NCBI GenBank assembly: GCA_017620395.1 | Contig: JAFZQJ010000012.1 | Location: forward strand, 1 to 64,000 | Length of the DNA stretch: 64,000 nucleotides | From: Clostridia bacterium | GTDB taxonomy: Bacteria; Bacillota; Clostridia; Oscillospirales; RGIG8002 | Direction: 5' to 3' | Part shown: positions 1-64,000 of the stretch, one piece after another | Layout: each line of letters begins with the position of its first letter | Numbering within the stretch: position 1 is the first letter of the stretch | The notes under the pieces: generated by a model | Databases searched by the model: none | Told to the model about the DNA's origin: nothing | The model's input: the letters and a program-made list of their open reading frames with translations, nothing else | Program-made: the position numbers and the translations under genes

Positions 1-59
1 ATTCCGAGCAAAGCGAGGAATCTCACGCTGAACATAAGCTTTGTTATCGTTTCGGATAC

Positions 60-235
60 TTCGGGCTTCGCCCTCAGTATTCAGAAGATAACGCGGGATC
101 CTTCGACTGCGCAGACTTCGTCTGCTCCGCTCAGGATGACAAAGGGCGGCGCGGGTGCGAGACTGCGCGGACGAGCAATGCTCGTCCCTACGGGCGCGAT
201 GCTTCGCATCGCTCCGCTCAGGATGACAGACCTTC
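60..235. repeat. Palindromic repeat cluster upstream of thrS
   Basis: The 305 bases before thrS hold no gene. They contain, in inverted orientation, two units of the family that reads GTCATCCTGAGCGGAGC...GAAGGATC (98-141 and 188-229). Between them lies one unit of the family built around CCGTAGGGACGAGCATTGC (about 150-190, inverted). Both families recur through the window. I see no T-box leader or clear promoter for thrS here. Confidence 0.75.
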
Positions 236-305
236 GCCGCTCCGCGAAGCGCCGCGCCTTTGATTCATCAGTAAATAAACTTCACATAAAGGAGAAAACC
301 CCATC

Positions 306-2090
306 ATGAAAGTCATCTACTTCGACGGACACGTCGACCAGTGCGCTCCCGAGGAGGAGCAGCACGTCATCCGCCACACCGCGGCGCATATTCTCGCGCA
401 GGCGGTCAAGCGCCTTTATCCGCAGGCGAAGTTCGGCTTCGGCCCCGCCAACGAAAAGGGCTTCCACTACGATATCGACCTCGGCGACGTCACGCTTTCG
501 GACGCCGACCTCCCCGCCATAGAGGAGGAGATGAAGAAGATCGTCAAGGAAAACCTGCCGCTCAAATCCTTTATCCTGCCCCGCGAGGAAGCGATAAAGC
601 TCATGGAGGACCGCGGCGAAAACTACAAGGTCGAGCACATCGCAGACCTCGAGGACGACGCGCCCATCAGCTTCTTCCAGCAGGGCGAGTATATCGATAT
701 GTGCACCGGCCCGCACCTTACCTACACGAAGGCGCTGAAGGCGTTCAAGCTGACCGGCGTTTCCGGCGCATACTGGCGCAACGACGCCTCCCGCAAGATG
801 CTCACCCGCATCAACGGCACCGCCTTCGCGACGGGCGAGGAGCTTGAGGAGTACCTGCGCATGCTCGAGGAGGCGAAGCTCCGCGACCACCGCAAGATAG
901 GCAAAGAGATGCACCTTTTCATGACCGACGACCTCATCGGCAAGGGGCTCCCGATGTTCCTCCCGAACGGCTACACCGTCTGGCAGGAGCTTGAGGAGTA
1001 TATCAAGGAGAAGGAGCGCCGCCTCGGCTATCAGCACGTTCTGACGCCCTGCGTCGGCACCGTCGGGCTCTACGAGACCAGCGGACACTGGGAGCACTAC
1101 CGCGAGAATATGTTCCCGGTCATGGAGGTCGACCAGGAGCAGTTCGTCCTTCGCCCGATGAACTGCCCGCACCACATGATGATATACGCCAACCGCCCGC
1201 ATTCCTACCGCGACCTGCCGATACGCATCGGCGAGATCGCGCACGACTTCCGCTACGAGCCCAGCGGAACGCTGAAGGGCATCGAGCGCGGCCGCCACTT
1301 CTGCCAGAACGACGCGCACCTCTTCGTCACGCCGGAGCAGATAAAGTCCGAGGTCGGCACGGTCGTCGACCTGATCTTCAGCGTCTACAAGGACTTCGGC
1401 ATCACGAACTACCGCTGCGTGCTTTCGCTGCGCGACCCCGCGGACAAGGTCAAGTACCATCAGGACGACGCGATGTGGGAGCACGCGGAGAACGCGCTGC
1501 GCGAGGTGCTCACCGAGCTGGGCATCAACTTCACCGAGGAGATCGGCGAAGCGGCGTTCTACGGCCCGAAGCTCGACGTCAACGTCCAGCCCGCCGTCGG
1601 CGCGGAATACACGCTTTCCACCTGCCAGCTCGACTTCTGCCTGCCGGCGAAGTTCAAGCTGACCTATATCGACAAGGACGGCTCCGAGAAGACCCCCGTC
1701 GTGCTTCACCGCGCGATACTCGGCAGCCTCGACCGCTTCATGGCGTATCTCATCGAGGAGACGAAGGGCAAGTTCCCGCTCTGGCTCGCGCCGACGCAGG
1801 TCAAGGTGCTGCCGGTTTCCGAGAAGAGCATGGACTACGCCGCGCAGGTCGCGGAGAAGCTCAGGGACGCCGGCGTCCGCTGCGTGCTCGATGACCGCAA
1901 CGAGAAGATCGGCTACAAGATCCGCGAGGCGAGGCAGGAGGACAAGGCGCCGTATATGATCATCGTCGGCGAAAAGGAAGTTGCCGAGGGCATCGTTTCC
2001 GTCCGCGACCGCGACACCGACCAGACCGCGCCGTATTCGTATGACGAGTTCGAGGCAAAAGTGCTGAAGGAGATAAAAGACAGGGTATAA
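306..2090 (+). CDS. thrS: Threonine--tRNA ligase lacking the TGS domain
   Basis: Cytoplasmic class II aminoacyl-tRNA synthetase that charges tRNA-Thr. The editing-domain signature HTAAH sits at residues 24-28, followed by YIDMCTGPH. The catalytic core (about 210-480) has the class II motif 2 region RIGEIAHDFRYEPSG and motif 3 VLHRAILGSLDRF. Cys in MNCPHH, His in NDAHLF and His in VLHRA fit the zinc ligands. The C-terminal anticodon-binding domain has RNEKIGYKIREA. At 594 residues it is about 45 shorter than the Escherichia coli enzyme, because the ~60-residue N-terminal TGS domain is absent. An AAGGAG site at about 288-293 supports this start. It appears monocistronic, with a terminator at 2152. 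The family call is secure. Confidence 0.97.
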   Translation: MKVIYFDGHVDQCAPEEEQHVIRHTAAHILAQAVKRLYPQAKFGFGPANEKGFHYDIDLGDVTLSDADLPAIEEEMKKIVKENLPLKSFILPREEAIKLMEDRGENYKVEHIADLEDDAPISFFQQGEYIDMCTGPHLTYTKALKAFKLTGVSGAYWRNDASRKMLTRINGTAFATGEELEEYLRMLEEAKLRDHRKIGKEMHLFMTDDLIGKGLPMFLPNGYTVWQELEEYIKEKERRLGYQHVLTPCVGTVGLYETSGHWEHYRENMFPVMEVDQEQFVLRPMNCPHHMMIYANRPHSYRDLPIRIGEIAHDFRYEPSGTLKGIERGRHFCQNDAHLFVTPEQIKSEVGTVVDLIFSVYKDFGITNYRCVLSLRDPADKVKYHQDDAMWEHAENALREVLTELGINFTEEIGEAAFYGPKLDVNVQPAVGAEYTLSTCQLDFCLPAKFKLTYIDKDGSEKTPVVLHRAILGSLDRFMAYLIEETKGKFPLWLAPTQVKVLPVSEKSMDYAAQVAEKLRDAGVRCVLDDRNEKIGYKIREARQEDKAPYMIIVGEKEVAEGIVSVRDRDTDQTAPYSYDEFEAKVLKEIKDRV

Positions 2091-2151
2091 GCGAAGCTTA
2101 TCTGCGCCGAAGGCGCGATTCGTGACGTCGAAAGCGCCAATAAATTAAAAA

Positions 2152-2177
2152 AACCGCACCCTAACGGGTGCGGTTTT
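2152..2177. terminator. Bidirectional intrinsic terminator between thrS and rsmG
   Basis: A 10-bp perfect stem (AACCGCACCC / GGGTGCGGTT) with a TAAC loop has T residues on its right and an A run on its left. It can therefore end both the thrS transcript and the convergent rsmG transcript. Confidence 0.85.
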
Positions 2178-2199
2178 AATTATGCGTATAAACTCCGTC

Positions 2200-2892
2200 T
2201 TACAGCGGCTTTTTCTTTATCCGCGCGAAGGCGCGGGGATACGCCTCCGGAGTCGGCTTCGTTTTTCTTATCACGACCAGCGCGCGCTCGGCGCCGCCGA
2301 TCTCGGCGCGTTCGACGCGCTCGACCTCGCCGCCGAGCACGGCGACCGCGTTTTTCGCCTCTGCGATCTCCGCGTCGGCGCCGCGCCCCTTATAAGCGAG
2401 GAAGACGCCGCCGACCTTGACGAAGGGCATACACAGCTCGCAGAGCACGTTCAGCGCGGCTACTCCGCGCGAAACGGCGCAGTCGAAGCTCCCGCGCATC
2501 GGCGGCTTCGCCGCCTCCTCGGCGCGCGCGGCGACGGCGGTGACGTTCGCGCCGGCGACCCGCGCCGCCTTCGCGATGAAGGCGACCTTCTTCCCGGTCG
2601 CGTCCAGCGCGGTAACGTCCAGGTCTGGGCGCGCGACCGCCAGCGGTATCGCGGGCAGTCCCGCGCCGCTGCCTACGTCGATGACCTTCGCGCCCTCGGG
2701 CGGGAAGCCGAACTTCAGCGGCAGCAGGCTGTCGAGGAAGTGCTTGACGGCGATATCCTCCGGCGCGGTCAGCGCGGTGAGGTTGTATTTTTCGTTTTCG
2801 CTGACGAGGAACTCCGCGTAGTCGCAGAGCGCCTCCGCCTGCTCCGCCGGCACTCCGCCGCCGAGCAGGATCCTTTTTATTTCTTCTCTCAT
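2200..2892 (-). CDS. rsmG: 16S rRNA (guanine-527-N7)-methyltransferase RsmG
   Basis: SAM-dependent methyltransferase that modifies G527 of 16S rRNA in the small ribosomal subunit. The SAM-binding motif VIDVGSGAGLPAIPLA lies near residue 70, preceded by the family motif NLTALTAPEDIAVKHFLDSL. A later CAVSRGVAALNVL segment also fits. The length of 230 residues is typical of the family. It is convergent with thrS and follows the small DUF378 gene on the same strand, with a perfect hairpin in the 34-bp gap. No strong Shine-Dalgarno sequence precedes the start, so translational coupling or a weak site is likely. The family assignment is secure. Confidence 0.95.
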   Translation of the reverse strand: MREEIKRILLGGGVPAEQAEALCDYAEFLVSENEKYNLTALTAPEDIAVKHFLDSLLPLKFGFPPEGAKVIDVGSGAGLPAIPLAVARPDLDVTALDATGKKVAFIAKAARVAGANVTAVAARAEEAAKPPMRGSFDCAVSRGVAALNVLCELCMPFVKVGGVFLAYKGRGADAEIAEAKNAVAVLGGEVERVERAEIGGAERALVVIRKTKPTPEAYPRAFARIKKKPL

Positions 2893-2904
2893 CCGATTAT
2901 GTAC

Positions 2905-2925
2905 GAAGGAAACTGCGTTTCCTTC
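2905..2925 (-). other. Perfect hairpin between DUF378 gene and rsmG
   Basis: A 9-bp perfect stem (GAAGGAAAC / GTTTCCTTC) with a 3-nt loop lies directly after the DUF378 stop and 12 bases before the rsmG start. There is no U tract, so a processing or stabilising hairpin is more likely than a terminator. Its role is not established. Confidence 0.5.
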
Positions 2926-2926
2926 A

Positions 2927-3130
2927 CTATGCCTCGCGGTGGTCTCTGAAGAGCAGCGAAATGCACCACAGTCCCGCCAGACCGACGAGGGTGTAGATGA
3001 CGCGCGCCCACGCCGGAAGCGGCGAGACGTCGGTCATGCGCACGAGGTCGTAGGCGAAGATGCCGACGCTGCCCCAGTTGAGCGAGCCGATTATCACGAG
3101 GATAAGCGCGATCCTGTCGATTATCTTCAT
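2927..3130 (-). CDS. Small DUF378 (YuzA-like) membrane protein
   Basis: A 67-residue protein predicted to have two transmembrane helices, at about residues 6-27 and 45-62. The family signature LNWGSVGIFAYDLV is present, typical of DUF378 proteins such as Bacillus YuzA. Its biochemical role is unknown. An AAAGGA ribosome binding site precedes the ATG. It lies 34 bp upstream of rsmG on the same strand and may be cotranscribed. Longer alternative frames in this interval have no support. The family call is good, the function is not known. Confidence 0.85.
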   Translation of the reverse strand: MKIIDRIALILVIIGSLNWGSVGIFAYDLVRMTDVSPLPAWARVIYTLVGLAGLWCISLLFRDHREA

Positions 3131-3689
3131 ATCCGTTAAGTCCTTTCATGCGGGGCGAAAAAGCCCCTTTTGCGCATATTTTGCCCCGTGCGGAAAGGAT
3201 TATGCGGATATGATTATGGGAAATTTTGTAAAAAGCGCGCGCGTTTTGTCATCCTGAGCGGAGCGGCGGAACGCCGCGCAGCCGAAGGATCTCACGCAGC
3301 GCAGCGGTCGGTTTGTCATCCTGAGCGGAGCGATGCGAAGCATCGCGCAGTCGAAGGATCTTAAAGACGAGCTGTCCCTTTCAGCGTAACGCCGCGAAAG
3401 AAAACAGAACGCCGCGAAAGAAAACTTAACGTAGCCCCCGTTTCCGACTGCGCACTTTCCCGATAACACGACCGTTACCGACAAGATCCTTCGACTCCGG
3501 CTTCGCCTTCGCTCAGGATGACAACGTATGCGCTTACGTTCTGTCATTCCGAGGAGGAGGCAACGCCTCCGACGAGGAATCCCCCGCCTTATGCGGCCGT
3601 CATCTTACGGTGTGGGATCCTTCGGGCTTCGCCCTCAGGATGACAGGCGTTTCCGCGCAGATTCCGGAAACCGCCGGAAAGATCCGCTT
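3131..3689. repeat. Intergenic repeat block with composite element copy 1 (3315-3522)
   Basis: This 559-bp space has no convincing gene. It holds a CATCCTGAG-family unit at 3248-3292, a ~208-bp composite element at 3315-3522 bounded by inverted CATCCTGAG-family units, a TGTCATTCCGAGG-family unit at 3541-3586, and another CATCCTGAG-family unit at 3607-3643. The composite interior (GACGAGCT...GTTTCCGACTGCGCAC) matches the ones near 6.6, 8.7, 11.9 and 16.0 kb. Confidence 0.8.
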
Positions 3690-4064
3690 TTACGCTTTCC
3701 AGAGGCCGTGGAGGTTGCAATACGCGTACGCCGCTTCGATCTCGTCGTCTTCGGCGATATAGAAGACCGCCTTCGGCTCGTCGCCGGGCTTCAGCGCCTT
3801 GCGCTGATTGCCGCCCTTGGTTTTGAGGGCGACCCACTCTATGTAGTGCTCCTCGGCCATCGGATGCGCGGCGCTGCCGACGGAAACGGTCACTACGCCG
3901 CCTTCGCGGGCAACGACGGGAACGTGCTTCTCGGCGGAAGCGTCGACCGAGCCGGCGACTATCTCCTGCATCGGCTTGCCGCAGCACATGACCGGGCAGG
4001 GCTTTTTCTTGACGACTGCGACTATCTGGCCGCACACTTCACATCTGTAAAACTTCATTTCCAT
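3690..4064 (-). CDS. dfx: Desulfoferrodoxin / superoxide reductase
   Basis: Cytoplasmic non-haem iron enzyme that reduces superoxide to hydrogen peroxide without producing oxygen, a standard oxidative defence of strict anaerobes. The N-terminal desulforedoxin-like domain has CEVCG and CC (four Cys for an FeCys4 centre). The catalytic domain has EKHVPV (Glu-Lys-His), HPMAEEHYIEW and CNLHGLW, giving the four-His, one-Cys ligand set of the active-site iron. The length of 124 residues fits the two-iron class. A GGGAG site precedes the ATG. It stands alone between repeat-filled spaces. The call is secure; the electron donor (rubredoxin or similar) is not in the window. Confidence 0.95.
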   Translation of the reverse strand: MEMKFYRCEVCGQIVAVVKKKPCPVMCCGKPMQEIVAGSVDASAEKHVPVVAREGGVVTVSVGSAAHPMAEEHYIEWVALKTKGGNQRKALKPGDEPKAVFYIAEDDEIEAAYAYCNLHGLWKA

Positions 4065-4418
4065 TTTCGTTTTCTCCCTTTTTATATTATTTTAATGAAG
4101 ACTGTTTGTATGTCATTCCGAGGCGGCGCAAACGCGCCGCAGTTTTGTCATCCTGAGCGGAGCGATGCGAAGCATCGCGCCCGTAGGGACGAGCATTGCT
4201 CGTCCGTGCATTCTCGCACCCGCGCCGCAGTTTTGTCATCCTGAGCGGAGCGGCGGAACGCCGCGCAGTCGAAGGATCTCACGTTATCTTCCGAATACCG
4301 AGGGCGAAGCCCGAGGTATCTGTGGGATGAGATCCCTCGCTTCGCTCGGGATCCAAAAGGAAAACCGGGATTCTTCGACTCACTGCGCCTTCGGCTTCGT
4401 TCGCTCAGAATGACAGAC
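4065..4418. repeat. Intergenic repeat block
   Basis: No gene is visible. Units of three palindromic families are laid side by side: TGTCATTCCGAGG type at 4111-4143, CATCCTGAG type at 4147-4180, CGTAGGGACGAGCATTGC type at 4182-4230, CATCCTGAG type again at 4236-4284, and further derivatives to 4416. The left 30 bp hold the leader of the superoxide reductase gene. Confidence 0.75.
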
Positions 4419-6305
4419 TTACGCCGCGGCTTCGTCCGTCGCGGAGGCGTTCTGTCTGCTCTCGAAATATCCGTATATCTTCGGCAGCTTTTCTTTTATC
4501 GCGGCGTTGAGCGTCGCGTTGAACTCCTCGCTCCGCAGGTCTTCGCCGGTGTAGGCGCCGGTCGCGTCTATCATTTCGGGCTTCGCGCCCGGATCGCGCC
4601 TCATGTCGACGGAGCAGTAGAGCGCAAGGTCGACGTCGCTGCCGACCAGCAGCTTCGGCAGGGAAACGGAAAGCTCGGCGTCGATCCCGATCTCGTCCGA
4701 GGTGAAGGCGCGGACGGTCGTCGTCAGCTCGAAGAGCTTGAAGGTCAGGCCGCCTATGCCGACCTTGACGTCCGATTCGGTAACGGCGGCGCCGTCACGC
4801 TCGGCGGTCTTTCCGGAGACGGAAACGGCGTAGGGCACGCCGTTGGCGATCACGCGCAGGTCGAGCTTCGACTTCTTGCCGCCGACGCTGCTCTCGGCGT
4901 CGAAGAGATCCACGCCCTTCTTGTCGTCGGTGATCTTCATGAAGGCGAGAACGCCGCTCTCGCCGCCGTCGACGCCCGCTTCGAGCGTGTATCTGGCTTC
5001 GGGGTGGTCGAGCGAAACGCGTTCGCCGATTATCTTTTCGTCTTTGGTGAAGCGCTTCCAGGTCAGTTTGACGTTCTTGTTATAGTCGCGCTGTTCCTTT
5101 GAAGTTTCTTCATTCGCGATCTCGCGGAGAAGACTGCGCATATCGTCGGCGTGTTCGCCGGCGATCCCGTCGAGCTCGGGATCGTCCGCGATCTGCGCGG
5201 CGGTCTTTTTCAGCGCGTCGTAAAGGTCGTTGCCGTCGGCGGAAAGCGTCAGGCAGTCGAGCTCAGCTTCGCCGCCGGCGGTGCGGAACTTCTCCCTGCT
5301 GCGCGTGAAGCAGCCGTCCGCGACGTTGTTGAGGAAGGGCTCGGCGTAACGCGCGATGAGCGAAACGTAGGAGAAGTCGGGCGCGAAGGGCGTCGAGCCG
5401 AAATCGTCTTCGCCGAAGTCGAAGTCGAAGCCGTCGTCGAGGTCATCGTCGAGATCGAAGCCGTCGTCAGCGTCAAAGTCGCTGTCGAGGTCTAAACCGT
5501 CGTCGAGGTCGAAGTCGTCGTCGCCCTCATAGACGTAATAGGGGTTGCCGTCTTCGTCATAGGCGAGGGTCCAGCCGTCGTCAACGTCGAAGTCGTCGCC
5601 GAGGGATTCGTAGAATTCGCGGGTGTTGCGTATCATGGAGTCGACGAAATCCTCGTCGTATTTTCCGGCGTAATAGGCGATATCGAGCTTGCCGTCGCCG
5701 TCCGCGTCGACGTAGAGGTCGCCGTTTTCGGCGAAGAACTTGCCGTTTTCGTCGAAGTCGTAATCGGCTTCGTAGGCGTCTTCGTCGAGGTCGATTATCC
5801 CGTGCTCCTCCTCGTAGGCGTCGAAGTCGAAGTCGTCGCCGAAGCCGGTGCCGGCGAAGTCGCTCTGCGAGAGCTTCACCGGGCGGTCGAGCAGGCCGGG
5901 CAGCGAAAGAACGACGTCGCCGCCATCGGTGGAGAAGAGGGCGCTGAGCGTTTCGCCGAGCATCTCGAGCGAGAAGTCGCCGGAGGCGGAAACGCCGTCG
6001 GTGACCACGCTTACGGCGAGGCCGAGCGTGTCGCCGATATCTCCGAGCAGCGCGGAGAAGGCGGAGAGGCCGGAGGCGTTGAGCCTTATCCTGCCGGACA
6101 TGCCGGAGGCGGCGCCGTCCGCGAGCGCGTCGCCGTCGATCTTCGCGACGGGCGCGGCGAGGGATTCGACGAGGTCGGAGTAGTAGCTCTGCGAGCCGAT
6201 GAACGCCTGCTTGGTTTCGGCGTTCGATTTGCCGCATCCGCCGAGGGCGGTCAGGCACGCGAAGGCGATCAGGCACGCGAGGATGAGAGAGATGAGTTTT
6301 TTCAT
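4419..6305 (-). CDS. Secreted lipoprotein with an Asp-rich acidic stretch
   Basis: A 628-residue predicted lipoprotein of unknown function. The N terminus MKKLISLILACLIAFAC continues to a lipobox ending LGGC, then a Ser/Asn-rich linker. The middle is extremely acidic. DADGDGKLDIAYY and then repeated DFDLDDGLDLDSDFD-like segments (about residues 190-300) resemble calcium-binding EF/thrombospondin-type loops. The C-terminal half is a mixed alpha/beta lipoprotein domain. I chose the ATG at 6305 because an AAAGGAG site lies just upstream. The open frame continues another 91 codons, but that part translates intergenic repeat units and is not convincing. I do not recognise a named family. Confidence 0.85.
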   Translation of the reverse strand: MKKLISLILACLIAFACLTALGGCGKSNAETKQAFIGSQSYYSDLVESLAAPVAKIDGDALADGAASGMSGRIRLNASGLSAFSALLGDIGDTLGLAVSVVTDGVSASGDFSLEMLGETLSALFSTDGGDVVLSLPGLLDRPVKLSQSDFAGTGFGDDFDFDAYEEEHGIIDLDEDAYEADYDFDENGKFFAENGDLYVDADGDGKLDIAYYAGKYDEDFVDSMIRNTREFYESLGDDFDVDDGWTLAYDEDGNPYYVYEGDDDFDLDDGLDLDSDFDADDGFDLDDDLDDGFDFDFGEDDFGSTPFAPDFSYVSLIARYAEPFLNNVADGCFTRSREKFRTAGGEAELDCLTLSADGNDLYDALKKTAAQIADDPELDGIAGEHADDMRSLLREIANEETSKEQRDYNKNVKLTWKRFTKDEKIIGERVSLDHPEARYTLEAGVDGGESGVLAFMKITDDKKGVDLFDAESSVGGKKSKLDLRVIANGVPYAVSVSGKTAERDGAAVTESDVKVGIGGLTFKLFELTTTVRAFTSDEIGIDAELSVSLPKLLVGSDVDLALYCSVDMRRDPGAKPEMIDATGAYTGEDLRSEEFNATLNAAIKEKLPKIYGYFESRQNASATDEAAA

Positions 6306-6752
6306 GGCGGTTTCTCCTTTCGAGAGGGGAAAGTGTAGGTAATAAGTAATAGTAAATAGGTAAGGAACAAATCGCGGAGCGATTTGAATTATTCCCGATG
6401 CAGCGCGTCTGTCATCTTGAGCGGAGCGATGCGAAGCATCGCGCCCGTAGGGACGAGCACCGCTCGTCCGTGCATTCTCGCACCCGCGCCGCCCTTTGTC
6501 ATCCTGAGCGAAGCGGCGGAACGCCGCGCAGCCGAAGGATCTTAAAGACGAGCTTTCCTTTTCAGCGGAACGCCTCAAAAGAAAACGAAACGTAACCCCC
6601 GTTTCCGACTGCGCACTTTGCCTTTCACACGACCGTTACCTTCAGGATCCTTCGACTCCGGCTTCGCCTTCGCTCAGGATGACAACGTATGCAGCCGTCA
6701 TCTTTCGGTGTGGGATCCCTCGGGCTTCGCCCTCGGGATGACAGATCGTCGG
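6306..6752. repeat. Intergenic repeat block with composite element copy 2 (6498-6683)
   Basis: No gene is visible. A small hairpin (AAATCGC / GCGATTT, 6368-6384) is followed by CATCCTGAG and CGTAGGGACGAGC units. Then comes the second copy of the composite element at 6498-6683, in the same orientation as copy 1, and a trailing CATCCTGAG-type unit to 6742. Confidence 0.8.
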
Positions 6753-7619
6753 TCAAAACAGCGGCGTGTAGTCCTTAGTCGCGGAGCCGCGCTCCTGGAA
6801 CCAGCCGTCGAAGCCGAGCTTTTCGGCTTCCTCCGCCGCTTTATTATATTCATAGGTAGTTATCCGCCGGCGCAGCTCGGGGAACTTCTCCGCGTCCGCG
6901 AAGTCGGGGACGTACTGCGCCATCAGCGAAAGCAGGACGTTTTTCGCGCCGACGGCGTCCGCGGCGATCCGCAGGACTTCGACGCTGTCGCGCCACGCGC
7001 CGGGCAGCACGAGGTGGCGCATTATGACTCCGCGCTTCAGCATGCCGTTCTCGAAAACGGGCGCGCCGGTCTGCGCGGCCATCGCCTTCAGCGCGGCGAG
7101 CGCGGCGGCGGGGTAGTCGGGCGCGGCGGAGTATTTCTCCGCGAGCGCGGGGGAGGCGTATTTGAAGTCGGTCAGGTAGATATCGGCCGTGCCGTCGAGC
7201 TTCGCGAGCGTTTCCGCCGTTTCGTAGCCGGAGGTGTTCCACACGACCGGCAGGCGAAGACCGCCGGACTTCGCGAGGGCGACCGCTTCGATTATCGCGC
7301 CGGCGAAGTGCGTCGGCGTGACGAGGTCTATGCAGTCGGCGCCCCGCCGCTGAAGGCCGAGCATCGTCTCCGCGAGCTTTTCGACGGAGTATTCCTCGCC
7401 GACGAGCCCGCGCGAAACGGCGCGGTTCTGGCAATAGACGCATTTCAGGGAGCAGCCGCTGAAGAAGATCGCGCCCGCGCCGCCTCCGGCGCAGATGCAG
7501 GGCTCCTCCCAGCGGTGAAGCATCACCTTCGCGACGCGCGGGAGCGCGCCTTCGCCGCAGAAGCCGCGTGAAGCGGCGCGGTCAACGCCGCAGCGGCGCG
7601 GGCAGAGTGTGCAGGGCAT
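6753..7619 (-). CDS. PflA-like radical SAM protein
   Basis: Predicted cytoplasmic radical SAM enzyme of 288 residues. The [4Fe-4S]-binding CxxxCxxC motif is GCSLKCVYCQN (about residues 70-80). It is preceded by an N-terminal Cys-rich segment CTLCPRRCGVD and CGEG that could bind a second cluster. Later conserved segments include DIYLTDFKY and RHLVLPGA. This arrangement matches the radical SAM proteins related to pyruvate formate-lyase activase, whose substrates are mostly unknown. No formate lyase or other glycyl-radical enzyme lies nearby, so the partner cannot be named. The gene is monocistronic and flanked by repeats. The enzyme class is secure, the substrate is not. Confidence 0.9.
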   Translation of the reverse strand: MPCTLCPRRCGVDRAASRGFCGEGALPRVAKVMLHRWEEPCICAGGGAGAIFFSGCSLKCVYCQNRAVSRGLVGEEYSVEKLAETMLGLQRRGADCIDLVTPTHFAGAIIEAVALAKSGGLRLPVVWNTSGYETAETLAKLDGTADIYLTDFKYASPALAEKYSAAPDYPAAALAALKAMAAQTGAPVFENGMLKRGVIMRHLVLPGAWRDSVEVLRIAADAVGAKNVLLSLMAQYVPDFADAEKFPELRRRITTYEYNKAAEEAEKLGFDGWFQERGSATKDYTPLF

Positions 7620-7649
7620 AAGGAAGTACCTCTACGGGATTTTTTAGGA

Positions 7650-7915
7650 TAAATGAAGTCACTCGCTTCGCTCGTTAATGAAGACGTTTCACTAATGAAG
7701 ACGCCGCTTCGCGGCTGATGAAGCCGTTCGCTGCGCTCGCTGATTAAGGATCAAATTGCCGAAGGCAATTTGAATATATTCAAATCGGCTCTGCCGATTT
7801 GTTCCTTAATGCCGCCTCGGCGGCATATCATACCGGAGGAACGCCGGTATATCACGCGCAAAGCGCATATCATATTCGCAAGGCGAATATATCATTGCGA
7901 GCTCTCCGAGCTCGC
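7650..7915. repeat. Array of variable hairpins with constant linkers (array 1)
   Basis: Two adjoining arrays. In the first (7650-7742), small palindromes such as GCCGC-TTC-GCGGC are separated by linkers close to TAATGAAGAC. In the second (7742-7915), six or seven palindromes with different stems (for example CAAATTGCC/GGCAATTTG, GCCGCC/GGCGGC, ATTCGC/GCGAAT) are separated by ATATCA-type linkers. The last units overlap the 3' end of the following minus-strand gene. Confidence 0.7.
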
Positions 7916-8581
7916 ATCCTTCGCTTCCGGATACCAGTAGCTCATCTTCCAGCCGCCTTCGCCGAAGGGGGAGAGGATGATGCGCAGTTCGTAGACCGTG
8001 CCGTTAAGCATCGCGTCGACGGTGAACTTTATCTGCTCCTCGGTGTTCTCGACCATGGTGAAGGTGTCGAGATCGGGGTGGAAAAGCAGGGATTCCTGCG
8101 GATCGTCCGTGCGGACGTAGAGCTTGCCGTCCACGTCGCGGTAGCGCGGGACGACGTCGCTGTCGTCGCTCATGCCGGCGGAACGCTTCAGGTCGGCGAG
8201 GAAACTGCCGGTGAAGAACATATCGACGTAGCTTGTCATATTTTCCAGCGTTTGGAACGTGGACACCGCGGAGGGCGCCCAGGTGTGGCCGTCCAGCTCT
8301 ATGGTTTCGGATTCGACGTAGTCGAGCCCCTTGCCGCCGTAGTATTCCACCGCCCAGCAGGCGGGAGTGGCGCAGCGCTCGAAGTAGCAGTAGGTATCGT
8401 ATTCGCTCATACCTTCGCCGGGCTGCTTGACAAAGCGCGGGTCGTCGGTGCTCTGCGAAGAGGTGTTGCGGTTCTTCTGATTCCCGTTCTCTCGCGGCCC
8501 GACGATGCGGTCGCAGGATGCGAGGGCGAGCGCGAGCGCCGCGACGAGCAGCAGGGGAATGAGGCGTTTGAGGATTTTCAT
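7892..8581 (-). CDS. Hypothetical lipoprotein
   Basis: A 229-residue predicted lipoprotein. The N terminus MKILKRLIPLLLVAALALALASC is a signal peptide with a lipobox ending ALASC, followed by a polar Asn/Ser-rich linker (about 26-50). The rest is a globular domain with many aromatic residues and no motif I recognise. A CAAGGAGC ribosome binding site supports the start. It is flanked by repeat blocks on both sides, and its last codons run into the hairpin array. Export and lipidation are likely, the function is unknown. Confidence 0.8.
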   Translation of the reverse strand: MKILKRLIPLLLVAALALALASCDRIVGPRENGNQKNRNTSSQSTDDPRFVKQPGEGMSEYDTYCYFERCATPACWAVEYYGGKGLDYVESETIELDGHTWAPSAVSTFQTLENMTSYVDMFFTGSFLADLKRSAGMSDDSDVVPRYRDVDGKLYVRTDDPQESLLFHPDLDTFTMVENTEEQIKFTVDAMLNGTVYELRIILSPFGEGGWKMSYWYPEAKDASSESSQ

Positions 8582-8952
8582 ATGCGTTGCTCCTTGTGGG
8601 AAAATATCCGGGTGAGGACTGTCATCCTGAGCGAAGGCGAAGCCGGAGTCGAAGGATCTTGTCGGTAACGGTCGTGTTATCGGGAAAGTGTGCAGTCGGA
8701 AACGGGGGCTACGCTTCGTTTTCTTTCGCGGCGTTACGCTGAAAGGGATAGCTCGTCTTTAAGATCCTTCGGCTGCGCTCCCGTCGGTCGCTCCGCTCAG
8801 GATGACAAAGGGCGGCGCGGGTGCGAGAATGCACGGACGAGCAATGCTCGTCCCTACGGGCGCGATGCGTCAATATCACTGCGAACGAAGTTCGCCCGGG
8901 GGATTCCTCGTCGGCGGCGCTGCCTCCTCCTCGGAATGACAGGCGCGGCAAA
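8582..8952. repeat. Intergenic repeat block with composite element copy 3 (8621-8806, inverted)
   Basis: No gene is visible. The third copy of the composite element (8621-8806) lies in the opposite orientation to copies 1 and 2. A CGTAGGGACGAGC unit (8812-8870, inverted) and an AATGACAG-ended unit (8900-8941) follow. Confidence 0.8.
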
Positions 8953-10257
8953 TCACTTGCCGCTTATTGTGACTCCGTCGAACGCGGCGTAGGGGAGCAC
9001 GCTCGCGCCGTCGGCGACGCGTTCGGTCGATATGCCGCGCAGGTTCATCAGCAGGTCGGCGAGGTTTCCGTTTATCATTATCTCGCTGACGGCGTCGGTG
9101 ATCCTGCCGTTTTCGATAAGGAAGCTGTTCTTCGCGACGCCGGAGAAGTCGCCGTTGGTGCCGGGCTGTCCGCCGGAGAAGCGGCCGAGCAGCAGTCCTT
9201 TGTCGACGCCGGCGACGAGCTCTTCAAGCGGCGTATCGCCCGCGGGGACGACGAGCGCCCAGGAGGAATTCTTCGCGCGGTCGAAGCCGGTCTTGTTCGA
9301 GGCGTAGAGCGAGAGCAGGAAGCACTGCAGCACGCCGTCCTTGATGAAGTCGAAGTCCTCGCTGACGAAGAGGTCTTCGGTGACGCGCTCGGCGCCGACG
9401 ATCGCGGGATCGAGCGGCGCGAAGCGGACGTTCAGCCGCGTATCCGCGACCTGCGTGCCGAGCTTGTCCTTCCAGGGCGAAGTGCCCTCGATGATGACGC
9501 CGCCGGAGGCGAAGTTTTCCGCCGCGAGCCCGATGAACTCGCCGAGCATCATGGGGGTCAGCACCAGCGTGCCTTCGAACTTGCCGCCGATCGACTTCGG
9601 GTCGGTCTGTTTCGAGACGGCGTCGAGGTCGGCGCGTATCGAGCCCATGTCGATTATCGGCTGCGTCGGGTCGGTGAATACCACGCCGGAGCCGAAAAAG
9701 GAGGAGGACTTGTCTCCGTCGTGCGCGGAGAACATAAGATAGACCTCGTAGCGCCCCGATTCGCCGGTGAAGCGGACGCCGTTGGAGTTCAGCTTCACGC
9801 TCGCGCCGTAGTGGTAGGAGGCGACGAGCTGCTCGATAAGTATGTTCGGCCAGCCCGCCGCGATGTCGTTTTTCAGCTTTTTGACGGCTTCGAAAAACGC
9901 GTCGCGGTCACATTCGAGCGCGCCGGAGGGGAAGTCTTGCGGCTCGCAGGCGGGGGAGATGTCCCATGCGTCGTCGGGAACGGCGCTCTGCGCGGCGGCG
10001 ACGGCGTCGCGGGCGGCTCCGTCGATGCTTTCGCGGTCGAGCGCGTTGGTGGATGCGCCGCCGTTGCGTCCGCCGACGTAGGCGGTAACGCCGACGCCTT
10101 CGTTGAAGATGGTGCGCATCAGCGAGAACTCCCCGCCGTCTATGTTGAATTCGGTCGTGCTGCCGTTGAAGGCGGTGACGACCGCCTTGTCCGCGCCGGC
10201 GTTTTTCAGCGCTTCGAGCGCGTACTGCGCGGCGCCCGTCAGTTTTTCATACTTCAT
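8953..10257 (-). CDS. tldE: TldE/PmbA-like subunit of a TldD/TldE protease
   Basis: Probable non-catalytic partner of the TldD/TldE metalloprotease, a heterodimeric cytoplasmic protease known for trimming peptides and modified peptide natural products. The protein is 434 residues from the chosen start and lacks the HExxxH motif of the partner gene, as expected for TldE/PmbA. It keeps the family C-terminal pattern (GSPWKDKLG-like segment, FSGGQPGTNGDFSGVAKNS). I chose the ATG at 10257 because a GGAGGT site sits 7 bp upstream, inside the end of the preceding gene. The ATG at 10272 has no such site. It starts 1 bp after the tldD-like stop, so the two are almost certainly translationally coupled. 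Confidence 0.92.
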   Translation of the reverse strand: MKYEKLTGAAQYALEALKNAGADKAVVTAFNGSTTEFNIDGGEFSLMRTIFNEGVGVTAYVGGRNGGASTNALDRESIDGAARDAVAAAQSAVPDDAWDISPACEPQDFPSGALECDRDAFFEAVKKLKNDIAAGWPNILIEQLVASYHYGASVKLNSNGVRFTGESGRYEVYLMFSAHDGDKSSSFFGSGVVFTDPTQPIIDMGSIRADLDAVSKQTDPKSIGGKFEGTLVLTPMMLGEFIGLAAENFASGGVIIEGTSPWKDKLGTQVADTRLNVRFAPLDPAIVGAERVTEDLFVSEDFDFIKDGVLQCFLLSLYASNKTGFDRAKNSSWALVVPAGDTPLEELVAGVDKGLLLGRFSGGQPGTNGDFSGVAKNSFLIENGRITDAVSEIMINGNLADLLMNLRGISTERVADGASVLPYAAFDGVTISGK

Positions 10258-10258
10258 A

Positions 10259-11644
10259 TTATCTACCTCCAACCATAATGCGGCAGCGGATGTCCGGGCC
10301 GCCCATGCCGACGGGCATCGGCTGTTTCTTTCCGCACATTCCGGAGCAGGTCCAGTCCATGCGGTCGGAGACCATGTCCGCGGTCTTGAGCATCTCGAAG
10401 GCGACTCCGGTGATGGTGGTGTCGAGTATCGCGCGGCCTTTCTTGCCGTTCTTTATCTCGTAGCCGAAGGGGATGCCGAACATGAATTCGCCGGTCGTGT
10501 CCGCCTGGCCGTTGTTGGTGGTCATGAAGTAGTAGCCGTCGTCGACGGAGGCGATCATGTCTTCGAGCTTGTCCGTTCCGGGGAGTATCGCGGTGTTGCG
10601 CATACGGATCAGCGGCTCGTCCATGAAGGAATAGGCGCGCGCGTTGCCGTGCGGCTTCATGCCGAAGTGCTCGGCGGTCTCGCGGCTGTTCATGTAGCCG
10701 ACGAGGATGCCCTTGTCGATTATCAGCTCGTCCTCGGCGGGCGTGCCTTCGTCGTCGACGTAGATCGGCAGCGGCGCGGCGCCCTGCGGCGTCGTGTGCG
10801 CGTAGTCGACGAGGGTTATCTTGTCGGAGGCGACGCGCTTGTGAAGCATCGGGCCCGCGACGGAGCCGCCGAGCACGAGGTCTGCCTCAGTCGTGTGACC
10901 TACGGCCTCGTGCGCGAGTATGCCTGCCACCTCCGCGCCGAGGATGCAGACGCGCTCGCCGGCGTCGGCGTAGACGCCCTCGCGCTTCTCCATCAGGCGG
11001 TTATAGAGCCTGTCGATGACGGGGCGGAGCAGGGCGGGGTCGGTGAAGTTGTCCGCGAAGCCGCCGAATCCGCCGGCCACGTCGTAGAGCTCGACGGTGA
11101 CGCCGGCGTCCGTTTCGGCGGAAAAGTCGAAATAGATGAAAGCGCGGGGCATAAGCGAGTGGCTGTCATAGCCGTTATCGACGCGCAGAAGCTTCTCCAT
11201 CGAGTCGCAGCGGACGGAGATCGTGCGGCCGGTGAGCTTCGGGCAGTTTTTGACGACGTAGTCGTCGAGCTGACGAGCGAAGTCGATCATGACCGACTGC
11301 GGAACGTCGTCGTAGGGTTTGGCGGTGTCGACGCCCGAGCAGGGCAGGAGGGGCAGCGCGCCCTTGCCCTTGCCGGCGTGCGCGTCCATAAATGCGGCGT
11401 TCTCGGTGGCCGCCTTCAGCACGGCGGCGACGCGGTCTTCGCTCATTTCGCTGTCGGCGGCGAAGCCGTAGACGCCCCCGCGGTAGACGCGGGCGCTGAC
11501 GCCGGAGTTTTCGGTGCGGCTGTTTGATACGAGGTTGCCGGAGAGAAGCCCGACGGCGCGGCGCGTGTTGCGGTGGAGCCGCAGCTCGGTGTGCGCGTTT
11601 GGGTCGAAGCCGTTTTTGTAAACGGAAACGTTGTCGTAGAGCAT
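10259..11644 (-). CDS. tldD: TldD-like zinc metalloprotease subunit
   Basis: Catalytic subunit of a TldD/TldE-type protease, 461 residues. The zinc site HEAVGHTTEAD (HExxxH followed by a Glu) lies near residue 245, followed by the GSVAGPML region. Other family hallmarks are GEFMFGIPFGYEIKNG and the C-terminal CGKKQ and GGPDIRCRIMVGG. In the family the pair acts on unfolded or extended peptides in the cytoplasm. No lanthipeptide, microcin or other peptide-maturation genes occur nearby, so the substrate is open. A GAAAGGAAA site precedes the ATG. It forms a two-gene operon with the TldE-like gene downstream. Confidence 0.95.
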   Translation of the reverse strand: MLYDNVSVYKNGFDPNAHTELRLHRNTRRAVGLLSGNLVSNSRTENSGVSARVYRGGVYGFAADSEMSEDRVAAVLKAATENAAFMDAHAGKGKGALPLLPCSGVDTAKPYDDVPQSVMIDFARQLDDYVVKNCPKLTGRTISVRCDSMEKLLRVDNGYDSHSLMPRAFIYFDFSAETDAGVTVELYDVAGGFGGFADNFTDPALLRPVIDRLYNRLMEKREGVYADAGERVCILGAEVAGILAHEAVGHTTEADLVLGGSVAGPMLHKRVASDKITLVDYAHTTPQGAAPLPIYVDDEGTPAEDELIIDKGILVGYMNSRETAEHFGMKPHGNARAYSFMDEPLIRMRNTAILPGTDKLEDMIASVDDGYYFMTTNNGQADTTGEFMFGIPFGYEIKNGKKGRAILDTTITGVAFEMLKTADMVSDRMDWTCSGMCGKKQPMPVGMGGPDIRCRIMVGGR

Positions 11645-12073
11645 ATATGTTTTTCCTTTCGGGGTTTGTATTTACTGCGGAGCGGGTAGTGCGTGCAGTG
11701 CGGGGAGCGCGTGTAGTGCGGGGAGCGCGTGCATCATTCTGTCATCCTGAAGCGGCGCAGCCGCTGAAGGATCCCACACCCTTTGCGGACGTTTGCATAT
11801 TTGTCATCCTGAGCGGAGTGACGCGTCAGCGTCACGAAGTCGAAGGATCTTGTCGGAAACGCATATGCTCTCGGGGAAAGTGCGCGGTAGAAAACGGAGG
11901 TTATCCTTCCGTTTCTTACGCGGCGTTTCGCTGAAAAGGATAACTCGTCTTTAAGATTCTTCGACTCGCTTCGCTCGCTCAGAATGACAAGCGCCCCGCG
12001 TTCGCTCGGGGGATTCCTCGTCGGCGCGTTCGCGGCTCCTCGGAATGACAGGGGCGGAGCGCGGCTTTCGGGC
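11645..12073. repeat. Intergenic repeat block with composite element copy 4 (11803-11988)
   Basis: No gene is visible. Direct repeats of GTGCGGGGAGCGCGTG-like 17-bp units appear at 11685-11735, immediately upstream of the tldD start region. A CATCCTGAG unit follows at 11741-11775, then composite element copy 4 at 11803-11988 in the same orientation as copy 3, and an AATGACAG-ended unit to 12051. Confidence 0.8.
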
Positions 12074-14836
12074 TTAGAGCGATTCGGCCAGTCCTACCGA
12101 GACGCGCAGCAGGAGCAGCGCGTCGGCGACCGTTACGCTTCCGTCGCCGTCGACGTCGGCGGCGTCGTCGTCTTCGATAAGATCCGCCGCCATGCGCAGT
12201 GCGCGGAGCGCGTCGGAAACGGTGACTTCGCCGTCGCCGTCAAGGTCGCCCTTTACCGGCGGCACGGAGTGTTCGATCTTGAAGGCGTAGACAAGCGTCG
12301 CGCCGTCGCAGGGGAGCATGAATACGTGCCAGCCGTCCGCGGTGACGGGCGTTCCGGCGGCGTAGGGCTGATTGTCGAGCAGCGCCTGAAGTTCGGCGGG
12401 CTCCCAGGTGATCGCGGGCGCGTCGCCGGTCGTAAGGTCGTAGGTGCGGCCGTCCTCGACGCCGTATATGACGGGCATGACCGCCTTGCCGACGGTGAAC
12501 TGCACGCCCGCCATGCGCCAGCCGTTATAGGCGATGAGCATATGCTTGCCGTTGCCGATGGGCGTTCCCTCGGCGTAGGGCTCGCCGTCGAGCGTTATCG
12601 ACTCGGCGTTGGCGAAGGTCGGCTCGGGCGCCTCGCCCGCTTCGTATTCCTTCTGATGCTCAACTCCGTTTATGACGGGCGCGGCGTACGCGGAGAGGTT
12701 CGTGCCGCCCGTGTGGGCGACGTCCTCGTTCAGATCGCGGTATGCGATCGCGCCGGAAACTATCGCGGGCGTGACGTAGGCGGAATCGGTGATCGCGGTC
12801 ATTTCCGCTTCGTAGTAGTCAAGTATCCTGCCGAGCACGACGTTGTCCGTGTTGAGCTCGCGGAGCATATCAGCGCGGCGGAGCTGCTCGAGCGCGGGGA
12901 GGAGCACCTGAATATCGTAGCCGTTCATCAGATCGTCCTTAAACGCCTTGATCGCGGCGGCGTCCAGAGCAGAGGAGTTGAGGCTGGCGGTGAAGACGGC
13001 TCCGTCGAGGCGGCTGTCGCCGTTCGGCTCGGAGCCTATGCCGTACTTGACGTTTCTGTTGTAGTTGATGCCGCCGGTCATGGCTTCGGAGGCGACGGCT
13101 TCGCCGTCGAGCCAGAGGGTGAAGTTTTTGTTGTCGTAGGTGACCGCGGCGTTGCAGACCGCGCCGAGCGGGACGGCGCTTTCGGAAACGAGCGTCAGGT
13201 CGGTCTTGTCGGACTTGTTGACGGTGGCGCAGAGCCTGCCGTCCTCGTCGAGCCAGAGGCGGAGACCGCCGTTGGAGTAGCAGGAAACGAGCGTCTGCTC
13301 CGCGCCGAAGCGGTTGACGGTGAAGACGGTCTCGAGTGTGAGCTTTTTCTGCGTCAGCGTGTAGTAGGAGTTGCTCATCGCGACGGTGAGTTTCGAGCCG
13401 TCGGCGGGAACGTAGGCGAACTTGTCGTTGACCTTTTCGACGCTGCCGCCGATCTGCTTGACCTCAAGCGCGCTGACGGCGTTCCGCGCCTCGCCCGAGG
13501 CGAAGTCGACGGTGAAGAGCTTGCCGCGCGTGAAGGCGGGTATCTGCTTCTGCTTGACGGAAGCGAATTCATAGACGAGCGGTTCGCCGCGCTTGCCGAA
13601 GGATTCGATAGGCACGACTTCGAGACGGTAGAGCGCGTATTCCTCCGCTACGTCCTTAAAGGTCCAGCTGACCGTGCTCTTCATGTTCTCCAGCCCCTTG
13701 TAGAAGTCGGAGAATATCAGCGCCTTGCCGGCGGGGGTCGACGAGCCGTTCTTGTAGAGCTTCAGGTCGTAGGAGTGGACGAAGTCGTCGTGATGCGCGG
13801 CGTCGAAGGTCACGGTGATGTTGCTGCCGGACATGTTGGCTTCGGCGGCGGCGTTCGGCGCGAAGAAGGGCGCGGTGCGGGAGTCCGCGCGCGCGTCGGT
13901 GTATTTGAAGGTGGATTTCTGCAGCGGCAGGTCGAGCACCCACTTATCCTTTATCTGCCTGCCGGTAGCGGCCTTGACGCGGGTTATCTCGATGCGGTCG
14001 GAGTAGATCTCGAGGTAGAGGTACTGCTTCGCCTGATCCGCTTCGGGCGGCACGGAGCCGTTGTCCTTGCCGTATTCGAGCTCGGTGTAGGAGAGGGAGG
14101 AGGTGCCTATCGCCGTGAAGTCGCCCTGCCAGATCGAGCGTTCGTCGTCGAGGACGGCGTGGGAGTGGCCGGAGAAGTGGACGGCGTTCGGGTAGTCCTC
14201 GATTATGCCGCAGAGGAAGTCGTTGCACCAGTTGGCGTCGGGGCCGCTGGCGTAGACGGTGTTTTTGACGTGCTGATGCGTGATGACGAATATCGGCTGT
14301 CCCTCGGGGGTGTCGGCCTTCGCTTTGTTCAGCTCCGTGCGGGCGAAGGTCTTTTCGCCGATGCCGTAGTTACCGTTGGTGGCGGTGCCGAGCGCCGGAT
14401 TGGCGGAGATGACGATGAAGTGATAGCCGCCGATGACGAGGTGCTTGTTCGGCTCGCCGAAGTACTGACGGTAGACGTTCAGCGAGTTGTCTTCCCATAC
14501 GTCGTGGTTGCCGGGGACGGTCACGAGCGGGATCTCGTCGCCGATTATCTCGCCGTACTTCTGCAGAAAGAAGGGGTAGATCGTGCTCGGGCTGGCGCCG
14601 TCCGCGATGTCGCCGACGTCGATGACCGCGTCGACTCCGTGGTCGGCGAAGTACTGCATCGCGGAGATCGTGGCTTCCATATTGGCGCCTGTGGTGCTGT
14701 TCAGCTGATGGTCGCCCATTATTCCCATGCGGAATACGGGCTGTTCCTCGGGCGTTTCGGGTTCGGCCGCGAAGGCGGCGGGAACCGCGCCCGCAAGCAG
14801 GGAAAGGGAAAGCAGGAGAGCGATTAGTTTCTTCAT
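12074..14836 (-). CDS. Secreted metallophosphoesterase with LamG-like, Ig-like and dockerin domains
   Basis: A 920-residue exported protein. It has a signal peptide (1-25, ending AAFAA), a calcineurin-like phosphoesterase domain (about 35-330), a concanavalin/LamG-like domain (about 450-625), two copies of a ~65-residue Ig-like domain (about 719-786 and 787-857), and a type I dockerin (862-919) with two DxDGDGxVxVxDAL loops. The phosphoesterase metal motifs are MGDHQ, DVGDIAD, GNHD, HQH and GHSH. The dockerin predicts docking onto a cohesin scaffold or the cell surface, but no cohesin gene is in the window. An AAAGGAAG site supports the ATG at 14836; the open frame continues upstream without support. 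The enzyme fold is secure, the substrate unknown. Confidence 0.93.
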   Translation of the reverse strand: MKKLIALLLSLSLLAGAVPAAFAAEPETPEEQPVFRMGIMGDHQLNSTTGANMEATISAMQYFADHGVDAVIDVGDIADGASPSTIYPFFLQKYGEIIGDEIPLVTVPGNHDVWEDNSLNVYRQYFGEPNKHLVIGGYHFIVISANPALGTATNGNYGIGEKTFARTELNKAKADTPEGQPIFVITHQHVKNTVYASGPDANWCNDFLCGIIEDYPNAVHFSGHSHAVLDDERSIWQGDFTAIGTSSLSYTELEYGKDNGSVPPEADQAKQYLYLEIYSDRIEITRVKAATGRQIKDKWVLDLPLQKSTFKYTDARADSRTAPFFAPNAAAEANMSGSNITVTFDAAHHDDFVHSYDLKLYKNGSSTPAGKALIFSDFYKGLENMKSTVSWTFKDVAEEYALYRLEVVPIESFGKRGEPLVYEFASVKQKQIPAFTRGKLFTVDFASGEARNAVSALEVKQIGGSVEKVNDKFAYVPADGSKLTVAMSNSYYTLTQKKLTLETVFTVNRFGAEQTLVSCYSNGGLRLWLDEDGRLCATVNKSDKTDLTLVSESAVPLGAVCNAAVTYDNKNFTLWLDGEAVASEAMTGGINYNRNVKYGIGSEPNGDSRLDGAVFTASLNSSALDAAAIKAFKDDLMNGYDIQVLLPALEQLRRADMLRELNTDNVVLGRILDYYEAEMTAITDSAYVTPAIVSGAIAYRDLNEDVAHTGGTNLSAYAAPVINGVEHQKEYEAGEAPEPTFANAESITLDGEPYAEGTPIGNGKHMLIAYNGWRMAGVQFTVGKAVMPVIYGVEDGRTYDLTTGDAPAITWEPAELQALLDNQPYAAGTPVTADGWHVFMLPCDGATLVYAFKIEHSVPPVKGDLDGDGEVTVSDALRALRMAADLIEDDDAADVDGDGSVTVADALLLLRVSVGLAESL

Positions 14837-14876
14837 GGTAGATACTTCCTTTCTGCGATGATATTTCAACAGATAT

Positions 14877-14905
14877 ATTATATCATCGTCAGAGGAACGT
14901 GTCAA
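14877..14905 (-). promoter_or_regulatory. Promoter of the metallophosphoesterase gene
   Basis: On the minus strand, TTGACA (14900-14905) and TATAAT (14877-14882) are separated by exactly 17 bp, a full sigma-70/sigma-A consensus. It drives the dockerin phosphoesterase, whose ATG is 41 bp downstream of the -10 box. The rpe promoter is divergent, 39 bp away. Confidence 0.85.
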
Positions 14906-14944
14906 TGGAAAGATGTGAGCGCGCAATTTTCCTTTATCCTCTAC

Positions 14945-14973
14945 TTGATATTTTTTGAAACGTCTGTTATAAT
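14945..14973 (+). promoter_or_regulatory. Promoter upstream of rpe
   Basis: TTGATA (14945-14950) and TATAAT (14968-14973) with a 17-bp spacer. The leader to the rpe start is about 200 nt, GC-rich and palindromic. It contains an unsupported 61-codon frame at 14979, but I recognise no known riboswitch in it. Confidence 0.75.
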
Positions 14974-15178
14974 ATACTATGTATAAATGGGTAAGTGTCA
15001 AAAAGGGGCGTTGCGCCGTCACGAAAAGGGCGAGTCGCCCCGCCCTTCCCACTTATATCGAAAGCGGCGCGCGTCCGCGTCCGCCTGCTAACAGATTACG
15101 CGCCGGAGCCGCCTCCGGTTACCGCGTCGGCGTCCGCGGGTTTTCCGCCGCGGACGGAAAATGAAAGGAGCAGCGCAA

Positions 15179-15817
15179 ATGAGAGTCGCACCGTCGCTTA
15201 TTTCAGCGGATTTCTCGCGTCTCGGCGAGGAGCTGGGAAATATCCGCGCCCTCGGGCTCGACGCCGTCCACCTCGACGTTATGGACGGGGCGTTCGTGCC
15301 GAATATGACCTTCGGGCAGGTGCTTATAAAGTCGCTTCGCCGCGTGAGTACGCTCTGCTTCGACACCCACCTTATGATAGAGAAGCCGGGGCGCTATATC
15401 GACGATTTCATCGCCGCCGGCAGCGATATCATCACGATACATATAGAGGCGACCGGCGACCCCGTCTCCGACCTGCGCCGCATACGCGAAGCGGGCGTGC
15501 TCGCGGGCGTTTCGGTCAAGCCGAAGACGCCGGTTTCCGCGCTTGAGCCCTACCTCGACTATATCGACCTTATCCTCGTGATGACCGTCGAGCCGGGTTT
15601 CGGCGGGCAGGGCGCGATCCCCGAATGTATAAAAAAGATCGCCGAGGCGAAGGCGCTCGTCGGCGGCAGAAATATCATTATAGAAGCGGACGGCGGCGCG
15701 ACCGTGAAGAACGCCGCCGAGTTCCGCGACGCAGGCTGCGGTATGCTCGTCGCCGGCACCGCCTTCTTCAAGGCGGCTGACAGAGCCGAAGCCGTCTCCG
15801 CGCTGAAAGCGGAGTAA
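15179..15817 (+). CDS. rpe: Ribulose-phosphate 3-epimerase
   Basis: Interconverts ribulose 5-phosphate and xylulose 5-phosphate in the pentose phosphate pathway, in the cytoplasm. TIM-barrel enzyme of 212 residues with the family signatures APSLISADFSRLGEE, HLDVMDGAFVPNMTFG (metal-binding His and Asp), DTHLMIEKP, MTVEPGFGGQ, EADGGAT and LVAGTAFF. I chose the ATG at 15179 because the AAAGGAG at 15164-15170 is its ribosome binding site. The ATG at 15161 would place that site inside the gene. It appears monocistronic with its own promoter. Family call and start are secure. Confidence 0.97.
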   Translation: MRVAPSLISADFSRLGEELGNIRALGLDAVHLDVMDGAFVPNMTFGQVLIKSLRRVSTLCFDTHLMIEKPGRYIDDFIAAGSDIITIHIEATGDPVSDLRRIREAGVLAGVSVKPKTPVSALEPYLDYIDLILVMTVEPGFGGQGAIPECIKKIAEAKALVGGRNIIIEADGGATVKNAAEFRDAGCGMLVAGTAFFKAADRAEAVSALKAE

Positions 15818-16164
15818 CGCCGCCTGCGGCTGTCATCCTGAGGGCGAAGCCCGAAGGATCCCACACCGCAAGCAGCCGGTTGCATATTTGTCATCCTGAG
15901 CGCAGTGACGCGTCAGCGTCACGGAGTCGAAGGATCTTGTCGGAAACATGTGTGTTTTCGGAAAAGTGTGCAGTCGAAAACGAAGGTTACTTTTTCGTTT
16001 CTTACGCGGCTTTCGCTGAAGAGGACAGCTCGTCTTTAAGATTCTTCGACTCGCTTCGCTCGCTCAGAATGACAAACGCTCTGCTTACGGCGGAGGATTC
16101 CTCGTCGGCGCGTTCGCGGCTCCTCGGAATGACAGGCGCGAACGCCGATGCGCCGCAAGCTCCG
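15818..16164. repeat. Intergenic repeat block with composite element copy 5 (15890-16073)
   Basis: No gene is visible. A CATCCTGAG unit (15831-15861) is followed by composite element copy 5 (15890-16073), oriented like copies 3 and 4, and an AATGACAG-ended unit to 16133. The block separates rpe from the convergent small gene. Confidence 0.8.
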
Positions 16165-16611
16165 TCACCTCGCGCGCCACTCCCTCAGAAAGGCCGCTCT
16201 CGCCTCCGTCGGATAGCTCACCTCGCAGAAGTCCCAAGCCCGCGCCGCGAGGCGCTCGGCGTCGGCGCAGGGGAGAAAGAGCAGCAGCGTGACGCTCCCG
16301 TCCGGATGCGGCGTGAATACCGGCGAAAACTCCCTATGTATCCGCTCTATCACCGTGCCCGCGGCGGCGAGATCGCGGAAGCGGAGCGCGATCTCGCATT
16401 TCCCCTCCCGCGCCGGACGCAGCAGCAGCGCGGCTCCGCGCCCGAGCGCGAAGGCGTCCACCGCGACTCTCGCGGGCGGCGGCAGGAACGCCGCCTTCAC
16501 CGCTTTTCTCACCGCGCCGCGAAAGCGCGGGCTTTCCGGCGAAACGCCGTCCGGCAGCTCCGCGCCGCTGAGAAACGCCACCGCGCAGCCGTTTATCCTC
16601 GTTATTTCCAT
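16165..16611 (-). CDS. Possible MecA-like adaptor protein
   Basis: A 148-residue cytoplasmic protein. The N terminus MEITRINGCAVAFLSGAEL resembles the MEIxRIN start of the MecA adaptor family, which delivers proteins to the ClpC/ClpP protease. The C-terminal part has an FRDLAAAGTVIERIHREFSP segment followed by a beta-rich stretch, as in MecA. The acidic linker and the EYG-type ending are not clear, so the resemblance is weak and partial. I chose the ATG at 16611 because GGAG lies 7 bp upstream; the longer frame starting at 16710 has no such site. Divergent from rnfC. A real gene is likely, the function tentative. Confidence 0.6.
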   Translation of the reverse strand: MEITRINGCAVAFLSGAELPDGVSPESPRFRGAVRKAVKAAFLPPPARVAVDAFALGRGAALLLRPAREGKCEIALRFRDLAAAGTVIERIHREFSPVFTPHPDGSVTLLLFLPCADAERLAARAWDFCEVSYPTEARAAFLREWRAR

Positions 16612-16696
16612 ATCGAAACTCCGTAAAGCGTTATTCGGGCTTCGCCCGTTTAATACAATGATACTAACGCAACAGCAAGTAATCAAGAGGTGATAT

Positions 16697-18073
16697 TTGC
16701 CAATGCTCAACAGATTCAGGGGCGGCGTGCATCCGCCCTATAACAAGTCGCCGCAGAACGAGCGCGCGATAATCCCGCTTGAGCCGGGCGAAACGCTGAA
16801 GGTGCCGCTCAGTCAGCACATCGGCGCGCCCTGCGTTCCCGTCGTGAACGTCGGGGACGAGGTGCGTCTCGGCCAGGTCATCGGCGAGGTGCCGGAGGGC
16901 AAGCTCGGCGCGAGGGTGCACTCTCCCGTTTCCGGCAGGGTTGCGGGCTTCGAGATGATCCCGCACCAGTCCGGCGGCTTCTGCAAGTGCGTCGTCATCG
17001 AGAACGACGGCAGGGATCTGCTCGATCAGTCCATTCTGCGCGAGCCGCGCGACGTCGACTCCATGACTCCGGAGGAGATATGCGAAGCGGTGCGCCGCGC
17101 CGGCATCGTCGGCATGGGCGGCGCGGGCTTCCCGACCGCGGTCAAGATATCGTCCTGCCGCGGCAAGACGATCGACTACTGCATCGCCAACGGCGCGGAA
17201 TGCGAGCCGTACCTTTCCTGCGACGACCGCGTCATGGTCGAGCGCTCCGAGAAGGTCGTCGGCGGCGTGCTCCTGCTTTCCCGCGCGGTCGGCGCGAAGC
17301 ACACGGTCATCGCCATCGAGAAGAACAAGCCGAACGCGATAAAGTGCATCGAAGCGGCGGCAGCGGCTTCTCCCGGCGGTATAACCGTCGTCCAACTGCC
17401 TGTGAAATACCCGCAGGGCGGCGAAAAGCAGCTCATCAAAGCGATAATGAACAAGCGCGTTCCGGGAGGCAAGCTCCCTGCGGACGTCGGCGCGGCGATA
17501 TTCAACGTGTCGTCCTGCGCCGCATCCTACGACGCGTGCAGATACGATATGCCGCTGGTGACCACCACCGTGACCGTCGCGGGCAGCTGCGTCAAGTCAC
17601 CCGAGAACTTCGAGGCGCGCGTCGGCACGCCCTTCTCGGTGCTGGCTTCGGCGTGCGGCGGCTTCTGCGAGAACCCCGCGAAGGTGATAAGCGGCGGCCC
17701 GATGACCGGCGCCGCGCTCAGCACGCTTGAAACGCCCGTCACGAAAACCACCACCGGTCTGATAACCTTCACCGAGGCGGAGGTCAAAGGCGAATACAAC
17801 GGCGCCTGCATCCGCTGCGGCAAGTGCGTGACCGTCTGCCCGATGAACTTAAGTCCGCTGCTCTTCGCCGCCTACGGCGAGGTCAACAACGTCGACGCGC
17901 TGCGCCGCTATCACGTCAAGGACTGCATCGAATGCGGCTGCTGCGCCTACGTCTGCACCGGCCGCGTGCCGCTGCTCGCGCGCATCCGCGCCGGCAAGGC
18001 GCGCGTCGCGATAGCGGAGCAGGAGGAAAAAGAAAAAGCCGCGCAGGCGGCGGCAAAGGAGGCGGCGAAATGA
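16697..18073 (+). CDS. rnfC: Rnf complex subunit RnfC
   Basis: Peripheral subunit of the Rnf complex, which couples electron transfer between ferredoxin and NAD+ to ion export across the membrane. RnfC is the NADH-facing subunit. It has an N-terminal barrel-sandwich region (HSPVSGRVAGFE), the nucleotide/FMN-type segment GMGGAGFPTAVKI near residue 139, an SLBB-like region, and two ferredoxin motifs, CIRCGKCVTVCP (about 371) and CIECGCCAYVC (about 410). The Lys/Ala-rich C terminus is short. The start is either TTG at 16697 or ATG at 16703; AAGAGGTGA lies just upstream of both. First gene of rnfCDGEAB; its stop overlaps the rnfD start (ATGA). Confidence 0.96.
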   Translation: MPMLNRFRGGVHPPYNKSPQNERAIIPLEPGETLKVPLSQHIGAPCVPVVNVGDEVRLGQVIGEVPEGKLGARVHSPVSGRVAGFEMIPHQSGGFCKCVVIENDGRDLLDQSILREPRDVDSMTPEEICEAVRRAGIVGMGGAGFPTAVKISSCRGKTIDYCIANGAECEPYLSCDDRVMVERSEKVVGGVLLLSRAVGAKHTVIAIEKNKPNAIKCIEAAAAASPGGITVVQLPVKYPQGGEKQLIKAIMNKRVPGGKLPADVGAAIFNVSSCAASYDACRYDMPLVTTTVTVAGSCVKSPENFEARVGTPFSVLASACGGFCENPAKVISGGPMTGAALSTLETPVTKTTTGLITFTEAEVKGEYNGACIRCGKCVTVCPMNLSPLLFAAYGEVNNVDALRRYHVKDCIECGCCAYVCTGRVPLLARIRAGKARVAIAEQEEKEKAAQAAAKEAAK

Positions 18074-19113
18074 TCGATAACGAAAACAAGGTCACCGTTT
18101 CCGAAAAAATGCTGACCGTCACGCTCCCGCCGCACATCCGCGAGAACGAAGGCACCGCCCGCGTCATGGGCTGCGTGCTGCTCCCGCTGCTCTGCGTCGT
18201 CGCGCTTTCGACGTATTACTACGGGCCGCGCGTGGTGATCATCACCGCGATAAGCGTGCTTTCCTGCGTGCTCAGCGAGTGGCTGTATCAGCGGCTGACG
18301 ATGAAGAAATGCACGGTCGGAGACCTCTCCGCCGTCGTCACCGGCACGCTGCTGGCGTGTACTCTGCCGCCGTCCATCCCCGTGTGGATGCCGATAGTCG
18401 GAGGCGTATTCGCGATAGTGATAGTCAAGCAGGTGTTCGGCGGCATCGGCAGGAACTTCATGAATCCCGCGCTCGCCGCGAGAGCGTTCATGATGCTGTC
18501 GTGGCCGGCGTCCTTCAACACATGGCCGCCGGTGCATACGCACCTGTCGCTTTTCAAGTCGATGCCGGATCTGATCACCTCCGCGACTCCGCTCGCCTCG
18601 CTGAAGGCGGGAGAACAGCCTGCGGAAGATCTGCTTCAGCTCTTCATCGGCGAACGCGCCGGCAGCATCGGCGAGACCGCCGCGGTCATACTCATCGCCG
18701 GCGGACTGCTCCTGCTCGTCACGCGCGTGATAACCTGGCACATCCCCGCGGCGTACATAGGCACGGTCGCGGCGATCGCGCTGATATTCCCAAGAGTTTC
18801 CTATATGCCGCTCGGAACGTACGTTCTGACCGAGATAATGTCCGGCGGCGTGCTGCTCGGCGCGATTTATATGGCGACCGACTATTCCACCGCGCCCGTC
18901 CACCCCGTCGGCAAGATAATATTCGGCGTCGGGTGCGGCGCACTGACGATGTTCATGCGCTACAAGGGCAGCGGCCCCGAATCCGTCTGCTTCGCGATCC
19001 TTGTGATGAACTGCTTTACCTGGATGATAGACCGCGCCACCGCGCCGGTCCGTCTGCGCGATAACTGGACGAAAATTAAGGCGAAGTTCGCCCGGAAGGG
19101 GGCGGCGCGATGA
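18070..19113 (+). CDS. rnfD: Rnf complex subunit RnfD
   Basis: Integral membrane subunit of Rnf, homologous to NqrB, 347 residues with about eight to ten transmembrane helices. The segment DLITSATPLASLK contains the SATPL motif whose Thr carries covalent FMN in the family. NPALAARAFMML and YMATDYSTAPVHPVGK are also family-typical. The ATG at 18070 overlaps the rnfC stop by 4 bp and has AAAGGAGG upstream inside rnfC. A longer frame from 17824 would read through rnfC in another phase and is not credible. It overlaps rnfG by 4 bp, implying tight translational coupling. Confidence 0.96.
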   Translation: MIDNENKVTVSEKMLTVTLPPHIRENEGTARVMGCVLLPLLCVVALSTYYYGPRVVIITAISVLSCVLSEWLYQRLTMKKCTVGDLSAVVTGTLLACTLPPSIPVWMPIVGGVFAIVIVKQVFGGIGRNFMNPALAARAFMMLSWPASFNTWPPVHTHLSLFKSMPDLITSATPLASLKAGEQPAEDLLQLFIGERAGSIGETAAVILIAGGLLLLVTRVITWHIPAAYIGTVAAIALIFPRVSYMPLGTYVLTEIMSGGVLLGAIYMATDYSTAPVHPVGKIIFGVGCGALTMFMRYKGSGPESVCFAILVMNCFTWMIDRATAPVRLRDNWTKIKAKFARKGAAR

Positions 19114-19862
19114 AGATCTTCAAGAATCAGATCCTCAAGCTCTGTGTGTCCCTCTTCGTGATAACGGCGGTCGTTTCGCTCGCGCTCGCGGGCGTAAACG
19201 CGCTGACGAAGGACCGCATCGCCGCGCTCGAGGGCGAGGCGGAGTTCAACACGATCCGCCAGTTCTACGACTACGACGCGGTCTTCGAGAAGCTCGCTCT
19301 CGGCGACGGCACCGAATACTTCGCGGCGTATAAGCCCGCGAACGCGGAGGGCGAAACGCCCGCGCCGCAGGAGCCTGCGTCCGACGCCGCGGAGCAGTCT
19401 TCGGAGGAATCCTCCGAAACCCCCGCGTCTTCGGAAGAGTCGTCGGAAGCGTCTTCGGAAGAGTCGTCGGCTTCGCCCGAAACGCCGTCCGAACCCGAAA
19501 CGCCCGCGCAGGATAACGCCTCCGGCGAAAAGGGCGAGCTGCTCGGCTATGCCGTTACGGTCTCCGAGAACGGCTACGGCGGCGAGATAAAGATGCTCGT
19601 CTGCTTCGACAAGTTCGGGCAGGTAAACGGTATGGGCGTGATCTCGATGTCAGAAACGAACGGCGTAGGCACGCGCATCACCGGCGAAGGCTTCTTCGAT
19701 CAGTTCACCGGCAAGTCCGCTCCCTTCAAGTTCGTCAAGGGCACGCCCTCCGGTAAGAACGATATAGCCGCCATCACCGGAGCGAGCATATCCTCCAAGG
19801 CGGCGGTCGGCGCGGTCAACAAGGCGTTCGTCCTGCTGTCCGACCTGTTCATAGAAGGTTAG
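19110..19862 (+). CDS. rnfG: Rnf complex subunit RnfG with Ser/Glu-rich insert
   Basis: Membrane-anchored extracytoplasmic FMN subunit of Rnf, 250 residues. One N-terminal transmembrane helix (about 8-28) is followed by an FMN-binding domain. The flavinylation site near the C terminus reads DIAAITGASISSK, so the usual S/T-G-A-T ends in Ser. Between about residues 75 and 140 lies a low-complexity insert rich in Ser, Glu, Pro and Ala (many SSEESSE runs) that splits the domain. Its DNA shows repeated TCTTCGGAAGAGTCG-like units. An ApbE-type flavin transferase would be needed but is not in the window. The ATG overlaps the rnfD stop. Confidence 0.94.
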   Translation: MKIFKNQILKLCVSLFVITAVVSLALAGVNALTKDRIAALEGEAEFNTIRQFYDYDAVFEKLALGDGTEYFAAYKPANAEGETPAPQEPASDAAEQSSEESSETPASSEESSEASSEESSASPETPSEPETPAQDNASGEKGELLGYAVTVSENGYGGEIKMLVCFDKFGQVNGMGVISMSETNGVGTRITGEGFFDQFTGKSAPFKFVKGTPSGKNDIAAITGASISSKAAVGAVNKAFVLLSDLFIEG

Positions 19863-19873
19863 GGGGCGGCGTT

Positions 19874-21334
19874 ATGAAGAAGAACAACTACGGCAAGATC
19901 CTGAAAGACGGAATCATAACTCAGAACCCCGTGCTCGTGCAGGTGCTCGGCATGTGCCCGACGCTGGCGGTCTCCACGCAGCTGATGAACGGACTCGGTA
20001 TGGGAGTCGCGGTCACGGCGGTGCTTATCTGCTCCAACCTGTTCATATCCCTGCTGCGCAAGGTCATCGACAAGCGCATCAGGATCGCCTCCTTCATCGT
20101 CATAATCGCGGGATTCGTGACGATGGTCGAAATGCTCATGAAGGCGTTCCTGCCCTCGCTTTCGGCGAGCCTGGGCGTCTATATCCCGCTGATAGTCGTC
20201 AACTGCATAATCCTCGCCCGCGCCGAAGCCTTCGCGAGCCGCAACAAGCCTCTGCCGTCGGTCGTCGACGGTCTCGCCTGCGGACTCGGCTTCACCGGCG
20301 CGATATGCATAGTTTCAACGATCCGCGAGGTGCTCGGCACCGGCGCGCTGCTCGGCTACGACTTCAAGCTCATTCCGCCGATAATGATATTCTCGCTCGC
20401 GCCCGGCGGTCTGCTGGTGCTCGGTCTGGTCATGGCGTTCTGCGCCTGGATAAGCAAGCGCCGCAAGGCGAAGGCGGCTCCCGCCGGAGAAGCGGCCGCG
20501 CCCGAAGAAGCAAAAGCGGAAAAACCGGCGGAGCCGGAGATCAAGCCCGCCGCGAATGAGCCGCAGCTTGAGAAAGCAACGGTCAAGCCGCTTATAACAG
20601 TAGTGGAAACGAAGGCCGCGGAAGCGGCGGAGGAAATAGCTCCCGCCGAGGCCTCCCCTGTGCAAGGGGAGGTGTCGCCGCAGGCGACGGAGGGGTTGTT
20701 GACTTCCGATAAGCCGCAGCCCGCGGAAGAGGCGGAATCCGCCGATACCGGCGTTCCGCAGGAGGAAGGGGATTCCCCGTCGGCTTCGCCTCCCCGGAAT
20801 GACAGCGAACCCGCGCCCGCGGCCGAACCCGAACCCGCGGCTGAAACCGCCGAAGGCGGAGCTCCCTCAGACGAGGGAGCTGTCGAGGACGGCTTGCCGT
20901 CCGAGACTGAGGGAGGGAACGCCGCCCCCGCCTCCGACGAGATAACCTACGCCTCCGAAGAGGAGCGCGAAGCGGCGCTCGCCGAGGCGCTCCGCTACTT
21001 CGGCGGAGCCGAAACCGAAACCGGCTATGCCGGCGGAGCCGAAACGGCGGAAGAGCTCGCTCCAGCCGCGGGCTCCCCTGTGCAAGGGGAGGTGCCGCCG
21101 CAGACGGCGGAGGGGTTGTTGACTTCCGAGCCGCAGTCCGCGGAAGCGGCGGACTCTGTCATCCCGAATCCGCAGGGTGAGGGATCCCCCGCCGACGCCG
21201 GCGCTTCCAAGCCCGAAGCGAAACCCGCCGCGAACACCCAACTCACCTTCGACACGGAGGAGGACGGCCTCGAGCCGCCGTCCTTCATGACGGAGCCGGT
21301 GACGCGTCAGCGCGATAAGAAGGAGGGACGTTAG
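19874..21334 (+). CDS. rnfE: Rnf complex subunit RnfE with a long repeat-derived tail
   Basis: Integral membrane subunit of Rnf. Residues 1-205 are a normal RnfE (NPVLVQVLGMCPTLAVS, six predicted helices, IPLIVVNCIILARAEAFAS). The protein then continues for about 280 Ala/Glu/Pro-rich residues that no ordinary RnfE of 200-230 residues has. This tail is translated from at least five units of palindromic repeats also found between genes in this window. They sit in frame and without a stop. The final segment SFMTEPVTRQRDKKEGR is charged. A GGGGG site precedes the ATG; the rnfA ribosome binding site lies in the tail's last codons. The core call is secure, the tail's role unknown. Confidence 0.95.
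   Translation: MKKNNYGKILKDGIITQNPVLVQVLGMCPTLAVSTQLMNGLGMGVAVTAVLICSNLFISLLRKVIDKRIRIASFIVIIAGFVTMVEMLMKAFLPSLSASLGVYIPLIVVNCIILARAEAFASRNKPLPSVVDGLACGLGFTGAICIVSTIREVLGTGALLGYDFKLIPPIMIFSLAPGGLLVLGLVMAFCAWISKRRKAKAAPAGEAAAPEEAKAEKPAEPEIKPAANEPQLEKATVKPLITVVETKAAEAAEEIAPAEASPVQGEVSPQATEGLLTSDKPQPAEEAESADTGVPQEEGDSPSASPPRNDSEPAPAAEPEPAAETAEGGAPSDEGAVEDGLPSETEGGNAAPASDEITYASEEEREAALAEALRYFGGAETETGYAGGAETAEELAPAAGSPVQGEVPPQTAEGLLTSEPQSAEAADSVIPNPQGEGSPADAGASKPEAKPAANTQLTFDTEEDGLEPPSFMTEPVTRQRDKKEGR
20651..21191 (+). repeat. Palindromic repeat units embedded in frame in rnfE
   Basis: Five units lie inside the coding tail. A pair of CTCCCCTGTGCAAGGGGAG units lies at 20651-20707 and 21071-21127. 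A GGGGATTCC...GGAATGACAG unit lies at 20764-20805. A CTCCCTCAGACGAGGGAGC unit lies at 20861-20917, matching the inverted unit at 57357-57414 at both ends but not in the central stem. A GTCATCCCGA...GGGATCCCCC unit lies at 21157-21191. All are read without stop codons. Confidence 0.85.
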
Positions 21335-21336
21335 TT

Positions 21337-21915
21337 ATGGCAAAGCTTATTCCCATAATCCTCGGCGCGATACTGATAGAGAACTACGTTCTCGTGCGCT
21401 TTATGGGCATGTGCCCCTTCCTCGGCGTATCCAAAAACACAAAGACCGCGTTCGGTATGGGATGCGCGGTCATATTCACGATAACGATATCCTCGGCGGT
21501 GACCTACGCGCTGAACACCTACGTTCTCAAGCCGCTGAATATCGAATACCTGCAGACGATCGCGTTCATCCTCGTCATCGCGTCCATGGTGCAGCTCGTC
21601 GAGCTTGCGCTGGCGAAGTTCATTCCCGCGCTCTACGAAGCGCTCGGCATCTACCTGCCGCTGATAACGACGAACTGCGCCGTGCTCGGCTCCGCGCTGC
21701 TCGCGGTGCAGAGGGAGTATAATTTCCTCGAGAGCGTCGTCTTCGGATTCTCCGTCGCGCTCGGCTTCATGCTCGTGCTGGTGATATTCTCCACCATCCG
21801 CGAGCGTATCGATATGAGCAACGTGCCGGAGTCCTTCAAGGGCCTGCCCTCCACCCTGATCGCCGCGGCGCTCGTGTCGCTGGCGTTCATGGGCTTCAGC
21901 GGCCTTGCGCTGTAA
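21337..21915 (+). CDS. rnfA: Rnf complex subunit RnfA
   Basis: Integral membrane subunit of Rnf, homologous to RnfE and NqrE, 192 residues with six predicted helices. Family signatures are ENYVLVRFMGMCPFLGVS at residues 10-27 and IYLPLITTNCAVLGSAL at about 107-123. In the family the conserved Cys in these two motifs sit together with those of RnfE near a membrane-embedded iron centre. The ATG follows the rnfE stop by 2 bp, and AAGGAGG lies in the last rnfE codons. It is followed by rnfB after 12 bp. Length and sequence are ordinary, unlike rnfE and rnfG. Confidence 0.97.
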   Translation: MAKLIPIILGAILIENYVLVRFMGMCPFLGVSKNTKTAFGMGCAVIFTITISSAVTYALNTYVLKPLNIEYLQTIAFILVIASMVQLVELALAKFIPALYEALGIYLPLITTNCAVLGSALLAVQREYNFLESVVFGFSVALGFMLVLVIFSTIRERIDMSNVPESFKGLPSTLIAAALVSLAFMGFSGLAL

Positions 21916-21927
21916 GGGGGTAGTAAT

Positions 21928-22704
21928 ATGAAAGAACTGCTCATACCCTTCGCCGTTATCGGCGCGATCGGCGCCTTTTTCGGCCTGATGCTCGGCGTCG
22001 CCGCTAAGTTCTGGAAGGTCGAGAAGGACGAGCGCATCGACCGCATCCTCGGCCACCTGCCCGGCGCGAACTGCGGCGGCTGCGGCTTCTCCGGCTGCGG
22101 CGCCTTCGCGGAAGCGGTCGTCAAGGGCGACGCGTCCTGCGACGGCTGCAAGGTCTGCGACGAGGCCGCGCATAACAGCATCCACGAAATAATGGGCGTC
22201 AGCGGCGGCGAATACAAGCCGCACGCCTCCTGCGTCGCCTGCCACGGCACCTCCGCGAAGCAGCGCCAGGAATTCAAGGGCGCGCTCGACTGCCTGTCCG
22301 TTGCGAAGATCGGCGGCGACAAGCTCTGCCCCTACGCCTGCATCGGCCTCGGCAGCTGCGTGCAGTCCTGCAAGTTCGACGCCATACACGTCGTCAACGG
22401 CGTCGCCGTCGTAGACGACGAGAAGTGCACCGCCTGCGGCGCCTGCGTCCGCGCCTGCCCGAAGCGCCTGATAAAGATCCAGCCGAAGGACAGCGTTTTC
22501 GTCGGCTGCTCCTCCCGCGACGCCGGCAAGCGCGTCCGCGAGCTCTGCGACCGCGGCTGCATCGGCTGCCGCATCTGCGAAAAGACCTGCGAGCACGACG
22601 CGATCCACGTCGTCGACAACCTCGCGGTCATAGATCAGTCCAAGTGCACCGCCTGTGGCAAGTGTATAGAGAAATGTCCAAAAAAGGTTTTAATGAGAGC
22701 TTAA
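21928..22704 (+). CDS. rnfB: Rnf complex subunit RnfB, multi-cluster ferredoxin
   Basis: Electron-input subunit of Rnf that accepts electrons from reduced ferredoxin. 258 residues: an N-terminal transmembrane helix (about 5-27), then a four-Cys Fe-S domain (NCGGCGFSGCGAF with later CDGCKVC). These are followed by ferredoxin-type [4Fe-4S] motifs including CTACGACVRACP, CIGCRICEKTC and CTACGKCIEKCP. It is the last gene of the operon, and repeat units start about 10 bp after its stop, with no clear terminator. A GGGGG site lies before the ATG. The C-D-G-E-A-B order matches clostridial rnf operons. Confidence 0.97.
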   Translation: MKELLIPFAVIGAIGAFFGLMLGVAAKFWKVEKDERIDRILGHLPGANCGGCGFSGCGAFAEAVVKGDASCDGCKVCDEAAHNSIHEIMGVSGGEYKPHASCVACHGTSAKQRQEFKGALDCLSVAKIGGDKLCPYACIGLGSCVQSCKFDAIHVVNGVAVVDDEKCTACGACVRACPKRLIKIQPKDSVFVGCSSRDAGKRVRELCDRGCIGCRICEKTCEHDAIHVVDNLAVIDQSKCTACGKCIEKCPKKVLMRA

Positions 22705-23012
22705 CGCGGCGCTGTCCGGCGGCAGAGCGAACCGTAGGGACGAGCATTGCTCGTCCGCGCATTCACGCACTCACGCCTGTCATCCCGAGCGAAGCGAGGG
22801 ACCCCACACCTTTCGCAGCCGTCTGCATAGGGCGGGGGATTCCTCGTCGGCGGCTTCGCCGGCTCCTCGGAATGACAGAGCGCCGCTGAAACCGTAGGGA
22901 CGAGCATTGCTCGCCCGCAAACGCTTCCGTCAGTACCCGCGCGGCAACGTAAAAGCGGGCTTCGCCCGCCGCCCGCGCATCAACTTTCAGCCGTATCAAA
23001 AAGGAGAAACCA
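22705..23012. repeat. Intergenic repeat block after rnfB
   Basis: No gene is visible. A CGTAGGGACGAGCATTGC unit (22731-22760), a GTCATCCCGAGCG unit (22778-22810), a GGGGATTCC...GGAATGACAG unit (22835-22878) and a second CGTAGGGACGAGC unit (22891-22915) lie in tandem. The last 30 bp carry the ribosome binding site of the next gene. Confidence 0.75.
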
Positions 23013-24458
23013 TTGGCATACCGTAACAGTTACAACTACAAAGGCGGATCGAAGAAGGTCAGAGACTCCCGCCGCGTCAAGCGCGGAATGCGCATCGCGG
23101 GGTGGACGGTGCTTTGGCTCTTCGTCGGTATGCTCATAACGCATCTGATATTCTCCGTCGCGTCGAAGTCCGGCGAGAGGCTTGCTGAACTGGACAGTCA
23201 GGGCATACCGCCGATAGCCTCGCCGACGGAGGAGATAAACTCGCGGCTCACCGCCGCGTGCTGGTGCGGAGGCAATTTCACCGATTCCTACTATACCGAC
23301 CGCCTTATCGCCATGCTCAAACGCAAAGGGATAACCGAGGCGGTGCTGGATATCAAGCCGGAGAGCGGAGTCCTCGCATACGCGAGCGCCCTGCCCGCCG
23401 CGCGGCGGCTCGGCGCCGTGCCGGAAAACGTGCCGGAGCTTGACCGCATAATCGTAAAGTTCAAAAACGCCGGCATAAGAATCATCGCCCGTATGTCGCT
23501 CTACGTCGACGACCTCGCCGCGACGGATCTGAAGCACTGCGCAGTAGAATCGCGCGAGGTGACCGAAACCGAGGTCGACGAAGAGGGCAACGAGACGACC
23601 GTCGTGCGCAACGAGAAGGTCGACGCGATCTGGCGTGACAGAAACGGGCACGCCTGGCTCAGCCCCTTCGATCCCGCCGCGGCCGAATACGCCCGCGACC
23701 TCCTCGTCGAGCTCGCGCAGGGCGGAGTCGACGCCGTTCTCGTCGATAACGTGCGCTTCCCGACAGCTTCGGACGGAGACGACGGGACGGTGATATTCCC
23801 CGATGAGGAGACCGCGGAAATACCGCGGGCCGGCGCGGTCAGACAGAATATCGAGGTCCTTTATTCCGCGGCGAAGTCCGCGGGGATAGAGCTGTACGTG
23901 GCGATGGATACGCCCTTCTGCTGCGGCGAACAGGACGAACGCGCGGGCATAACCTTCAACGTCTTCGGTCTGAAGGCGGACGTCGTCTGTCCGACGGCGA
24001 CGCTCAGCCGCCTTCACGCGGACGGCGTCGCGTCGATCGGCAGATACGCCTTCGGCGACGTGCAGAGCGCGGATCTGCCGGAGCTTTTCGAGGCGATCTG
24101 CGGCGGCCTTCATATGATGCAGGGCGCGCTGGAAGATCCGCCCGCGGTGATGCCGTTCATTCAGGTTTATTCCGATGAAGCGGCGAATATCGAGCTTTCG
24201 CCCGACGACGTCAAGGCGCAGACCGGCGAGCTCGACAAGCGCCATATAAACGGCAGGATACTCTACGGCTCCGCGGAAGAGCTCGGCAGACTGCTTCCCG
24301 ACGCGGAATCCGGCGCCTCCGGCCGTGGCGAAGAATACAGTTCCGCCGAGCCCGACTCCGGCAGCTCCGAGCCGGAATCCCGCAGCTCCGAAAGCGATAC
24401 CGACGTCAAGGTCGTCATGCCGGAGGAGCGGGAAGAGATAACCGAGCCCGACGAATAA
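23013..24458 (+). CDS. DUF4015-like putative glycoside hydrolase, membrane-anchored
   Basis: A 481-residue protein with a basic N terminus, one transmembrane helix (about 30-50) and an extracellular TIM-barrel-like domain. Segments such as ITEAVLDIKPESG, IIARMSLYVDD, DRNGHAWLSPFDPAAAEYA and VDAVLVDNVRFP match the DUF4015 family of putative glycoside hydrolases. The sequence HAWLSPFDP and the Asp before NVRFP fall where such barrels carry active-site residues, but catalysis is unproven. The C-terminal 60 residues are Ser/Glu-rich and disordered. The start is TTG at 23013 with AAAGGAG 7 bp upstream. The substrate is unknown. Confidence 0.85.
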   Translation: MAYRNSYNYKGGSKKVRDSRRVKRGMRIAGWTVLWLFVGMLITHLIFSVASKSGERLAELDSQGIPPIASPTEEINSRLTAACWCGGNFTDSYYTDRLIAMLKRKGITEAVLDIKPESGVLAYASALPAARRLGAVPENVPELDRIIVKFKNAGIRIIARMSLYVDDLAATDLKHCAVESREVTETEVDEEGNETTVVRNEKVDAIWRDRNGHAWLSPFDPAAAEYARDLLVELAQGGVDAVLVDNVRFPTASDGDDGTVIFPDEETAEIPRAGAVRQNIEVLYSAAKSAGIELYVAMDTPFCCGEQDERAGITFNVFGLKADVVCPTATLSRLHADGVASIGRYAFGDVQSADLPELFEAICGGLHMMQGALEDPPAVMPFIQVYSDEAANIELSPDDVKAQTGELDKRHINGRILYGSAEELGRLLPDAESGASGRGEEYSSAEPDSGSSEPESRSSESDTDVKVVMPEEREEITEPDE

Positions 24459-24470
24459 ACAAGCGAAAGC

Positions 24471-24489
24471 ACAGACCGAGTCTGTTTTG
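24471..24489 (+). terminator. Weak intrinsic terminator after the DUF4015-like gene
   Basis: A 6-bp stem ACAGAC / GTCTGT with a 3-nt loop is followed by TTTGAT. It is short and the T run is poor, so termination may be partial. Confidence 0.35.
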
Positions 24490-24527
24490 ATAAAGATCAC
24501 CGGATATACAATTAAGGAGGAACCGAA

Positions 24528-27500
24528 ATGAAAAAACTGCTGTCATTGATCCTCGCATTCACGCTCTGCCTCTCCGTCTTCACGGTAACGGGGCTGATCG
24601 CGTCCGCAGACGATGAGTTTGACAATCTGATCAACGCGACCGGCGGCGATCTGACCTTCGTCAACGACGCGGAGAACCCGTGGGTGCAGGACACCATATC
24701 CATAGGCAAGTACGGGGTGTCCGCCGGCAACACCGGCATGGATTCCTCATCCTCCTCCGTCACCGCGACGATAAACTTCGCGGAGACGCAGGGGATATTC
24801 TTCACCTGGAAGGTCTCCTCGCAGCAGAAGTGGGACTACCTCGCATTCAGCGTTGACGGCGTCGAAAAGGCGCGTATCAGCGGCGTCGTAGGACCGGAAC
24901 AGCGCGTTTTCGCGGTGGAGCCCGGCGAGCACGTCGTCGCCTGGACCTACGTCAAAGACGAGGCATATTCGCTCTATGACGATCGCGGTTATATCGACGA
25001 AGTATACGTCGGCACTTACAGCGCTTCCGCCGAGAACATAGACGCTCTGCTGAACGACGGCGGCGATCTCTCGTTCGAGAACGACGCCTCCGATCCGTGG
25101 ACTCCCGAAACGGTCTCCGGCGCGTCCGCCGCCAGAAGCGGCAACGCCGGCAAGAGCGCGTCCGAATCCGCGGTCACGCTGAACACTTCGCTCGAAGCGG
25201 GCAAATCGCTCGCCTTCAACTGGGGCGTAAGCAGCGAAAAGGATCACGACCTGCTCATATTCGAGGTCAACGGCGTTGAGGTCGCCTCCATATCCGGCGA
25301 AGTCGCCTACCCGACGGCGTATTCCTACACCGCCGACGAGACGGGCGACTACACCTTCCGCTGGATCTACCGCAAGGATACGCTGAACAGCTTCGGCTCC
25401 GACTGCGGCAGACTCGGCAGCGTGCGCGTCGTCGACTACGCCGCGGTGACCGGCATCGTGACGGTCAAGAACACTACCGTCGCCGTCGGCAAGACGCTCA
25501 AATTGACCTATGCGATGCGTCCGTCGAACGCCACGAACCGCGCCGTCACGTGGACGAGCGACAACGAATCCGTCGCCGCCGTGAGCGCCGACGGCATTGT
25601 GACCGGAGTCTCCTCCGGAACGGCTGACATAACCGTGACGACGGACGAAGGCGGCTTCACGTCCGTCTGCACCGTAACGGTAACGCCCTTCGGCGGCGAT
25701 TACACATACTACGTCGACGCCGACGCGGGCAACGACCGCAACAACGGCAGATCCGCGACCTCGGCGTTCCGCACGCTGAGCAAGGCGTACAGCACGATAT
25801 ATACCAACGTCGGCTCCGGCGCGAGCGTGAAGCTGGTGCTTACCGGCGCGTTCACCGTCGGCGAAGAGCTGAGAGTATTCGATAAGGACGTCAATATCAC
25901 CTCCGCCGCCGGCACCGCCTCCGTCAGGAGGGTTGCCGGTTACAGAGGCCCGCTTTTCCGCGTCAGCGCGGCGGGCAGACTGCGCTTCGGCAACACCGAG
26001 AGCAGCTCGAGCCGCCTCGTCGCCGGCAATTCCTCCGCCGACGCGCCCTGTATTCTCGTCGACGCGGGCGAGTTTATCCTCTATCCGAACGCCGAGATCA
26101 GCGGGAACGTCAGCAGCGTTTCCGGAGCGGGCGTTTACGTCAAGTCCGGCTCCTTCGTGATGGTCGGCGGCAGCGTTTCCGATAACTCCACCTCGCGTTA
26201 CGGCGGCGGCGTTTACGCCGAGGACGGATCGGTCGTTATCAGCGGCGGTTCCGTCAGCGGCGACTCCGCTGCGATCTACGGCGGCGGCGCTTATATCGCG
26301 ACCGCGGTCGAGTATTCGATAGACGAAGAGCTCTTCAGCGGCAATACCGCCGAGAGCTTCAACGATATCTGCTACGGCGAGCCTCCGGCGGCTCCGGTCG
26401 TTTCCGGCGTCGAGGACGGCGCGGAGTATTCGCTCGGCGAATACCCCGACGGCGTCAGCGCGTCATGGACTTCCGAGGCGGAAGCGACGGCGACGCTGAA
26501 CGGCGAGCCCTACGAGCAGGGAACTCCGATAACGGAAGAGGGCGGCTACGTGCTGACCGTCACCGACGGCTTCAGCGTTGTCACGGTCGCGTTCACGCTT
26601 TATACTCCGGTTCAGGATCCCCTCCGCGCCTACGCCTATATCTCCGACAGCGCGAGCGGCGAGACCGGCTTCGTCGGCTTCGATATCTTCGGCGGCTCGG
26701 AGCCCCTGGATTTCGGCGACGTTCAGCATCCGGTCGCGGCGGCGGAATTCGTCGCCGATACGTTCTGCGGATATTCCGAGGACGGATATTTCTTCACTCT
26801 GCCGCCGATTCACCCCGACGAGGGATCGCCTTTCCAATACGTTTCCTGGAGCGACGAGCCCGTCATTACTGACTACACCGTGCTCGATATGACATACAGC
26901 TACGTCCACCGCACGTTTATCGTGCTTCTTGCGGACGATGATAACGCCCGCTTCGTCGCGACCGTCGATCCGGAAACCGGCGAACCCTACGGCATTATCC
27001 CGATCCTCGTCGAGGAGGGCGACGCGCCCATGCTCATGACTGTCGCCGCCGATATGAACGGCGCGTTCTACGCTATCGGCGCGGGCGACGAAGCCGCGCT
27101 CTGGACGGTCACCGGCGAGCGCGAAGACGGAGCGGTCGTCGGCAAGCTCTTCGACCTCGGGGTCGAGGCGTACTACCTGCAGTCGATGACCTTCGACAGA
27201 AGCACCGGCCGCCTCTACTGGGCGCAGTGCGGCAGAGAGACCGGCGGCGTTTATGAGATAGACCTTGAGAACGAGGCGTGCAATTTCATCGGCGCGCCCG
27301 TCGGCGCCGACGCCGAGCTGACCGCCTTCGTCATCCCCTACAGCGTGGATACCGAAACGGAGCACGTATCGGAGGACGGCCGCTTCATCTACAAGCTGCT
27401 GCCCGCGGGCGGCGCGGAGATCGCCGGCTACGTCTTCAAGAACGACGCCGGCGAGCCGAACTTTGAGAAGTTCGACGACGATACCTTCCTCGTGGAGGTT

Positions 27501-28388
27501 CCCGGCGAGATCGACGGCTATACCGTGCTTTCGATAGGCAAATACGCCTTCCGCGACCGCTCGGTCGGCGAAGACCCCGACACGTATATGCAGATAGGCA
27601 GGGCGGTCCTGCCGGAGAGCGTTGAGACCGTCGGCTACGGCGCCTTCCGCGGCTGCGTCAGCCTGAAGGAGATCGAGTTCGGCGGGCAGGAGCGCGAGAT
27701 AGGCGACTACGCCTTCTACCAGTGCAGCTCGCTGACGGACGTCAATATCCCGTGGCCGACCGAAACCATCGGCTACGGAGCGTTCTCGGAGTGCGCCGGA
27801 CTTGAGAAGGTCACCGTCAGCGGCCAGACCGAAAACTTCGGCGATTACGTCTTCTATAACGTTTCCGGGAACTTCGAGCTGTGGGGACACTGGCCGTCCG
27901 CGGCCTACGATTACGCGCAGGCGAACGGCCTGACCTTCCGCGACCTCGATCCTTACGAAGCGCCGGTCGTTTCCGGCGTTGAGGAGGGCGGCAGATACGC
28001 GCTTTCCGAACTGCCCGAGGGCGTCGCGATCACCTGGACCGCGATGCGCGTCGAGTCCGTCGCGCTGGACGGCGAGGCGTACGAGGAGGGAACTCCGATA
28101 ACCGCGCTCGGCGACCACGTCTTCACGATCACCGACGGCAGAACGGAGGTCACCGTAACCTTCACCGTCGTCGAGACGGCGTATATGAAGGGCGACTTCG
28201 ACTTTGACGGCGAGATCAGCGTCAACGACGCGCTGCGCGCGCTCCGCATCGCCGCGAGGCTCGCGGAGGAAACTCCCGAAGCAATCGCCATCGGCGACGT
28301 CGACGGCGACGGCGAGATCAGCGTCAACGACGCGCTGATGATCCTGCGCGTCGCGGCGAAGCTGGCCGACCAGAGCAGTCTGGGATAA
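24528..28388 (+). CDS. Large multidomain secreted protein with BspA-type LRR and dockerin
   Basis: A 1286-residue exported protein. After a signal peptide (1-25) come two copies of a ~130-residue beta domain (about 30-160 and 168-300; GGDLTFVNDA versus GGDLSFENDA). Next are a BIG2 Ig-like domain (about 305-385), a right-handed beta-helix (about 390-610), and an Ig-like domain (620-690) of the type also seen in the dockerin phosphoesterase. A beta-propeller-like stretch (700-935), BspA-type leucine-rich repeats (about 1000-1130; IGDYAFYQCSSL), a second Ig-like domain (1140-1215) and a dockerin (1222-1280) complete it. It probably binds host or plant material. AAGGAGG precedes the ATG. The domain calls are good, the ligand is unknown. 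Confidence 0.92.
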   Translation: MKKLLSLILAFTLCLSVFTVTGLIASADDEFDNLINATGGDLTFVNDAENPWVQDTISIGKYGVSAGNTGMDSSSSSVTATINFAETQGIFFTWKVSSQQKWDYLAFSVDGVEKARISGVVGPEQRVFAVEPGEHVVAWTYVKDEAYSLYDDRGYIDEVYVGTYSASAENIDALLNDGGDLSFENDASDPWTPETVSGASAARSGNAGKSASESAVTLNTSLEAGKSLAFNWGVSSEKDHDLLIFEVNGVEVASISGEVAYPTAYSYTADETGDYTFRWIYRKDTLNSFGSDCGRLGSVRVVDYAAVTGIVTVKNTTVAVGKTLKLTYAMRPSNATNRAVTWTSDNESVAAVSADGIVTGVSSGTADITVTTDEGGFTSVCTVTVTPFGGDYTYYVDADAGNDRNNGRSATSAFRTLSKAYSTIYTNVGSGASVKLVLTGAFTVGEELRVFDKDVNITSAAGTASVRRVAGYRGPLFRVSAAGRLRFGNTESSSSRLVAGNSSADAPCILVDAGEFILYPNAEISGNVSSVSGAGVYVKSGSFVMVGGSVSDNSTSRYGGGVYAEDGSVVISGGSVSGDSAAIYGGGAYIATAVEYSIDEELFSGNTAESFNDICYGEPPAAPVVSGVEDGAEYSLGEYPDGVSASWTSEAEATATLNGEPYEQGTPITEEGGYVLTVTDGFSVVTVAFTLYTPVQDPLRAYAYISDSASGETGFVGFDIFGGSEPLDFGDVQHPVAAAEFVADTFCGYSEDGYFFTLPPIHPDEGSPFQYVSWSDEPVITDYTVLDMTYSYVHRTFIVLLADDDNARFVATVDPETGEPYGIIPILVEEGDAPMLMTVAADMNGAFYAIGAGDEAALWTVTGEREDGAVVGKLFDLGVEAYYLQSMTFDRSTGRLYWAQCGRETGGVYEIDLENEACNFIGAPVGADAELTAFVIPYSVDTETEHVSEDGRFIYKLLPAGGAEIAGYVFKNDAGEPNFEKFDDDTFLVEVPGEIDGYTVLSIGKYAFRDRSVGEDPDTYMQIGRAVLPESVETVGYGAFRGCVSLKEIEFGGQEREIGDYAFYQCSSLTDVNIPWPTETIGYGAFSECAGLEKVTVSGQTENFGDYVFYNVSGNFELWGHWPSAAYDYAQANGLTFRDLDPYEAPVVSGVEEGGRYALSELPEGVAITWTAMRVESVALDGEAYEEGTPITALGDHVFTITDGRTEVTVTFTVVETAYMKGDFDFDGEISVNDALRALRIAARLAEETPEAIAIGDVDGDGEISVNDALMILRVAAKLADQSSLG

Positions 28389-28540
28389 CGTAAAAGCGGG
28401 TCTTTTCGGCCCTTTTCGGCTTGTCGTCCTCGGCAGGCAAACAAGAGCAGCCCGGGATAACGCGCCGATAAGTTCAAATCGCGGAGCGATTTGCTCCTCA
28501 ATTATTCATTATTAAGTATTAAGTTTTCAGTATTCATTAC

Positions 28541-28562
28541 GCACCGCGCATCTGCGCGGTGC
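28541..28562. other. GC hairpin just before tRNA-Pro
   Basis: Perfect 9-bp stem GCACCGCGC / GCGCGGTGC with a 4-nt loop, six bases before the tRNA. There is no T run. The preceding 150 bp hold only short palindromes (for example CAAATCGC/GCGATTTG, 28476-28494) and AT-rich direct repeats of ATTATTAAGTATTAAG type. Confidence 0.45.
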
Positions 28563-28568
28563 GCTTAT

Positions 28569-28644
28569 CCGGGTGTAGCCCAGTTGGTAGGGCGCCGGCT
28601 TTGGGAGCCGGAAGCCGGGAGTTCGAGTCTCCCCACTCGGACCA
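28569..28644 (+). tRNA. tRNA-Pro (anticodon UGG)
   Basis: Complete cloverleaf with encoded CCA. The acceptor stem CCGGGTG pairs with CACTCGG (one G-T pair). The D arm is GCCCAGTTGGTAGGGC, the anticodon stem CCGGC/GCCGG encloses the loop TTTGGGA (anticodon TGG), and the T arm GGGAG-TTCGAGT-CTCCC is present. It decodes CCN proline codons, mainly CCA and CCG. Confidence 0.97.
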
Positions 28645-28680
28645 TGCAAAAGGCGCTTGCGAAGGCAGGCGCCTTTTGCA
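28645..28680 (+). terminator. Hairpin terminator after tRNA-Pro
   Basis: Perfect 12-bp stem TGCAAAAGGCGC / GCGCCTTTTGCA with a 12-nt loop begins right after the tRNA CCA end. The T run lies within the 3' arm. It probably ends or processes the tRNA transcript. Confidence 0.65.
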
Positions 28681-28685
28681 ATGAT

Positions 28686-28795
28686 ATCCGTTCCCCGCGG
28701 AACGGATGATATACGCTTGCGCGGATGATATACGCCTGCGCGGATGATATACGCCTGCGGCGTATTAAGAAACGGATATCATATCATATCCGCCC
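28686..28795. repeat. Hairpin array with GATATAC linkers (array 2)
   Basis: A hairpin CCGTTCC/GGAACGG is followed by three near-identical 18-bp tandem units reading GCGGATGATATACGCCTG, then ATATCATATCATATCC. The GATATA/ATATCA linkers resemble those of the arrays at 7.7 and 57.3 kb. Confidence 0.65.
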
Positions 28796-28861
28796 AGAGG
28801 GGAGGGCGTTTTTTCACCGGCCTTGAAGCGGTTGAAAAAACCGTCCGGATTCAACTAATTA

Positions 28862-28890
28862 TTGACACGTTCGGCGGCGCGTGTTATAAT
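28862..28890 (+). promoter_or_regulatory. Consensus promoter of the sensor kinase operon
   Basis: TTGACA (28862-28867), 17-bp spacer, TATAAT (28885-28890): a perfect sigma-A consensus. A second TATAAT lies at 28898-28903. Transcription should begin near 28897. Confidence 0.88.
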
Positions 28891-28896
28891 AAGATG

Positions 28897-29051
28897 CTAT
28901 AATATAGAATCGGAACGAATATACCGGAAGCCGTTCCGGACGGAGCGACCGCGGAGAGGAAACTCCCGAAAAGGCGGCCGTAAGGGCGGCTCTGAAATAC
29001 AGACGTGTGACCGGCGGCTCTTTACGTTGCGGTAAAAGGCGGTGAAAAGTT
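28897..29051 (+). promoter_or_regulatory. Structured 5' leader of the sensor kinase gene, unclassified
   Basis: About 155 nt of GC-rich leader between a perfect promoter and the kinase ATG. It contains a hairpin CCGGAA/TTCCGG (28924-28939), then GGAGAGGAAACTCCC and GGCGGCCGTAAGGGCGGC segments able to pair with each other and with flanking GACCGC. I could not match it to a riboswitch class. It may be a structured regulatory leader or simply a long untranslated region. Confidence 0.4.
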
Positions 29052-31583
29052 ATGAAGAGAATGGGAATAATCATAATAAACGTACTCATTATGGTCGCTA
29101 TTCTGCTTTTTGTTGTCGTTTATACCATATTTGAGAACAGGATCAACCTTCAGAGACAAACCGAGCATTTCGAAAACACCACCGCCGCCATGGAGCGCGT
29201 CACCGAGAACTATCTTGAGGGCGAACAGCGCGTCTGCGACGTATGGGCGCGGTACATAAACAGCCGTGAAATGTCCATGGAGGAGGCCGCCGATTATATC
29301 CGTATTTCTCACGTGCTGCCGAACGCGTCCGCCCATCTGGTTTATCTCGACAGTAAAAAGGGCGTATCGACGCGTCCCCATCCGGGCACCGGCGAGTACG
29401 AAGTGTCTTATAAGAACATGGAATTCCTGAACGACACGGCGTGGATATCGGATATCGGCGACTCCATCAATATCTCCCGCGCCTATACCAACCCGATGAA
29501 CGGCGAACAGTCTCTCGCCTTCTGCAACAGGATCACCCTCCGCGGCTCCGGAGACGGCGCCGCTGAAGAGGCCGTTCTGCTCCGCGTGCTGCCCATATCC
29601 GAGCTGGAGCAGAAGTGGATATTCCCGCAGGAGGAGTTCGAGAACGCGGAGATCACCCTGATAGATTTCGACGGCGACTATCTCATAAAAAGCAAGACGT
29701 TCAAAAACTCGAACTTTTTCGAGTTCTATAAGTCGTATAACCCGTCGGATCCGGCGCTTCTCGAGAGCCTTCACTCCGAAATGACCTCCTCCACGGGCTC
29801 GGTTACGATACTGAACTCCCGCGGAGAAGAAATGCTGCTCGCCTACACTCCGATCGCCGAGTCGGTCGAGTGGACGCTGCTCAGTATCATCCCGAAGACG
29901 GATCTGAAAGTAAACACGCAGAACTGGATCCTGATCGGCGTTATTTCCGCCGGTCTGCTGGTGCTGTTCGTCATAGACATGCTCTTCGTCCGGCAATTCA
30001 ACAAAAAGCTGCGGAAAGCGGCGATGGAGGCGGAGTCCGCCAACAAAGCGAAGACCGATTTCCTTTCCACCATGTCGCACGACATCCGCACTCCGATGAA
30101 CGCCATCATCGGTCTGACGACGATCGCGCAGAAGAACCTCGGCGATCCCGAGGCGACGGGAGAAAGCCTCCGCAAGATCGGCCTTGCCGGCAACCACCTG
30201 CTGACGCTGATAAACGATATCCTGGATATATCCAAGGTCGAGAGCGGAAAGCTGAATCTGTCGCCCGTGACGTTCTCCATAGTCGAAACGGTCGAGAATC
30301 TCGTCAACCTGTCTCAGCCGATGGTCAAAGAGAAGAATATAGATTTCAACTTCCGCGTCAACCGCATGGAAAAGGAATATCTTTACGCCGATCAGCTCAG
30401 GCTGAATCAGATCTATATCAATATCCTTTCCAACGCCGTCAAATACACCGAGCCGGGCGGCAGCGTCAGCGTGGATATGAAGGAAGAGGAAAGCCCCGCC
30501 GACGGCTGCGTCAGACTGACGTATCGGGTTTCCGATACCGGAATCGGTATGACTCCGGAGTTTATGGAAAGAATGTTCCAGCCGTTTTCACGCCAGACTG
30601 ACAGCCGCGTGAACAGCATTCAGGGCACCGGACTCGGCCTTGCGATCACGAAGAGGATGGTCGATCTGATGGGCGGAACGATCGAGTGCCAAAGCGAGCC
30701 CGGCAAGGGAACGACCTTTAACGTCGTCATAGACATTCCCGTATCCGACAGACAGAGAGAGGATATGCGGCTCGATCCGATCGACGTTCTGGTCGTCGAC
30801 GACGACGAAGTGCTCCTCAAGACGGCCGAGGATACGCTCGAATCCATGGGCGCGAAGGTCGAATGCGCGAAGAGCGGCGCGGAGGCGCTCGGTATGATTT
30901 CCGTGCGCCGCGGCGAGGGACGGAGCTTCGACGTTATCATACTCGACTGGAAGATGCCGGATATGAACGGGATCGAAACGGTGCGCCGGATCCGGTCGGA
31001 GATAGACGAGAACGTCCCCGTTCTGCTCATATCCGCCTACGACACATCCGAAGTCGAAGAAGAGGCGAAGAAGGCGGGAGCCAACGGCTTCGTCAGCAAG
31101 CCGCTTTTCCGCTCCACGCTTTATGACAAGATAAGCCAGCTGCTCGGAAAAGAAATCAAATCCGCCGAGCCGGAGGACGATTATTCCGATCTTGACGGAG
31201 TGCACGTCCTCGTGGCGGAGGATAACGATATCAACTGGGAGATCATAAACGCGATGCTCGGCATGTTCGGCGTGACCGCGGAGCGCGCCGAGAACGGCCG
31301 CGTCTGCGTCGATAAGATGAAAGAGGCCGAGGAAGGGCGCTACACGCTGATATTCATGGACGTGCAGATGCCTGAAATGAACGGCCTCGACGCCACGAAA
31401 GAGATCCGCAAACTGGAGAAGCCGTGGGCGGCGTCGATCCCGATAATCGCGATGACGGCCGACGCTTTCTCCGAAAACGTCACCGAGTGCCTTAACGCGG
31501 GCATGAACGGACATATCGCCAAGCCCGTGGACGTCAAGCTTGTTATCAAGGAAATCCGTAAGATAAAAGAAAGGGAGAACTGA
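29052..31583 (+). CDS. Hybrid sensor histidine kinase with two receiver domains
   Basis: An 843-residue membrane sensor kinase. One helix near residues 7-27 and another near 297-317 flank a ~270-residue extracellular sensing domain. The cytoplasmic part has HisKA (FLSTMSHDIRTPMN, phosphoaccepting His near 342), HATPase (NILSNAVKY, DTGIGM, GTGLGLAI), and two receiver domains starting near 577 (VVDDDE, DWKMPDMNG) and 717 (VAEDNDIN, DVQMPEMNG). There is no HPt domain, so phosphate must leave through a separate HPt protein; one is encoded at 50512. It is followed 2 bp later by a solute-binding lipoprotein gene, which may supply its ligand. The weak AGGCGGTGAAAAG precedes the ATG. Confidence 0.95.
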   Translation: MKRMGIIIINVLIMVAILLFVVVYTIFENRINLQRQTEHFENTTAAMERVTENYLEGEQRVCDVWARYINSREMSMEEAADYIRISHVLPNASAHLVYLDSKKGVSTRPHPGTGEYEVSYKNMEFLNDTAWISDIGDSINISRAYTNPMNGEQSLAFCNRITLRGSGDGAAEEAVLLRVLPISELEQKWIFPQEEFENAEITLIDFDGDYLIKSKTFKNSNFFEFYKSYNPSDPALLESLHSEMTSSTGSVTILNSRGEEMLLAYTPIAESVEWTLLSIIPKTDLKVNTQNWILIGVISAGLLVLFVIDMLFVRQFNKKLRKAAMEAESANKAKTDFLSTMSHDIRTPMNAIIGLTTIAQKNLGDPEATGESLRKIGLAGNHLLTLINDILDISKVESGKLNLSPVTFSIVETVENLVNLSQPMVKEKNIDFNFRVNRMEKEYLYADQLRLNQIYINILSNAVKYTEPGGSVSVDMKEEESPADGCVRLTYRVSDTGIGMTPEFMERMFQPFSRQTDSRVNSIQGTGLGLAITKRMVDLMGGTIECQSEPGKGTTFNVVIDIPVSDRQREDMRLDPIDVLVVDDDEVLLKTAEDTLESMGAKVECAKSGAEALGMISVRRGEGRSFDVIILDWKMPDMNGIETVRRIRSEIDENVPVLLISAYDTSEVEEEAKKAGANGFVSKPLFRSTLYDKISQLLGKEIKSAEPEDDYSDLDGVHVLVAEDNDINWEIINAMLGMFGVTAERAENGRVCVDKMKEAEEGRYTLIFMDVQMPEMNGLDATKEIRKLEKPWAASIPIIAMTADAFSENVTECLNAGMNGHIAKPVDVKLVIKEIRKIKEREN

Positions 31584-31585
31584 AA

Positions 31586-32875
31586 ATGAAAAAAATCTTC
31601 AGCATCATTCTGGCGGCGCTGATGATCCTCGGCTCGGCCGCCTGCAGCTCCGCGAATCAGCCGGAGGAGCAGAAAGGCTTTGAACCCGGGCTGGACGCCG
31701 CCACCGCGTGTAAGATCAGCGTAGTGGGAACTTACAGCAACTTCGAGGCGCTCGAAGCGGAATTCGACCGCTTCAACGAGTTTTACCCGAACGTTGAACT
31801 GAGCTACACGAAGATCGACGACTACAACAATTCGATCGCCACCGTCCTTGACGGAAACGACGCGCCGAACATCTTCTTTTCATTCAGCTGGATGACCGGC
31901 AACGCCGCTTACGACGGGGTTTTCGCGCATATGGAAAACCTTGCCGACGAAGCTCTCGGGCTCGATCTGAACTGCATCCGTCCCGGCCTTATCGCCCGCG
32001 ACGCGCAGGGAGCTGTTCTGATGGTCCCGGTCTTCTCGACGTCCTACGGGATGCTGATCAACAACGATCTGTTTGAAAAAGAGGGGCTCAAGGTTCCCGC
32101 GACCTTGCAGGAGCTTTTCGACGTCTGCGCCGCGTTCCGCGAAAAAGGATACGCCAGCCCGATGATGGGATACAGCGTGAAGTCATCCGGCTGCCTGATG
32201 AATACGGTCGTTTACCCGCTTTTCGCGGCAACTCTCGCCGAGCATCCGGAGATGGTAGCTCCCGCAAATAAATGCGATCCCGCGGCGGGTGAATATATGC
32301 GCCCGGCTCTCGAGGTGCTCTCTCAGCTGATCGATAAGGGATGCGTCAATCTGGAAGAATGCGACAAGATCGCCGATAACTATACCGAAGTTATCCTGCG
32401 CTTCTTCGAGGGTGACGTTCCGATGATGATCTGCACGGGCGATACGGTATCCGGCACGGGCAAACGTGAAAGCCAGTCCGAAGCATTTACCGCGCATCCG
32501 TTCACCTATACCTTTGCTCCGATCCCGACGACCGACAAGGGCGGGTATTTCCTTGACAGTCCTTCCGTTCAGTTTTCTGTCAACAGTTCCTGCGAGAATC
32601 TGGATATGACGAACGAGTTTATGCGCTTCCTCATTTCAAAGACCGAGCTGAATCAGATGGCGTCCGTAAAGCGTCTGATCACGCCGTCGACGGACCTTTC
32701 TTTCGATAAGGTCTACGCTCCCGTCGGCGAGGTCGAATCCGACCTTATCATCTCTCCGACCGAGCTCGGGATCGAGGATACGCTCGCCGTTCAGATCCGC
32801 CTCGCCTCCTTCAAGGTCGCGAAGGGAGAGCTGACGATCGACGAAGCGGCGGCGAAATACGGCAGCCTTGAATAA
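31586..32875 (+). CDS. Orphan ABC-type solute-binding lipoprotein
   Basis: A 429-residue family 1 extracellular solute-binding protein, the type that binds sugars or oligosaccharides. The N-terminal lipobox ends SAAC (residues 17-20). Typical elements include EFDRFNEFYPNVELSYT, YGMLINNDLFEKEGL and PATLQELFDVCAAF. No permease or ATPase gene is adjacent. It starts 2 bp after the sensor kinase stop with its own GGGAG site, so the two are one operon. A likely role is presenting ligand to the kinase rather than feeding a transporter, though a distant transporter cannot be excluded. A strong terminator follows. Confidence 0.93.
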   Translation: MKKIFSIILAALMILGSAACSSANQPEEQKGFEPGLDAATACKISVVGTYSNFEALEAEFDRFNEFYPNVELSYTKIDDYNNSIATVLDGNDAPNIFFSFSWMTGNAAYDGVFAHMENLADEALGLDLNCIRPGLIARDAQGAVLMVPVFSTSYGMLINNDLFEKEGLKVPATLQELFDVCAAFREKGYASPMMGYSVKSSGCLMNTVVYPLFAATLAEHPEMVAPANKCDPAAGEYMRPALEVLSQLIDKGCVNLEECDKIADNYTEVILRFFEGDVPMMICTGDTVSGTGKRESQSEAFTAHPFTYTFAPIPTTDKGGYFLDSPSVQFSVNSSCENLDMTNEFMRFLISKTELNQMASVKRLITPSTDLSFDKVYAPVGEVESDLIISPTELGIEDTLAVQIRLASFKVAKGELTIDEAAAKYGSLE

Positions 32876-32940
32876 GCGGCAGACCGCGCGTTTCGGGTTT
32901 ATCCGCGTCCGCGGATGACCGCCGTTCGGACTTATAAAGC

Positions 32941-32983
32941 AAAACCTCTTTCGCTCACCATGGTGAGCGAAAGAGGTTTTTTA
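32941..32983 (+). terminator. Strong terminator after the kinase/binding-protein operon
   Basis: A 40-bp perfect palindrome (centre CCATGG at 32958-32963) with arms of AAAACCTCTTTCGCTCACCA type, followed by TTTTTT. It separates this operon from the CDF exporter. Confidence 0.9.
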
Positions 32984-33012
32984 TTGCCAACGCCGCCGAT
33001 ATATGCTATAAT
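32984..33012 (+). promoter_or_regulatory. Promoter of the CDF exporter gene
   Basis: TTGCCA (32984-32989), 17-bp spacer, TATAAT (33007-33012), directly after the upstream terminator T run. The ATG is 72 bp downstream. Confidence 0.8.
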
Positions 33013-33084
33013 CCTTTTATCGGCCGCGAAAAGAGCGCGAAGCGGGTCACGCAAAAGGCCCCGCCGCTCTGATAAGGAGAAAAT

Positions 33085-34221
33085 ATGGATAATCGGAACG
33101 ACGTCGCCGCGCTCGCGGCGAACAGAGAAAAAACGATAGTCAGAACGAGCGTAATCGGTATCGCGGCGAACGTGATACTCGTTGCGTTCAAGGCGTTCGT
33201 CGGGATAGTGTCGAACTCGATCGCGGTCATCCTCGACGCGGTCAACAACCTTTCCGACGCGCTTTCCTCCGTAGTTACGATAATCGGGGCGAAGCTCGGC
33301 GCGAAGCAGCCGGACAAAAAGCATCCGCTCGGCTACGGCAGGATCGAATACCTCAGCTCGATGATAGTCGCCGCGCTCGTGCTCTACGCGGGCATAACGT
33401 CGCTCGTCGAGTCGGTAAAGAAGATCATAACTCCCGAGCCGGCGGATTACGGCGCGGTCTCGCTGATCATAATTTCGGTCGCGATCGTCGTCAAGCTGCT
33501 GCTCGGACTCTACGTCAGGCGGCAGGGCAAGAAGGTCAACTCCGGCGCGCTCGTCGCCTCCGGCTCGGACGCGCTCTTCGACGCCGTCCTTTCCGCGTCG
33601 GTGCTCGCGTCGGCGGCGGTGTTCCTTATCTGGGGCGTTTCGCTCGAAGCCTACGTCGGCGTTCTGATCGCGCTCTTTATCATCAAGGCCGGCGTTGAAA
33701 TGATGATCGAGACCGTCAACGACGTCATCGGCAAGCGCGAGGACGCGGAGACCAGCCGCGAGCTGAAACGCGTCGTCTGCGAGGAGGAAGCGGTGCTCGG
33801 CGCCTACGACGTGACGCTTTTCAACTACGGGCCGAACAGGAATTACGGCTCGGTGCATATCGAGCTGCCCGATAACCTGACCGTCGACGAGGTCGACAGG
33901 ATAACGCGCAGGATACAGTCCGACGTCTACCGCCGGACGGGAGTCATTCTGACCGGCGTCGGAGTCTATTCCTTCAACACCTCCGACGACGAGGCGGCGC
34001 GGATGCGCAACGCGGTGCAGAAGGCGGTCATGTCGCACGACTGGGCGCTGCAGATGCACGGCTTCTACGCCGATACGGAGAAGAAGACGCTGCGCTTCGA
34101 CGTCGTCGTCTCCTTCGACGTCGACCGCGCGGAGGCGGTAAAGACGCTTTACGGCGAGGTCTCCGCGGCGTATCCGGACTACGATATCCTGATCGTGCCG
34201 GACGCCGACGTCGCGGACTGA
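33085..34221 (+). CDS. Cation diffusion facilitator family transporter
   Basis: A 378-residue inner-membrane exporter of divalent cations driven by proton exchange. The membrane half has six predicted helices with the metal-site motif DAVNNLSDALSS in helix 2 (about residues 52-63) and SGSDALFDA in helix 5, plus KHPLGYGRIEYLS after helix 2. The cytoplasmic half is the ferredoxin-like dimerisation domain (GAYDVTLFNYGPN, GSVHIELP). The Asn/Asp composition of the helix-2 motif fits Mn, Zn or Fe exporters; the metal cannot be decided from sequence. AAGGAG precedes the ATG. Monocistronic with its own promoter and terminator. Confidence 0.94.
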   Translation: MDNRNDVAALAANREKTIVRTSVIGIAANVILVAFKAFVGIVSNSIAVILDAVNNLSDALSSVVTIIGAKLGAKQPDKKHPLGYGRIEYLSSMIVAALVLYAGITSLVESVKKIITPEPADYGAVSLIIISVAIVVKLLLGLYVRRQGKKVNSGALVASGSDALFDAVLSASVLASAAVFLIWGVSLEAYVGVLIALFIIKAGVEMMIETVNDVIGKREDAETSRELKRVVCEEEAVLGAYDVTLFNYGPNRNYGSVHIELPDNLTVDEVDRITRRIQSDVYRRTGVILTGVGVYSFNTSDDEAARMRNAVQKAVMSHDWALQMHGFYADTEKKTLRFDVVVSFDVDRAEAVKTLYGEVSAAYPDYDILIVPDADVAD

Positions 34222-34298
34222 GGCTGAAACGTGTCCGGAGCCGCGCCCGGGCGCGATCGCCGGAATTGTTACATAATATATATATTATATTTATATAA

Positions 34299-34329
34299 AA
34301 AAACGCCCGCACGCTGTGCGGGCGTTTTT
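34299..34329. terminator. Bidirectional terminator between CDF gene and giant surface protein gene
   Basis: A 14-bp stem (AAAAACGCCCGCAC / GTGCGGGCGTTTTT) with a 3-nt loop. T or A runs on both sides let it end the CDF transcript and the convergent minus-strand operon. Confidence 0.88.
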
Positions 34330-34346
34330 CTGCTTTGCGTTAAAGA

Positions 34347-37300
34347 CTAATCGACGTAGTCCGGAATTACGCGGGCGTTGGTGTAGATGAGGTAGTTTTC
34401 CGCCTGCGAGACGAGCAGTACGTCGGAGGGATCCGACTTCTTGAAGAGCTCGACGTTGAGCCTGATCTTGTAGTTGGAGTAGGTCAGGCCCGCCGCCTCG
34501 AACGCCGCGCCGGTGTAGATCTTGAAGTCGAAGGGCAGCTCGAGGCTCGTCGGGAGCGCGCTCGAGCCGGTGACGACGCCGCGCGGGAGGACGAAGGTGT
34601 ATTCGTATTCGTTCGTTTTGTTTTCCGAATAGTCCGCGACGCCCGCGTCGTAGCCCTTGGCGGCGACGCTGCTCATATAGGTCCGGAAGCTGCGGCCGGC
34701 GGTATAGCCGTCCTCCTTCGAATAGAGGCGGAGCGTGCAGCGGATCATATCGTAGTTTTCCGCCTTCTCCTCGATATCGGAAATGTCGTAGACGCCGAGC
34801 GTGGAGATCTGCACCTCGGTCAGCGCGTTATCGTCAAGCGGGTTGATGCCGAGCGGCCCGTAGTCGCCGACGAAGACGTCGCTCCTGACGTTGTAATGCA
34901 GTCTGGCGGTGCGGTTGTCGATCTTGCAGTAGTAGGAGTGGTTCGCGGAGTCGTTCGCGCCCGCGGCGATCTTGCTGTATGACGTGCCTTCGCGGTAGAA
35001 CGCGACGTTCGACGTGCAGGAGGCGGTCGTTCCTATGCTGACGTTCGTTTCGTCCTCTCTGTTCGGGAACTGCTCGGAGATCGCGACGTCGTTATCCCAT
35101 TCGAAGGTGACGGAGGCGTTTATGACGGCGCCGTTGCCGGCGACGAGGTATTCGTTGATATGGCGGTTGACGTTCGCGCTGCGTATCTCGGCGTAGGTGG
35201 CGTTGTTCACTTCGTTGACGGTGAACTCGTTAGCGGTGGATGCGACCGCGCCGTTGACGGAGCCGATAACGTAGGTTCCGCTCGTATTCGGGTTGCCGGT
35301 TATGATCCTGCGCGACGAGCCGTCGTTTTCGTTGCGCGTCAGATAAAGCATGAAGCTGTGGAAGACGTTTATGTTGGAGTTGCCGCCGAGGTAGGCCTGG
35401 ACCTCGCTCTTCAGCGCGGAGTCGAGACTGACGGTCGTTTCCATCTCCGCGGTCAGCCTGCGGTTGCCGTTGAGGACGGACATCTCGGTGAAGTTCGGCG
35501 AAGTCGTCAGCGAAACGCCGCTCTGCACGAAGATGTTGCCGAGGATGAGGTGGACGTTGCCGCCGCCGTCTCCCTGCAGCTTGGCGGCGTCCGCGATACG
35601 GGACGGGCTCGAGGCGACGCCGAAGGTCGCCGGCGCACTTATCGTGTAGTGATAGACGACGTTGCTCGAGGTCGAATCGGTGAAGAAGGAGACGTAATAC
35701 GGCTCCGACATATCGACCTGATCTTCGGAGGAAGCGCCCTGCGGGAGGTCGGCGGAGAGCGTTACGTGCTGCGCGTCGTGATCGGCGGCGTCCGCTTCGT
35801 TGGCGACGCGGAACAGATGCTCCGCGCCGTTGTAGGTCGCTCTGACGGTCGCGAGGTTCGGGGCGGAGTCGCAGAGTATCAGCGTGCCGTTCGGGTCGTC
35901 GGCAGCCGTGAAGCTCAGACCGGGGAAGTCGTTGAAATCGCACGGGGTGAAGGCCGCGCTCGTGTTATCGTCGAGCGTTTCTCTGAAGTTCGCCAGCGAG
36001 AGTATGCCGGTGCCGGCGTTGTAGACCTCTCTGAAACGCGCGTAATACGGCTTGCCGCCGTTCGTCGCGTCGTTGAGCACGAGGATGGTATCGCCCGGCA
36101 GATCGGGGATGCTGCTCGACTTCGTGAGGGTGAGCGTCTTGGGGTAGTTCCAGAGCATATTGTCGCCGTTGTTTGCGGCGGCGGTCCATTCGTCGTAGCT
36201 GCGGATGTAGTTGTATTTGAAGAATATACTCGCCGGCGTGCCGAGGTTCTCCATCAGCGGCTTGCCGAAGCGGTCGTTGACGGTGTACCACGCGCGTTCG
36301 TAGTTGGTGCCGGTGCCGGTGGCTATGTCGAAGTCGAAGGTCAGCATCTTCTTGACGAGCGCGGGGATATAGAGGTGGTAGGCGATCTTGGAGGTGTCCG
36401 CGGGATCGCAGAAGCCGACGTCGATGAGGGTGAACATATGGCCCGCGGTGTCGACGTTGTTGATATCCATCGCGAACTGACCGGTGCCCGTGTTGCGCTG
36501 GAGGTTCGCGGCGCCGGAGGGAACGAAGCCGCCCGCGCCTTCGTCATAGACCATCTTGTAAAGGTTGATCTTGTAAATGCTGTTGTTGTTGACGGCGTAG
36601 TTGTAGTTGGTATTCGCGAGCATGTTGATATAGGAGTTTACCGTGTTCGTCGTGTTGATGCGGCTTATGTCGTCGATTATCAAAACGGCGAAGTCGTCGG
36701 CCAGCGAGGCGTTCTGCTCGGCGTTGTAGGTGGAGAGCTTCGCGGTGTTGAACTGCGTCTTGTAGAGGTCGCTCGCGTATTTATAGCGCCTGTCGCCGGC
36801 GATGATCTCCTGTATCGGCAGCCCCGCTACGGTGTCGGAAACGCCGTCGCCCGTCAGCGCGAGATTCGCGCCGCCGACGTTGTGCATCGGGTTGACGGTG
36901 ACGAAGGGATAGGTCGCGGCGTAATCTGTCGAGGCGTTGTAGCGAGAGGAATCGCTTTCGTTGCGCGAAGCCGGGATGCAGTCGCCGTCGAAGTCCGCCA
37001 TCACGACGTAGCCGTTTGTGCCGAAGATGCCGATACCGGAGCCGCTGTTGTTGATGCCGACCACGTTGATCGTCGCGGAGGTACCACCCTGGATGGAAAC
37101 ACCTGCGAATTTGACCGTTTGCTTGGTATTTGTGCCGATGAGCATGCCGGGGGTTTTGTTGCCGCCGTTGTTGACGACGCTGACTCCGTCGAGCAGGATA
37201 TTGTGCCCGCAGACCTTGCCGTTCGCGTTGCCGTTGAGCGCGCCGAACATTCCGCCTACGCCTATCAACGCGGGGGAGTTGTCCGCGGTGTAAGTCGCAC

Positions 37301-40300
37301 AGCGTGAGACGGTGCAATCGACTATTTTACTGTCTGTGAGATTGAAATAGGAATTTGCGTTGTTGTTTACGGTGAAGGTGCCGATAAGCCCGCCGGCGCT
37401 CGCTTTCTCCGAGTTATAGGAGGAAACGATGCTGTAATTCTCGACGTTCACCGAGGTCAGCTTGAGGCGCATGTCGCCGCCGAATACGTAGCCGATAAGT
37501 CCGCCGACCATATTCGTGGCGTCGATGGTTTTATTATTGCCGTCTATCGTGACGTCGGTTATCGTGCCCTGAACGCTGTTCCTCGTGACGCCGATCAGTC
37601 CGCCGCAGGTGCTGCCGCTGATCTCGAGGCCCTCGACGGAGGAATTTGAAAAGTCGACCTTTGAGTTTTCAAGACGGCCGAAAAATCCGCCGAGCAGTAT
37701 CTTATAGCGCATGTCGCTGGGACGCCTCATGCGTTTTGTCGCCGTTAAGGAGCCGCCGCTGACTGTTACGTACTGAACAGTGGCGGTTTTGCCGGTTCCG
37801 GTGCAGGCGTATCCGACGAGGCCACCGCCACAGTGGTGCATCTGTTCGAAATCGGCGAAGTCGATCTTCGCGGTACTGGGCTCACCCTTGACCTGAACGT
37901 CCGTCAGACCGATGACGGCGGTCGCGCTCGAGGAGCCCTTTATCGTCAGATCGGCGGAGGCGGCGGTGCTTCCGTTCGCCTGGTTTCCGCCGAAGCCGCC
38001 GACGAGACCGCCCGCGGCGAAGCCGCCCTTGACCGTCAGACCGGTTGCCGAAGGCGCATCGGCGACGAGGTTTTTGGATAATAAATAACCGATATATCCG
38101 CCGGTATACTTCGGGCCTTCTACGGTCAGTCCGTCAAGCGCGACGTTGCTGTAATAGATCGAGTTGACGGAAGTGCCCGTCACGCCGCCGGTATGCATAA
38201 TATCGGCAGCTTCGATACGGTCGGCGGCGTCGGGGTAGTAGGCGGTCTGGTTGTTGTAGTTGTGCCAGCCGTAGCCGTATTTGATATTGCCGCCGTTCGA
38301 GAGTTTGCGGATATCGTAGAAGACGCTGCCGGTCAGCGTAAGGTTCTTTATCGAGTTCGTGTCGCTGCCGGCGTTGAAGCTGTCGAGATACGCGGCGTTT
38401 ATCATGCCGAAACCGGCGCCCGCGTAGGGCTTGTAGTTCTCGATTTGCAGGTTTGTCTTGATGTTCTTCTTGTCGCTGATGGTTTTTATGCCGTTTCCGT
38501 CTGTAGATATGCCGCTCTCGTGGTTGTATTCCTGATACTTCATATTGAGGTTCACGGTTTTGCCGTTGCCGTTGAACTGCTTGAACTGCAGATAAAGCGC
38601 CTTGTCGTTGCTGTAAATGCTGCCGATGCCGCGGAAGCCGGCGGGCATATCGTAGCTGTCGCCCGTCAGGTTTATCGCGGAAACGACGGACTTGTTGGAG
38701 GAATTGCCGCAGACGCTTCTCGCGCGGAGCAGCGTTGCGCTGCTGCTCGCAGTGTATTGCCTGATAATATACGGCGTCTTGTTGCGGCCGGCGTAGATAT
38801 CCTGCGCCGCGACGATATCGTAGTCGCCGCTGCTCGCCGCGCCGGTGCCGACGTCGCTGTAGGCGGCGCATCTTGTCGAGGTGTACTCGCGGTAGCCTAT
38901 CCACTGTGCGTCCGTGATCGACGCGTAGTCGGTGTTTGAAGAGCCGTAGGACGCGCTGCCCGCGCCGCTGTTGACGACGCAGGAGAGGATATAGAACGCC
39001 TGAGCGTCCGGAATATTGACGGTGTAGGCGTCGCGTCCGGTCGCGTTGACCTCCAGCTTCGCGGAGCTCGAGGGAACGAGGTCCGGTATGCCGTAGTTCT
39101 TCGTGCCGTTGTTGACCGTCGCGGAGTTCGCCGCGTAGGACGAAGCCTCGTTGAAGGCGTAGCCGGCGATGACTCTGCCGATTATCGGGTTGACGTAGAG
39201 CCAGCCGTCGTCCGCGACCTGCGGGCAGACGTCGGAGGTCAGTCCGGAGGCGGCGGCCATATTGCGGAAGATCACGCCGCCGTTGAGGACTACGCCGATA
39301 TAGCCGCCGACGGGCATCAGACGGTTGCAGTCCGGATTCGAGTTCGCGACCGGGAAGCTCGCCTGCGTATCCGCTTCGCCCTCGTGCTCGACGGTGAAGT
39401 ATACGCGGACGTTGTCGATGACGTTGTCTCCGCCCATTACCTGGCCGATGACCGCGCCGTAGGAGGCGCAGGCGGCGTTGTCGTATCTGAAGGGGAGGAC
39501 GGAGTTCTGGCTTATGCCTATCGCGGAGTCGGTCCTCACGGTGACGTTTTTGACGACGCAGCCGTTGGCGGACTTGATGAGCGGGTTGTTGGACTTGTTG
39601 ATTATCGTGCCGCCGACGATGACGCCGCGGAAGGCGTACTGACAGTTGAAGCCGCTCGTGGCCGTCCAGTCGGCGAGGCCGCCGCCGAAGCCGACGAAGT
39701 CGGCGGGAAGCTCGATTTCGGAGGCGATGCTGTAATACGCGCCTGCGAGATAGGCGCGGACGTTCGCGAGCGACTTGGTGTCGCCCGCGTCGGAATCGTT
39801 GACGAAGCTGCCGCCGGAGTAGGTGTAGGTCGCGTGGGTGTTCTTGTTGTCGCACCACATATCGAGGGTGTTGGAGCCGACGTTGGTGGGCAGCGCGATA
39901 TTGACGCCGTCGATCGGGCTGCCGCTGATGATCTTCGCGGCGGTCGCGAGCATCGCGCCGTTGGTGATGATATAAGGATCGTTATACTGGCCGCAGCCGG
40001 TGGTAAGGCTCTCGTTCTTGACGTTGACCTTTATCTCATGGTAGCCGTTCGCCGCGTCGTACGCGTGGTTGACGTACGGCAGGAAGCCGGAGGAGAAGTT
40101 ATACGCGCTCGCGCCCGAGCTGTCCGTCGGGTGGGTGTAGCGGTTGGGATCGTTGTAGTAGTGATCCTCGAGGCCGGCGTATTCGACGGAGTCCTTGACC
40201 TCCTTGCCGTATGTGACGCGGCGGCGGTTGGAGGTCCAGTCCTCGTCGTAAGTGTAGTTGTATTCGCCGAGGCTTCCGTTAAGGAAGCGGAAGGATTCAA

Positions 40301-43300
40301 GGAAGGTCGCGCGGTCGAAGATGGAGCGGTCGGTGCCGTAGGCGGTATTCAGACCGCTCATGCCGCCCGTCGCGGTGCGCGCGTCGAGCTTGATATCCGA
40401 GAAGGTCAGGTTGATGTTCGTCGCCGTGTCGTAGCCGACGTTGCCGATGAGGGAGGAGGCGACGGCCGCCGTGCCCGTCGAGGGGTAGACGTCCGCGCCG
40501 GAGCCGCCGGTCGCGAGACCGGTAATATCGAGCTTGACGTTCTTGCCGACGTTGTTTATCAGCAGCGGCGAATAGGCGCCGGAGGTCCTGTTCGAGATCT
40601 CCGCGCCCGCGAGGGTGATATTCTTCAGATTCGCGCGCAGCGTCTTGGTCGTGTCGCCGAGCGTCCTGCGGACGAGGAAGCCGGAGTCGCCTTCGTCGAG
40701 CGAAACGTTGCCTTCGAGCGTCAGTACGTTGACGGTGAGCGAGGCGTCGTCGAAGGCGTTGGAGCAGTTGAGGAAGAGCCCCTGATGCATGAGGTAGTGC
40801 TGCGTTTTCTCGACGTCGGCGCGGGTGGAACGCGCATGGCCGTCGCTGTCGCCGGAGCCGCCTTCGCCGTCTTCGATCTCCTGATTATAGAACTTGACCG
40901 TGGCGTTCTGAATGGTTACGCCGGAGACGTCCACGTGGTAGTAGGAGAGTCCGGCCATATCGCAGTTGCCGGATATCCTGTTGTTATAGGCGTTGTTGAA
41001 GAAGCCGCCGTTGGCGGATTTGTTTATCGAGCTGTGCGCGTACCTGTTGAGGCTCCAGAGGAGGAGCTTTTCCGCGTCGCTCTTCGAGCTCTTGTTTCTG
41101 ATAAGGTCGAGGTTGTAGTAGTAGCGCGTTTTATCGTTGACCTTGCGGGTGTTTTTCCCGTAGGCCGTCTGATTCTGGTAGGTGTTGCAGCCGGCGCCGT
41201 CCGTGACGAGCGGAGCGCCGCCCGCGGTGCGGATGGAAACCACGCCGTTGCCGTTGCCGTCGATGCGGTTGTCGCCGACGACGGTGTTGCGCACGACCTC
41301 GTCGAAGGAGTTGAACGTGCCGGAGAAGGCCGTGTTCGCGACGTCGTAGCCGTCGCTGACGAGGTCGAGATATATCGCGGAGGAGGTGCCGTTGGTGCCG
41401 TCGTTGACTATGAAGCCGAAGGTGCAGGGATCGACGGCGTTAAGCGTAAGCGCGTTGACGTCGACGTGGTTGACCGTCCAGTGTCCCGTGGCTCTGCCGA
41501 CGAGCGCGCCGCCGGCGGGAACGATTGAGCCGTCCTTTTTCCAGGTCACCGACGGGCCCGAGGAGCCGCTGCCGATGATGACGCCGTCGGTTCCGCCGTC
41601 GGTCCCGATCGTGACGTTGGCGTCGATCCATTCGCAGCCGAGCAGTCCGCCGGCGCACGCCGCGCTGTCGCGGACGCGTGTGCTTATGCTCGCCGCGTCG
41701 CTGACGGTGACGTTGTTGAGCAGTACGCTGCGGGTGAAGTTGCCGCTGTTCGCGGCTATCGTGCCGATAAGTCCGCCGTAGCGCGTGCACCTGAAGCCGC
41801 AGGAGCCGTTCACGCAGTTGTCGAACTTTCCGGCGACGGTCACGTTATCGAAGTCGAAGGTCAGCGCGCTGACCGATGCGACGTGTCCGATCGCGCCGCC
41901 GACGTAAGCGTCGACGTTGGAGGAGACGGCGCCGTTCCTGTTGTTCTCAATTATGTCGTTTTCAAAGACGGAGCCGGAGATCACGGCCGTGCCGGCGGCT
42001 CCGGTGTCGAACAAGCCGATCGCGCCGCCGCAGTAGAGCTTGGAGCTGTTTGCGGTCTGGCCGAAGAGGTGTATATCCTGTTTCGTATCGACGTTCGTGA
42101 GCGTCACGGGGTTGGACGAACCGGAAACCTGCGCCGCGACGCCGCCGACGTTGTACGTCGACGAGGCCTTCGCCGCGAAGAGGGAGATATATCCGTCGAC
42201 GGTAAGGTCGCTCACCACCGCGTTGCTTACCTTGGCGAAGAGGCCGAGGTATTGGTGGCCGATGACGGTGCCGTAGTTGTTCGCGCCGATATTCGCGGGA
42301 GCGGAAAGCGCCGCGCCGCCGCTCATTCCGTAGGGCTCGCCGACGGCGAGGTATACCGTCCGGCCGTTTCCGTTGAAGCTGCCGGTGAAGGCGGCGTTGG
42401 AGCCGTTATCGCGCGTCAGCGCGACGATGCCGGTGCCGGAAAGGTCGATATCCGCGGTCAGGGAAAGGTTGCCGCCGAGGATGCTTCCGCTGCGGGAGCC
42501 CGAGCTGAATTTCAGCGCGCCCTTGTCCGCGTAGTTGTGCTGGACGTTGAGGGCGGTCTTTATGAAGTCCTTTTTCGAGGCCATGCTCGCGGCGTGTCCC
42601 GCGACCGTGACCGTGTGGGCGTTCATATCCACGGTGAAGAAGTCGCTTTCCGCGAGTCCGTTCGCGGAGGAGAGGCGGAGCGCCTCGCCCCAGTCGCCGA
42701 TATCGTCGACGGTGCCGCTGCCGCGCTTGAAGGTCCAGCCCGCGTCGGAGCCGCTGCCGAGCGCGTAGACGAGGCCGTTGCCGCGGGTGTTCACCAGCTG
42801 CGCGGAGGAGTAAGAGGCGCCGGAGAGGTCGGTCGTGCCCGCGATGCGGAGCACGCCTTCGTTGAGCGCGCTTACGAGTCCCGAGCCGACGCTGCCGTCT
42901 ACGTCGATCGTCCCGCTGACGTCGAGGAAGCTGCCAACTTCGCCGGCGGAGCCGACGATGCCTCCGCTGACGGCGGCGTTCGTCGTCACGCGCGCGTCGC
43001 TTATGCTCGCGTAAAGCGGGTACATGCCGAAGGTGCCGATGAGTCCGCCGCTTATGGTGGAGGAACCGCTGTTGGCGAGTATCTTCACCTCAACGTTGTG
43101 AACGTCGAGGGTGTTCGTCAGGAGCGTGTTGGAATATCTGCCGATAAGTCCGCCGCGCGTGCCGCCGCCGGTGAATCTGACCTGCTTCGTGAAGGCGTTG
43201 TCGGTAAGGACGGCGGACGTTTCGGTTATCGTCACGCTCGTGTCGGAGTCGAGCGTACCGGAAAGCGCGCCGACGTTGCCGGTGCCCGCGATGGTGAAGC

Positions 43301-44369
43301 CGGAGTCGGTGATTATGCCGTCGAGCTCGAAGGTGCGGACGTCCGCGTTCGCGCCGGAGCCGTTTCCGGCAGTGCTCTTGTAGTATCCGTATACGCCGCC
43401 CGCGCCCTCCGAACCGGTGACCGTTTTGGAGAGGGTGACCGTCGCGCCGCCGACGAGTTCGATCTCGGCGTTCAGCGCGGCGCCGACGAGTGCGCCGGCG
43501 TATTTCCTGCCCGAGGTTACGTTCGCGACGGAGGTGAAGCTCTCTTCGGCGATGAGCTTCGCGCCGTTCGCCGCCGAGCCGACGACTCCGCCCGCGTAGC
43601 CGTTAGCGGAGTTGACGGTGTATTCGTTTGCGGACGCGACCTTGAAGGTCAGCTCCGCGCCCTCGCCGAGCGTGCAGCATATCGTGCCGACGTCGCCCGC
43701 GCTCACCGCGTTCGCGGGAGTTCCCGAAGCGGAAACGGAGTCGTGGGTGAAGTCGATCCTGACCTTGCAGTCCGCCGCGACGTCGCCGACGACGCCGGCG
43801 AAGGATTCCGCGGTCGCGTTTACCGAGTCGCGGTCGTCCGGCTTGAGGATGATCTTCCAGTCCGCGGCCGAACCCGCGGCGTTCACGACGTGCTGAGCGA
43901 AGAGCGCGTTGTCCGAGGAGGCGAGACGCGCTATCTGCAGCTCTCTGGTCGCTCCGGCGGTGTTGACGGTGCTCGCCGCGGTGGTTATATAGCCGAAGAG
44001 CGGCACGTCGGATATGAATCCGGCGGTCGCGTTATCGGCAATCTCGACCGTGCCGTTGAAGGGCCTTGAGGATGTGCCTATGGAAACGTAGCCGCTGTCG
44101 CCGGACGGAAGCACGAAGACCGTGCCGGCGCTCATGGCGAGCTGTATCGTATCGTCGGGGTTGTGTCCGCCGCGCGCGTATTCGCGCGAATACGCGATGA
44201 GGTCGGCGGAGGACGAGATCGCGATCGTCGCCGCGGGCTGCTGCTCAAGGGGCGTGTCGTCTTCCGCGGACACGACGAAAACGCCCGCAAAGTTTGCGAG
44301 CACGATGACGCAGGCGCAGAACGCCGCGATCATTTTTCTCAATGCTTTCGTTACTTCGGAAGTCGTCAT
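34347..44369 (-). CDS. Giant GLUG-type beta-helical surface protein (3340 aa)
   Basis: A 3340-residue exported protein. The signal peptide covers residues 1-35 (FVVSAED). Most of the rest is made of 20-plus irregular repeats built around GGLIG, GGLVG, GALVG, GGAIG and similar motifs followed by polar turns, as in GLUG repeats, which predict a very long right-handed beta-helix. The last ~700 residues are a series of beta domains. I see no LPxTG sortase motif, no dockerin, no S-layer or choline-binding repeats, and no C-terminal anchor helix, so attachment is unexplained. AAGAGGG precedes the ATG. Last gene of a four-gene operon behind a c-di-GMP riboswitch. An adhesin or matrix filament is likely by inference only. 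Confidence 0.93.
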   Translation of the reverse strand: MTTSEVTKALRKMIAAFCACVIVLANFAGVFVVSAEDDTPLEQQPAATIAISSSADLIAYSREYARGGHNPDDTIQLAMSAGTVFVLPSGDSGYVSIGTSSRPFNGTVEIADNATAGFISDVPLFGYITTAASTVNTAGATRELQIARLASSDNALFAQHVVNAAGSAADWKIILKPDDRDSVNATAESFAGVVGDVAADCKVRIDFTHDSVSASGTPANAVSAGDVGTICCTLGEGAELTFKVASANEYTVNSANGYAGGVVGSAANGAKLIAEESFTSVANVTSGRKYAGALVGAALNAEIELVGGATVTLSKTVTGSEGAGGVYGYYKSTAGNGSGANADVRTFELDGIITDSGFTIAGTGNVGALSGTLDSDTSVTITETSAVLTDNAFTKQVRFTGGGTRGGLIGRYSNTLLTNTLDVHNVEVKILANSGSSTISGGLIGTFGMYPLYASISDARVTTNAAVSGGIVGSAGEVGSFLDVSGTIDVDGSVGSGLVSALNEGVLRIAGTTDLSGASYSSAQLVNTRGNGLVYALGSGSDAGWTFKRGSGTVDDIGDWGEALRLSSANGLAESDFFTVDMNAHTVTVAGHAASMASKKDFIKTALNVQHNYADKGALKFSSGSRSGSILGGNLSLTADIDLSGTGIVALTRDNGSNAAFTGSFNGNGRTVYLAVGEPYGMSGGAALSAPANIGANNYGTVIGHQYLGLFAKVSNAVVSDLTVDGYISLFAAKASSTYNVGGVAAQVSGSSNPVTLTNVDTKQDIHLFGQTANSSKLYCGGAIGLFDTGAAGTAVISGSVFENDIIENNRNGAVSSNVDAYVGGAIGHVASVSALTFDFDNVTVAGKFDNCVNGSCGFRCTRYGGLIGTIAANSGNFTRSVLLNNVTVSDAASISTRVRDSAACAGGLLGCEWIDANVTIGTDGGTDGVIIGSGSSGPSVTWKKDGSIVPAGGALVGRATGHWTVNHVDVNALTLNAVDPCTFGFIVNDGTNGTSSAIYLDLVSDGYDVANTAFSGTFNSFDEVVRNTVVGDNRIDGNGNGVVSIRTAGGAPLVTDGAGCNTYQNQTAYGKNTRKVNDKTRYYYNLDLIRNKSSKSDAEKLLLWSLNRYAHSSINKSANGGFFNNAYNNRISGNCDMAGLSYYHVDVSGVTIQNATVKFYNQEIEDGEGGSGDSDGHARSTRADVEKTQHYLMHQGLFLNCSNAFDDASLTVNVLTLEGNVSLDEGDSGFLVRRTLGDTTKTLRANLKNITLAGAEISNRTSGAYSPLLINNVGKNVKLDITGLATGGSGADVYPSTGTAAVASSLIGNVGYDTATNINLTFSDIKLDARTATGGMSGLNTAYGTDRSIFDRATFLESFRFLNGSLGEYNYTYDEDWTSNRRRVTYGKEVKDSVEYAGLEDHYYNDPNRYTHPTDSSGASAYNFSSGFLPYVNHAYDAANGYHEIKVNVKNESLTTGCGQYNDPYIITNGAMLATAAKIISGSPIDGVNIALPTNVGSNTLDMWCDNKNTHATYTYSGGSFVNDSDAGDTKSLANVRAYLAGAYYSIASEIELPADFVGFGGGLADWTATSGFNCQYAFRGVIVGGTIINKSNNPLIKSANGCVVKNVTVRTDSAIGISQNSVLPFRYDNAACASYGAVIGQVMGGDNVIDNVRVYFTVEHEGEADTQASFPVANSNPDCNRLMPVGGYIGVVLNGGVIFRNMAAASGLTSDVCPQVADDGWLYVNPIIGRVIAGYAFNEASSYAANSATVNNGTKNYGIPDLVPSSSAKLEVNATGRDAYTVNIPDAQAFYILSCVVNSGAGSASYGSSNTDYASITDAQWIGYREYTSTRCAAYSDVGTGAASSGDYDIVAAQDIYAGRNKTPYIIRQYTASSSATLLRARSVCGNSSNKSVVSAINLTGDSYDMPAGFRGIGSIYSNDKALYLQFKQFNGNGKTVNLNMKYQEYNHESGISTDGNGIKTISDKKNIKTNLQIENYKPYAGAGFGMINAAYLDSFNAGSDTNSIKNLTLTGSVFYDIRKLSNGGNIKYGYGWHNYNNQTAYYPDAADRIEAADIMHTGGVTGTSVNSIYYSNVALDGLTVEGPKYTGGYIGYLLSKNLVADAPSATGLTVKGGFAAGGLVGGFGGNQANGSTAASADLTIKGSSSATAVIGLTDVQVKGEPSTAKIDFADFEQMHHCGGGLVGYACTGTGKTATVQYVTVSGGSLTATKRMRRPSDMRYKILLGGFFGRLENSKVDFSNSSVEGLEISGSTCGGLIGVTRNSVQGTITDVTIDGNNKTIDATNMVGGLIGYVFGGDMRLKLTSVNVENYSIVSSYNSEKASAGGLIGTFTVNNNANSYFNLTDSKIVDCTVSRCATYTADNSPALIGVGGMFGALNGNANGKVCGHNILLDGVSVVNNGGNKTPGMLIGTNTKQTVKFAGVSIQGGTSATINVVGINNSGSGIGIFGTNGYVVMADFDGDCIPASRNESDSSRYNASTDYAATYPFVTVNPMHNVGGANLALTGDGVSDTVAGLPIQEIIAGDRRYKYASDLYKTQFNTAKLSTYNAEQNASLADDFAVLIIDDISRINTTNTVNSYINMLANTNYNYAVNNNSIYKINLYKMVYDEGAGGFVPSGAANLQRNTGTGQFAMDINNVDTAGHMFTLIDVGFCDPADTSKIAYHLYIPALVKKMLTFDFDIATGTGTNYERAWYTVNDRFGKPLMENLGTPASIFFKYNYIRSYDEWTAAANNGDNMLWNYPKTLTLTKSSSIPDLPGDTILVLNDATNGGKPYYARFREVYNAGTGILSLANFRETLDDNTSAAFTPCDFNDFPGLSFTAADDPNGTLILCDSAPNLATVRATYNGAEHLFRVANEADAADHDAQHVTLSADLPQGASSEDQVDMSEPYYVSFFTDSTSSNVVYHYTISAPATFGVASSPSRIADAAKLQGDGGGNVHLILGNIFVQSGVSLTTSPNFTEMSVLNGNRRLTAEMETTVSLDSALKSEVQAYLGGNSNINVFHSFMLYLTRNENDGSSRRIITGNPNTSGTYVIGSVNGAVASTANEFTVNEVNNATYAEIRSANVNRHINEYLVAGNGAVINASVTFEWDNDVAISEQFPNREDETNVSIGTTASCTSNVAFYREGTSYSKIAAGANDSANHSYYCKIDNRTARLHYNVRSDVFVGDYGPLGINPLDDNALTEVQISTLGVYDISDIEEKAENYDMIRCTLRLYSKEDGYTAGRSFRTYMSSVAAKGYDAGVADYSENKTNEYEYTFVLPRGVVTGSSALPTSLELPFDFKIYTGAAFEAAGLTYSNYKIRLNVELFKKSDPSDVLLVSQAENYLIYTNARVIPDYVD

Positions 44370-44423
44370 TTGATCCCTCTTCTGGCAGGTGCGGTTATTC
44401 GCGGGGCGCTGCGGACGTGCCGC

Positions 44424-45437
44424 TTAACCCTCGGTGTAAGTAAGCGTGACGCAGCCGGCGCCGCCGGGGCCTCCGGTCAACTCGCTCCAGTCGGTGAAGC
44501 GCACGGCGCCGTCGGCGTAATAGAACTGCAGATCGTAACGCGCGACGTCGTCGGAGTCGACCGCGAAGGTCACGGATGAAACGCCGCCGGACACGGTCGG
44601 CGTGAAATTGTACTTGTTTAGGAAGACCTGGCTTATCTGCAGCCTGGTGTTGTCCCACGTCAGCACACAGGTGCCCGCGCCGGTGCCGGATATGACGTAG
44701 TTGAAGCCGTCGAATTCCGGCTGCGCCGGCGTGCCGGTCATATTGTTCTCGTTGAAGCGGCCCTCCCACGTGTTTCTCGCCTCGGCGTTGCTGAGCGAAA
44801 CGCTGAATACCGCGTCCATGGCGCCGACGTCGGCGGGCGCTCCCGCCGCGGGAGCCGCGCAGAGGTAAAGGCAGAGCGCGGGCGCGTTGATGAAGTCGCT
44901 GTCGAATTCGACGTTGCATATATCGGTCTGGGAGATGCGGTGGTCGAGCGTGTTGCCGGTGAAATCATGAGAAAGCGCCGAAGCGTTGAGCGTGACCGTC
45001 GCGCCGCCTTTGAGCGTGAGCTTTACCCAGTGCGCGCCGACGTCGGAGGCGGAAGCGTCCGTCTTGACGTAAGCGCCGTTGGATTCGCCGAGCATTACCA
45101 GCCTCGCCGTAAGCGTGTATGGGATGTCGTTTTCATGCTTCTTCGTGGGGTTGCCCTGCGCGTAGTTGCATATCGTGACGTCGCCGCTGACGGTGGAGGA
45201 GTCGCTGTTCGTATAGAGCACGCGCTTGTAGATGTTCGCGGCGGTGTTGGCGTTCGGCACGAGGTAGTTTGAGGAAAAAAGCGTGCCTTCGTCACCGCGC
45301 GTAGCGAGAACTCTTTTGGCGCGGCTGCTCTTTATGTATTCGGCGTATACGACGAAGCCGGCGATAAGGAAGAGTACCATTATCGTCGCTATGATCGCCG
45401 TCCGGCGGCTTTTGATGATTCTCATGAATCTGCTCAC
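44424..45437 (-). CDS. Membrane-anchored surface protein, third of the operon
   Basis: A 337-residue protein of unrecognised family. A basic N terminus (RIIKSRRTAII) and one hydrophobic helix (about 14-32, ending VVYAEYI) are followed by a beta-rich extracellular part with no motif I can name. The head resembles those of the two upstream proteins, whose anchors end AYAWF and YGWF, but the W is missing here. I chose the GTG at 45437 because AGGAG lies 9 bp upstream; an in-frame ATG at 45425 is the alternative. It lies 41 bp after the preceding gene and 54 bp before the giant gene. Probably a secreted structural or assembly component. Confidence 0.8.
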   Translation of the reverse strand: MSRFMRIIKSRRTAIIATIMVLFLIAGFVVYAEYIKSSRAKRVLATRGDEGTLFSSNYLVPNANTAANIYKRVLYTNSDSSTVSGDVTICNYAQGNPTKKHENDIPYTLTARLVMLGESNGAYVKTDASASDVGAHWVKLTLKGGATVTLNASALSHDFTGNTLDHRISQTDICNVEFDSDFINAPALCLYLCAAPAAGAPADVGAMDAVFSVSLSNAEARNTWEGRFNENNMTGTPAQPEFDGFNYVISGTGAGTCVLTWDNTRLQISQVFLNKYNFTPTVSGGVSSVTFAVDSDDVARYDLQFYYADGAVRFTDWSELTGGPGGAGCVTLTYTEG

Positions 45438-45478
45438 GTATACGTTCTCCTGTTTCGGGTTTGTCGCGGCCGTGCCGG

Positions 45479-46243
45479 TCAGTAGGAAATGTTCTTCGCG
45501 GAGATATAGACTATGTCGGTTTCCTTGTCGTTCTTCGTGTTCGCGGTCCATTTGACGCGCAGGATGTAGTAGTCGCAGAAATCGAAGTGCTCGTCAAGCG
45601 TGGGCTGTATCGCGGCGGTCGCCTGCCAGTAGAGCGGGACCGCGTGCTTGTGGTGGTTGGTGTAGGGAGAGTTCGAGCCGGAGGGGGTGTAGGTCTCCGC
45701 GTAATAGCGGTCGCCGCCGGTCAGCGCGAGCGTTTCGGCTTCGTCGCCGGTTCCGGCGACCGTGTCGTTGACGAGCTCGCCCGGAATGGGAGAGGCTCCC
45801 GCCGGCGCGGAGTAGTAGAGCGTCGAGGAAACGTCGTCGTGCGTGTCGTATATGACGACGCCCGTGGGATTGCCCGCCGGAGCGGACGCGCTTTCCGTCG
45901 CCGCGTAAACCTCGAATTCAAACTGGTTGTTCGTCGTGTACGCGAGCTGCAGCTTGTACGAGCCGACGTTGTTGCCGCGCACGCAGAAGACGAAATCCTT
46001 GTAAGTGCCGGCTTCGGCGTCGATGCCGCCGAGGTCGAGGTAGCGGATATCCTCCTCGTTGCCGGTGTTGATGAAGATCGCGGTCGGGTTGGAGATCTCG
46101 GTGGTCGCGGCGGTCCTGCGGCCGACGTAGAACCACGCGTAGGCCGCCATCGAGGCGCAGAGCAGGACAAAAGCAAGCAGCGCCGCGACGACCGTCTTCG
46201 GCGTTCCGCGTCCGTTATTCACTTTTGTCGTTTCCTTTTTCAT
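45479..46243 (-). CDS. TasA/CalY-like surface protein, second of the operon
   Basis: A 254-residue protein with a charged N terminus, one hydrophobic helix (about 18-37) and the sequence AAYAWFYVGRRT directly after it. That head resembles the signal peptides of SipW-dependent proteins such as TasA and CalY (camelysin), which form extracellular fibres. The mature part is beta-rich (TAIFINTGNEEDIRYLDLGG, TYKDFVFCVRG, a C-terminal YILRVKWTAN). The fold is a guess from the head and composition; overall similarity to TasA is not evident by eye. CCGGAG lies 7 bp before the ATG. It is 32 bp downstream of the first gene of the operon. No SipW-type peptidase gene is in the window. Confidence 0.82.
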   Translation of the reverse strand: MKKETTKVNNGRGTPKTVVAALLAFVLLCASMAAYAWFYVGRRTAATTEISNPTAIFINTGNEEDIRYLDLGGIDAEAGTYKDFVFCVRGNNVGSYKLQLAYTTNNQFEFEVYAATESASAPAGNPTGVVIYDTHDDVSSTLYYSAPAGASPIPGELVNDTVAGTGDEAETLALTGGDRYYAETYTPSGSNSPYTNHHKHAVPLYWQATAAIQPTLDEHFDFCDYYILRVKWTANTKNDKETDIVYISAKNISY

Positions 46244-46275
46244 CGCTTATCTCCGGTTGGATCGGCTGCGGAGCG

Positions 46276-47343
46276 TCAGTCCGCCGCGCCCGCGGGCTCG
46301 ACGTCGACGCAGACTATCAGAAAGTGCGTGTTGTCGCCGATGAGCTGGTCGGCGTGGTTGTAACCCTCGCTCAGCTCAACGAAATAGTAGTTGGGGTAGT
46401 CGGCGGCGGCGAAGGCCGTCGCGGCGGGTATCGCGAGGTTGCGGAAGAACTTTCCGGGATGGGTGCTGATATAGGTCAGTATCTCGCCGCGCTCCGTTTC
46501 GTCGTTATAGACGGGGTGGGCGTGAACCATGGGTGAATCGTTCTCAAGCGCGAGCTGTCCGAAGGTCGCCGGCCATATCCAGTAGATCTCGACGGTGTAA
46601 TAGCGGTCGCCCGTGTCGGGATCGGTGTAGTCCGGAGCGGCGGGCAGCTCGAAGGTGAAGGCGTCGTCCGTCAGGCGGTCGGAGTAATAGTAGCCGCCGT
46701 TTATCAGGGCGCTGCGGGTCTTGTAGAAGAGGACGTGTCCGGAAAGCATCTCCTGCAGCTCGGTGAGAAGCTCCTCCTGCTCCGCCTGAACGGCGGGGTC
46801 GGTCTCGTCGGGGTCGACTATCGGCGTCGGATCGCCGTTCGCGGCGATGCCGAGCGGGTAGAACGAGAGGGCGACGTCGAAGCCGGCGTCATAGTCGCTC
46901 TTCAGCACTATGTCGAAGCTGATCTTGCCGAAGGCGCCGGGGGCGAGGTCCTCGCCGTTCTCCTCGTGCGGGTTCTCGTTGACGAGATGGCAGAGGATGG
47001 CGGTGTGCCCGTTGTCGGTGATATAGTCCGGATCAAGCTTTTCGTAGCCGCCGTTTTCCTCCCGCGCCAGATACTGCGCTATCGGGGAGTCCGCGGCGTA
47101 AGGCGTGCGCTGGTCGTTGTCCGGCGTGCCGTCGCGGTCGCGGACGGCGATCTCGTAAAAGGAATCGTCGTTCACGCCGGCCTGCATGCCTTCGGCGGAG
47201 ACGCTTTCGTTTTTGGTGAACCAGCCGTATGAGAAGTGGAGGTAGACCGTTATGACCGCAGTGAGTATCAGTCCGAGCACCGTGAGGTATATAAGTCTGT
47301 GAAACAGCGAACGCTTCTGGTTGTTCCGTGCGCGATCGGTCAT
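46276..47343 (-). CDS. TasA/CalY-like surface protein, first of the operon
   Basis: A 355-residue protein. A basic N terminus and a hydrophobic helix (about 17-37) are followed by SYGWFTKNESVSAEGM, a good match to the Y-[AG]-W-F-T/S head with a following SVSA-type strand common in SipW-dependent, TasA/CalY-like proteins of Firmicutes. The mature part is acidic, with an NPHEENGEDLAPG turn and a FSFDIVL-like strand pattern typical of such beta-sandwiches. GGAGGAG precedes the ATG at 47343; the longer open frame would run back through the riboswitch. This is the first gene behind the c-di-GMP riboswitch. A fibre subunit or its anchor is plausible, not shown. Confidence 0.86.
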   Translation of the reverse strand: MTDRARNNQKRSLFHRLIYLTVLGLILTAVITVYLHFSYGWFTKNESVSAEGMQAGVNDDSFYEIAVRDRDGTPDNDQRTPYAADSPIAQYLAREENGGYEKLDPDYITDNGHTAILCHLVNENPHEENGEDLAPGAFGKISFDIVLKSDYDAGFDVALSFYPLGIAANGDPTPIVDPDETDPAVQAEQEELLTELQEMLSGHVLFYKTRSALINGGYYYSDRLTDDAFTFELPAAPDYTDPDTGDRYYTVEIYWIWPATFGQLALENDSPMVHAHPVYNDETERGEILTYISTHPGKFFRNLAIPAATAFAAADYPNYYFVELSEGYNHADQLIGDNTHFLIVCVDVEPAGAAD

Positions 47344-47383
47344 GACGGCTCCTCCTTTCTTTCTTGATTCCCGTGCCGCGTAG

Positions 47384-47427
47384 AAAATAAAAACGCTGCG
47401 CGTTCGTGCTTTGCCGAACATCGCAGC
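47384..47427 (-). terminator. Expression-platform terminator of the c-di-GMP riboswitch
   Basis: On the minus strand a 12-bp stem with one bulged A (5' arm 47415-47427, 3' arm 47395-47406) is followed by a T-rich run (47384-47393). The 5' arm shares GCTGC (47423-47427) with the 3' end of the aptamer, so aptamer closure and terminator formation exclude each other. Confidence 0.82.
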
Positions 47428-47500
47428 TGGCTGCCCCGCGGGGCCCTTTAGCTTTGCGTCGCCGGATTTCTCCGGTTTTGCCAAGTCTGTTTTAGCGTTT
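47420..47500 (-). promoter_or_regulatory. Class I cyclic-di-GMP (GEMM-I) riboswitch
   Basis: Read on the minus strand, the leader shows all GEMM-I hallmarks in order. GGCAAAACC lies at 47474-47482. A CCGGA-GAAA-TCCGG hairpin with a GNRA tetraloop lies at 47462-47475. GACGCAAAGCTAAAGGG lies at 47444-47460, then a second GC stem, and AGCCAGCTGC at 47423-47432. This matches the common clostridial form of the aptamer. It sits between a consensus promoter and a terminator and controls the four-gene surface operon ending at 34347. Whether c-di-GMP turns the operon on or off was not resolved by eye. Confidence 0.92.
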
Positions 47501-47551
47501 CCGATCCGGCGCACGTACGCGTGCGGTGCGCACAAACTCTCAACGCAAAAT

Positions 47552-47580
47552 ATTATAGTAGCAATATGCGGTTTTGTCAA
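47552..47580 (-). promoter_or_regulatory. Consensus promoter of the surface operon
   Basis: On the minus strand, TTGACA (47575-47580) and TATAAT (47552-47557) with a 17-bp spacer, a full consensus. The transcript would start near 47545 and enter the riboswitch after about 45 nt. Confidence 0.88.
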
Positions 47581-47590
47581 GTAAAATATT

Positions 47591-47624
47591 CCCCGCAAAC
47601 CGCGTGGCTGCGCGGTTTGCGGGG
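47591..47624 (-). terminator. Hairpin between recombinase gene and surface operon
   Basis: Perfect 14-bp stem (CCCCGCAAACCGCG / CGCGGTTTGCGGGG) with a 6-nt loop. In the minus direction it is followed by AATATTTTAC, a moderate U tract. It probably ends the recombinase transcript just before the surface operon promoter. The stretch from 47625 to 47782 holds nothing else I can name. Confidence 0.7.
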
Positions 47625-47782
47625 GCTTGCGCCGTTTTTTCCGCGGCGTGAAAAAAAGCGCTGTTTTTAATTTATATTAAGTAATAAATCGGACGCGATC
47701 CGCGTTGCGGAAGGGCGGAGAGAACGGGGGACCGTATGAATTTTTATAAAATTTTCATATTTGCCGCCGCGGGAATCGCTTT

Positions 47783-48625
47783 TCAGGTCACCAGACCGAC
47801 CCCTTCCATACGCTTCGCGTGCTCGGCGCCGGTGGAAATAATATAGATCCGCGTTGTGTTCACGCTTGAATGCCCGAGTATGTCCGCGAGTGCGGAGATG
47901 TCGTGCTCCCGCTCGTAGAAGGCGCGTGCGAAAAGGTGGCGCAGATTGTGCGGAAACGCTTTCTGCGGCGGTATGCCCGCCGCGGCGCAGAGCTTTTTCA
48001 TTTTGCGCCAGACGTTGGTGCGGTCGACCGGCCTGCCCGTGCGCGTCAGGAAGACAGGCCCGGAGGAAACGCCGGTTTCCTCGGCGTAGCGCAGAAGCTT
48101 TTTTCTGAGCGCCGAAACGATAAAGATGCGCCGCGTCTTGCCCTTGCAGCAGACGCTCGTTCCGCCCTCCTTCGCCGCCTCGACGGTGACGTAGCCGAGC
48201 TCGCCGATGCGGATGCCGGTGCAGCAGAGCGTTTGAAGAATTAGCGCGCTGCGGTAGTCGCAGACGCGCTCGGCGGCGGAGATCAGCTGCACGTATTCGT
48301 CGCGCGTCAGCTCCTCGCTTTCGGGGCGGTAGGCGTCCCGCTGCAGGCGGAACTGCCGCACGCACAGGTCTTCCCGCCGCGCGAAGCGGAAGAGCGAGTT
48401 GAGCGCCGCGAGCATCGAGTTCGCGCTTTTGGCGGAGTAGAGCGAGCCGAGCCTGGTCTTGTAGCCGAGAGTCATCCTGCGGCTGACCTCGTTCCCGCCG
48501 GCGTACTCCGCGAAGCGCCTCGCCTCGCGCAGATACTTCTCCACGGTAGCGGCGCTCTTTTCCTGATCGCGCAGATGCTCCGCGAAGCGGCGCTGCAGTT
48601 TTTCGGTAATGAAGAGTCTTTGCAT
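47783..48625 (-). CDS. Tyrosine recombinase / integrase
   Basis: A 280-residue XerC/D-like site-specific recombinase. The N-terminal core-binding domain (about 1-90) is followed by the catalytic domain with the full residue set: Arg in CTGIRIGEL, Lys in CCKGKTRR, HNLRH (HxxR), His in LGHSSVNTT and the nucleophile Tyr in TRIYII. I chose the ATG at 48625 because GGGGGTG lies 6 bp upstream. The gene lies between the surface operon promoter and the divergent EAL gene and has its own promoter. In other Firmicutes such enzymes invert promoters of surface genes, but no inverted-repeat pair is visible here. It could also be an ordinary chromosome-dimer or element recombinase. Confidence 0.92.
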   Translation of the reverse strand: MQRLFITEKLQRRFAEHLRDQEKSAATVEKYLREARRFAEYAGGNEVSRRMTLGYKTRLGSLYSAKSANSMLAALNSLFRFARREDLCVRQFRLQRDAYRPESEELTRDEYVQLISAAERVCDYRSALILQTLCCTGIRIGELGYVTVEAAKEGGTSVCCKGKTRRIFIVSALRKKLLRYAEETGVSSGPVFLTRTGRPVDRTNVWRKMKKLCAAAGIPPQKAFPHNLRHLFARAFYEREHDISALADILGHSSVNTTRIYIISTGAEHAKRMEGVGLVT

Positions 48626-48693
48626 AAAAAACACCCCCATGATTTTTCCGAATATCTTTTCGGCCGGCGTGCCGAACGAAGCCGGCCGGTTAT

Positions 48694-48722
48694 ATTTTAG
48701 AACAAATGCCGCAAAATGTAAA
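48694..48722 (-). promoter_or_regulatory. Promoter of the recombinase gene
   Basis: On the minus strand, TTTACA (48717-48722) and TAAAAT (48694-48699) with a 17-bp spacer. It is back to back with the EAL gene promoter. Confidence 0.7.
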
Positions 48723-48728
48723 ATAAGA

Positions 48729-48757
48729 TTGAAATTTGCGGAACGGTGTGGTATTAT
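48729..48757 (+). promoter_or_regulatory. Promoter of the EAL/HPt operon
   Basis: TTGAAA (48729-48734) and TATTAT (48752-48757) with a 17-bp spacer, 34 bp before the chosen ATG of the REC-GGDEF-EAL gene. Confidence 0.75.
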
Positions 48758-48791
48758 GTTAAGCAGAAGATTATCACACGGGAGTGATGAA

Positions 48792-50498
48792 ATGAGCTTA
48801 TCCGAAAGCGCTCTCGGCCGCGTCGAATCCGCGCGCAGGTCGGTTCTTGTCGTTGACGACGAGCTTATCAACAGAATAATGCTCGGCCATATTCTCGGGA
48901 ATGACTACGACGTCGTTCTCGCGGAAAACGGCGCGCAGGCGCGCGACGTTCTTGAGGAACGCGGCGAAACGATCTCCATAGTGCTGCTCGATCTGATGAT
49001 GCCCGTTATGGACGGCTACGAGCTGCTCGAGATCATGAGAGCTGATCCGAAGATGCGTCACATCCCCGTCATCGTCGCGACCTCGGAGCGCGAAGCCGAG
49101 GTGCGCAGTCTCGAGATGGGCGCCGCGGACTTCATCGAGAAGCCCTACAACGCGCCGGAGGTCATACTCGCGCGCGTGCGCCGCTCTATCGAGCTCGCCG
49201 AGGACGCCAGCATAATCAGCGCGACCGAGACGGACTCCCTCACGGGGCTTTATATCAAGCAGTTCTTCATCGAATACTGCGGCAGGGCGGATTTCTACGC
49301 GCAGGACAAGCCCATGGACGCCGCCGTGCTGAATATCAACCGGTTCCACCTTGTCAACGAGCTGTTCGGTCAGGAGGCGGGCGACAAAGCGCTCGTCGTT
49401 CTCGCCGCGCATCTCCGTTCGATCGCCGTTGAAGTCGGCGGCTTCGCCGGCAGGGGCGAAGCGGATACCTTCTACCTCTATCTGCCGCACCGCGACGACT
49501 ACGTTGATATCCTCAACGGCGCGGGAGCGGTTCTGACGGAGGCGCTTCCGGATACGCACATCAGCATCCGCCTCGGCGTCTATCAGAACGTCGACAAAAG
49601 CATCACGCTGGAGCGCCGCTTCGATCACGCGAACCTCGCCTCGAGCCGCTTCCGCGGCGGGCACGAGTCGCACGTCGGCTTCTACGATTCGAGCATGCAC
49701 GACCGCGAGCTTTATACCGAGCGCCTGCTTGCCGACGCCGACAGGGCGATCGCGGAGCGTCAGTTCAGGGTCTATTTCCAGCCGAAATACAACATAAAGG
49801 GCGACCGCCCCGTGCTTTGCAGCGCGGAGGCGCTGATACGCTGGATCCATCCGGAGCTCGGCTTCGTCAGCCCCGGCGCCTTTATCCCGGTATTCGAGGA
49901 GCACGGAATCATCCACAAGCTCGACGTTTTCGTCTGGAACGAAACGGCGGCGCAGATACGCCGCTGGCGCGAAGAATTCGGCTTCACTCTGCCGGTCTCG
50001 GTAAACGTTTCCCGTGTGGATATGCAGACCGACGGCTTAGAGGAGCAGCTCGCGCGGATAGTGAAGGATAACGGTATCGGATTCGCGGATCTGCGGCTCG
50101 AGGTCACCGAGTCCGCTTACGCCGAAGACGAGAGCGCCGTCGTCGGGATCGTTTCCAACCTGCGCGAGCTCGGCTTCAGGATAGAGATGGACGACTTCGG
50201 CAGCGGGTATTCGTCGCTGAATATGCTGAGCGAAATGCCGATCGACACGCTGAAGCTGGATATGCGCTTCGTGAAGAATCTGACCGCGGGATCGAAGGGG
50301 CTCCGCATGATCGAGCTGGTCGTCGGAGTCGCGAAGTTCCTCGAGGCTCAGGTGATCGCCGAGGGCGTTGAAACCGCGGAGCAGGTGGAGCTGCTGCGCG
50401 GCTGCGGCTGCGACATGGTGCAGGGGTATTACTTCTCGAAGCCGGTCCCGCCGGAGGATTTCGCGCGGTTCATCGCCGCCGGGAAGGAAAACGGATAA
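48792..50498 (+). CDS. Response regulator with degenerate GGDEF and active-type EAL domain
   Basis: A 568-residue cytoplasmic c-di-GMP phosphodiesterase under receiver control. The REC domain (about 15-135) has VVDDE and the phosphoacceptor Asp in LLDLMMPVMDG. The GGDEF-like domain (about 150-310) reads GRGEAD at the active site, so it should not make c-di-GMP. The EAL domain (about 325-565) keeps the catalytic set: EALIRW, NVSR, EVTES, DDFGSGYSSL, TLKLD, AEGVET and the Q in VQGYYFSKP. It should hydrolyse c-di-GMP to pGpG when signalled. I chose the ATG at 48792 because GGGAGTG lies 5 bp upstream. An HPt gene follows by 13 bp, and a c-di-GMP riboswitch operon lies next door. Confidence 0.95.
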   Translation: MSLSESALGRVESARRSVLVVDDELINRIMLGHILGNDYDVVLAENGAQARDVLEERGETISIVLLDLMMPVMDGYELLEIMRADPKMRHIPVIVATSEREAEVRSLEMGAADFIEKPYNAPEVILARVRRSIELAEDASIISATETDSLTGLYIKQFFIEYCGRADFYAQDKPMDAAVLNINRFHLVNELFGQEAGDKALVVLAAHLRSIAVEVGGFAGRGEADTFYLYLPHRDDYVDILNGAGAVLTEALPDTHISIRLGVYQNVDKSITLERRFDHANLASSRFRGGHESHVGFYDSSMHDRELYTERLLADADRAIAERQFRVYFQPKYNIKGDRPVLCSAEALIRWIHPELGFVSPGAFIPVFEEHGIIHKLDVFVWNETAAQIRRWREEFGFTLPVSVNVSRVDMQTDGLEEQLARIVKDNGIGFADLRLEVTESAYAEDESAVVGIVSNLRELGFRIEMDDFGSGYSSLNMLSEMPIDTLKLDMRFVKNLTAGSKGLRMIELVVGVAKFLEAQVIAEGVETAEQVELLRGCGCDMVQGYYFSKPVPPEDFARFIAAGKENG

Positions 50499-50511
50499 GG
50501 GAGGATACGAT

Positions 50512-50853
50512 ATGATAACCGTTGATAAACTGAGGGAATGGGGCGCCGCCGTCGACGAAGGGCTCGCCCGCTGCATGAATAACGAAAGCTTTTATCTCAT
50601 GCTCGTCGGCAAGTCGCTTGAAGGCGGCCAGATAGACGAGCTCGAGGCCGCCCTGTCGGAAAAGGACCTTACCCGCGCGTTCGAAGCCGCGCACGCGCTG
50701 AAGGGCGTTTGCGGCAACCTTTCGCTGACTCCGCTTTTCAAGCCCGTCAGCGAGATGACCGAGCTGCTCCGCGCCGGAACGGATACGGATTACTCCGCGC
50801 TTCTCGCGGAAGCGAAAACGCAGTGGGCGCGGCTTAACGAGCTGGCCGGATAA
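50512..50853 (+). CDS. Histidine phosphotransfer (HPt) protein
   Basis: A 113-residue all-helical HPt protein. The phosphorylatable His lies in AFEAAHALKGVCGNL (HxLKG motif, about residue 62). It shuttles phosphate between receiver domains in a phosphorelay. GGGAGG precedes the ATG, 13 bp after the EAL gene stop, so the two are one operon and the REC domain of the EAL protein is the obvious acceptor. The best donor candidate in the window is the hybrid kinase at 29052, which has receivers but no HPt domain. The family call is secure, the partners are inferred. Confidence 0.93.
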   Translation: MITVDKLREWGAAVDEGLARCMNNESFYLMLVGKSLEGGQIDELEAALSEKDLTRAFEAAHALKGVCGNLSLTPLFKPVSEMTELLRAGTDTDYSALLAEAKTQWARLNELAG

Positions 50854-50969
50854 AGAGCGCTTTCCGCCGCTTCCGCTTTGTCATTTTGCCGAATAAAAGC
50901 CGCGTACCCGAGGCAAATTCGGTCACAATCACAGTTTTGCCGATTTGTGTCAAAAATGATAAAAATGGG

Positions 50970-50998
50970 TTGCATTTCCGCGCGTTTTGATTTATAAT
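50970..50998 (+). promoter_or_regulatory. Promoter of the xpt leader
   Basis: TTGCAT (50970-50975), 17-bp spacer, TATAAT (50993-50998). The region from 50854 to 50969 holds nothing else I can support. Confidence 0.75.
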
Positions 50999-51029
50999 AT
51001 TGACATACAAGACGAAGGAGTGAGGGCGT

Positions 51030-51101
51030 ATGAAAACGGTGTATATCCTCTGCGGAAAAAGCTTTTTCAGCGAGCCTTCGCGCCTTTCTGCGTCCTTATA
51101 G
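51030..51101 (+). CDS. Putative 23-residue leader peptide upstream of xpt
   Basis: A short frame MKTVYILCGKSFFSEPSRLS plus three residues. It begins 25 bp after the presumed transcription start, has AAGGAG 9 bp upstream, and ends 9 bp before an intrinsic terminator. That layout is what a translation-dependent attenuator looks like. It is Ser/Leu-rich with no run of one codon, so the sensed signal is not obvious. It may be a chance frame; the good ribosome binding site and placement are the only support. Confidence 0.5.
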   Translation: MKTVYILCGKSFFSEPSRLSASL

Positions 51102-51110
51102 CGTCTTGCT

Positions 51111-51138
51111 GCGCCCGTATCTTCGCGGGCGCGTTTTT
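51111..51138 (+). terminator. Intrinsic terminator in the xpt leader
   Basis: Stem GCGCCCG / CGGGCGC with an 8-nt loop, then GTTTTTGTTT. It lies 87 bp before the xpt start and after the leader ORF, so xpt expression must depend on read-through. GGGCG at 51024-51028, at the leader ORF start, could pair with the 5' arm as an alternative. Confidence 0.78.
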
Positions 51139-51224
51139 GTTTGAAAAATCCGCGTTCTGACAAAGAACGCAAAACGGCTTTTCGCTCCGGAAGGGAAGCG
51201 GATCGCGCAAACGGAGATGTATAT

Positions 51225-51797
51225 ATGCGCCTGCTCGAGGAACGTATAAAAAAAGACGGCGTCGTGAAGGGGAAGGACGTGCTCAAGGTCGACAGCTTCC
51301 TCAACCATCAGATCGATCCGATGCTCACCGACGCCATGGGCAGGGAGTTCTACCGCCTTTTCAGGAACGAAAACGTCGACAAGCTCCTCACTATAGAGGC
51401 GTCCGGCATCGCGGTCGCCGTTATGACGGCGAGGTATTTCGGCAAGCCGCTCGTCTTCGCGAAAAAGTCGCGCACGTCCAATATGGCGGACGGTGTCTGG
51501 ACGGCGAAAGCGTTTTCGTTCACGCACGGAGTCGAGAACACCGTCATGGTTTCGAAGCAGTATCTCAGTGAAGGCGAACGCGTCCTGCTGATCGACGATT
51601 TCCTCGCCAACGGCTGCGCTCTCCGCGCTCTGCGCGATATCGTCATGCAGGCGGGAGCGATCCCCGTCGGAGCGGGCGTCGTCATCGAGAAGGCGTTCCA
51701 GCCCGGCGGCGACGGACTTCGCAAAGAGGGGCTGCGCGTCGAATCGCTCGCGCGGATAAGCTCGATGAGCGAGGAGAACGGCGTCGAGTTCTGCTGA
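51225..51797 (+). CDS. xpt: Xanthine phosphoribosyltransferase
   Basis: Purine salvage enzyme that makes XMP from xanthine and PRPP in the cytoplasm. 190 residues, normal for Xpt. The PRPP-binding loop reads VLLIDDFLANGCAL (about residues 120-133). The N-terminal MRLLEERIKKDGVV, VDSFLNHQIDP and the KKSRTSNM loop are characteristic of Xpt. I chose the ATG at 51225, with GGAG 8 bp upstream; the frame open from 51141 lacks support. It lies behind a leader ORF and terminator, and 52 bp before a guanine riboswitch that governs the next genes. Confidence 0.95.
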   Translation: MRLLEERIKKDGVVKGKDVLKVDSFLNHQIDPMLTDAMGREFYRLFRNENVDKLLTIEASGIAVAVMTARYFGKPLVFAKKSRTSNMADGVWTAKAFSFTHGVENTVMVSKQYLSEGERVLLIDDFLANGCALRALRDIVMQAGAIPVGAGVVIEKAFQPGGDGLRKEGLRVESLARISSMSEENGVEFC

Positions 51798-51849
51798 CGC
51801 TGCGTCTTCAATATTAGTAAAACCGAATAAAACAACAGAAAATATCAAC

Positions 51850-51920
51850 CGCTTATATATCCTTTGAGATATGGTCAAAAAGTTTCTACCGGGCTGCCGT
51901 AAATTGCCCGACTATAAGCA
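51850..51920 (+). promoter_or_regulatory. Guanine-type purine riboswitch
   Basis: The aptamer closes with GCTTATA (51851-51857) and TATAAGC (51913-51919). Inside are the conserved GATATGGTC, AGTTTCTACCGGGC and GCCGTAAATTGCCCGACTAT elements of the purine riboswitch. The specificity base is C in CCGACTAT, predicting guanine (or hypoxanthine) rather than adenine. A terminator follows at 51943. It controls the BMP nucleoside transporter operon. I see no strong promoter between xpt and the aptamer, so read-through from xpt may contribute. Confidence 0.94.
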
Positions 51921-51942
51921 GGATCTTCTTGTCTTTGCTTTC

Positions 51943-51976
51943 AGTACGGGAACGGCTCGGTTCCCGTACTTTTTTT
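51943..51976 (+). terminator. Terminator of the guanine riboswitch
   Basis: Stem AGTACGGGAAC / GTTCCCGTACT (11 bp) with a 6-nt loop and a run of seven T. It lies 22 nt after the aptamer, as expected for a guanine-off transcriptional switch. Confidence 0.88.
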
Positions 51977-52062
51977 CGTGGCAGGCGCCGCGCTTCACAC
52001 GGTATTCAATCCGGAGGGATATGAATAAATAAACAAAAACAACAAGAAAGAGGAGAAAAACC

Positions 52063-53322
52063 ATGAAAAGAACTCTCAGCATCATTCTTGCCATCGTCTT
52101 CGCTCTGTCCTGCTGCTTCGCTCTCGCGGCCTGCGGCAAGGAATCCGAAGGCACCGGTTCCGGCGACAACGGCGACGCCGCGGCCCTGAAGATCGGCGCC
52201 ATCCTCGTCGGCGACGAGACCGAAGGCTACACCAAGGCTCACATGGACGGCATAAAGGCCGCCGCCAAGGAGCTCGGCATCGCGGACGACCAGATCATCT
52301 GGAAGTACAAGATCGAAGAGACCGACGCCGTTACCGAAGCCGGCAAGCAGCTCATCAACGACGGATGCACCTACATCTTCTCCAACTCTTACGGTCATCA
52401 GGACTATATGCTCGGCCTCGCGAAGGAGAACAGCGATATCCACTTCGTCTCCATGACGGGCGACACCGCCGACAAGAACGGACTTGACAACTTCAGCAAC
52501 GCGTTCACCCGCGTTTATGAATCCCGCTACGTCTCCGGCGTGGTCGCCGGCCTCAAGCTCCAGGAGCTCATCGACGCCGGCAAGATCGCCGATAAGAACA
52601 AGGACGGCGACAACATCCGCATCGGCTACGTCGGCGCTTATCCCTACGCTGAAGTCGTTTCCGGTTACACCGCTTTCTATCTCGGCATAAAGTCCATAGT
52701 TCCGAACATCGTTATGGACGTTCAGTACACCTCCAGCTGGTTCGATTTCGATAAAGAGAAGGCCGCCGCCGAGCTGCTCATGAGCAGAGGCTGCGTCATC
52801 ATCGGCCAGCACGCCGACTCCGCCGGCGCGCCCACCGCTGTCCAGGAAGCCTTCAAGAAGGGCGAAGTCGCCTACTCCGTCGGCTACAACGTCTCCATGC
52901 TCGACGCCGCTCCGGACGCCGCTCTTACCTCCGCCTCCAACAACTGGAAGGTTTACTACAAGTTCGCTTTCGAGAAGGCCCTGAAGGGCGAGAACATCCC
53001 CACCAACTGGGCCGAAGGCTACGACAAGGACGCCGTTGAGATCACCGAGCTCGGCAAGTCCGTCGCCGAAGGCACTCAGGCCAAGGTCGACGAGACCATC
53101 GCCAAGATCAAGTCCGGCGAACTCAAGGTTTTCGACACCAAGACCTTCACGGTCGGCGGCAAGGAAGTTACCGAAGCTTTCGCCACCGATACCGACGGCG
53201 ACTGGGTCAACGATAAGGACAACGTCGTTTACGACGGCTATTATCACGAGTCCGACGTCCGCAGCGCGCCTGCGTTCAATCTCCGCATAGACGGAATCAC
53301 CGAACTCAACCCCGAAGGCTGA
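52063..53322 (+). CDS. BMP-family nucleoside-binding lipoprotein
   Basis: A 419-residue Med/BMP-family substrate-binding lipoprotein (lipobox ending LAAC near residue 25) of a nucleoside ABC importer. Typical segments are GAILVGDETEGYTKAHMDG, FSNSYGHQD, RIGYVGAYPYAEVVSGYTAF and GQHADSAGAP. The BMP family relates to the Bacillus YufN (NupN) guanosine-binding protein, and the upstream guanine riboswitch fits purine nucleoside uptake. AGAGGAG precedes the ATG. A perfect hairpin separates it from the ATPase gene, so more binding protein than transporter is likely to be made. Confidence 0.94.
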   Translation: MKRTLSIILAIVFALSCCFALAACGKESEGTGSGDNGDAAALKIGAILVGDETEGYTKAHMDGIKAAAKELGIADDQIIWKYKIEETDAVTEAGKQLINDGCTYIFSNSYGHQDYMLGLAKENSDIHFVSMTGDTADKNGLDNFSNAFTRVYESRYVSGVVAGLKLQELIDAGKIADKNKDGDNIRIGYVGAYPYAEVVSGYTAFYLGIKSIVPNIVMDVQYTSSWFDFDKEKAAAELLMSRGCVIIGQHADSAGAPTAVQEAFKKGEVAYSVGYNVSMLDAAPDAALTSASNNWKVYYKFAFEKALKGENIPTNWAEGYDKDAVEITELGKSVAEGTQAKVDETIAKIKSGELKVFDTKTFTVGGKEVTEAFATDTDGDWVNDKDNVVYDGYYHESDVRSAPAFNLRIDGITELNPEG

Positions 53323-53338
53323 TACTGCGAATGATCAA

Positions 53339-53365
53339 GGGAAGCCGCCGTCCCGGCGGCTTCCC
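53339..53365 (+). other. Intra-operon hairpin after the binding-protein gene
   Basis: Perfect 12-bp stem GGGAAGCCGCCG / CGGCGGCTTCCC with a 3-nt loop, followed by TCCTTTAC. The T run is poor, so it is probably a stabilising hairpin or partial terminator that raises binding-protein mRNA relative to downstream genes. Confidence 0.7.
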
Positions 53366-53397
53366 TCCTTTACTGCTGATATACCCCGGAGGAACAA

Positions 53398-54966
53398 ATG
53401 AACGAAAAACGCACACCGGTCATCCAGTTAAAAGGGATAACAAAGCGTTTCGGAACCAAAGTGCTTGCCAACGACAACATCACTATGGACGTCCTTGACG
53501 GCGAAGTCCTTGCGCTCCTCGGCGAGAACGGGAGCGGAAAGACCACGCTGCTCAATATGCTGTCGGGTATCTACTATCCCGACTCCGGCGAGATCTACGT
53601 CAGGGGCAAACACGTTTCGATCAAGAGTCCGCACGACGCGTTCCTGCTCGGTATCTGTATGATACACCAGCACTTCAAGCTCGTCGACGTTTTCACGGCG
53701 ACGGAGAACGTCCTGCTCGGACTGAAAGAAAAAGGCCGCCTCGATCTGAAGGCGGCGGCGAACCGTATCCGCGAGATATGCGGCGAATACGGCTTCGAAG
53801 TGGACCCCGATCAGAAGGTCTACGACATGACCGTCTCGCAGAAGCAGACGCTCGAGATAGTCAAGGCGCTTTACAGAGGCGCCGACATACTCATTCTTGA
53901 CGAGCCCACCGCGGTCCTCACGCCGCAGGAGACCGAAAAGCTGTTCTCGGTCATCCGCAATATGCAGGCGGCCGGCAAGACCATAATCATAATCACACAT
54001 AAGCTTCAGGAAGTCCTCGCCATTTCCGACAGGGTAGCGATCCTTCGCAAAGGCGAATACATAGATACGGTCAAAACGTCCGAGACCTCGGTCGCCGAGC
54101 TTACCGAAAAGATGGTCGGCAAAAAGGTCGAGCTCAACATCGCCCGTCCCGAAGTCAAGGACCGCGAGCTGCGTCTCAAGGTGTCCGGACTGTCCTGCAA
54201 AAACGCCGAAAACGTCGACGTGCTGAAGGACGTTTCGTTCGAGGCGTACTCGGGCGAGATACTCGGCATTGCCGGCATCTCCGGCTGCGGACAGAAGGAG
54301 CTTCTCGAATCAATAGCCGGACTCCAGAAGATCGAGCCCGGAGCCGAGATAACCTATACCTATCCCACGGGAGAAACGGAAACGCTCATCGGCAAGACCC
54401 CCAAGCAGATACGCAAAATGGGCGTATCGCTCTCCTTCGTCCCCGAGGACCGTCTCGGTATGGGACTCGTCGGCGGCATGGGCATGACCGAGAATATGCT
54501 GCTCAAGGATTACAACCGCGGAGCGTCGCCGCTGACCGACAAAAAGCCCTCGAAGGAGCTCGCGGAGCGTATCCGCGAAGACCTCGGAGTCGTAACTCCG
54601 TCGATCTCGACGCCGGTGCGTATGCTTTCCGGCGGCAACGTCCAGAAGGTGCTCGTCGGCAGAGAGCTCGCCTCCGCGCCCACGGTGCTTATGACCGCCT
54701 ACGCCGTCAGGGGGCTTGACATCAACACGTCTTACGTTATATACGATCTGCTCAACGAGCAGAAGCAGAAGGGCGTCGCCGTAATATTCGTCGGCGAAGA
54801 GCTCGACGTGCTCCTCGCGCTGTCGGACAGGATACTCGTCCTGTGCGGCGGCCGCATAAGCGGAGTGCTCGACGCCCGCGCCACCACCAAAGAAGAGGTC
54901 GGCTACCTTATGACCAATCTGCCGGAAGCCGCGGAAGGAGGGAAAGCGGATGACGATAAGGAATAA
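53398..54966 (+). CDS. Nucleoside ABC transporter ATP-binding protein (two NBDs)
   Basis: A 522-residue duplicated ATPase of the sugar/BMP importer type (YufO/NupO-like). NBD1 has the Walker A GENGSGKTT (about residues 42-50), a VSQKQ signature in place of LSGGQ, and Walker B ILILDEPTA. NBD2 has a degenerate Walker A (GISGCGQKE), a good signature LSGGNVQK and a Walker B lacking the acidic pair (VLMTAYAVRGLD), as usual for second halves in this family. GGAGG precedes the ATG. The 3' end overlaps the first permease gene by 17 bp. Confidence 0.95.
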   Translation: MNEKRTPVIQLKGITKRFGTKVLANDNITMDVLDGEVLALLGENGSGKTTLLNMLSGIYYPDSGEIYVRGKHVSIKSPHDAFLLGICMIHQHFKLVDVFTATENVLLGLKEKGRLDLKAAANRIREICGEYGFEVDPDQKVYDMTVSQKQTLEIVKALYRGADILILDEPTAVLTPQETEKLFSVIRNMQAAGKTIIIITHKLQEVLAISDRVAILRKGEYIDTVKTSETSVAELTEKMVGKKVELNIARPEVKDRELRLKVSGLSCKNAENVDVLKDVSFEAYSGEILGIAGISGCGQKELLESIAGLQKIEPGAEITYTYPTGETETLIGKTPKQIRKMGVSLSFVPEDRLGMGLVGGMGMTENMLLKDYNRGASPLTDKKPSKELAERIREDLGVVTPSISTPVRMLSGGNVQKVLVGRELASAPTVLMTAYAVRGLDINTSYVIYDLLNEQKQKGVAVIFVGEELDVLLALSDRILVLCGGRISGVLDARATTKEEVGYLMTNLPEAAEGGKADDDKE

Positions 54967-56143
54967 CGACCGCGAGCCGTTGATACATCTGACGAAACGC
55001 GCTCCGCTGCCCGGATTCGCGGGGCTGCTTATCAGGGCGGGGGCGTTCGTATTCGCCGTCCTGTTCTGTGCGCTCGTCGTCTGGCTGATGATCGGCGTCG
55101 ACCCGATCACGTTTTTGAAGACGATGTTCACCGGCTCGTTCGGCATACAGAAGCTCGAGAACGCCAAAAACTTCACCTCCTTCTGGCGCATTTTCACCTC
55201 GAGCTACTTCTGGACGACCGTCAAGACCGGATGCAAGCTGCTGCTTCTCGCGGTCGCGCTCGCTCCGGCGTTCAAGATGAAGTTCTGGAACATCGGCGCG
55301 GAGGGACAGTTCCTCGCGGGAGCGATCTCCGCCACCTACATAATGTTCAACTATCCGGGGCTCAACCCCTTCGTGCTCCTTCTGCTCATGCTGGTCGTCA
55401 GCCTGATAACGGGAGCGATCTGGGGAGTCATCCCCGCGATCTTCAAGGCGAAGTTCAACACGAACGAGACGCTGTTCACGCTCATGATGAACTATATCGT
55501 CATCAAGATCGTCGACTTCTTCTTCAATAAGTGGAGAGGAGTCAAATCCGCGCTCGGCATCATCAACATCGACTCCGAAGCCGGCTGGATCAGATCCATG
55601 TGGAAGGGCACCGAGTCCGCCTGGTACAAGAACGAGGATCTGATCTTCATGATCGCCGTCATAGTTATCGCAGTGCTGATGTATTACTACCTGCGCCTGA
55701 CGAAGCACGGCTATGAAATAGCCGTCGTCGGCGATTCGCAGAACACCGCCAAATACGCGGGCATCAGCGTCAAGAAGGTCATCATCCGCACGATGGCGCT
55801 CTCCGGCGCGCTCTGCGGACTGTGCGGATTCCTCTGCGTTTCGGCGCAGGGGCACACCGTGAACTCAAGCCTCGCGGGCGGATACGGCTTCACCGCGATA
55901 ATCGTCGCGTGGCTGTCGAAGTTCAACACCTTCACGATGATGGGCGTTTCGCTGCTGATAGTCGCGCTCGAGAACGGCTCTGCGCTGATGTCGAACACCT
56001 ACAACGACCTCGGCTTCTCGGTCGCGTTCGGCAAGATAATCGTCGGCGTGATGCTGCTGTTCGTCATCGGCTGCGAGTTCTTTATCAACTATAAGGTCAA
56101 CTTCCGTTCGCGCAAAGCTCAGAAGGAGGCGGTCGAAGCATGA
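54950..56143 (+). CDS. Nucleoside ABC transporter permease 1
   Basis: A 397-residue membrane permease of the branched-chain/BMP type (YufP/NupP-like), with about eight to ten helices. Landmarks are WNIGAEGQFLAGAISATY, NTNETLFTLMMNYIVIK and the cytoplasmic coupling loop GDSQNTAKYAGISVKKV. These match the permeases of guanosine-type importers. It overlaps the ATPase gene by 17 bp and the second permease by 4 bp (ATGA), indicating coupled translation. AAGGAGG lies inside the ATPase gene. Specificity is inferred from the riboswitch. Confidence 0.94.
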   Translation: MTIRNNDREPLIHLTKRAPLPGFAGLLIRAGAFVFAVLFCALVVWLMIGVDPITFLKTMFTGSFGIQKLENAKNFTSFWRIFTSSYFWTTVKTGCKLLLLAVALAPAFKMKFWNIGAEGQFLAGAISATYIMFNYPGLNPFVLLLLMLVVSLITGAIWGVIPAIFKAKFNTNETLFTLMMNYIVIKIVDFFFNKWRGVKSALGIINIDSEAGWIRSMWKGTESAWYKNEDLIFMIAVIVIAVLMYYYLRLTKHGYEIAVVGDSQNTAKYAGISVKKVIIRTMALSGALCGLCGFLCVSAQGHTVNSSLAGGYGFTAIIVAWLSKFNTFTMMGVSLLIVALENGSALMSNTYNDLGFSVAFGKIIVGVMLLFVIGCEFFINYKVNFRSRKAQKEAVEA

Positions 56144-57126
56144 TATTTGTCTGGATACAAAAAGCCATCGGATTCGCCGCTTTCATCGCGCTCGCGGCGA
56201 TGGGCGAGCTGCTGACCGAAAAATCGGGCGGCCTCAACCTCGGAACTCCGGGAACGATGTGCGTCGGCGCGGCGGCGGGATTCATCACCGCCTTCCGCTA
56301 TTGCAACGCCGTCGCGAACCCGAGCGTTGTTATGGTCATTCTGCTGACGCTGCTGACCGCGTTCGCCGCGTCGGTGCTTATGGGGCTGATATACAGCTTC
56401 TTCACCGTCACGATGAGGATAAACCAGAACGTCGTCGGCCTCGTTATGACGATCTTCGGATGCGGCCTCGCGGAGTTCCTGTCTATCTTTTTCATTAAGT
56501 CGGAGTCGGGCAACGTCCGCTGCGACTTCGCGAACACCGTCTTCACCGCGCGGATACCGTTCCTTTCGGAAAAGCTCGGCGTAGTTTCCGACCTGCTTTT
56601 CAGCTACGGCTTCATGTTCTATCTGACGATAGCGCTCGCGGTGATAATGACGCTCGTATTCAACAAGACGAGAACGGGGCTCAACCTCCGCGCCGTCGGC
56701 GAAAGTCCGGCGACCGCGGACGCGGCGGGCATCAACGTTACGCGGTATAAATACGCCGCGGCGTGCATCGGCAGCGGCATCACCGGCCTCGCCGGAGTCT
56801 ACTGCGTGATGGAGTTCAAGAGCGGCGCGTGGGCTACGGCGGACCTCGCCAGCATCCAGGCGTTCGGCTGGCTTTCGGTCGCGCTCGTCATATTCGCGTT
56901 CTGGAAGCCGCTGAATCTGCTCTGGGGCTCGCTGATATTCGGCATCTTCTACTGGGCGTATCTGTACCTGCCGGAGCTGCTGAACGTTCAGCTTTCCACC
57001 GACCTTACGCAGATGCTGCCGTATATCATCACGATAGTCGTTCTGATAATCGTCAGCTTCCGCAAGAAAAAAGAAAACCTCGGTCCCGCGTCGTTAGGCG
57101 TGACGTATTTCCGAGAAGAACGCTGA
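56140..57126 (+). CDS. Nucleoside ABC transporter permease 2
   Basis: A 328-residue membrane permease (YufQ/NupQ-like), partner of the preceding one. Landmarks are LTEKSGGLNLGTPGTMCVGA near the N terminus, NVVGLVMTIFGCGLAEF, and the coupling loop LRAVGESPATADAAGINVTRYK. It ends in a charged tail (FRKKKENLGP). The ATG overlaps the preceding stop. It closes the guanine-riboswitch operon; repeats and a terminator hairpin follow within 60 bp. Confidence 0.94.
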   Translation: MIFVWIQKAIGFAAFIALAAMGELLTEKSGGLNLGTPGTMCVGAAAGFITAFRYCNAVANPSVVMVILLTLLTAFAASVLMGLIYSFFTVTMRINQNVVGLVMTIFGCGLAEFLSIFFIKSESGNVRCDFANTVFTARIPFLSEKLGVVSDLLFSYGFMFYLTIALAVIMTLVFNKTRTGLNLRAVGESPATADAAGINVTRYKYAAACIGSGITGLAGVYCVMEFKSGAWATADLASIQAFGWLSVALVIFAFWKPLNLLWGSLIFGIFYWAYLYLPELLNVQLSTDLTQMLPYIITIVVLIIVSFRKKKENLGPASLGVTYFREER

Positions 57127-57184
57127 CGCACGCCATCCCGAGGGCGAAGCCCGAGGGATCCCCCGAATAAGCAGAAACACCCGG

Positions 57185-57218
57185 ACACCTCCCTCAGACG
57201 AGGGAGGTGTCATTTTTT
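57185..57218 (+). terminator. Terminator after the nucleoside transporter operon
   Basis: Stem ACACCTCCCT / AGGGAGGTGT with a 6-nt loop, followed by CATTTTTT. The 3' side can also fold into a second hairpin with GCAAAAAATGAC. Confidence 0.7.
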
Positions 57219-57239
57219 GCTGGCAAAAAATGACGGAGG

Positions 57240-57350
57240 GAGTGAAAACTGCCGCGAAGCGGCAATATCACTTGTCCGAAGGGCAAATATCACTGCCGCA
57301 AAGCGGCAATATCACTATCGCGTCAGCGATAATATCACTGCGCCGCAGGC
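57240..57350. repeat. Hairpin array with AATATCACT linkers (array 3)
   Basis: Four palindromes with different stems (TGCCGC/GCGGCA twice, TTGTCC/GGGCAA, TATCGC/GCGATA) are joined by the constant linker AATATCACT. The architecture is the same as the second array near 7.8 kb. Confidence 0.72.
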
Positions 57351-57546
57351 ACTTTTCCCTCCCTCAGTCTCGCCCTGCTCCGCAGGCCTCGACAGCTCCC
57401 TCGTCTGAGGGAGCCAAGCCGACGTTTCTGCTTCACATAGGGGATTCCTCGTCGGCGCGTTCGCGCCTCCTCGGAATGACAGAGGCCGTAGGCGGCGTCT
57501 TCGCAGGGGCGATCTGATCGCCCGCGAATCAACGCGCAAACCATAC

Positions 57547-57577
57547 GCGCCCCTCGATTTGAGGGGCGCCGTTTTTT
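57547..57577 (+). terminator. Terminator-like hairpin before the DUF975 gene
   Basis: Stem GCGCCCCTC / GAGGGGCGC with a 5-nt loop, followed by CGTTTTTTT. It ends whatever is transcribed through the repeat block and insulates the next promoter. Confidence 0.75.
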
Positions 57578-57627
57578 TGCGCTGCAAAAAGGGGGTAAAC
57601 GCCCGCCGATTCATTCTTAAATATATC

Positions 57628-57656
57628 TTGCTAATTTTCTCACATTGTGGTAAAAT
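57628..57656 (+). promoter_or_regulatory. Promoter of the DUF975-metG-tatD group
   Basis: TTGCTA (57628-57633), 17-bp spacer, TAAAAT (57651-57656), 57 bp before the DUF975 ATG. Confidence 0.7.
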
Positions 57657-57713
57657 ATATGATGTATACTATGCAGTTTTGCGCCCGGGCGCGAAACGGA
57701 CCGGAGAAACCCT

Positions 57714-58580
57714 ATGATTAACAGATCTCTTGTGAGAAGAAAAGCGATAATGCGGCTTATGGGACGCTTCTGGACGGCGGCTGTCCTCGCGCTCATCGCG
57801 GAGGTGATAAGCCTCGCGGTCAGCTTCCTCCAGAACGCGGTCTACAAAGCGTTCGACGTCAAGCTGATAACGGCGCAGCAGCTTATCTCCACCGAGGCGA
57901 TAGACGCCTATTTCAAGGAGCTGCTGAGCGACCGCTGGGCGGTCGTGAAGATGCTGTCTATCTTCGCCGGCGGCCTGCTTGTGACCTTCCTGCTGTCGGC
58001 GCCGCTGCGCTTCGGCACGCTGAAATGGCACTACGCCGTCGTCAAAGGCTCGCCGCAGACAATAGGCTACGCGCTGAACGAATACGGCACGCTGAAAAAC
58101 GTCGGCCGTTCGCTCTGGATATATATCTATACCGGACTGCACTATCTGAAGTGGGGCCTGCTGATCTTCGCCGCGCCGCTCGGAATGTCCATAGGCGGCT
58201 CGCTCATCTATGAGAAGGGGCGCGAAGGCGTCGCCGGAATGCTTATGAGCTTCGGCATAGTCGCGGCGATCGGCTGCGCGGTGCTCTTCGTCTACGTGAC
58301 CAACCGCCTCTTCCTTGCGCCGTATATCTACGCGGAAGGCGATATAAGCGCGTTTCAGGCGGTCCGCGAGAGCAAGGAGCGAATGCGCGGGCAGTCCGGA
58401 GGACTGCTTGTGTTTCAGCTTTCGCTGATACCGCTGATACTGATCGCCTTCTTCCTCTGCTACGGCGCGGGCACGATAATCGTCGCGCCCTTCGCGTCGA
58501 TGTGCTACGCGACCTACGCCGACGAGATACTCACCGGCGGCGCCGCCGAAGAGGAAGAAATCGAATACACTGTTGAATAA
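57714..58580 (+). CDS. DUF975-family membrane protein
   Basis: A 288-residue integral membrane protein with about six predicted helices. The charged N terminus INRSLVRRKAIMRLMGRFW, the LSAPLRFGTLKWHYAVVKG segment after the second helix, and ISAFQAVRESKERMRGQSGGL before the last helices fit the DUF975 family of Firmicutes membrane proteins. No biochemical function is known for the family. GGAG precedes the ATG. It is 20 bp upstream of metG and probably in the same transcript. The family call is good, the function unknown. Confidence 0.85.
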   Translation: MINRSLVRRKAIMRLMGRFWTAAVLALIAEVISLAVSFLQNAVYKAFDVKLITAQQLISTEAIDAYFKELLSDRWAVVKMLSIFAGGLLVTFLLSAPLRFGTLKWHYAVVKGSPQTIGYALNEYGTLKNVGRSLWIYIYTGLHYLKWGLLIFAAPLGMSIGGSLIYEKGREGVAGMLMSFGIVAAIGCAVLFVYVTNRLFLAPYIYAEGDISAFQAVRESKERMRGQSGGLLVFQLSLIPLILIAFFLCYGAGTIIVAPFASMCYATYADEILTGGAAEEEEIEYTVE

Positions 58581-58600
58581 ATCCGAAAGAGGAAAGAAAT

Positions 58601-60172
58601 ATGAACGAAAAATACTACATCACCACAGCAATCGCCTATACGTCGCGCAAGCCGCATATAGGCAACACCTACGAAGCGGTCTTCACCGACTGCATCGCGC
58701 GCTATAACCGCCTGCGCGGGAAGGACGTCTTCTTCCTGACCGGCACCGACGAGCACGGCGTGAAGATCCAGGAGGCCGCCGAGGCCGCCGGCATAGCGCC
58801 GAAGGAGTACGTCGACCGCGTCGCCGGCGAGGTCAAAGAGGTCTGGGACCTGATGAACACCAGCTACGACAAGTTCATCCGCACGACAGACCCCGACCAC
58901 GAGCGCACCGTCGCCAGGATATTCACGAAGCTTTACGAGCAGGGCGACATCTACAAGGGTGAATACTCCGGCAAATACTGCGTCGCCTGCGAGACCTACT
59001 TCACCGAGAGCCAGCTCGTCGACGGCAAATGCCCCGACTGCGGAGGCGAGGTCACCGAGGCGAAGGAGGAAGCCTACTTCTTCCGTATGAGCAAATACGC
59101 CGACCGCCTGCTGAAGTATATCGAGGAGCATCCGGACTTCATCATGCCTGAGAGCCGCCGCAAGGAGATGGTCAACAACTTCCTGCTGCCCGGGCTCAGC
59201 GACCTTTGCGTTTCGCGCACCTCGTTCTCGTGGGGCGTGCCGGTCGAGTTCGACCCGAAGCACGTCGTCTACGTCTGGATCGACGCGCTTTCCAACTACA
59301 TCACCGCCCTCGGCTACGACGTCGACAAGGATAAGCAGGGCGAGAACTACAAAAAGTACTGGCCGGCGGACGTCCACGTCATCGGCAAGGACATCCTGCG
59401 CTTCCACACGATCTACTGGCCGATAATCCTCATGGCGCTCGGCGAGCCGCTTCCGAAGCAGATCTTCGGCCACCCGTGGCTGCTGAACGGCACAGACAAG
59501 ATGAGCAAGTCGAAGGGCAACACCATCTACGCCGACGAGCTCTGCAAATACTTCACCGTCGACGGCGTCCGCCTCTATCTGCTGAGCGAAATGCCCTACG
59601 GCGCGGACGGCACGATCACCTACGAAGCCGTCATCCGCAAATACAACACCGAGCTTGCGAACAACCTCGGCAACCTCGTCAGCCGCACCGTCGCGATGAC
59701 GAAGAAGTACTTCGGCGGCGAAACGCCCACCCCGATCCTCGAGGGCGAGCCGGTGGACGACGAGCTCATCGCCGCCTGCCGCGAGACGGCGCACACCGTC
59801 TGCGCGAAGATGGACGAGCTGCGCGTCGCCGACGCCGTGAACGCCGTCTTCGACCTGCTCGGCAGGGCGAACAAATACATCGACGAAACCGCCCCCTGGG
59901 TGCTTGCGAAGACCGAAGAGGGCCGCGAACGCCTCGGCGTCGTCATCTACAACCTGCTTGAAACTATCCGCCACGCCGCCGTCCTGCTCGCGCCCTTCAT
60001 GCCCGCGACCTCGGAGAAGATACTCTCGATCTTCGACTGCAAGGCGGACTGGAACCGCCTCGAGAGCTTCGGCCAGCTCCAGACCGGCACCGACCTCGAG
60101 GACTGCGGAATGCTCTTCGCCCGCATCGACGAGGAGAAGCTGCTCGCGGAGATATTCGCGGAAAAAGAATAA
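58601..60172 (+). CDS. metG: Methionine--tRNA ligase, short form
   Basis: Class I aminoacyl-tRNA synthetase that charges tRNA-Met. The HIGH motif reads HIGN (about residues 19-22) and the second motif KMSKS lies at about 302-306. The connective-peptide zinc knuckle has CVACETYF and CPDCGG. Anticodon recognition lies in the helical part after about 360 (NLGNLVSRT). At 523 residues it lacks the C-terminal EMAP/Trbp tRNA-binding domain of the ~650-residue form found in many Firmicutes. GAGGAAAG precedes the ATG. tatD follows after 4 bp, a common neighbour. The family call is secure. Confidence 0.96.
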   Translation: MNEKYYITTAIAYTSRKPHIGNTYEAVFTDCIARYNRLRGKDVFFLTGTDEHGVKIQEAAEAAGIAPKEYVDRVAGEVKEVWDLMNTSYDKFIRTTDPDHERTVARIFTKLYEQGDIYKGEYSGKYCVACETYFTESQLVDGKCPDCGGEVTEAKEEAYFFRMSKYADRLLKYIEEHPDFIMPESRRKEMVNNFLLPGLSDLCVSRTSFSWGVPVEFDPKHVVYVWIDALSNYITALGYDVDKDKQGENYKKYWPADVHVIGKDILRFHTIYWPIILMALGEPLPKQIFGHPWLLNGTDKMSKSKGNTIYADELCKYFTVDGVRLYLLSEMPYGADGTITYEAVIRKYNTELANNLGNLVSRTVAMTKKYFGGETPTPILEGEPVDDELIAACRETAHTVCAKMDELRVADAVNAVFDLLGRANKYIDETAPWVLAKTEEGRERLGVVIYNLLETIRHAAVLLAPFMPATSEKILSIFDCKADWNRLESFGQLQTGTDLEDCGMLFARIDEEKLLAEIFAEKE

Positions 60173-60176
60173 CGCG

Positions 60177-60944
60177 ATGAGATTATTCGATACCCACGTA
60201 CATATGGACGACCCGCGCTACGACGCGGACCGCGAGGAGCTTCTGCGCGGTCTCGCCGCCGCGGGCGTCGAGCTTATACTCAACCCATCCGCGAATATGG
60301 AGGAGTCCCGCGCCGCCGTCGCTTTGAGCGAGAAGTACCCCTTCGTCTACGCCGCCGTCGGCGTGCATCCGTCGGAAACGGCGGGCTTTTCCGAGGCGGA
60401 CTGCGCGGAGCTGCTTGCGCTCGCGGCGAAGCCGAAGACGGTCGCGATAGGGGAGATCGGGCTCGATTACCACTACGACGACACCGACGCGGAAACGCAG
60501 AAACGCGCCTTCGCGCGGCAGCTCGAGCTGGCGAAGGAAGCGGACCTGCCCGTGATAATCCACTCGCGCGACGCCTGCGCCGATACGCTTCAGATCGTCC
60601 GCGCGAGCGGAGTCAGGCGCGGAGTGGTGCACTGCTTCGGCGGCAGCGCCGAGACCGCGCGCGAATACGTCGCGATGGGCTTCCACGTTTCCTTCACCGG
60701 AGTTATAACCTTCAAAAACGCGCACCGCGTCCGCGAGGCGTGCGCCGCCGTTCCGCTCGACCGCCTCATGATAGAAACCGACGGCCCGTATATGTCGCCT
60801 GAGCCGCACCGCGGCGAGCGCAACGAGCCTGCCTTCGTCCGCTTCGTCGCCGCGAAGATGGCGGAGGTCAAGGGCGTTACGCCCGATCAGCTCGCGGAGA
60901 TAACGTTTGAGAACGCGCTGAAATTTTTCAGGATAAATCACTGA
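60177..60944 (+). CDS. tatD: TatD-family metal-dependent hydrolase
   Basis: A 255-residue TIM-barrel hydrolase of the TatD DNase family. Metal ligands are visible in FDTHVHMDD (HxH), AIGEIGLDYHYD (Glu), VIIHSRDA (His), VVHCFGG (His) and ETDGPYM (Asp). Family members are deoxyribonucleases or related phosphoesterases. I chose the ATG at 60177, 4 bp after the metG stop. The longer frame from 59904 overlaps metG in another phase and is not credible. The metG-tatD pair is widespread in Firmicutes, which supports cotranscription. Confidence 0.95.
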   Translation: MRLFDTHVHMDDPRYDADREELLRGLAAAGVELILNPSANMEESRAAVALSEKYPFVYAAVGVHPSETAGFSEADCAELLALAAKPKTVAIGEIGLDYHYDDTDAETQKRAFARQLELAKEADLPVIIHSRDACADTLQIVRASGVRRGVVHCFGGSAETAREYVAMGFHVSFTGVITFKNAHRVREACAAVPLDRLMIETDGPYMSPEPHRGERNEPAFVRFVAAKMAEVKGVTPDQLAEITFENALKFFRINH

Positions 60945-60966
60945 AACCGTCTCCAAAGGAGAAAAC

Positions 60967-63708
60967 ATGCTGCTGAAAAAACGCTTTTTCGGAAAACACG
61001 ACGGACTGACCGTCTTCCTGCTTGCCGCGGGACTGGCACTGTCGGTCTTCTTGCCCGTGATGATAATGACGGGCGGATACCAGCTGTTTTTCGGCGATTT
61101 CCAGCTTCAGCAGATACCGTTTTACCGCGAGATAAACCGCGCGATACACAACGGTGAGTTCTTCTGGAACTGGAATACGGATATGGGCGTCAATACCATC
61201 GCGTCCTATTCGTTCTATCTGCTCGGCAGCCCGTTTTTCCTGATAACGCTGCTCTTCCCGAGCGCGTGGACGACCTACCTGATCGCGCCGCTCTACTGCG
61301 TGAAGATAGGCCTCGCCGCGACGGGCGCATTTTTCGTGATACGCAAGCGGGTGAGCAACAAGTATTTCGCCTACACCGGCGGCATACTCTACGCCTTCTC
61401 CGGCTTCCAGATGTTCAACCTCGTCTTCAACCACTTCCACGACGTGGTGGCGTTCTTCCCGTTCGTGATACTGGCGTTCGACGCCTGCATCGAGGAGGGG
61501 AAGCGCGGCTGGCTCGGGATAATGGTGTTTCTCAGCTCGCTTTACAGCTACTTTTTCATCCCCGGCGTCGCGGTCTTCGTGATCATATATTATATCCTGC
61601 GGCTGATAGGGAAGGATCTGAAGTTTTCCTTCAAAAACCTCTGCCGCGCGTCGTTTGAAGCCGTTATCGGCCTTGTGATGGCGGCGGTGATACTGATGCC
61701 GACGCTTATGGCGCTCTCGGATTTTCCGCGCGCGAACGAGTCCTTCGGCAACAACTACTATATGTGGTTCTTCTCCGCGACGAAGCGGTATTTCGAGCTC
61801 GCCCGCGGAATGATATTCCCGCCGGAGATACCCGGCGACCTGAACTTCTTCCACCGCGGGAGCGACTCCTGGATACCGAACTGGACCTCCACCTCCGCAT
61901 GGCTGCCGCTCTTCTCGGTGACGGGCGTATGGGCGTACCTGCGCACGAAGAAGCAGCATAAGCGCGATTGGCTCTCGATGCTTCTCGTTCTCTGCTGCGT
62001 GTGTTCTTTCGTGCCGGTGTTCAACTCGGTGTTCCTGCTCTTTAAGTCGAATTACTATACCCGCTGGTGGTATATGGCGATACTGTTTATGGCGATGGCT
62101 ACCGCGATCGCGCTCGACCGCCGCGAAACGAACTGGAAGGCGGGCATAAAGGGCACGATAATCGCCTCCGCGGCGATTGCGCTGCCGGTCGGACTTTCCG
62201 GCGTAGTCTGGGTGCTGACGAACCCGTCGAACTTCGAGAAGGTCGACGGCGTCGGCGACGTTCTGAAGGGGCTGGAGCAGTATCCCGACCGCTTCTGGCT
62301 TTACGTATTCTTCCTCGCGCTCTGCATCGCGATGGTGATACTGCTTACGCGCATCATGCGCCCGATGTACCTGCGCGATCTCGGCTCGGACGAAAGCGGC
62401 ACCGCCGCGGCGTTCGAGGTCGGGGCAAAGAAGACGGAGAAGGCCGCGGAAGCCGACGCTGACGCGCATGATGCTGTCATCCTGAGCGAAGCGAAGGATC
62501 CCACACCTCAAGCGGACGTGTCGCAAAAGGAAGGGGATTCCTCGCCCGAAGGGCTCGGAATGACAGAAACCGCCGCCGAAATCGAAGCCGCCGAAACCGC
62601 CTCGCGTAAGCGCCGTTTCTTCAAGCGCCGTAAGTCCAAGCGCGGCGGCAAGGGGCAGGACTTCATCGTCAGGTGGTCGTCGAAAAAGCGCTACGGCGCC
62701 GCGGTGCTTGCTATGACCTGCCTGTTCGCTTTCCTCGCGTGGACGTTCTACGAGCAGATCGGATATTCCAAGGCGTTCAGCCCGGGCTTTTACGAAAAGA
62801 ACTACCTTTACGCATACGACAGTATCAAGCTTGAGGGGATGGAGAATTCCCGCCTCGAGAACTACGACGGAGTGCGCAACCTTTCCATCTTCATGCACAC
62901 GCCCGGCCTTTCAAGTTTCCACAGCGTCGTGCCGACGTCCACGATACGGTTTTACGATTCGATGGGCATAAAGCGCGACGTCGCCACCGCCGTGCCGATA
63001 GAGCACGGGGCGCTGCGTTCGCTGCTTTCCGTGCGTTACATTCTGGACGACGACAAGCAGCGCAGTCTCTTTGAGGACCGCGGCTGGCTGAACTACGTCG
63101 GCGAGATCGGCACCTTCGACGTGTGGGAAAACAACCAGTTCATCCCGATGGGCTTCTGCTATGACAACGTGATCCCGCGCCGCGACTACGACTCGCTTAA
63201 TAACGAATCGAAGTCTCACATTCTGCTTGCCGCCATGGTGGTGGACGACGACCGGATCGATTATTTCTCCCGCTTCATGAACGACGCTCCGTTCTACACT
63301 CTCTCATACAGCGAGCTTTCGCACGCGACCAACGCCGAGAAGCGCCGCGCCACGGCGTCTAAGAGCTGGGAGTTCGGGAAAAACAGTTTCACGTCCGTGA
63401 TAGATATGGCGCGTGAAAACTACGTCTTCTATTCGATCCCGTACGACGCGGGCTGGACCGCCTACGTTGACGGAGTCGAAACGGAGATCGAGCGCGTGAA
63501 CATCGGCTTTATGGCGGTGCTCGTCGGAGAAGGCGAGCATACCGTGGAGTTCAAATACGTCAGTCCCGGCGTCGTCACGGGCGCGAAGGTCTCGGCGGCC
63601 GCCGCCGGAGTCTTCATCGTCTACCTCACCGCCGACGCGCTGCTTTCGCGCCGCAGAAGGCGCAGGAACGGAAGGGAGGATGCGCGAGTCCGCGTGACCG
63701 CGCTATAA
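60967..63708 (+). CDS. YfhO-family membrane protein carrying in-frame repeats
   Basis: A 913-residue multispanning membrane protein of the YfhO family, GT-C-like proteins linked in Bacillus to glycosylation of lipoteichoic acid. The N-terminal half has GDFQLQQIPFYREINRAI, FFWNWNTDMGVNTIASYSFY and about ten helices. The C-terminal half is a large extracellular domain ending in YDAGWTAYVDGVETEIERVNIGF, GEHTVEFKY and a last helix. Between them, near residues 500-535, a cytoplasmic loop is translated from two repeat units found elsewhere between genes. AAAGGAG precedes the ATG. The next gene starts 4 bp after the stop. The family call is good, the glycan substrate unknown. Confidence 0.92.
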   Translation: MLLKKRFFGKHDGLTVFLLAAGLALSVFLPVMIMTGGYQLFFGDFQLQQIPFYREINRAIHNGEFFWNWNTDMGVNTIASYSFYLLGSPFFLITLLFPSAWTTYLIAPLYCVKIGLAATGAFFVIRKRVSNKYFAYTGGILYAFSGFQMFNLVFNHFHDVVAFFPFVILAFDACIEEGKRGWLGIMVFLSSLYSYFFIPGVAVFVIIYYILRLIGKDLKFSFKNLCRASFEAVIGLVMAAVILMPTLMALSDFPRANESFGNNYYMWFFSATKRYFELARGMIFPPEIPGDLNFFHRGSDSWIPNWTSTSAWLPLFSVTGVWAYLRTKKQHKRDWLSMLLVLCCVCSFVPVFNSVFLLFKSNYYTRWWYMAILFMAMATAIALDRRETNWKAGIKGTIIASAAIALPVGLSGVVWVLTNPSNFEKVDGVGDVLKGLEQYPDRFWLYVFFLALCIAMVILLTRIMRPMYLRDLGSDESGTAAAFEVGAKKTEKAAEADADAHDAVILSEAKDPTPQADVSQKEGDSSPEGLGMTETAAEIEAAETASRKRRFFKRRKSKRGGKGQDFIVRWSSKKRYGAAVLAMTCLFAFLAWTFYEQIGYSKAFSPGFYEKNYLYAYDSIKLEGMENSRLENYDGVRNLSIFMHTPGLSSFHSVVPTSTIRFYDSMGIKRDVATAVPIEHGALRSLLSVRYILDDDKQRSLFEDRGWLNYVGEIGTFDVWENNQFIPMGFCYDNVIPRRDYDSLNNESKSHILLAAMVVDDDRIDYFSRFMNDAPFYTLSYSELSHATNAEKRRATASKSWEFGKNSFTSVIDMARENYVFYSIPYDAGWTAYVDGVETEIERVNIGFMAVLVGEGEHTVEFKYVSPGVVTGAKVSAAAAGVFIVYLTADALLSRRRRRRNGREDARVRVTAL
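62477..62566 (+). repeat. Two palindromic repeat units inside the YfhO-like gene
   Basis: A GTCATCCTGAGCGAAGCGAAG unit without its last base (62477-62514) and a GGGGATTCC...GGAATGACAG unit (62533-62566) lie in frame and read as AVILSEAKDPTP and EGDSSPEGLGMTE. Both families are otherwise intergenic in this window. Confidence 0.85.
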
Positions 63709-63712
63709 ACGT

Positions 63713-64000
63713 ATGGTACTGAAAAAACGCAGGATTGTATGGTTGGCCGTGCTGCTGTGTCTGGTGCTTGTCGAAGCGGCGGTCTGGTACGCTTCGCTCG
63801 ACGTCATCGGATACGAGCTTTCCGAAAGCGCGGCAGTTGAGTCTGTATATCCGGGCGGTTTGAAGAACGTCGAGGGTTACTCAGTAGACGGCGATTCCTA
63901 TACGCCCGAAAACGCCGATCCGCAGCTCCTCTTTTCAACGCTCGGCAAGGAGACTTCCGCGCTTGCAGTGGATTTTGCCGAACCGCTTGAAGCAGGTACC
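63713..64000 (+). CDS. Partial membrane or exported protein, cut by the window end
   Basis: The first 96 codons of a gene that continues past the window. It starts MVLKKRRIVWLAVLLCLVLV, a basic N terminus plus a hydrophobic helix (about 7-27), then a polar extracellular region (YELSESAAVESVYPGG, ENADPQLLFSTLG). The ATG is 4 bp after the YfhO-like stop and has no strong ribosome binding site, so coupled translation is likely. It may be a partner of the YfhO-like protein, such as a second GT-C-type protein. The family cannot be named from this fragment. Confidence 0.75.
   Translation, partial: MVLKKRRIVWLAVLLCLVLVEAAVWYASLDVIGYELSESAAVESVYPGGLKNVEGYSVDGDSYTPENADPQLLFSTLGKETSALAVDFAEPLEAGT

Follow-up and report, generated by a model that had tools for sequence, protein, structure and literature searches.

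The locus studied here raises the question of what a riboswitch is doing at the head of a 13-kb operon of proteins without a recognizable family, and in which direction it switches that operon. The window, i.e. the whole stretch of 64,000 nucleotides that was analyzed, comes from an uncultured Clostridia bacterium of the Oscillospirales, living in gut or rumen (assembly GCA_017620395.1, contig JAFZQJ010000012.1). We consider it likely that a c-di-GMP-I riboswitch acts here as a transcriptional ON switch of a four-gene operon of exported proteins, the products of which build an extracellular or cell-surface structure. The switch consists of the following elements:

47552..47580, minus strand: sigma-70-type promoter TTGACA-N17-TATAAT, 12/12 consensus match, equalled in 0/200 shuffles
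47419..47492, minus strand: c-di-GMP-I (GEMM-I) aptamer (RF01051), short P3, GAAA loop, without tetraloop receptor
47384..47427, minus strand: intrinsic terminator, GCUGCG..CGCAGC followed by UUUUUAUUUU, -20.3 kcal/mol, T-run from 47393

A sequence-only reading had proposed a consensus promoter, the conserved blocks of a GEMM-I aptamer and a terminator whose 5' arm shares bases with the aptamer end, and these elements were all recovered at the positions given. The promoter search returned one promoter-like site against 0.3 expected from shuffles, and promoters of equal strength stand ahead of the orthologous operons of two other genomes (G045 and G044, see below). The Rfam covariance-model check matched the complete model (1-87) at 47492-47419 on the minus strand with 54 bits, the cut-off being 35, and an E-value of 9.1e-8. 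With residues mapped to Vc2 as in PMC11218506, the window aptamer carries G, A and C at the equivalents of G20, A47 and C92, which are conserved in the alignment of its relatives. The 5' arm of the terminator (47427-47422) lies inside the aptamer end, where it occupies the 3' strand of P3 as well as position 47423, the equivalent of C92.

The riboswitch is thus a real and ordinary member of the known class RF01051. Its P3 hairpin is short and the 11-nt receptor is absent while the GAAA loop is present; the other five GEMM-I copies of the genome likewise have a short P3 and no 11-nt receptor. The trait of subtype I, a GNRA loop docked into a tetraloop receptor, was looked for in the window aptamer and was not found. 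A receptor-less subtype II of c-di-GMP-I has already been described (PMC11218506), and by its sequence the window aptamer fits this subtype rather than a new RNA. In an alignment of 20 relatives, which were chosen for a short P3 among order-level hits, 96.4% of the helix cells were paired and 34 both-side changes were counted against a shuffled mean of 12.8. The pairing collapses once partners slide by one column. The aptamer helices are therefore backed by covariation, as far as this comparison of sequences reaches.

To describe the switch polarity, the terminators of the aligned copies were folded automatically, which covered 17 of the 20 (the other three were not matched by the pattern). 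In 17/17 platforms the 5' side of the terminator starts in the aptamer stretch GCUGC/GUUGC, or just before it, and this stretch comprises the P3 3' strand and the ligand-pairing C. Because the terminator uses these bases, aptamer and terminator should exclude each other, and thus bound ligand should give read-through. In 11 copies the aptamer-keeping fold lay 5-17 kcal/mol above the minimum-energy fold (nearest-neighbour energies), so that termination should win without ligand. In the window leader, upstream bases form a fold that competes with the aptamer, which may consequently need co-transcriptional folding. A leader-specific antiterminator, GGAAACGCU with AGCGUUUUU in a constrained fold, was discarded as a possible chance pairing that was not obvious by eye in the relatives.

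From this layout we infer an ON polarity; c-di-GMP is the predicted ligand of the window aptamer. In detail, transcription would start near 47545. If no ligand is bound, folding of the RNA from GCUGCG on into the terminator would end the transcript near 47388. Bound c-di-GMP would pair with C47423 and hold the P3 strand, the base of the terminator stem could not close, and RNA polymerase would transcribe the whole 13-kb operon. The products would probably be exported, with SipW-type signal peptidases from other loci of the genome probably trimming those of genes 1 and 2, and would build a structure outside the cell or on its surface that serves sessile life. The ON switch ahead of pilM in Geobacter has the same layout (PMC9262584).

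The opposite polarity, in which the ligand promotes termination and the cell builds the structure when c-di-GMP is low (serving dispersal or contact related to motility), seems unlikely to us. It has a precedent in C. difficile, where class I switches are mostly OFF, with a different layout, and where adhesins and pili are turned ON by class II (PMC6200980); the general statement of the sequence-only reading, that GEMM-I riboswitches in Clostridia control adhesins, pili and motility, therefore needs care. However, OFF switches like Cd1 let aptamer and terminator coexist and use a separate antiterminator (PMC9262584), whereas here the terminator takes aptamer bases, including the C92 equivalent, in every platform that was folded.

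Behind the probable ON switch, the four minus-strand genes noticed earlier, including the 10-kb one, were found at the following positions:

46276..47343, minus strand: gene 1, 355 aa, N-terminal membrane segment then GWF motif, no known family
45479..46243, minus strand: gene 2, 254 aa, N-terminal segment with invariant AWF, no known family
44424..45425, minus strand: gene 3, about 333 aa, YAEY/YAIF-type N-terminus, low-confidence all-beta model
34347..44369, minus strand: gene 4, 10,023 bp, 3340 aa, signal peptide, rich in G/A/S/N/T
34297..34325, minus strand: operon-closing GC-rich hairpin, ACGCCCGCAC-AGC-GTGCGGGCGT, then T-run, read from sequence

Gene 1 starts at the ATG at 47343, preceded by the ribosome site GGAGG. 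The reading frame of gene 3 opens at 45551, overlapping gene 2, and the alignment favours the ATG at 45425. Between the riboswitch terminator and gene 4, neither a promoter-like site nor a minus-strand terminator-like site was found. None of the four proteins matched Pfam or NCBIfam at the curated cut-offs. In the relatives, the N-termini of genes 1 and 2 are hydrophobic followed by an invariant WF, and that of gene 3, YAEY in the window, reads YAIF or YAAY. The gene 4 protein has 14 GG-hydrophobic-hydrophobic-G motifs; neither an LPxTG motif nor a C-terminal membrane segment was found in it. The operon products are probably exported.

Judged by sequence, the N-termini of genes 1-3 may be said to resemble SipW substrates, a likeness at the level of the motif; TasA, a SipW substrate, has F at P2' (PMC10269814). 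SipW-type signal peptidases are encoded in the genome outside the window operon, with TIGR02228 matches above the cut-off at C30 and C26, and could carry out export and trimming. Membership of the operon proteins in TasA/CalY/BsaA was not supported: no Pfam, NCBIfam or PDB-sequence match was found. In the case of gene 3, the model was all-beta with a low-confidence pLDDT of 67.5, and its PDB matches had TM values of about 0.3 or less. In the case of gene 4, the first 700 residues were modelled and showed a beta-helix at about 40-530 with regular short strands, many blocks having a pLDDT of 80-95. The top PDB matches of this model were mostly beta-helix enzymes, tailspikes and adhesins, none of them significant (best E 0.22). 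No Pfam match of the 3340-aa protein to a GLUG-type family model was found.

Relatives of the locus were gathered by whole-genome searches and an aptamer pattern scan. A protein scan of genome contigs with P0001 found no relatives. A search for the second protein, P0002, covered 194 genomes from the order and was blind to riboswitches. Homologues occurred in 4/194 genomes, spread over three families, and 4/4 lie behind a GEMM-I aptamer with the same four-gene order. These loci are the window, G003:C107 (same genus), G045:C111 and G044:C20, the last with a giant of 3330 aa. The tblastn identities to window proteins 1-4 were 22, 39, 34 and 36% for G003, 42, 55, 52 and 59% for G045, and 26, 38, 31 and 34% for G044; the genes flanking the G003 copy differ from those of the window. 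A sister operon encodes a YAWF-type giant (1255-2644+ aa) together with a small protein of the GWF/SWF type; in 6/6 full-length loci of this operon, a GEMM-I aptamer lies upstream. By our estimate, the chance of a random gene lying at most 6 kb downstream of GEMM-I is below 1%, given 2-6 aptamers per 2-Mb genome, versus 10/10 seen, the ten linked loci sharing ancestry and not being ten independent events.

The two parts of the unit do not tell the same story. The window proteins are closest to those of G045. The window riboswitch, in contrast, most resembles the G003 copy and other copies from the window's own genus, its platform being 83% identical to that of G003 and 31% to that of G045. Because protein and riboswitch similarities disagree, it looks as if the operon or the riboswitch had been exchanged and the combination retained, the two having come together on more than one occasion, a picture drawn from four loci short of a full reconciliation.

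Direct control of the operon by a c-di-GMP riboswitch is in our view well supported by these comparisons, because the Rfam hit, the intact ligand-contact bases, the covariation, the exclusive terminator and the conservation at the operon head in three families point the same way. The earlier proposal that c-di-GMP is read directly in the mRNA to build a giant surface structure is well supported in its regulatory half, with Rfam hit, exclusive terminator and linkage behind it; its surface structure is plausible, given the N-terminal hydrophobic segments and the predicted beta-helix, but the proteins match no known family.

A decayed or non-responsive aptamer, kept as a plain attenuator, is very improbable. 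The score of 54 bits is below that of many relatives, which reach up to 83 bits, and the tetraloop receptor is absent; yet the receptor-less subtype is a described one (PMC11218506), the ligand-contact bases are intact, compensatory changes are present, and the linkage has held across 22-59% protein identity. Another cyclic dinucleotide as ligand, e.g. 3',3'-cGAMP, which GEMM variants in Geobacter sense (PMC8835794, PMC9262584), is the least probable alternative of all, as 20/20 aligned copies carry G at the selectivity position equivalent to G20 and many GGDEF and EAL proteins are encoded in the genome.

The probable ON switch of the window, with c-di-GMP as the probable ligand, is one of six GEMM-I aptamers in this genome (G000; 1.93 Mb, 98.7% complete). 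The others are located as follows:

G000:C30:43621-54189 and C24:2714-3191 (L020, L021): five further GEMM-I aptamers

The copies at C30:43621 and 44428 stand ahead of a sister operon (302 aa, a giant of 1956 aa, and SipW-type peptidases further on). Those at C30:51487 and 51370 form a tandem of complete switches 42 nt apart, both with a terminator of their own, and precede a FAWF protein. The copy at C24:2714 precedes a gene that apparently continues as an EAL protein at the end of C30, i.e. is split across contigs. In the EAL domain at C24/C30 the DDFG motif was absent by eye in four orthologues, so this degenerate EAL protein may bind c-di-GMP rather than cut it. As a whole, the genome has ten GGDEF and four EAL matches. 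One of its proteins, a receiver-GGDEF-EAL protein at about 48792-50498 on the plus strand, starts 1.2 kb from the riboswitch promoter.

Similar arrangements were seen elsewhere. In an Oscillospiraceae MAG (L107, 3315-6996), as in the window (47492-50498), a WF-protein gene headed by GEMM-I has the gene of a receiver-GGDEF-EAL protein nearby on the other strand, and these two receiver-GGDEF-EAL proteins are 50% identical. In L162 (G021:C12, 4633-19901), one cluster holds three GEMM-I switches together with an EAL-like gene and genes for two SipW-type peptidases, for FAWF and GWF proteins and for a giant; in L207 (G045:C171) the genes follow one another in a similar order after a single switch.

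Directly upstream of the riboswitch promoter lies a tyrosine recombinase gene (47783 to about 48625, minus), and a serine-recombinase-like gene is found near the sister-operon switches. An invertible promoter driven by the tyrosine recombinase was rejected: the promoter is not flanked by a pair of long inverted repeats, the one perfect pair present (47591-47604/47611-47624, 6 nt apart) looks like a terminator hairpin, and the recombinase is absent beside the G003 orthologue. Additionally, the window contains a purine riboswitch (51833-51934, plus; RF00167, 78 bits), followed at 52063 by the gene of a PnrA/Bmp-type substrate-binding protein. Another likely surface protein (24528-28388, plus; 1286 aa) carries Big_2 and BspA-type leucine-rich repeats. 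Gut-1 RNA (RF01706, an sRNA family) occurs twice in the sampled sequence of the genome, at 57340-57260 of the window (minus) and at 529-451 of L021 (minus).

Altogether, the recurrence of the sensor-plus-genes unit in distant relatives suggests that c-di-GMP directly switches on an undescribed surface structure. New here is a c-di-GMP riboswitch regulon of uncultured Clostridia that covers operons for exported giant proteins, is conserved and has apparently undergone recombination; a coupling of c-di-GMP riboswitches to SipW-type operons was found nowhere in the literature searched, which lay outside subscription papers and preprints. Tentatively, at slightly less than even chances, the riboswitch operons may represent a new class of extracellular structure in these organisms. 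Small exported proteins with SipW-type N-termini and beta-solenoids of about 1,300 to 3,300 residues would go together with dedicated SipW peptidases and a degenerate EAL protein. Several c-di-GMP riboswitches would set all of these, sensor and operon having been recombined in the course of evolution without loss of c-di-GMP control. The locus links c-di-GMP, a defined signal, to protein families that have no annotation. For Clostridia of gut and rumen that only metagenomes have revealed, it offers a testable handle on the switch to surface-attached life, and the orthologous operons are a ready set for structural work.

Known systems share parts of this picture. GLUG/beta-helix adhesins (IgA1 protease-type solenoids, autotransporter adhesins) have GG-phi-phi-G repeats, one FxGxFxGNG motif and a predicted beta-helix in common with gene 4. 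The operons sipW-bsaABCRSD of C. perfringens (PMC7395162) and tapA-sipW-tasA of B. subtilis likewise combine a SipW-type peptidase, here located in the genome and the sister locus, with small exported proteins whose signal segment has an aromatic residue close to its end. In contrast to both, the operon proteins described here show no sequence or fold match, giants of about 1,300 to 3,300 residues are added, and control lies with a riboswitch instead of a two-component system or SinR.

Regarding the switch, Bc3-5 of B. thuringiensis, upstream of cspABCDE, shares the ON layout, its terminator taking the ligand-pairing C, P1 and part of P3 (PMC4759541). Bc3-5 is a tandem of complete switches, to which the pair at C30:51487 and 51370 corresponds, whereas the window operon has a single, receptor-less copy ahead of proteins without a recognizable family. 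The C. difficile regulon also has several c-di-GMP riboswitches per genome over exported or surface proteins (PMC6200980), but while that regulon relies on class II switches to turn adhesins and pili ON, here it is class I, with an ON layout, that heads the operons of exported proteins.
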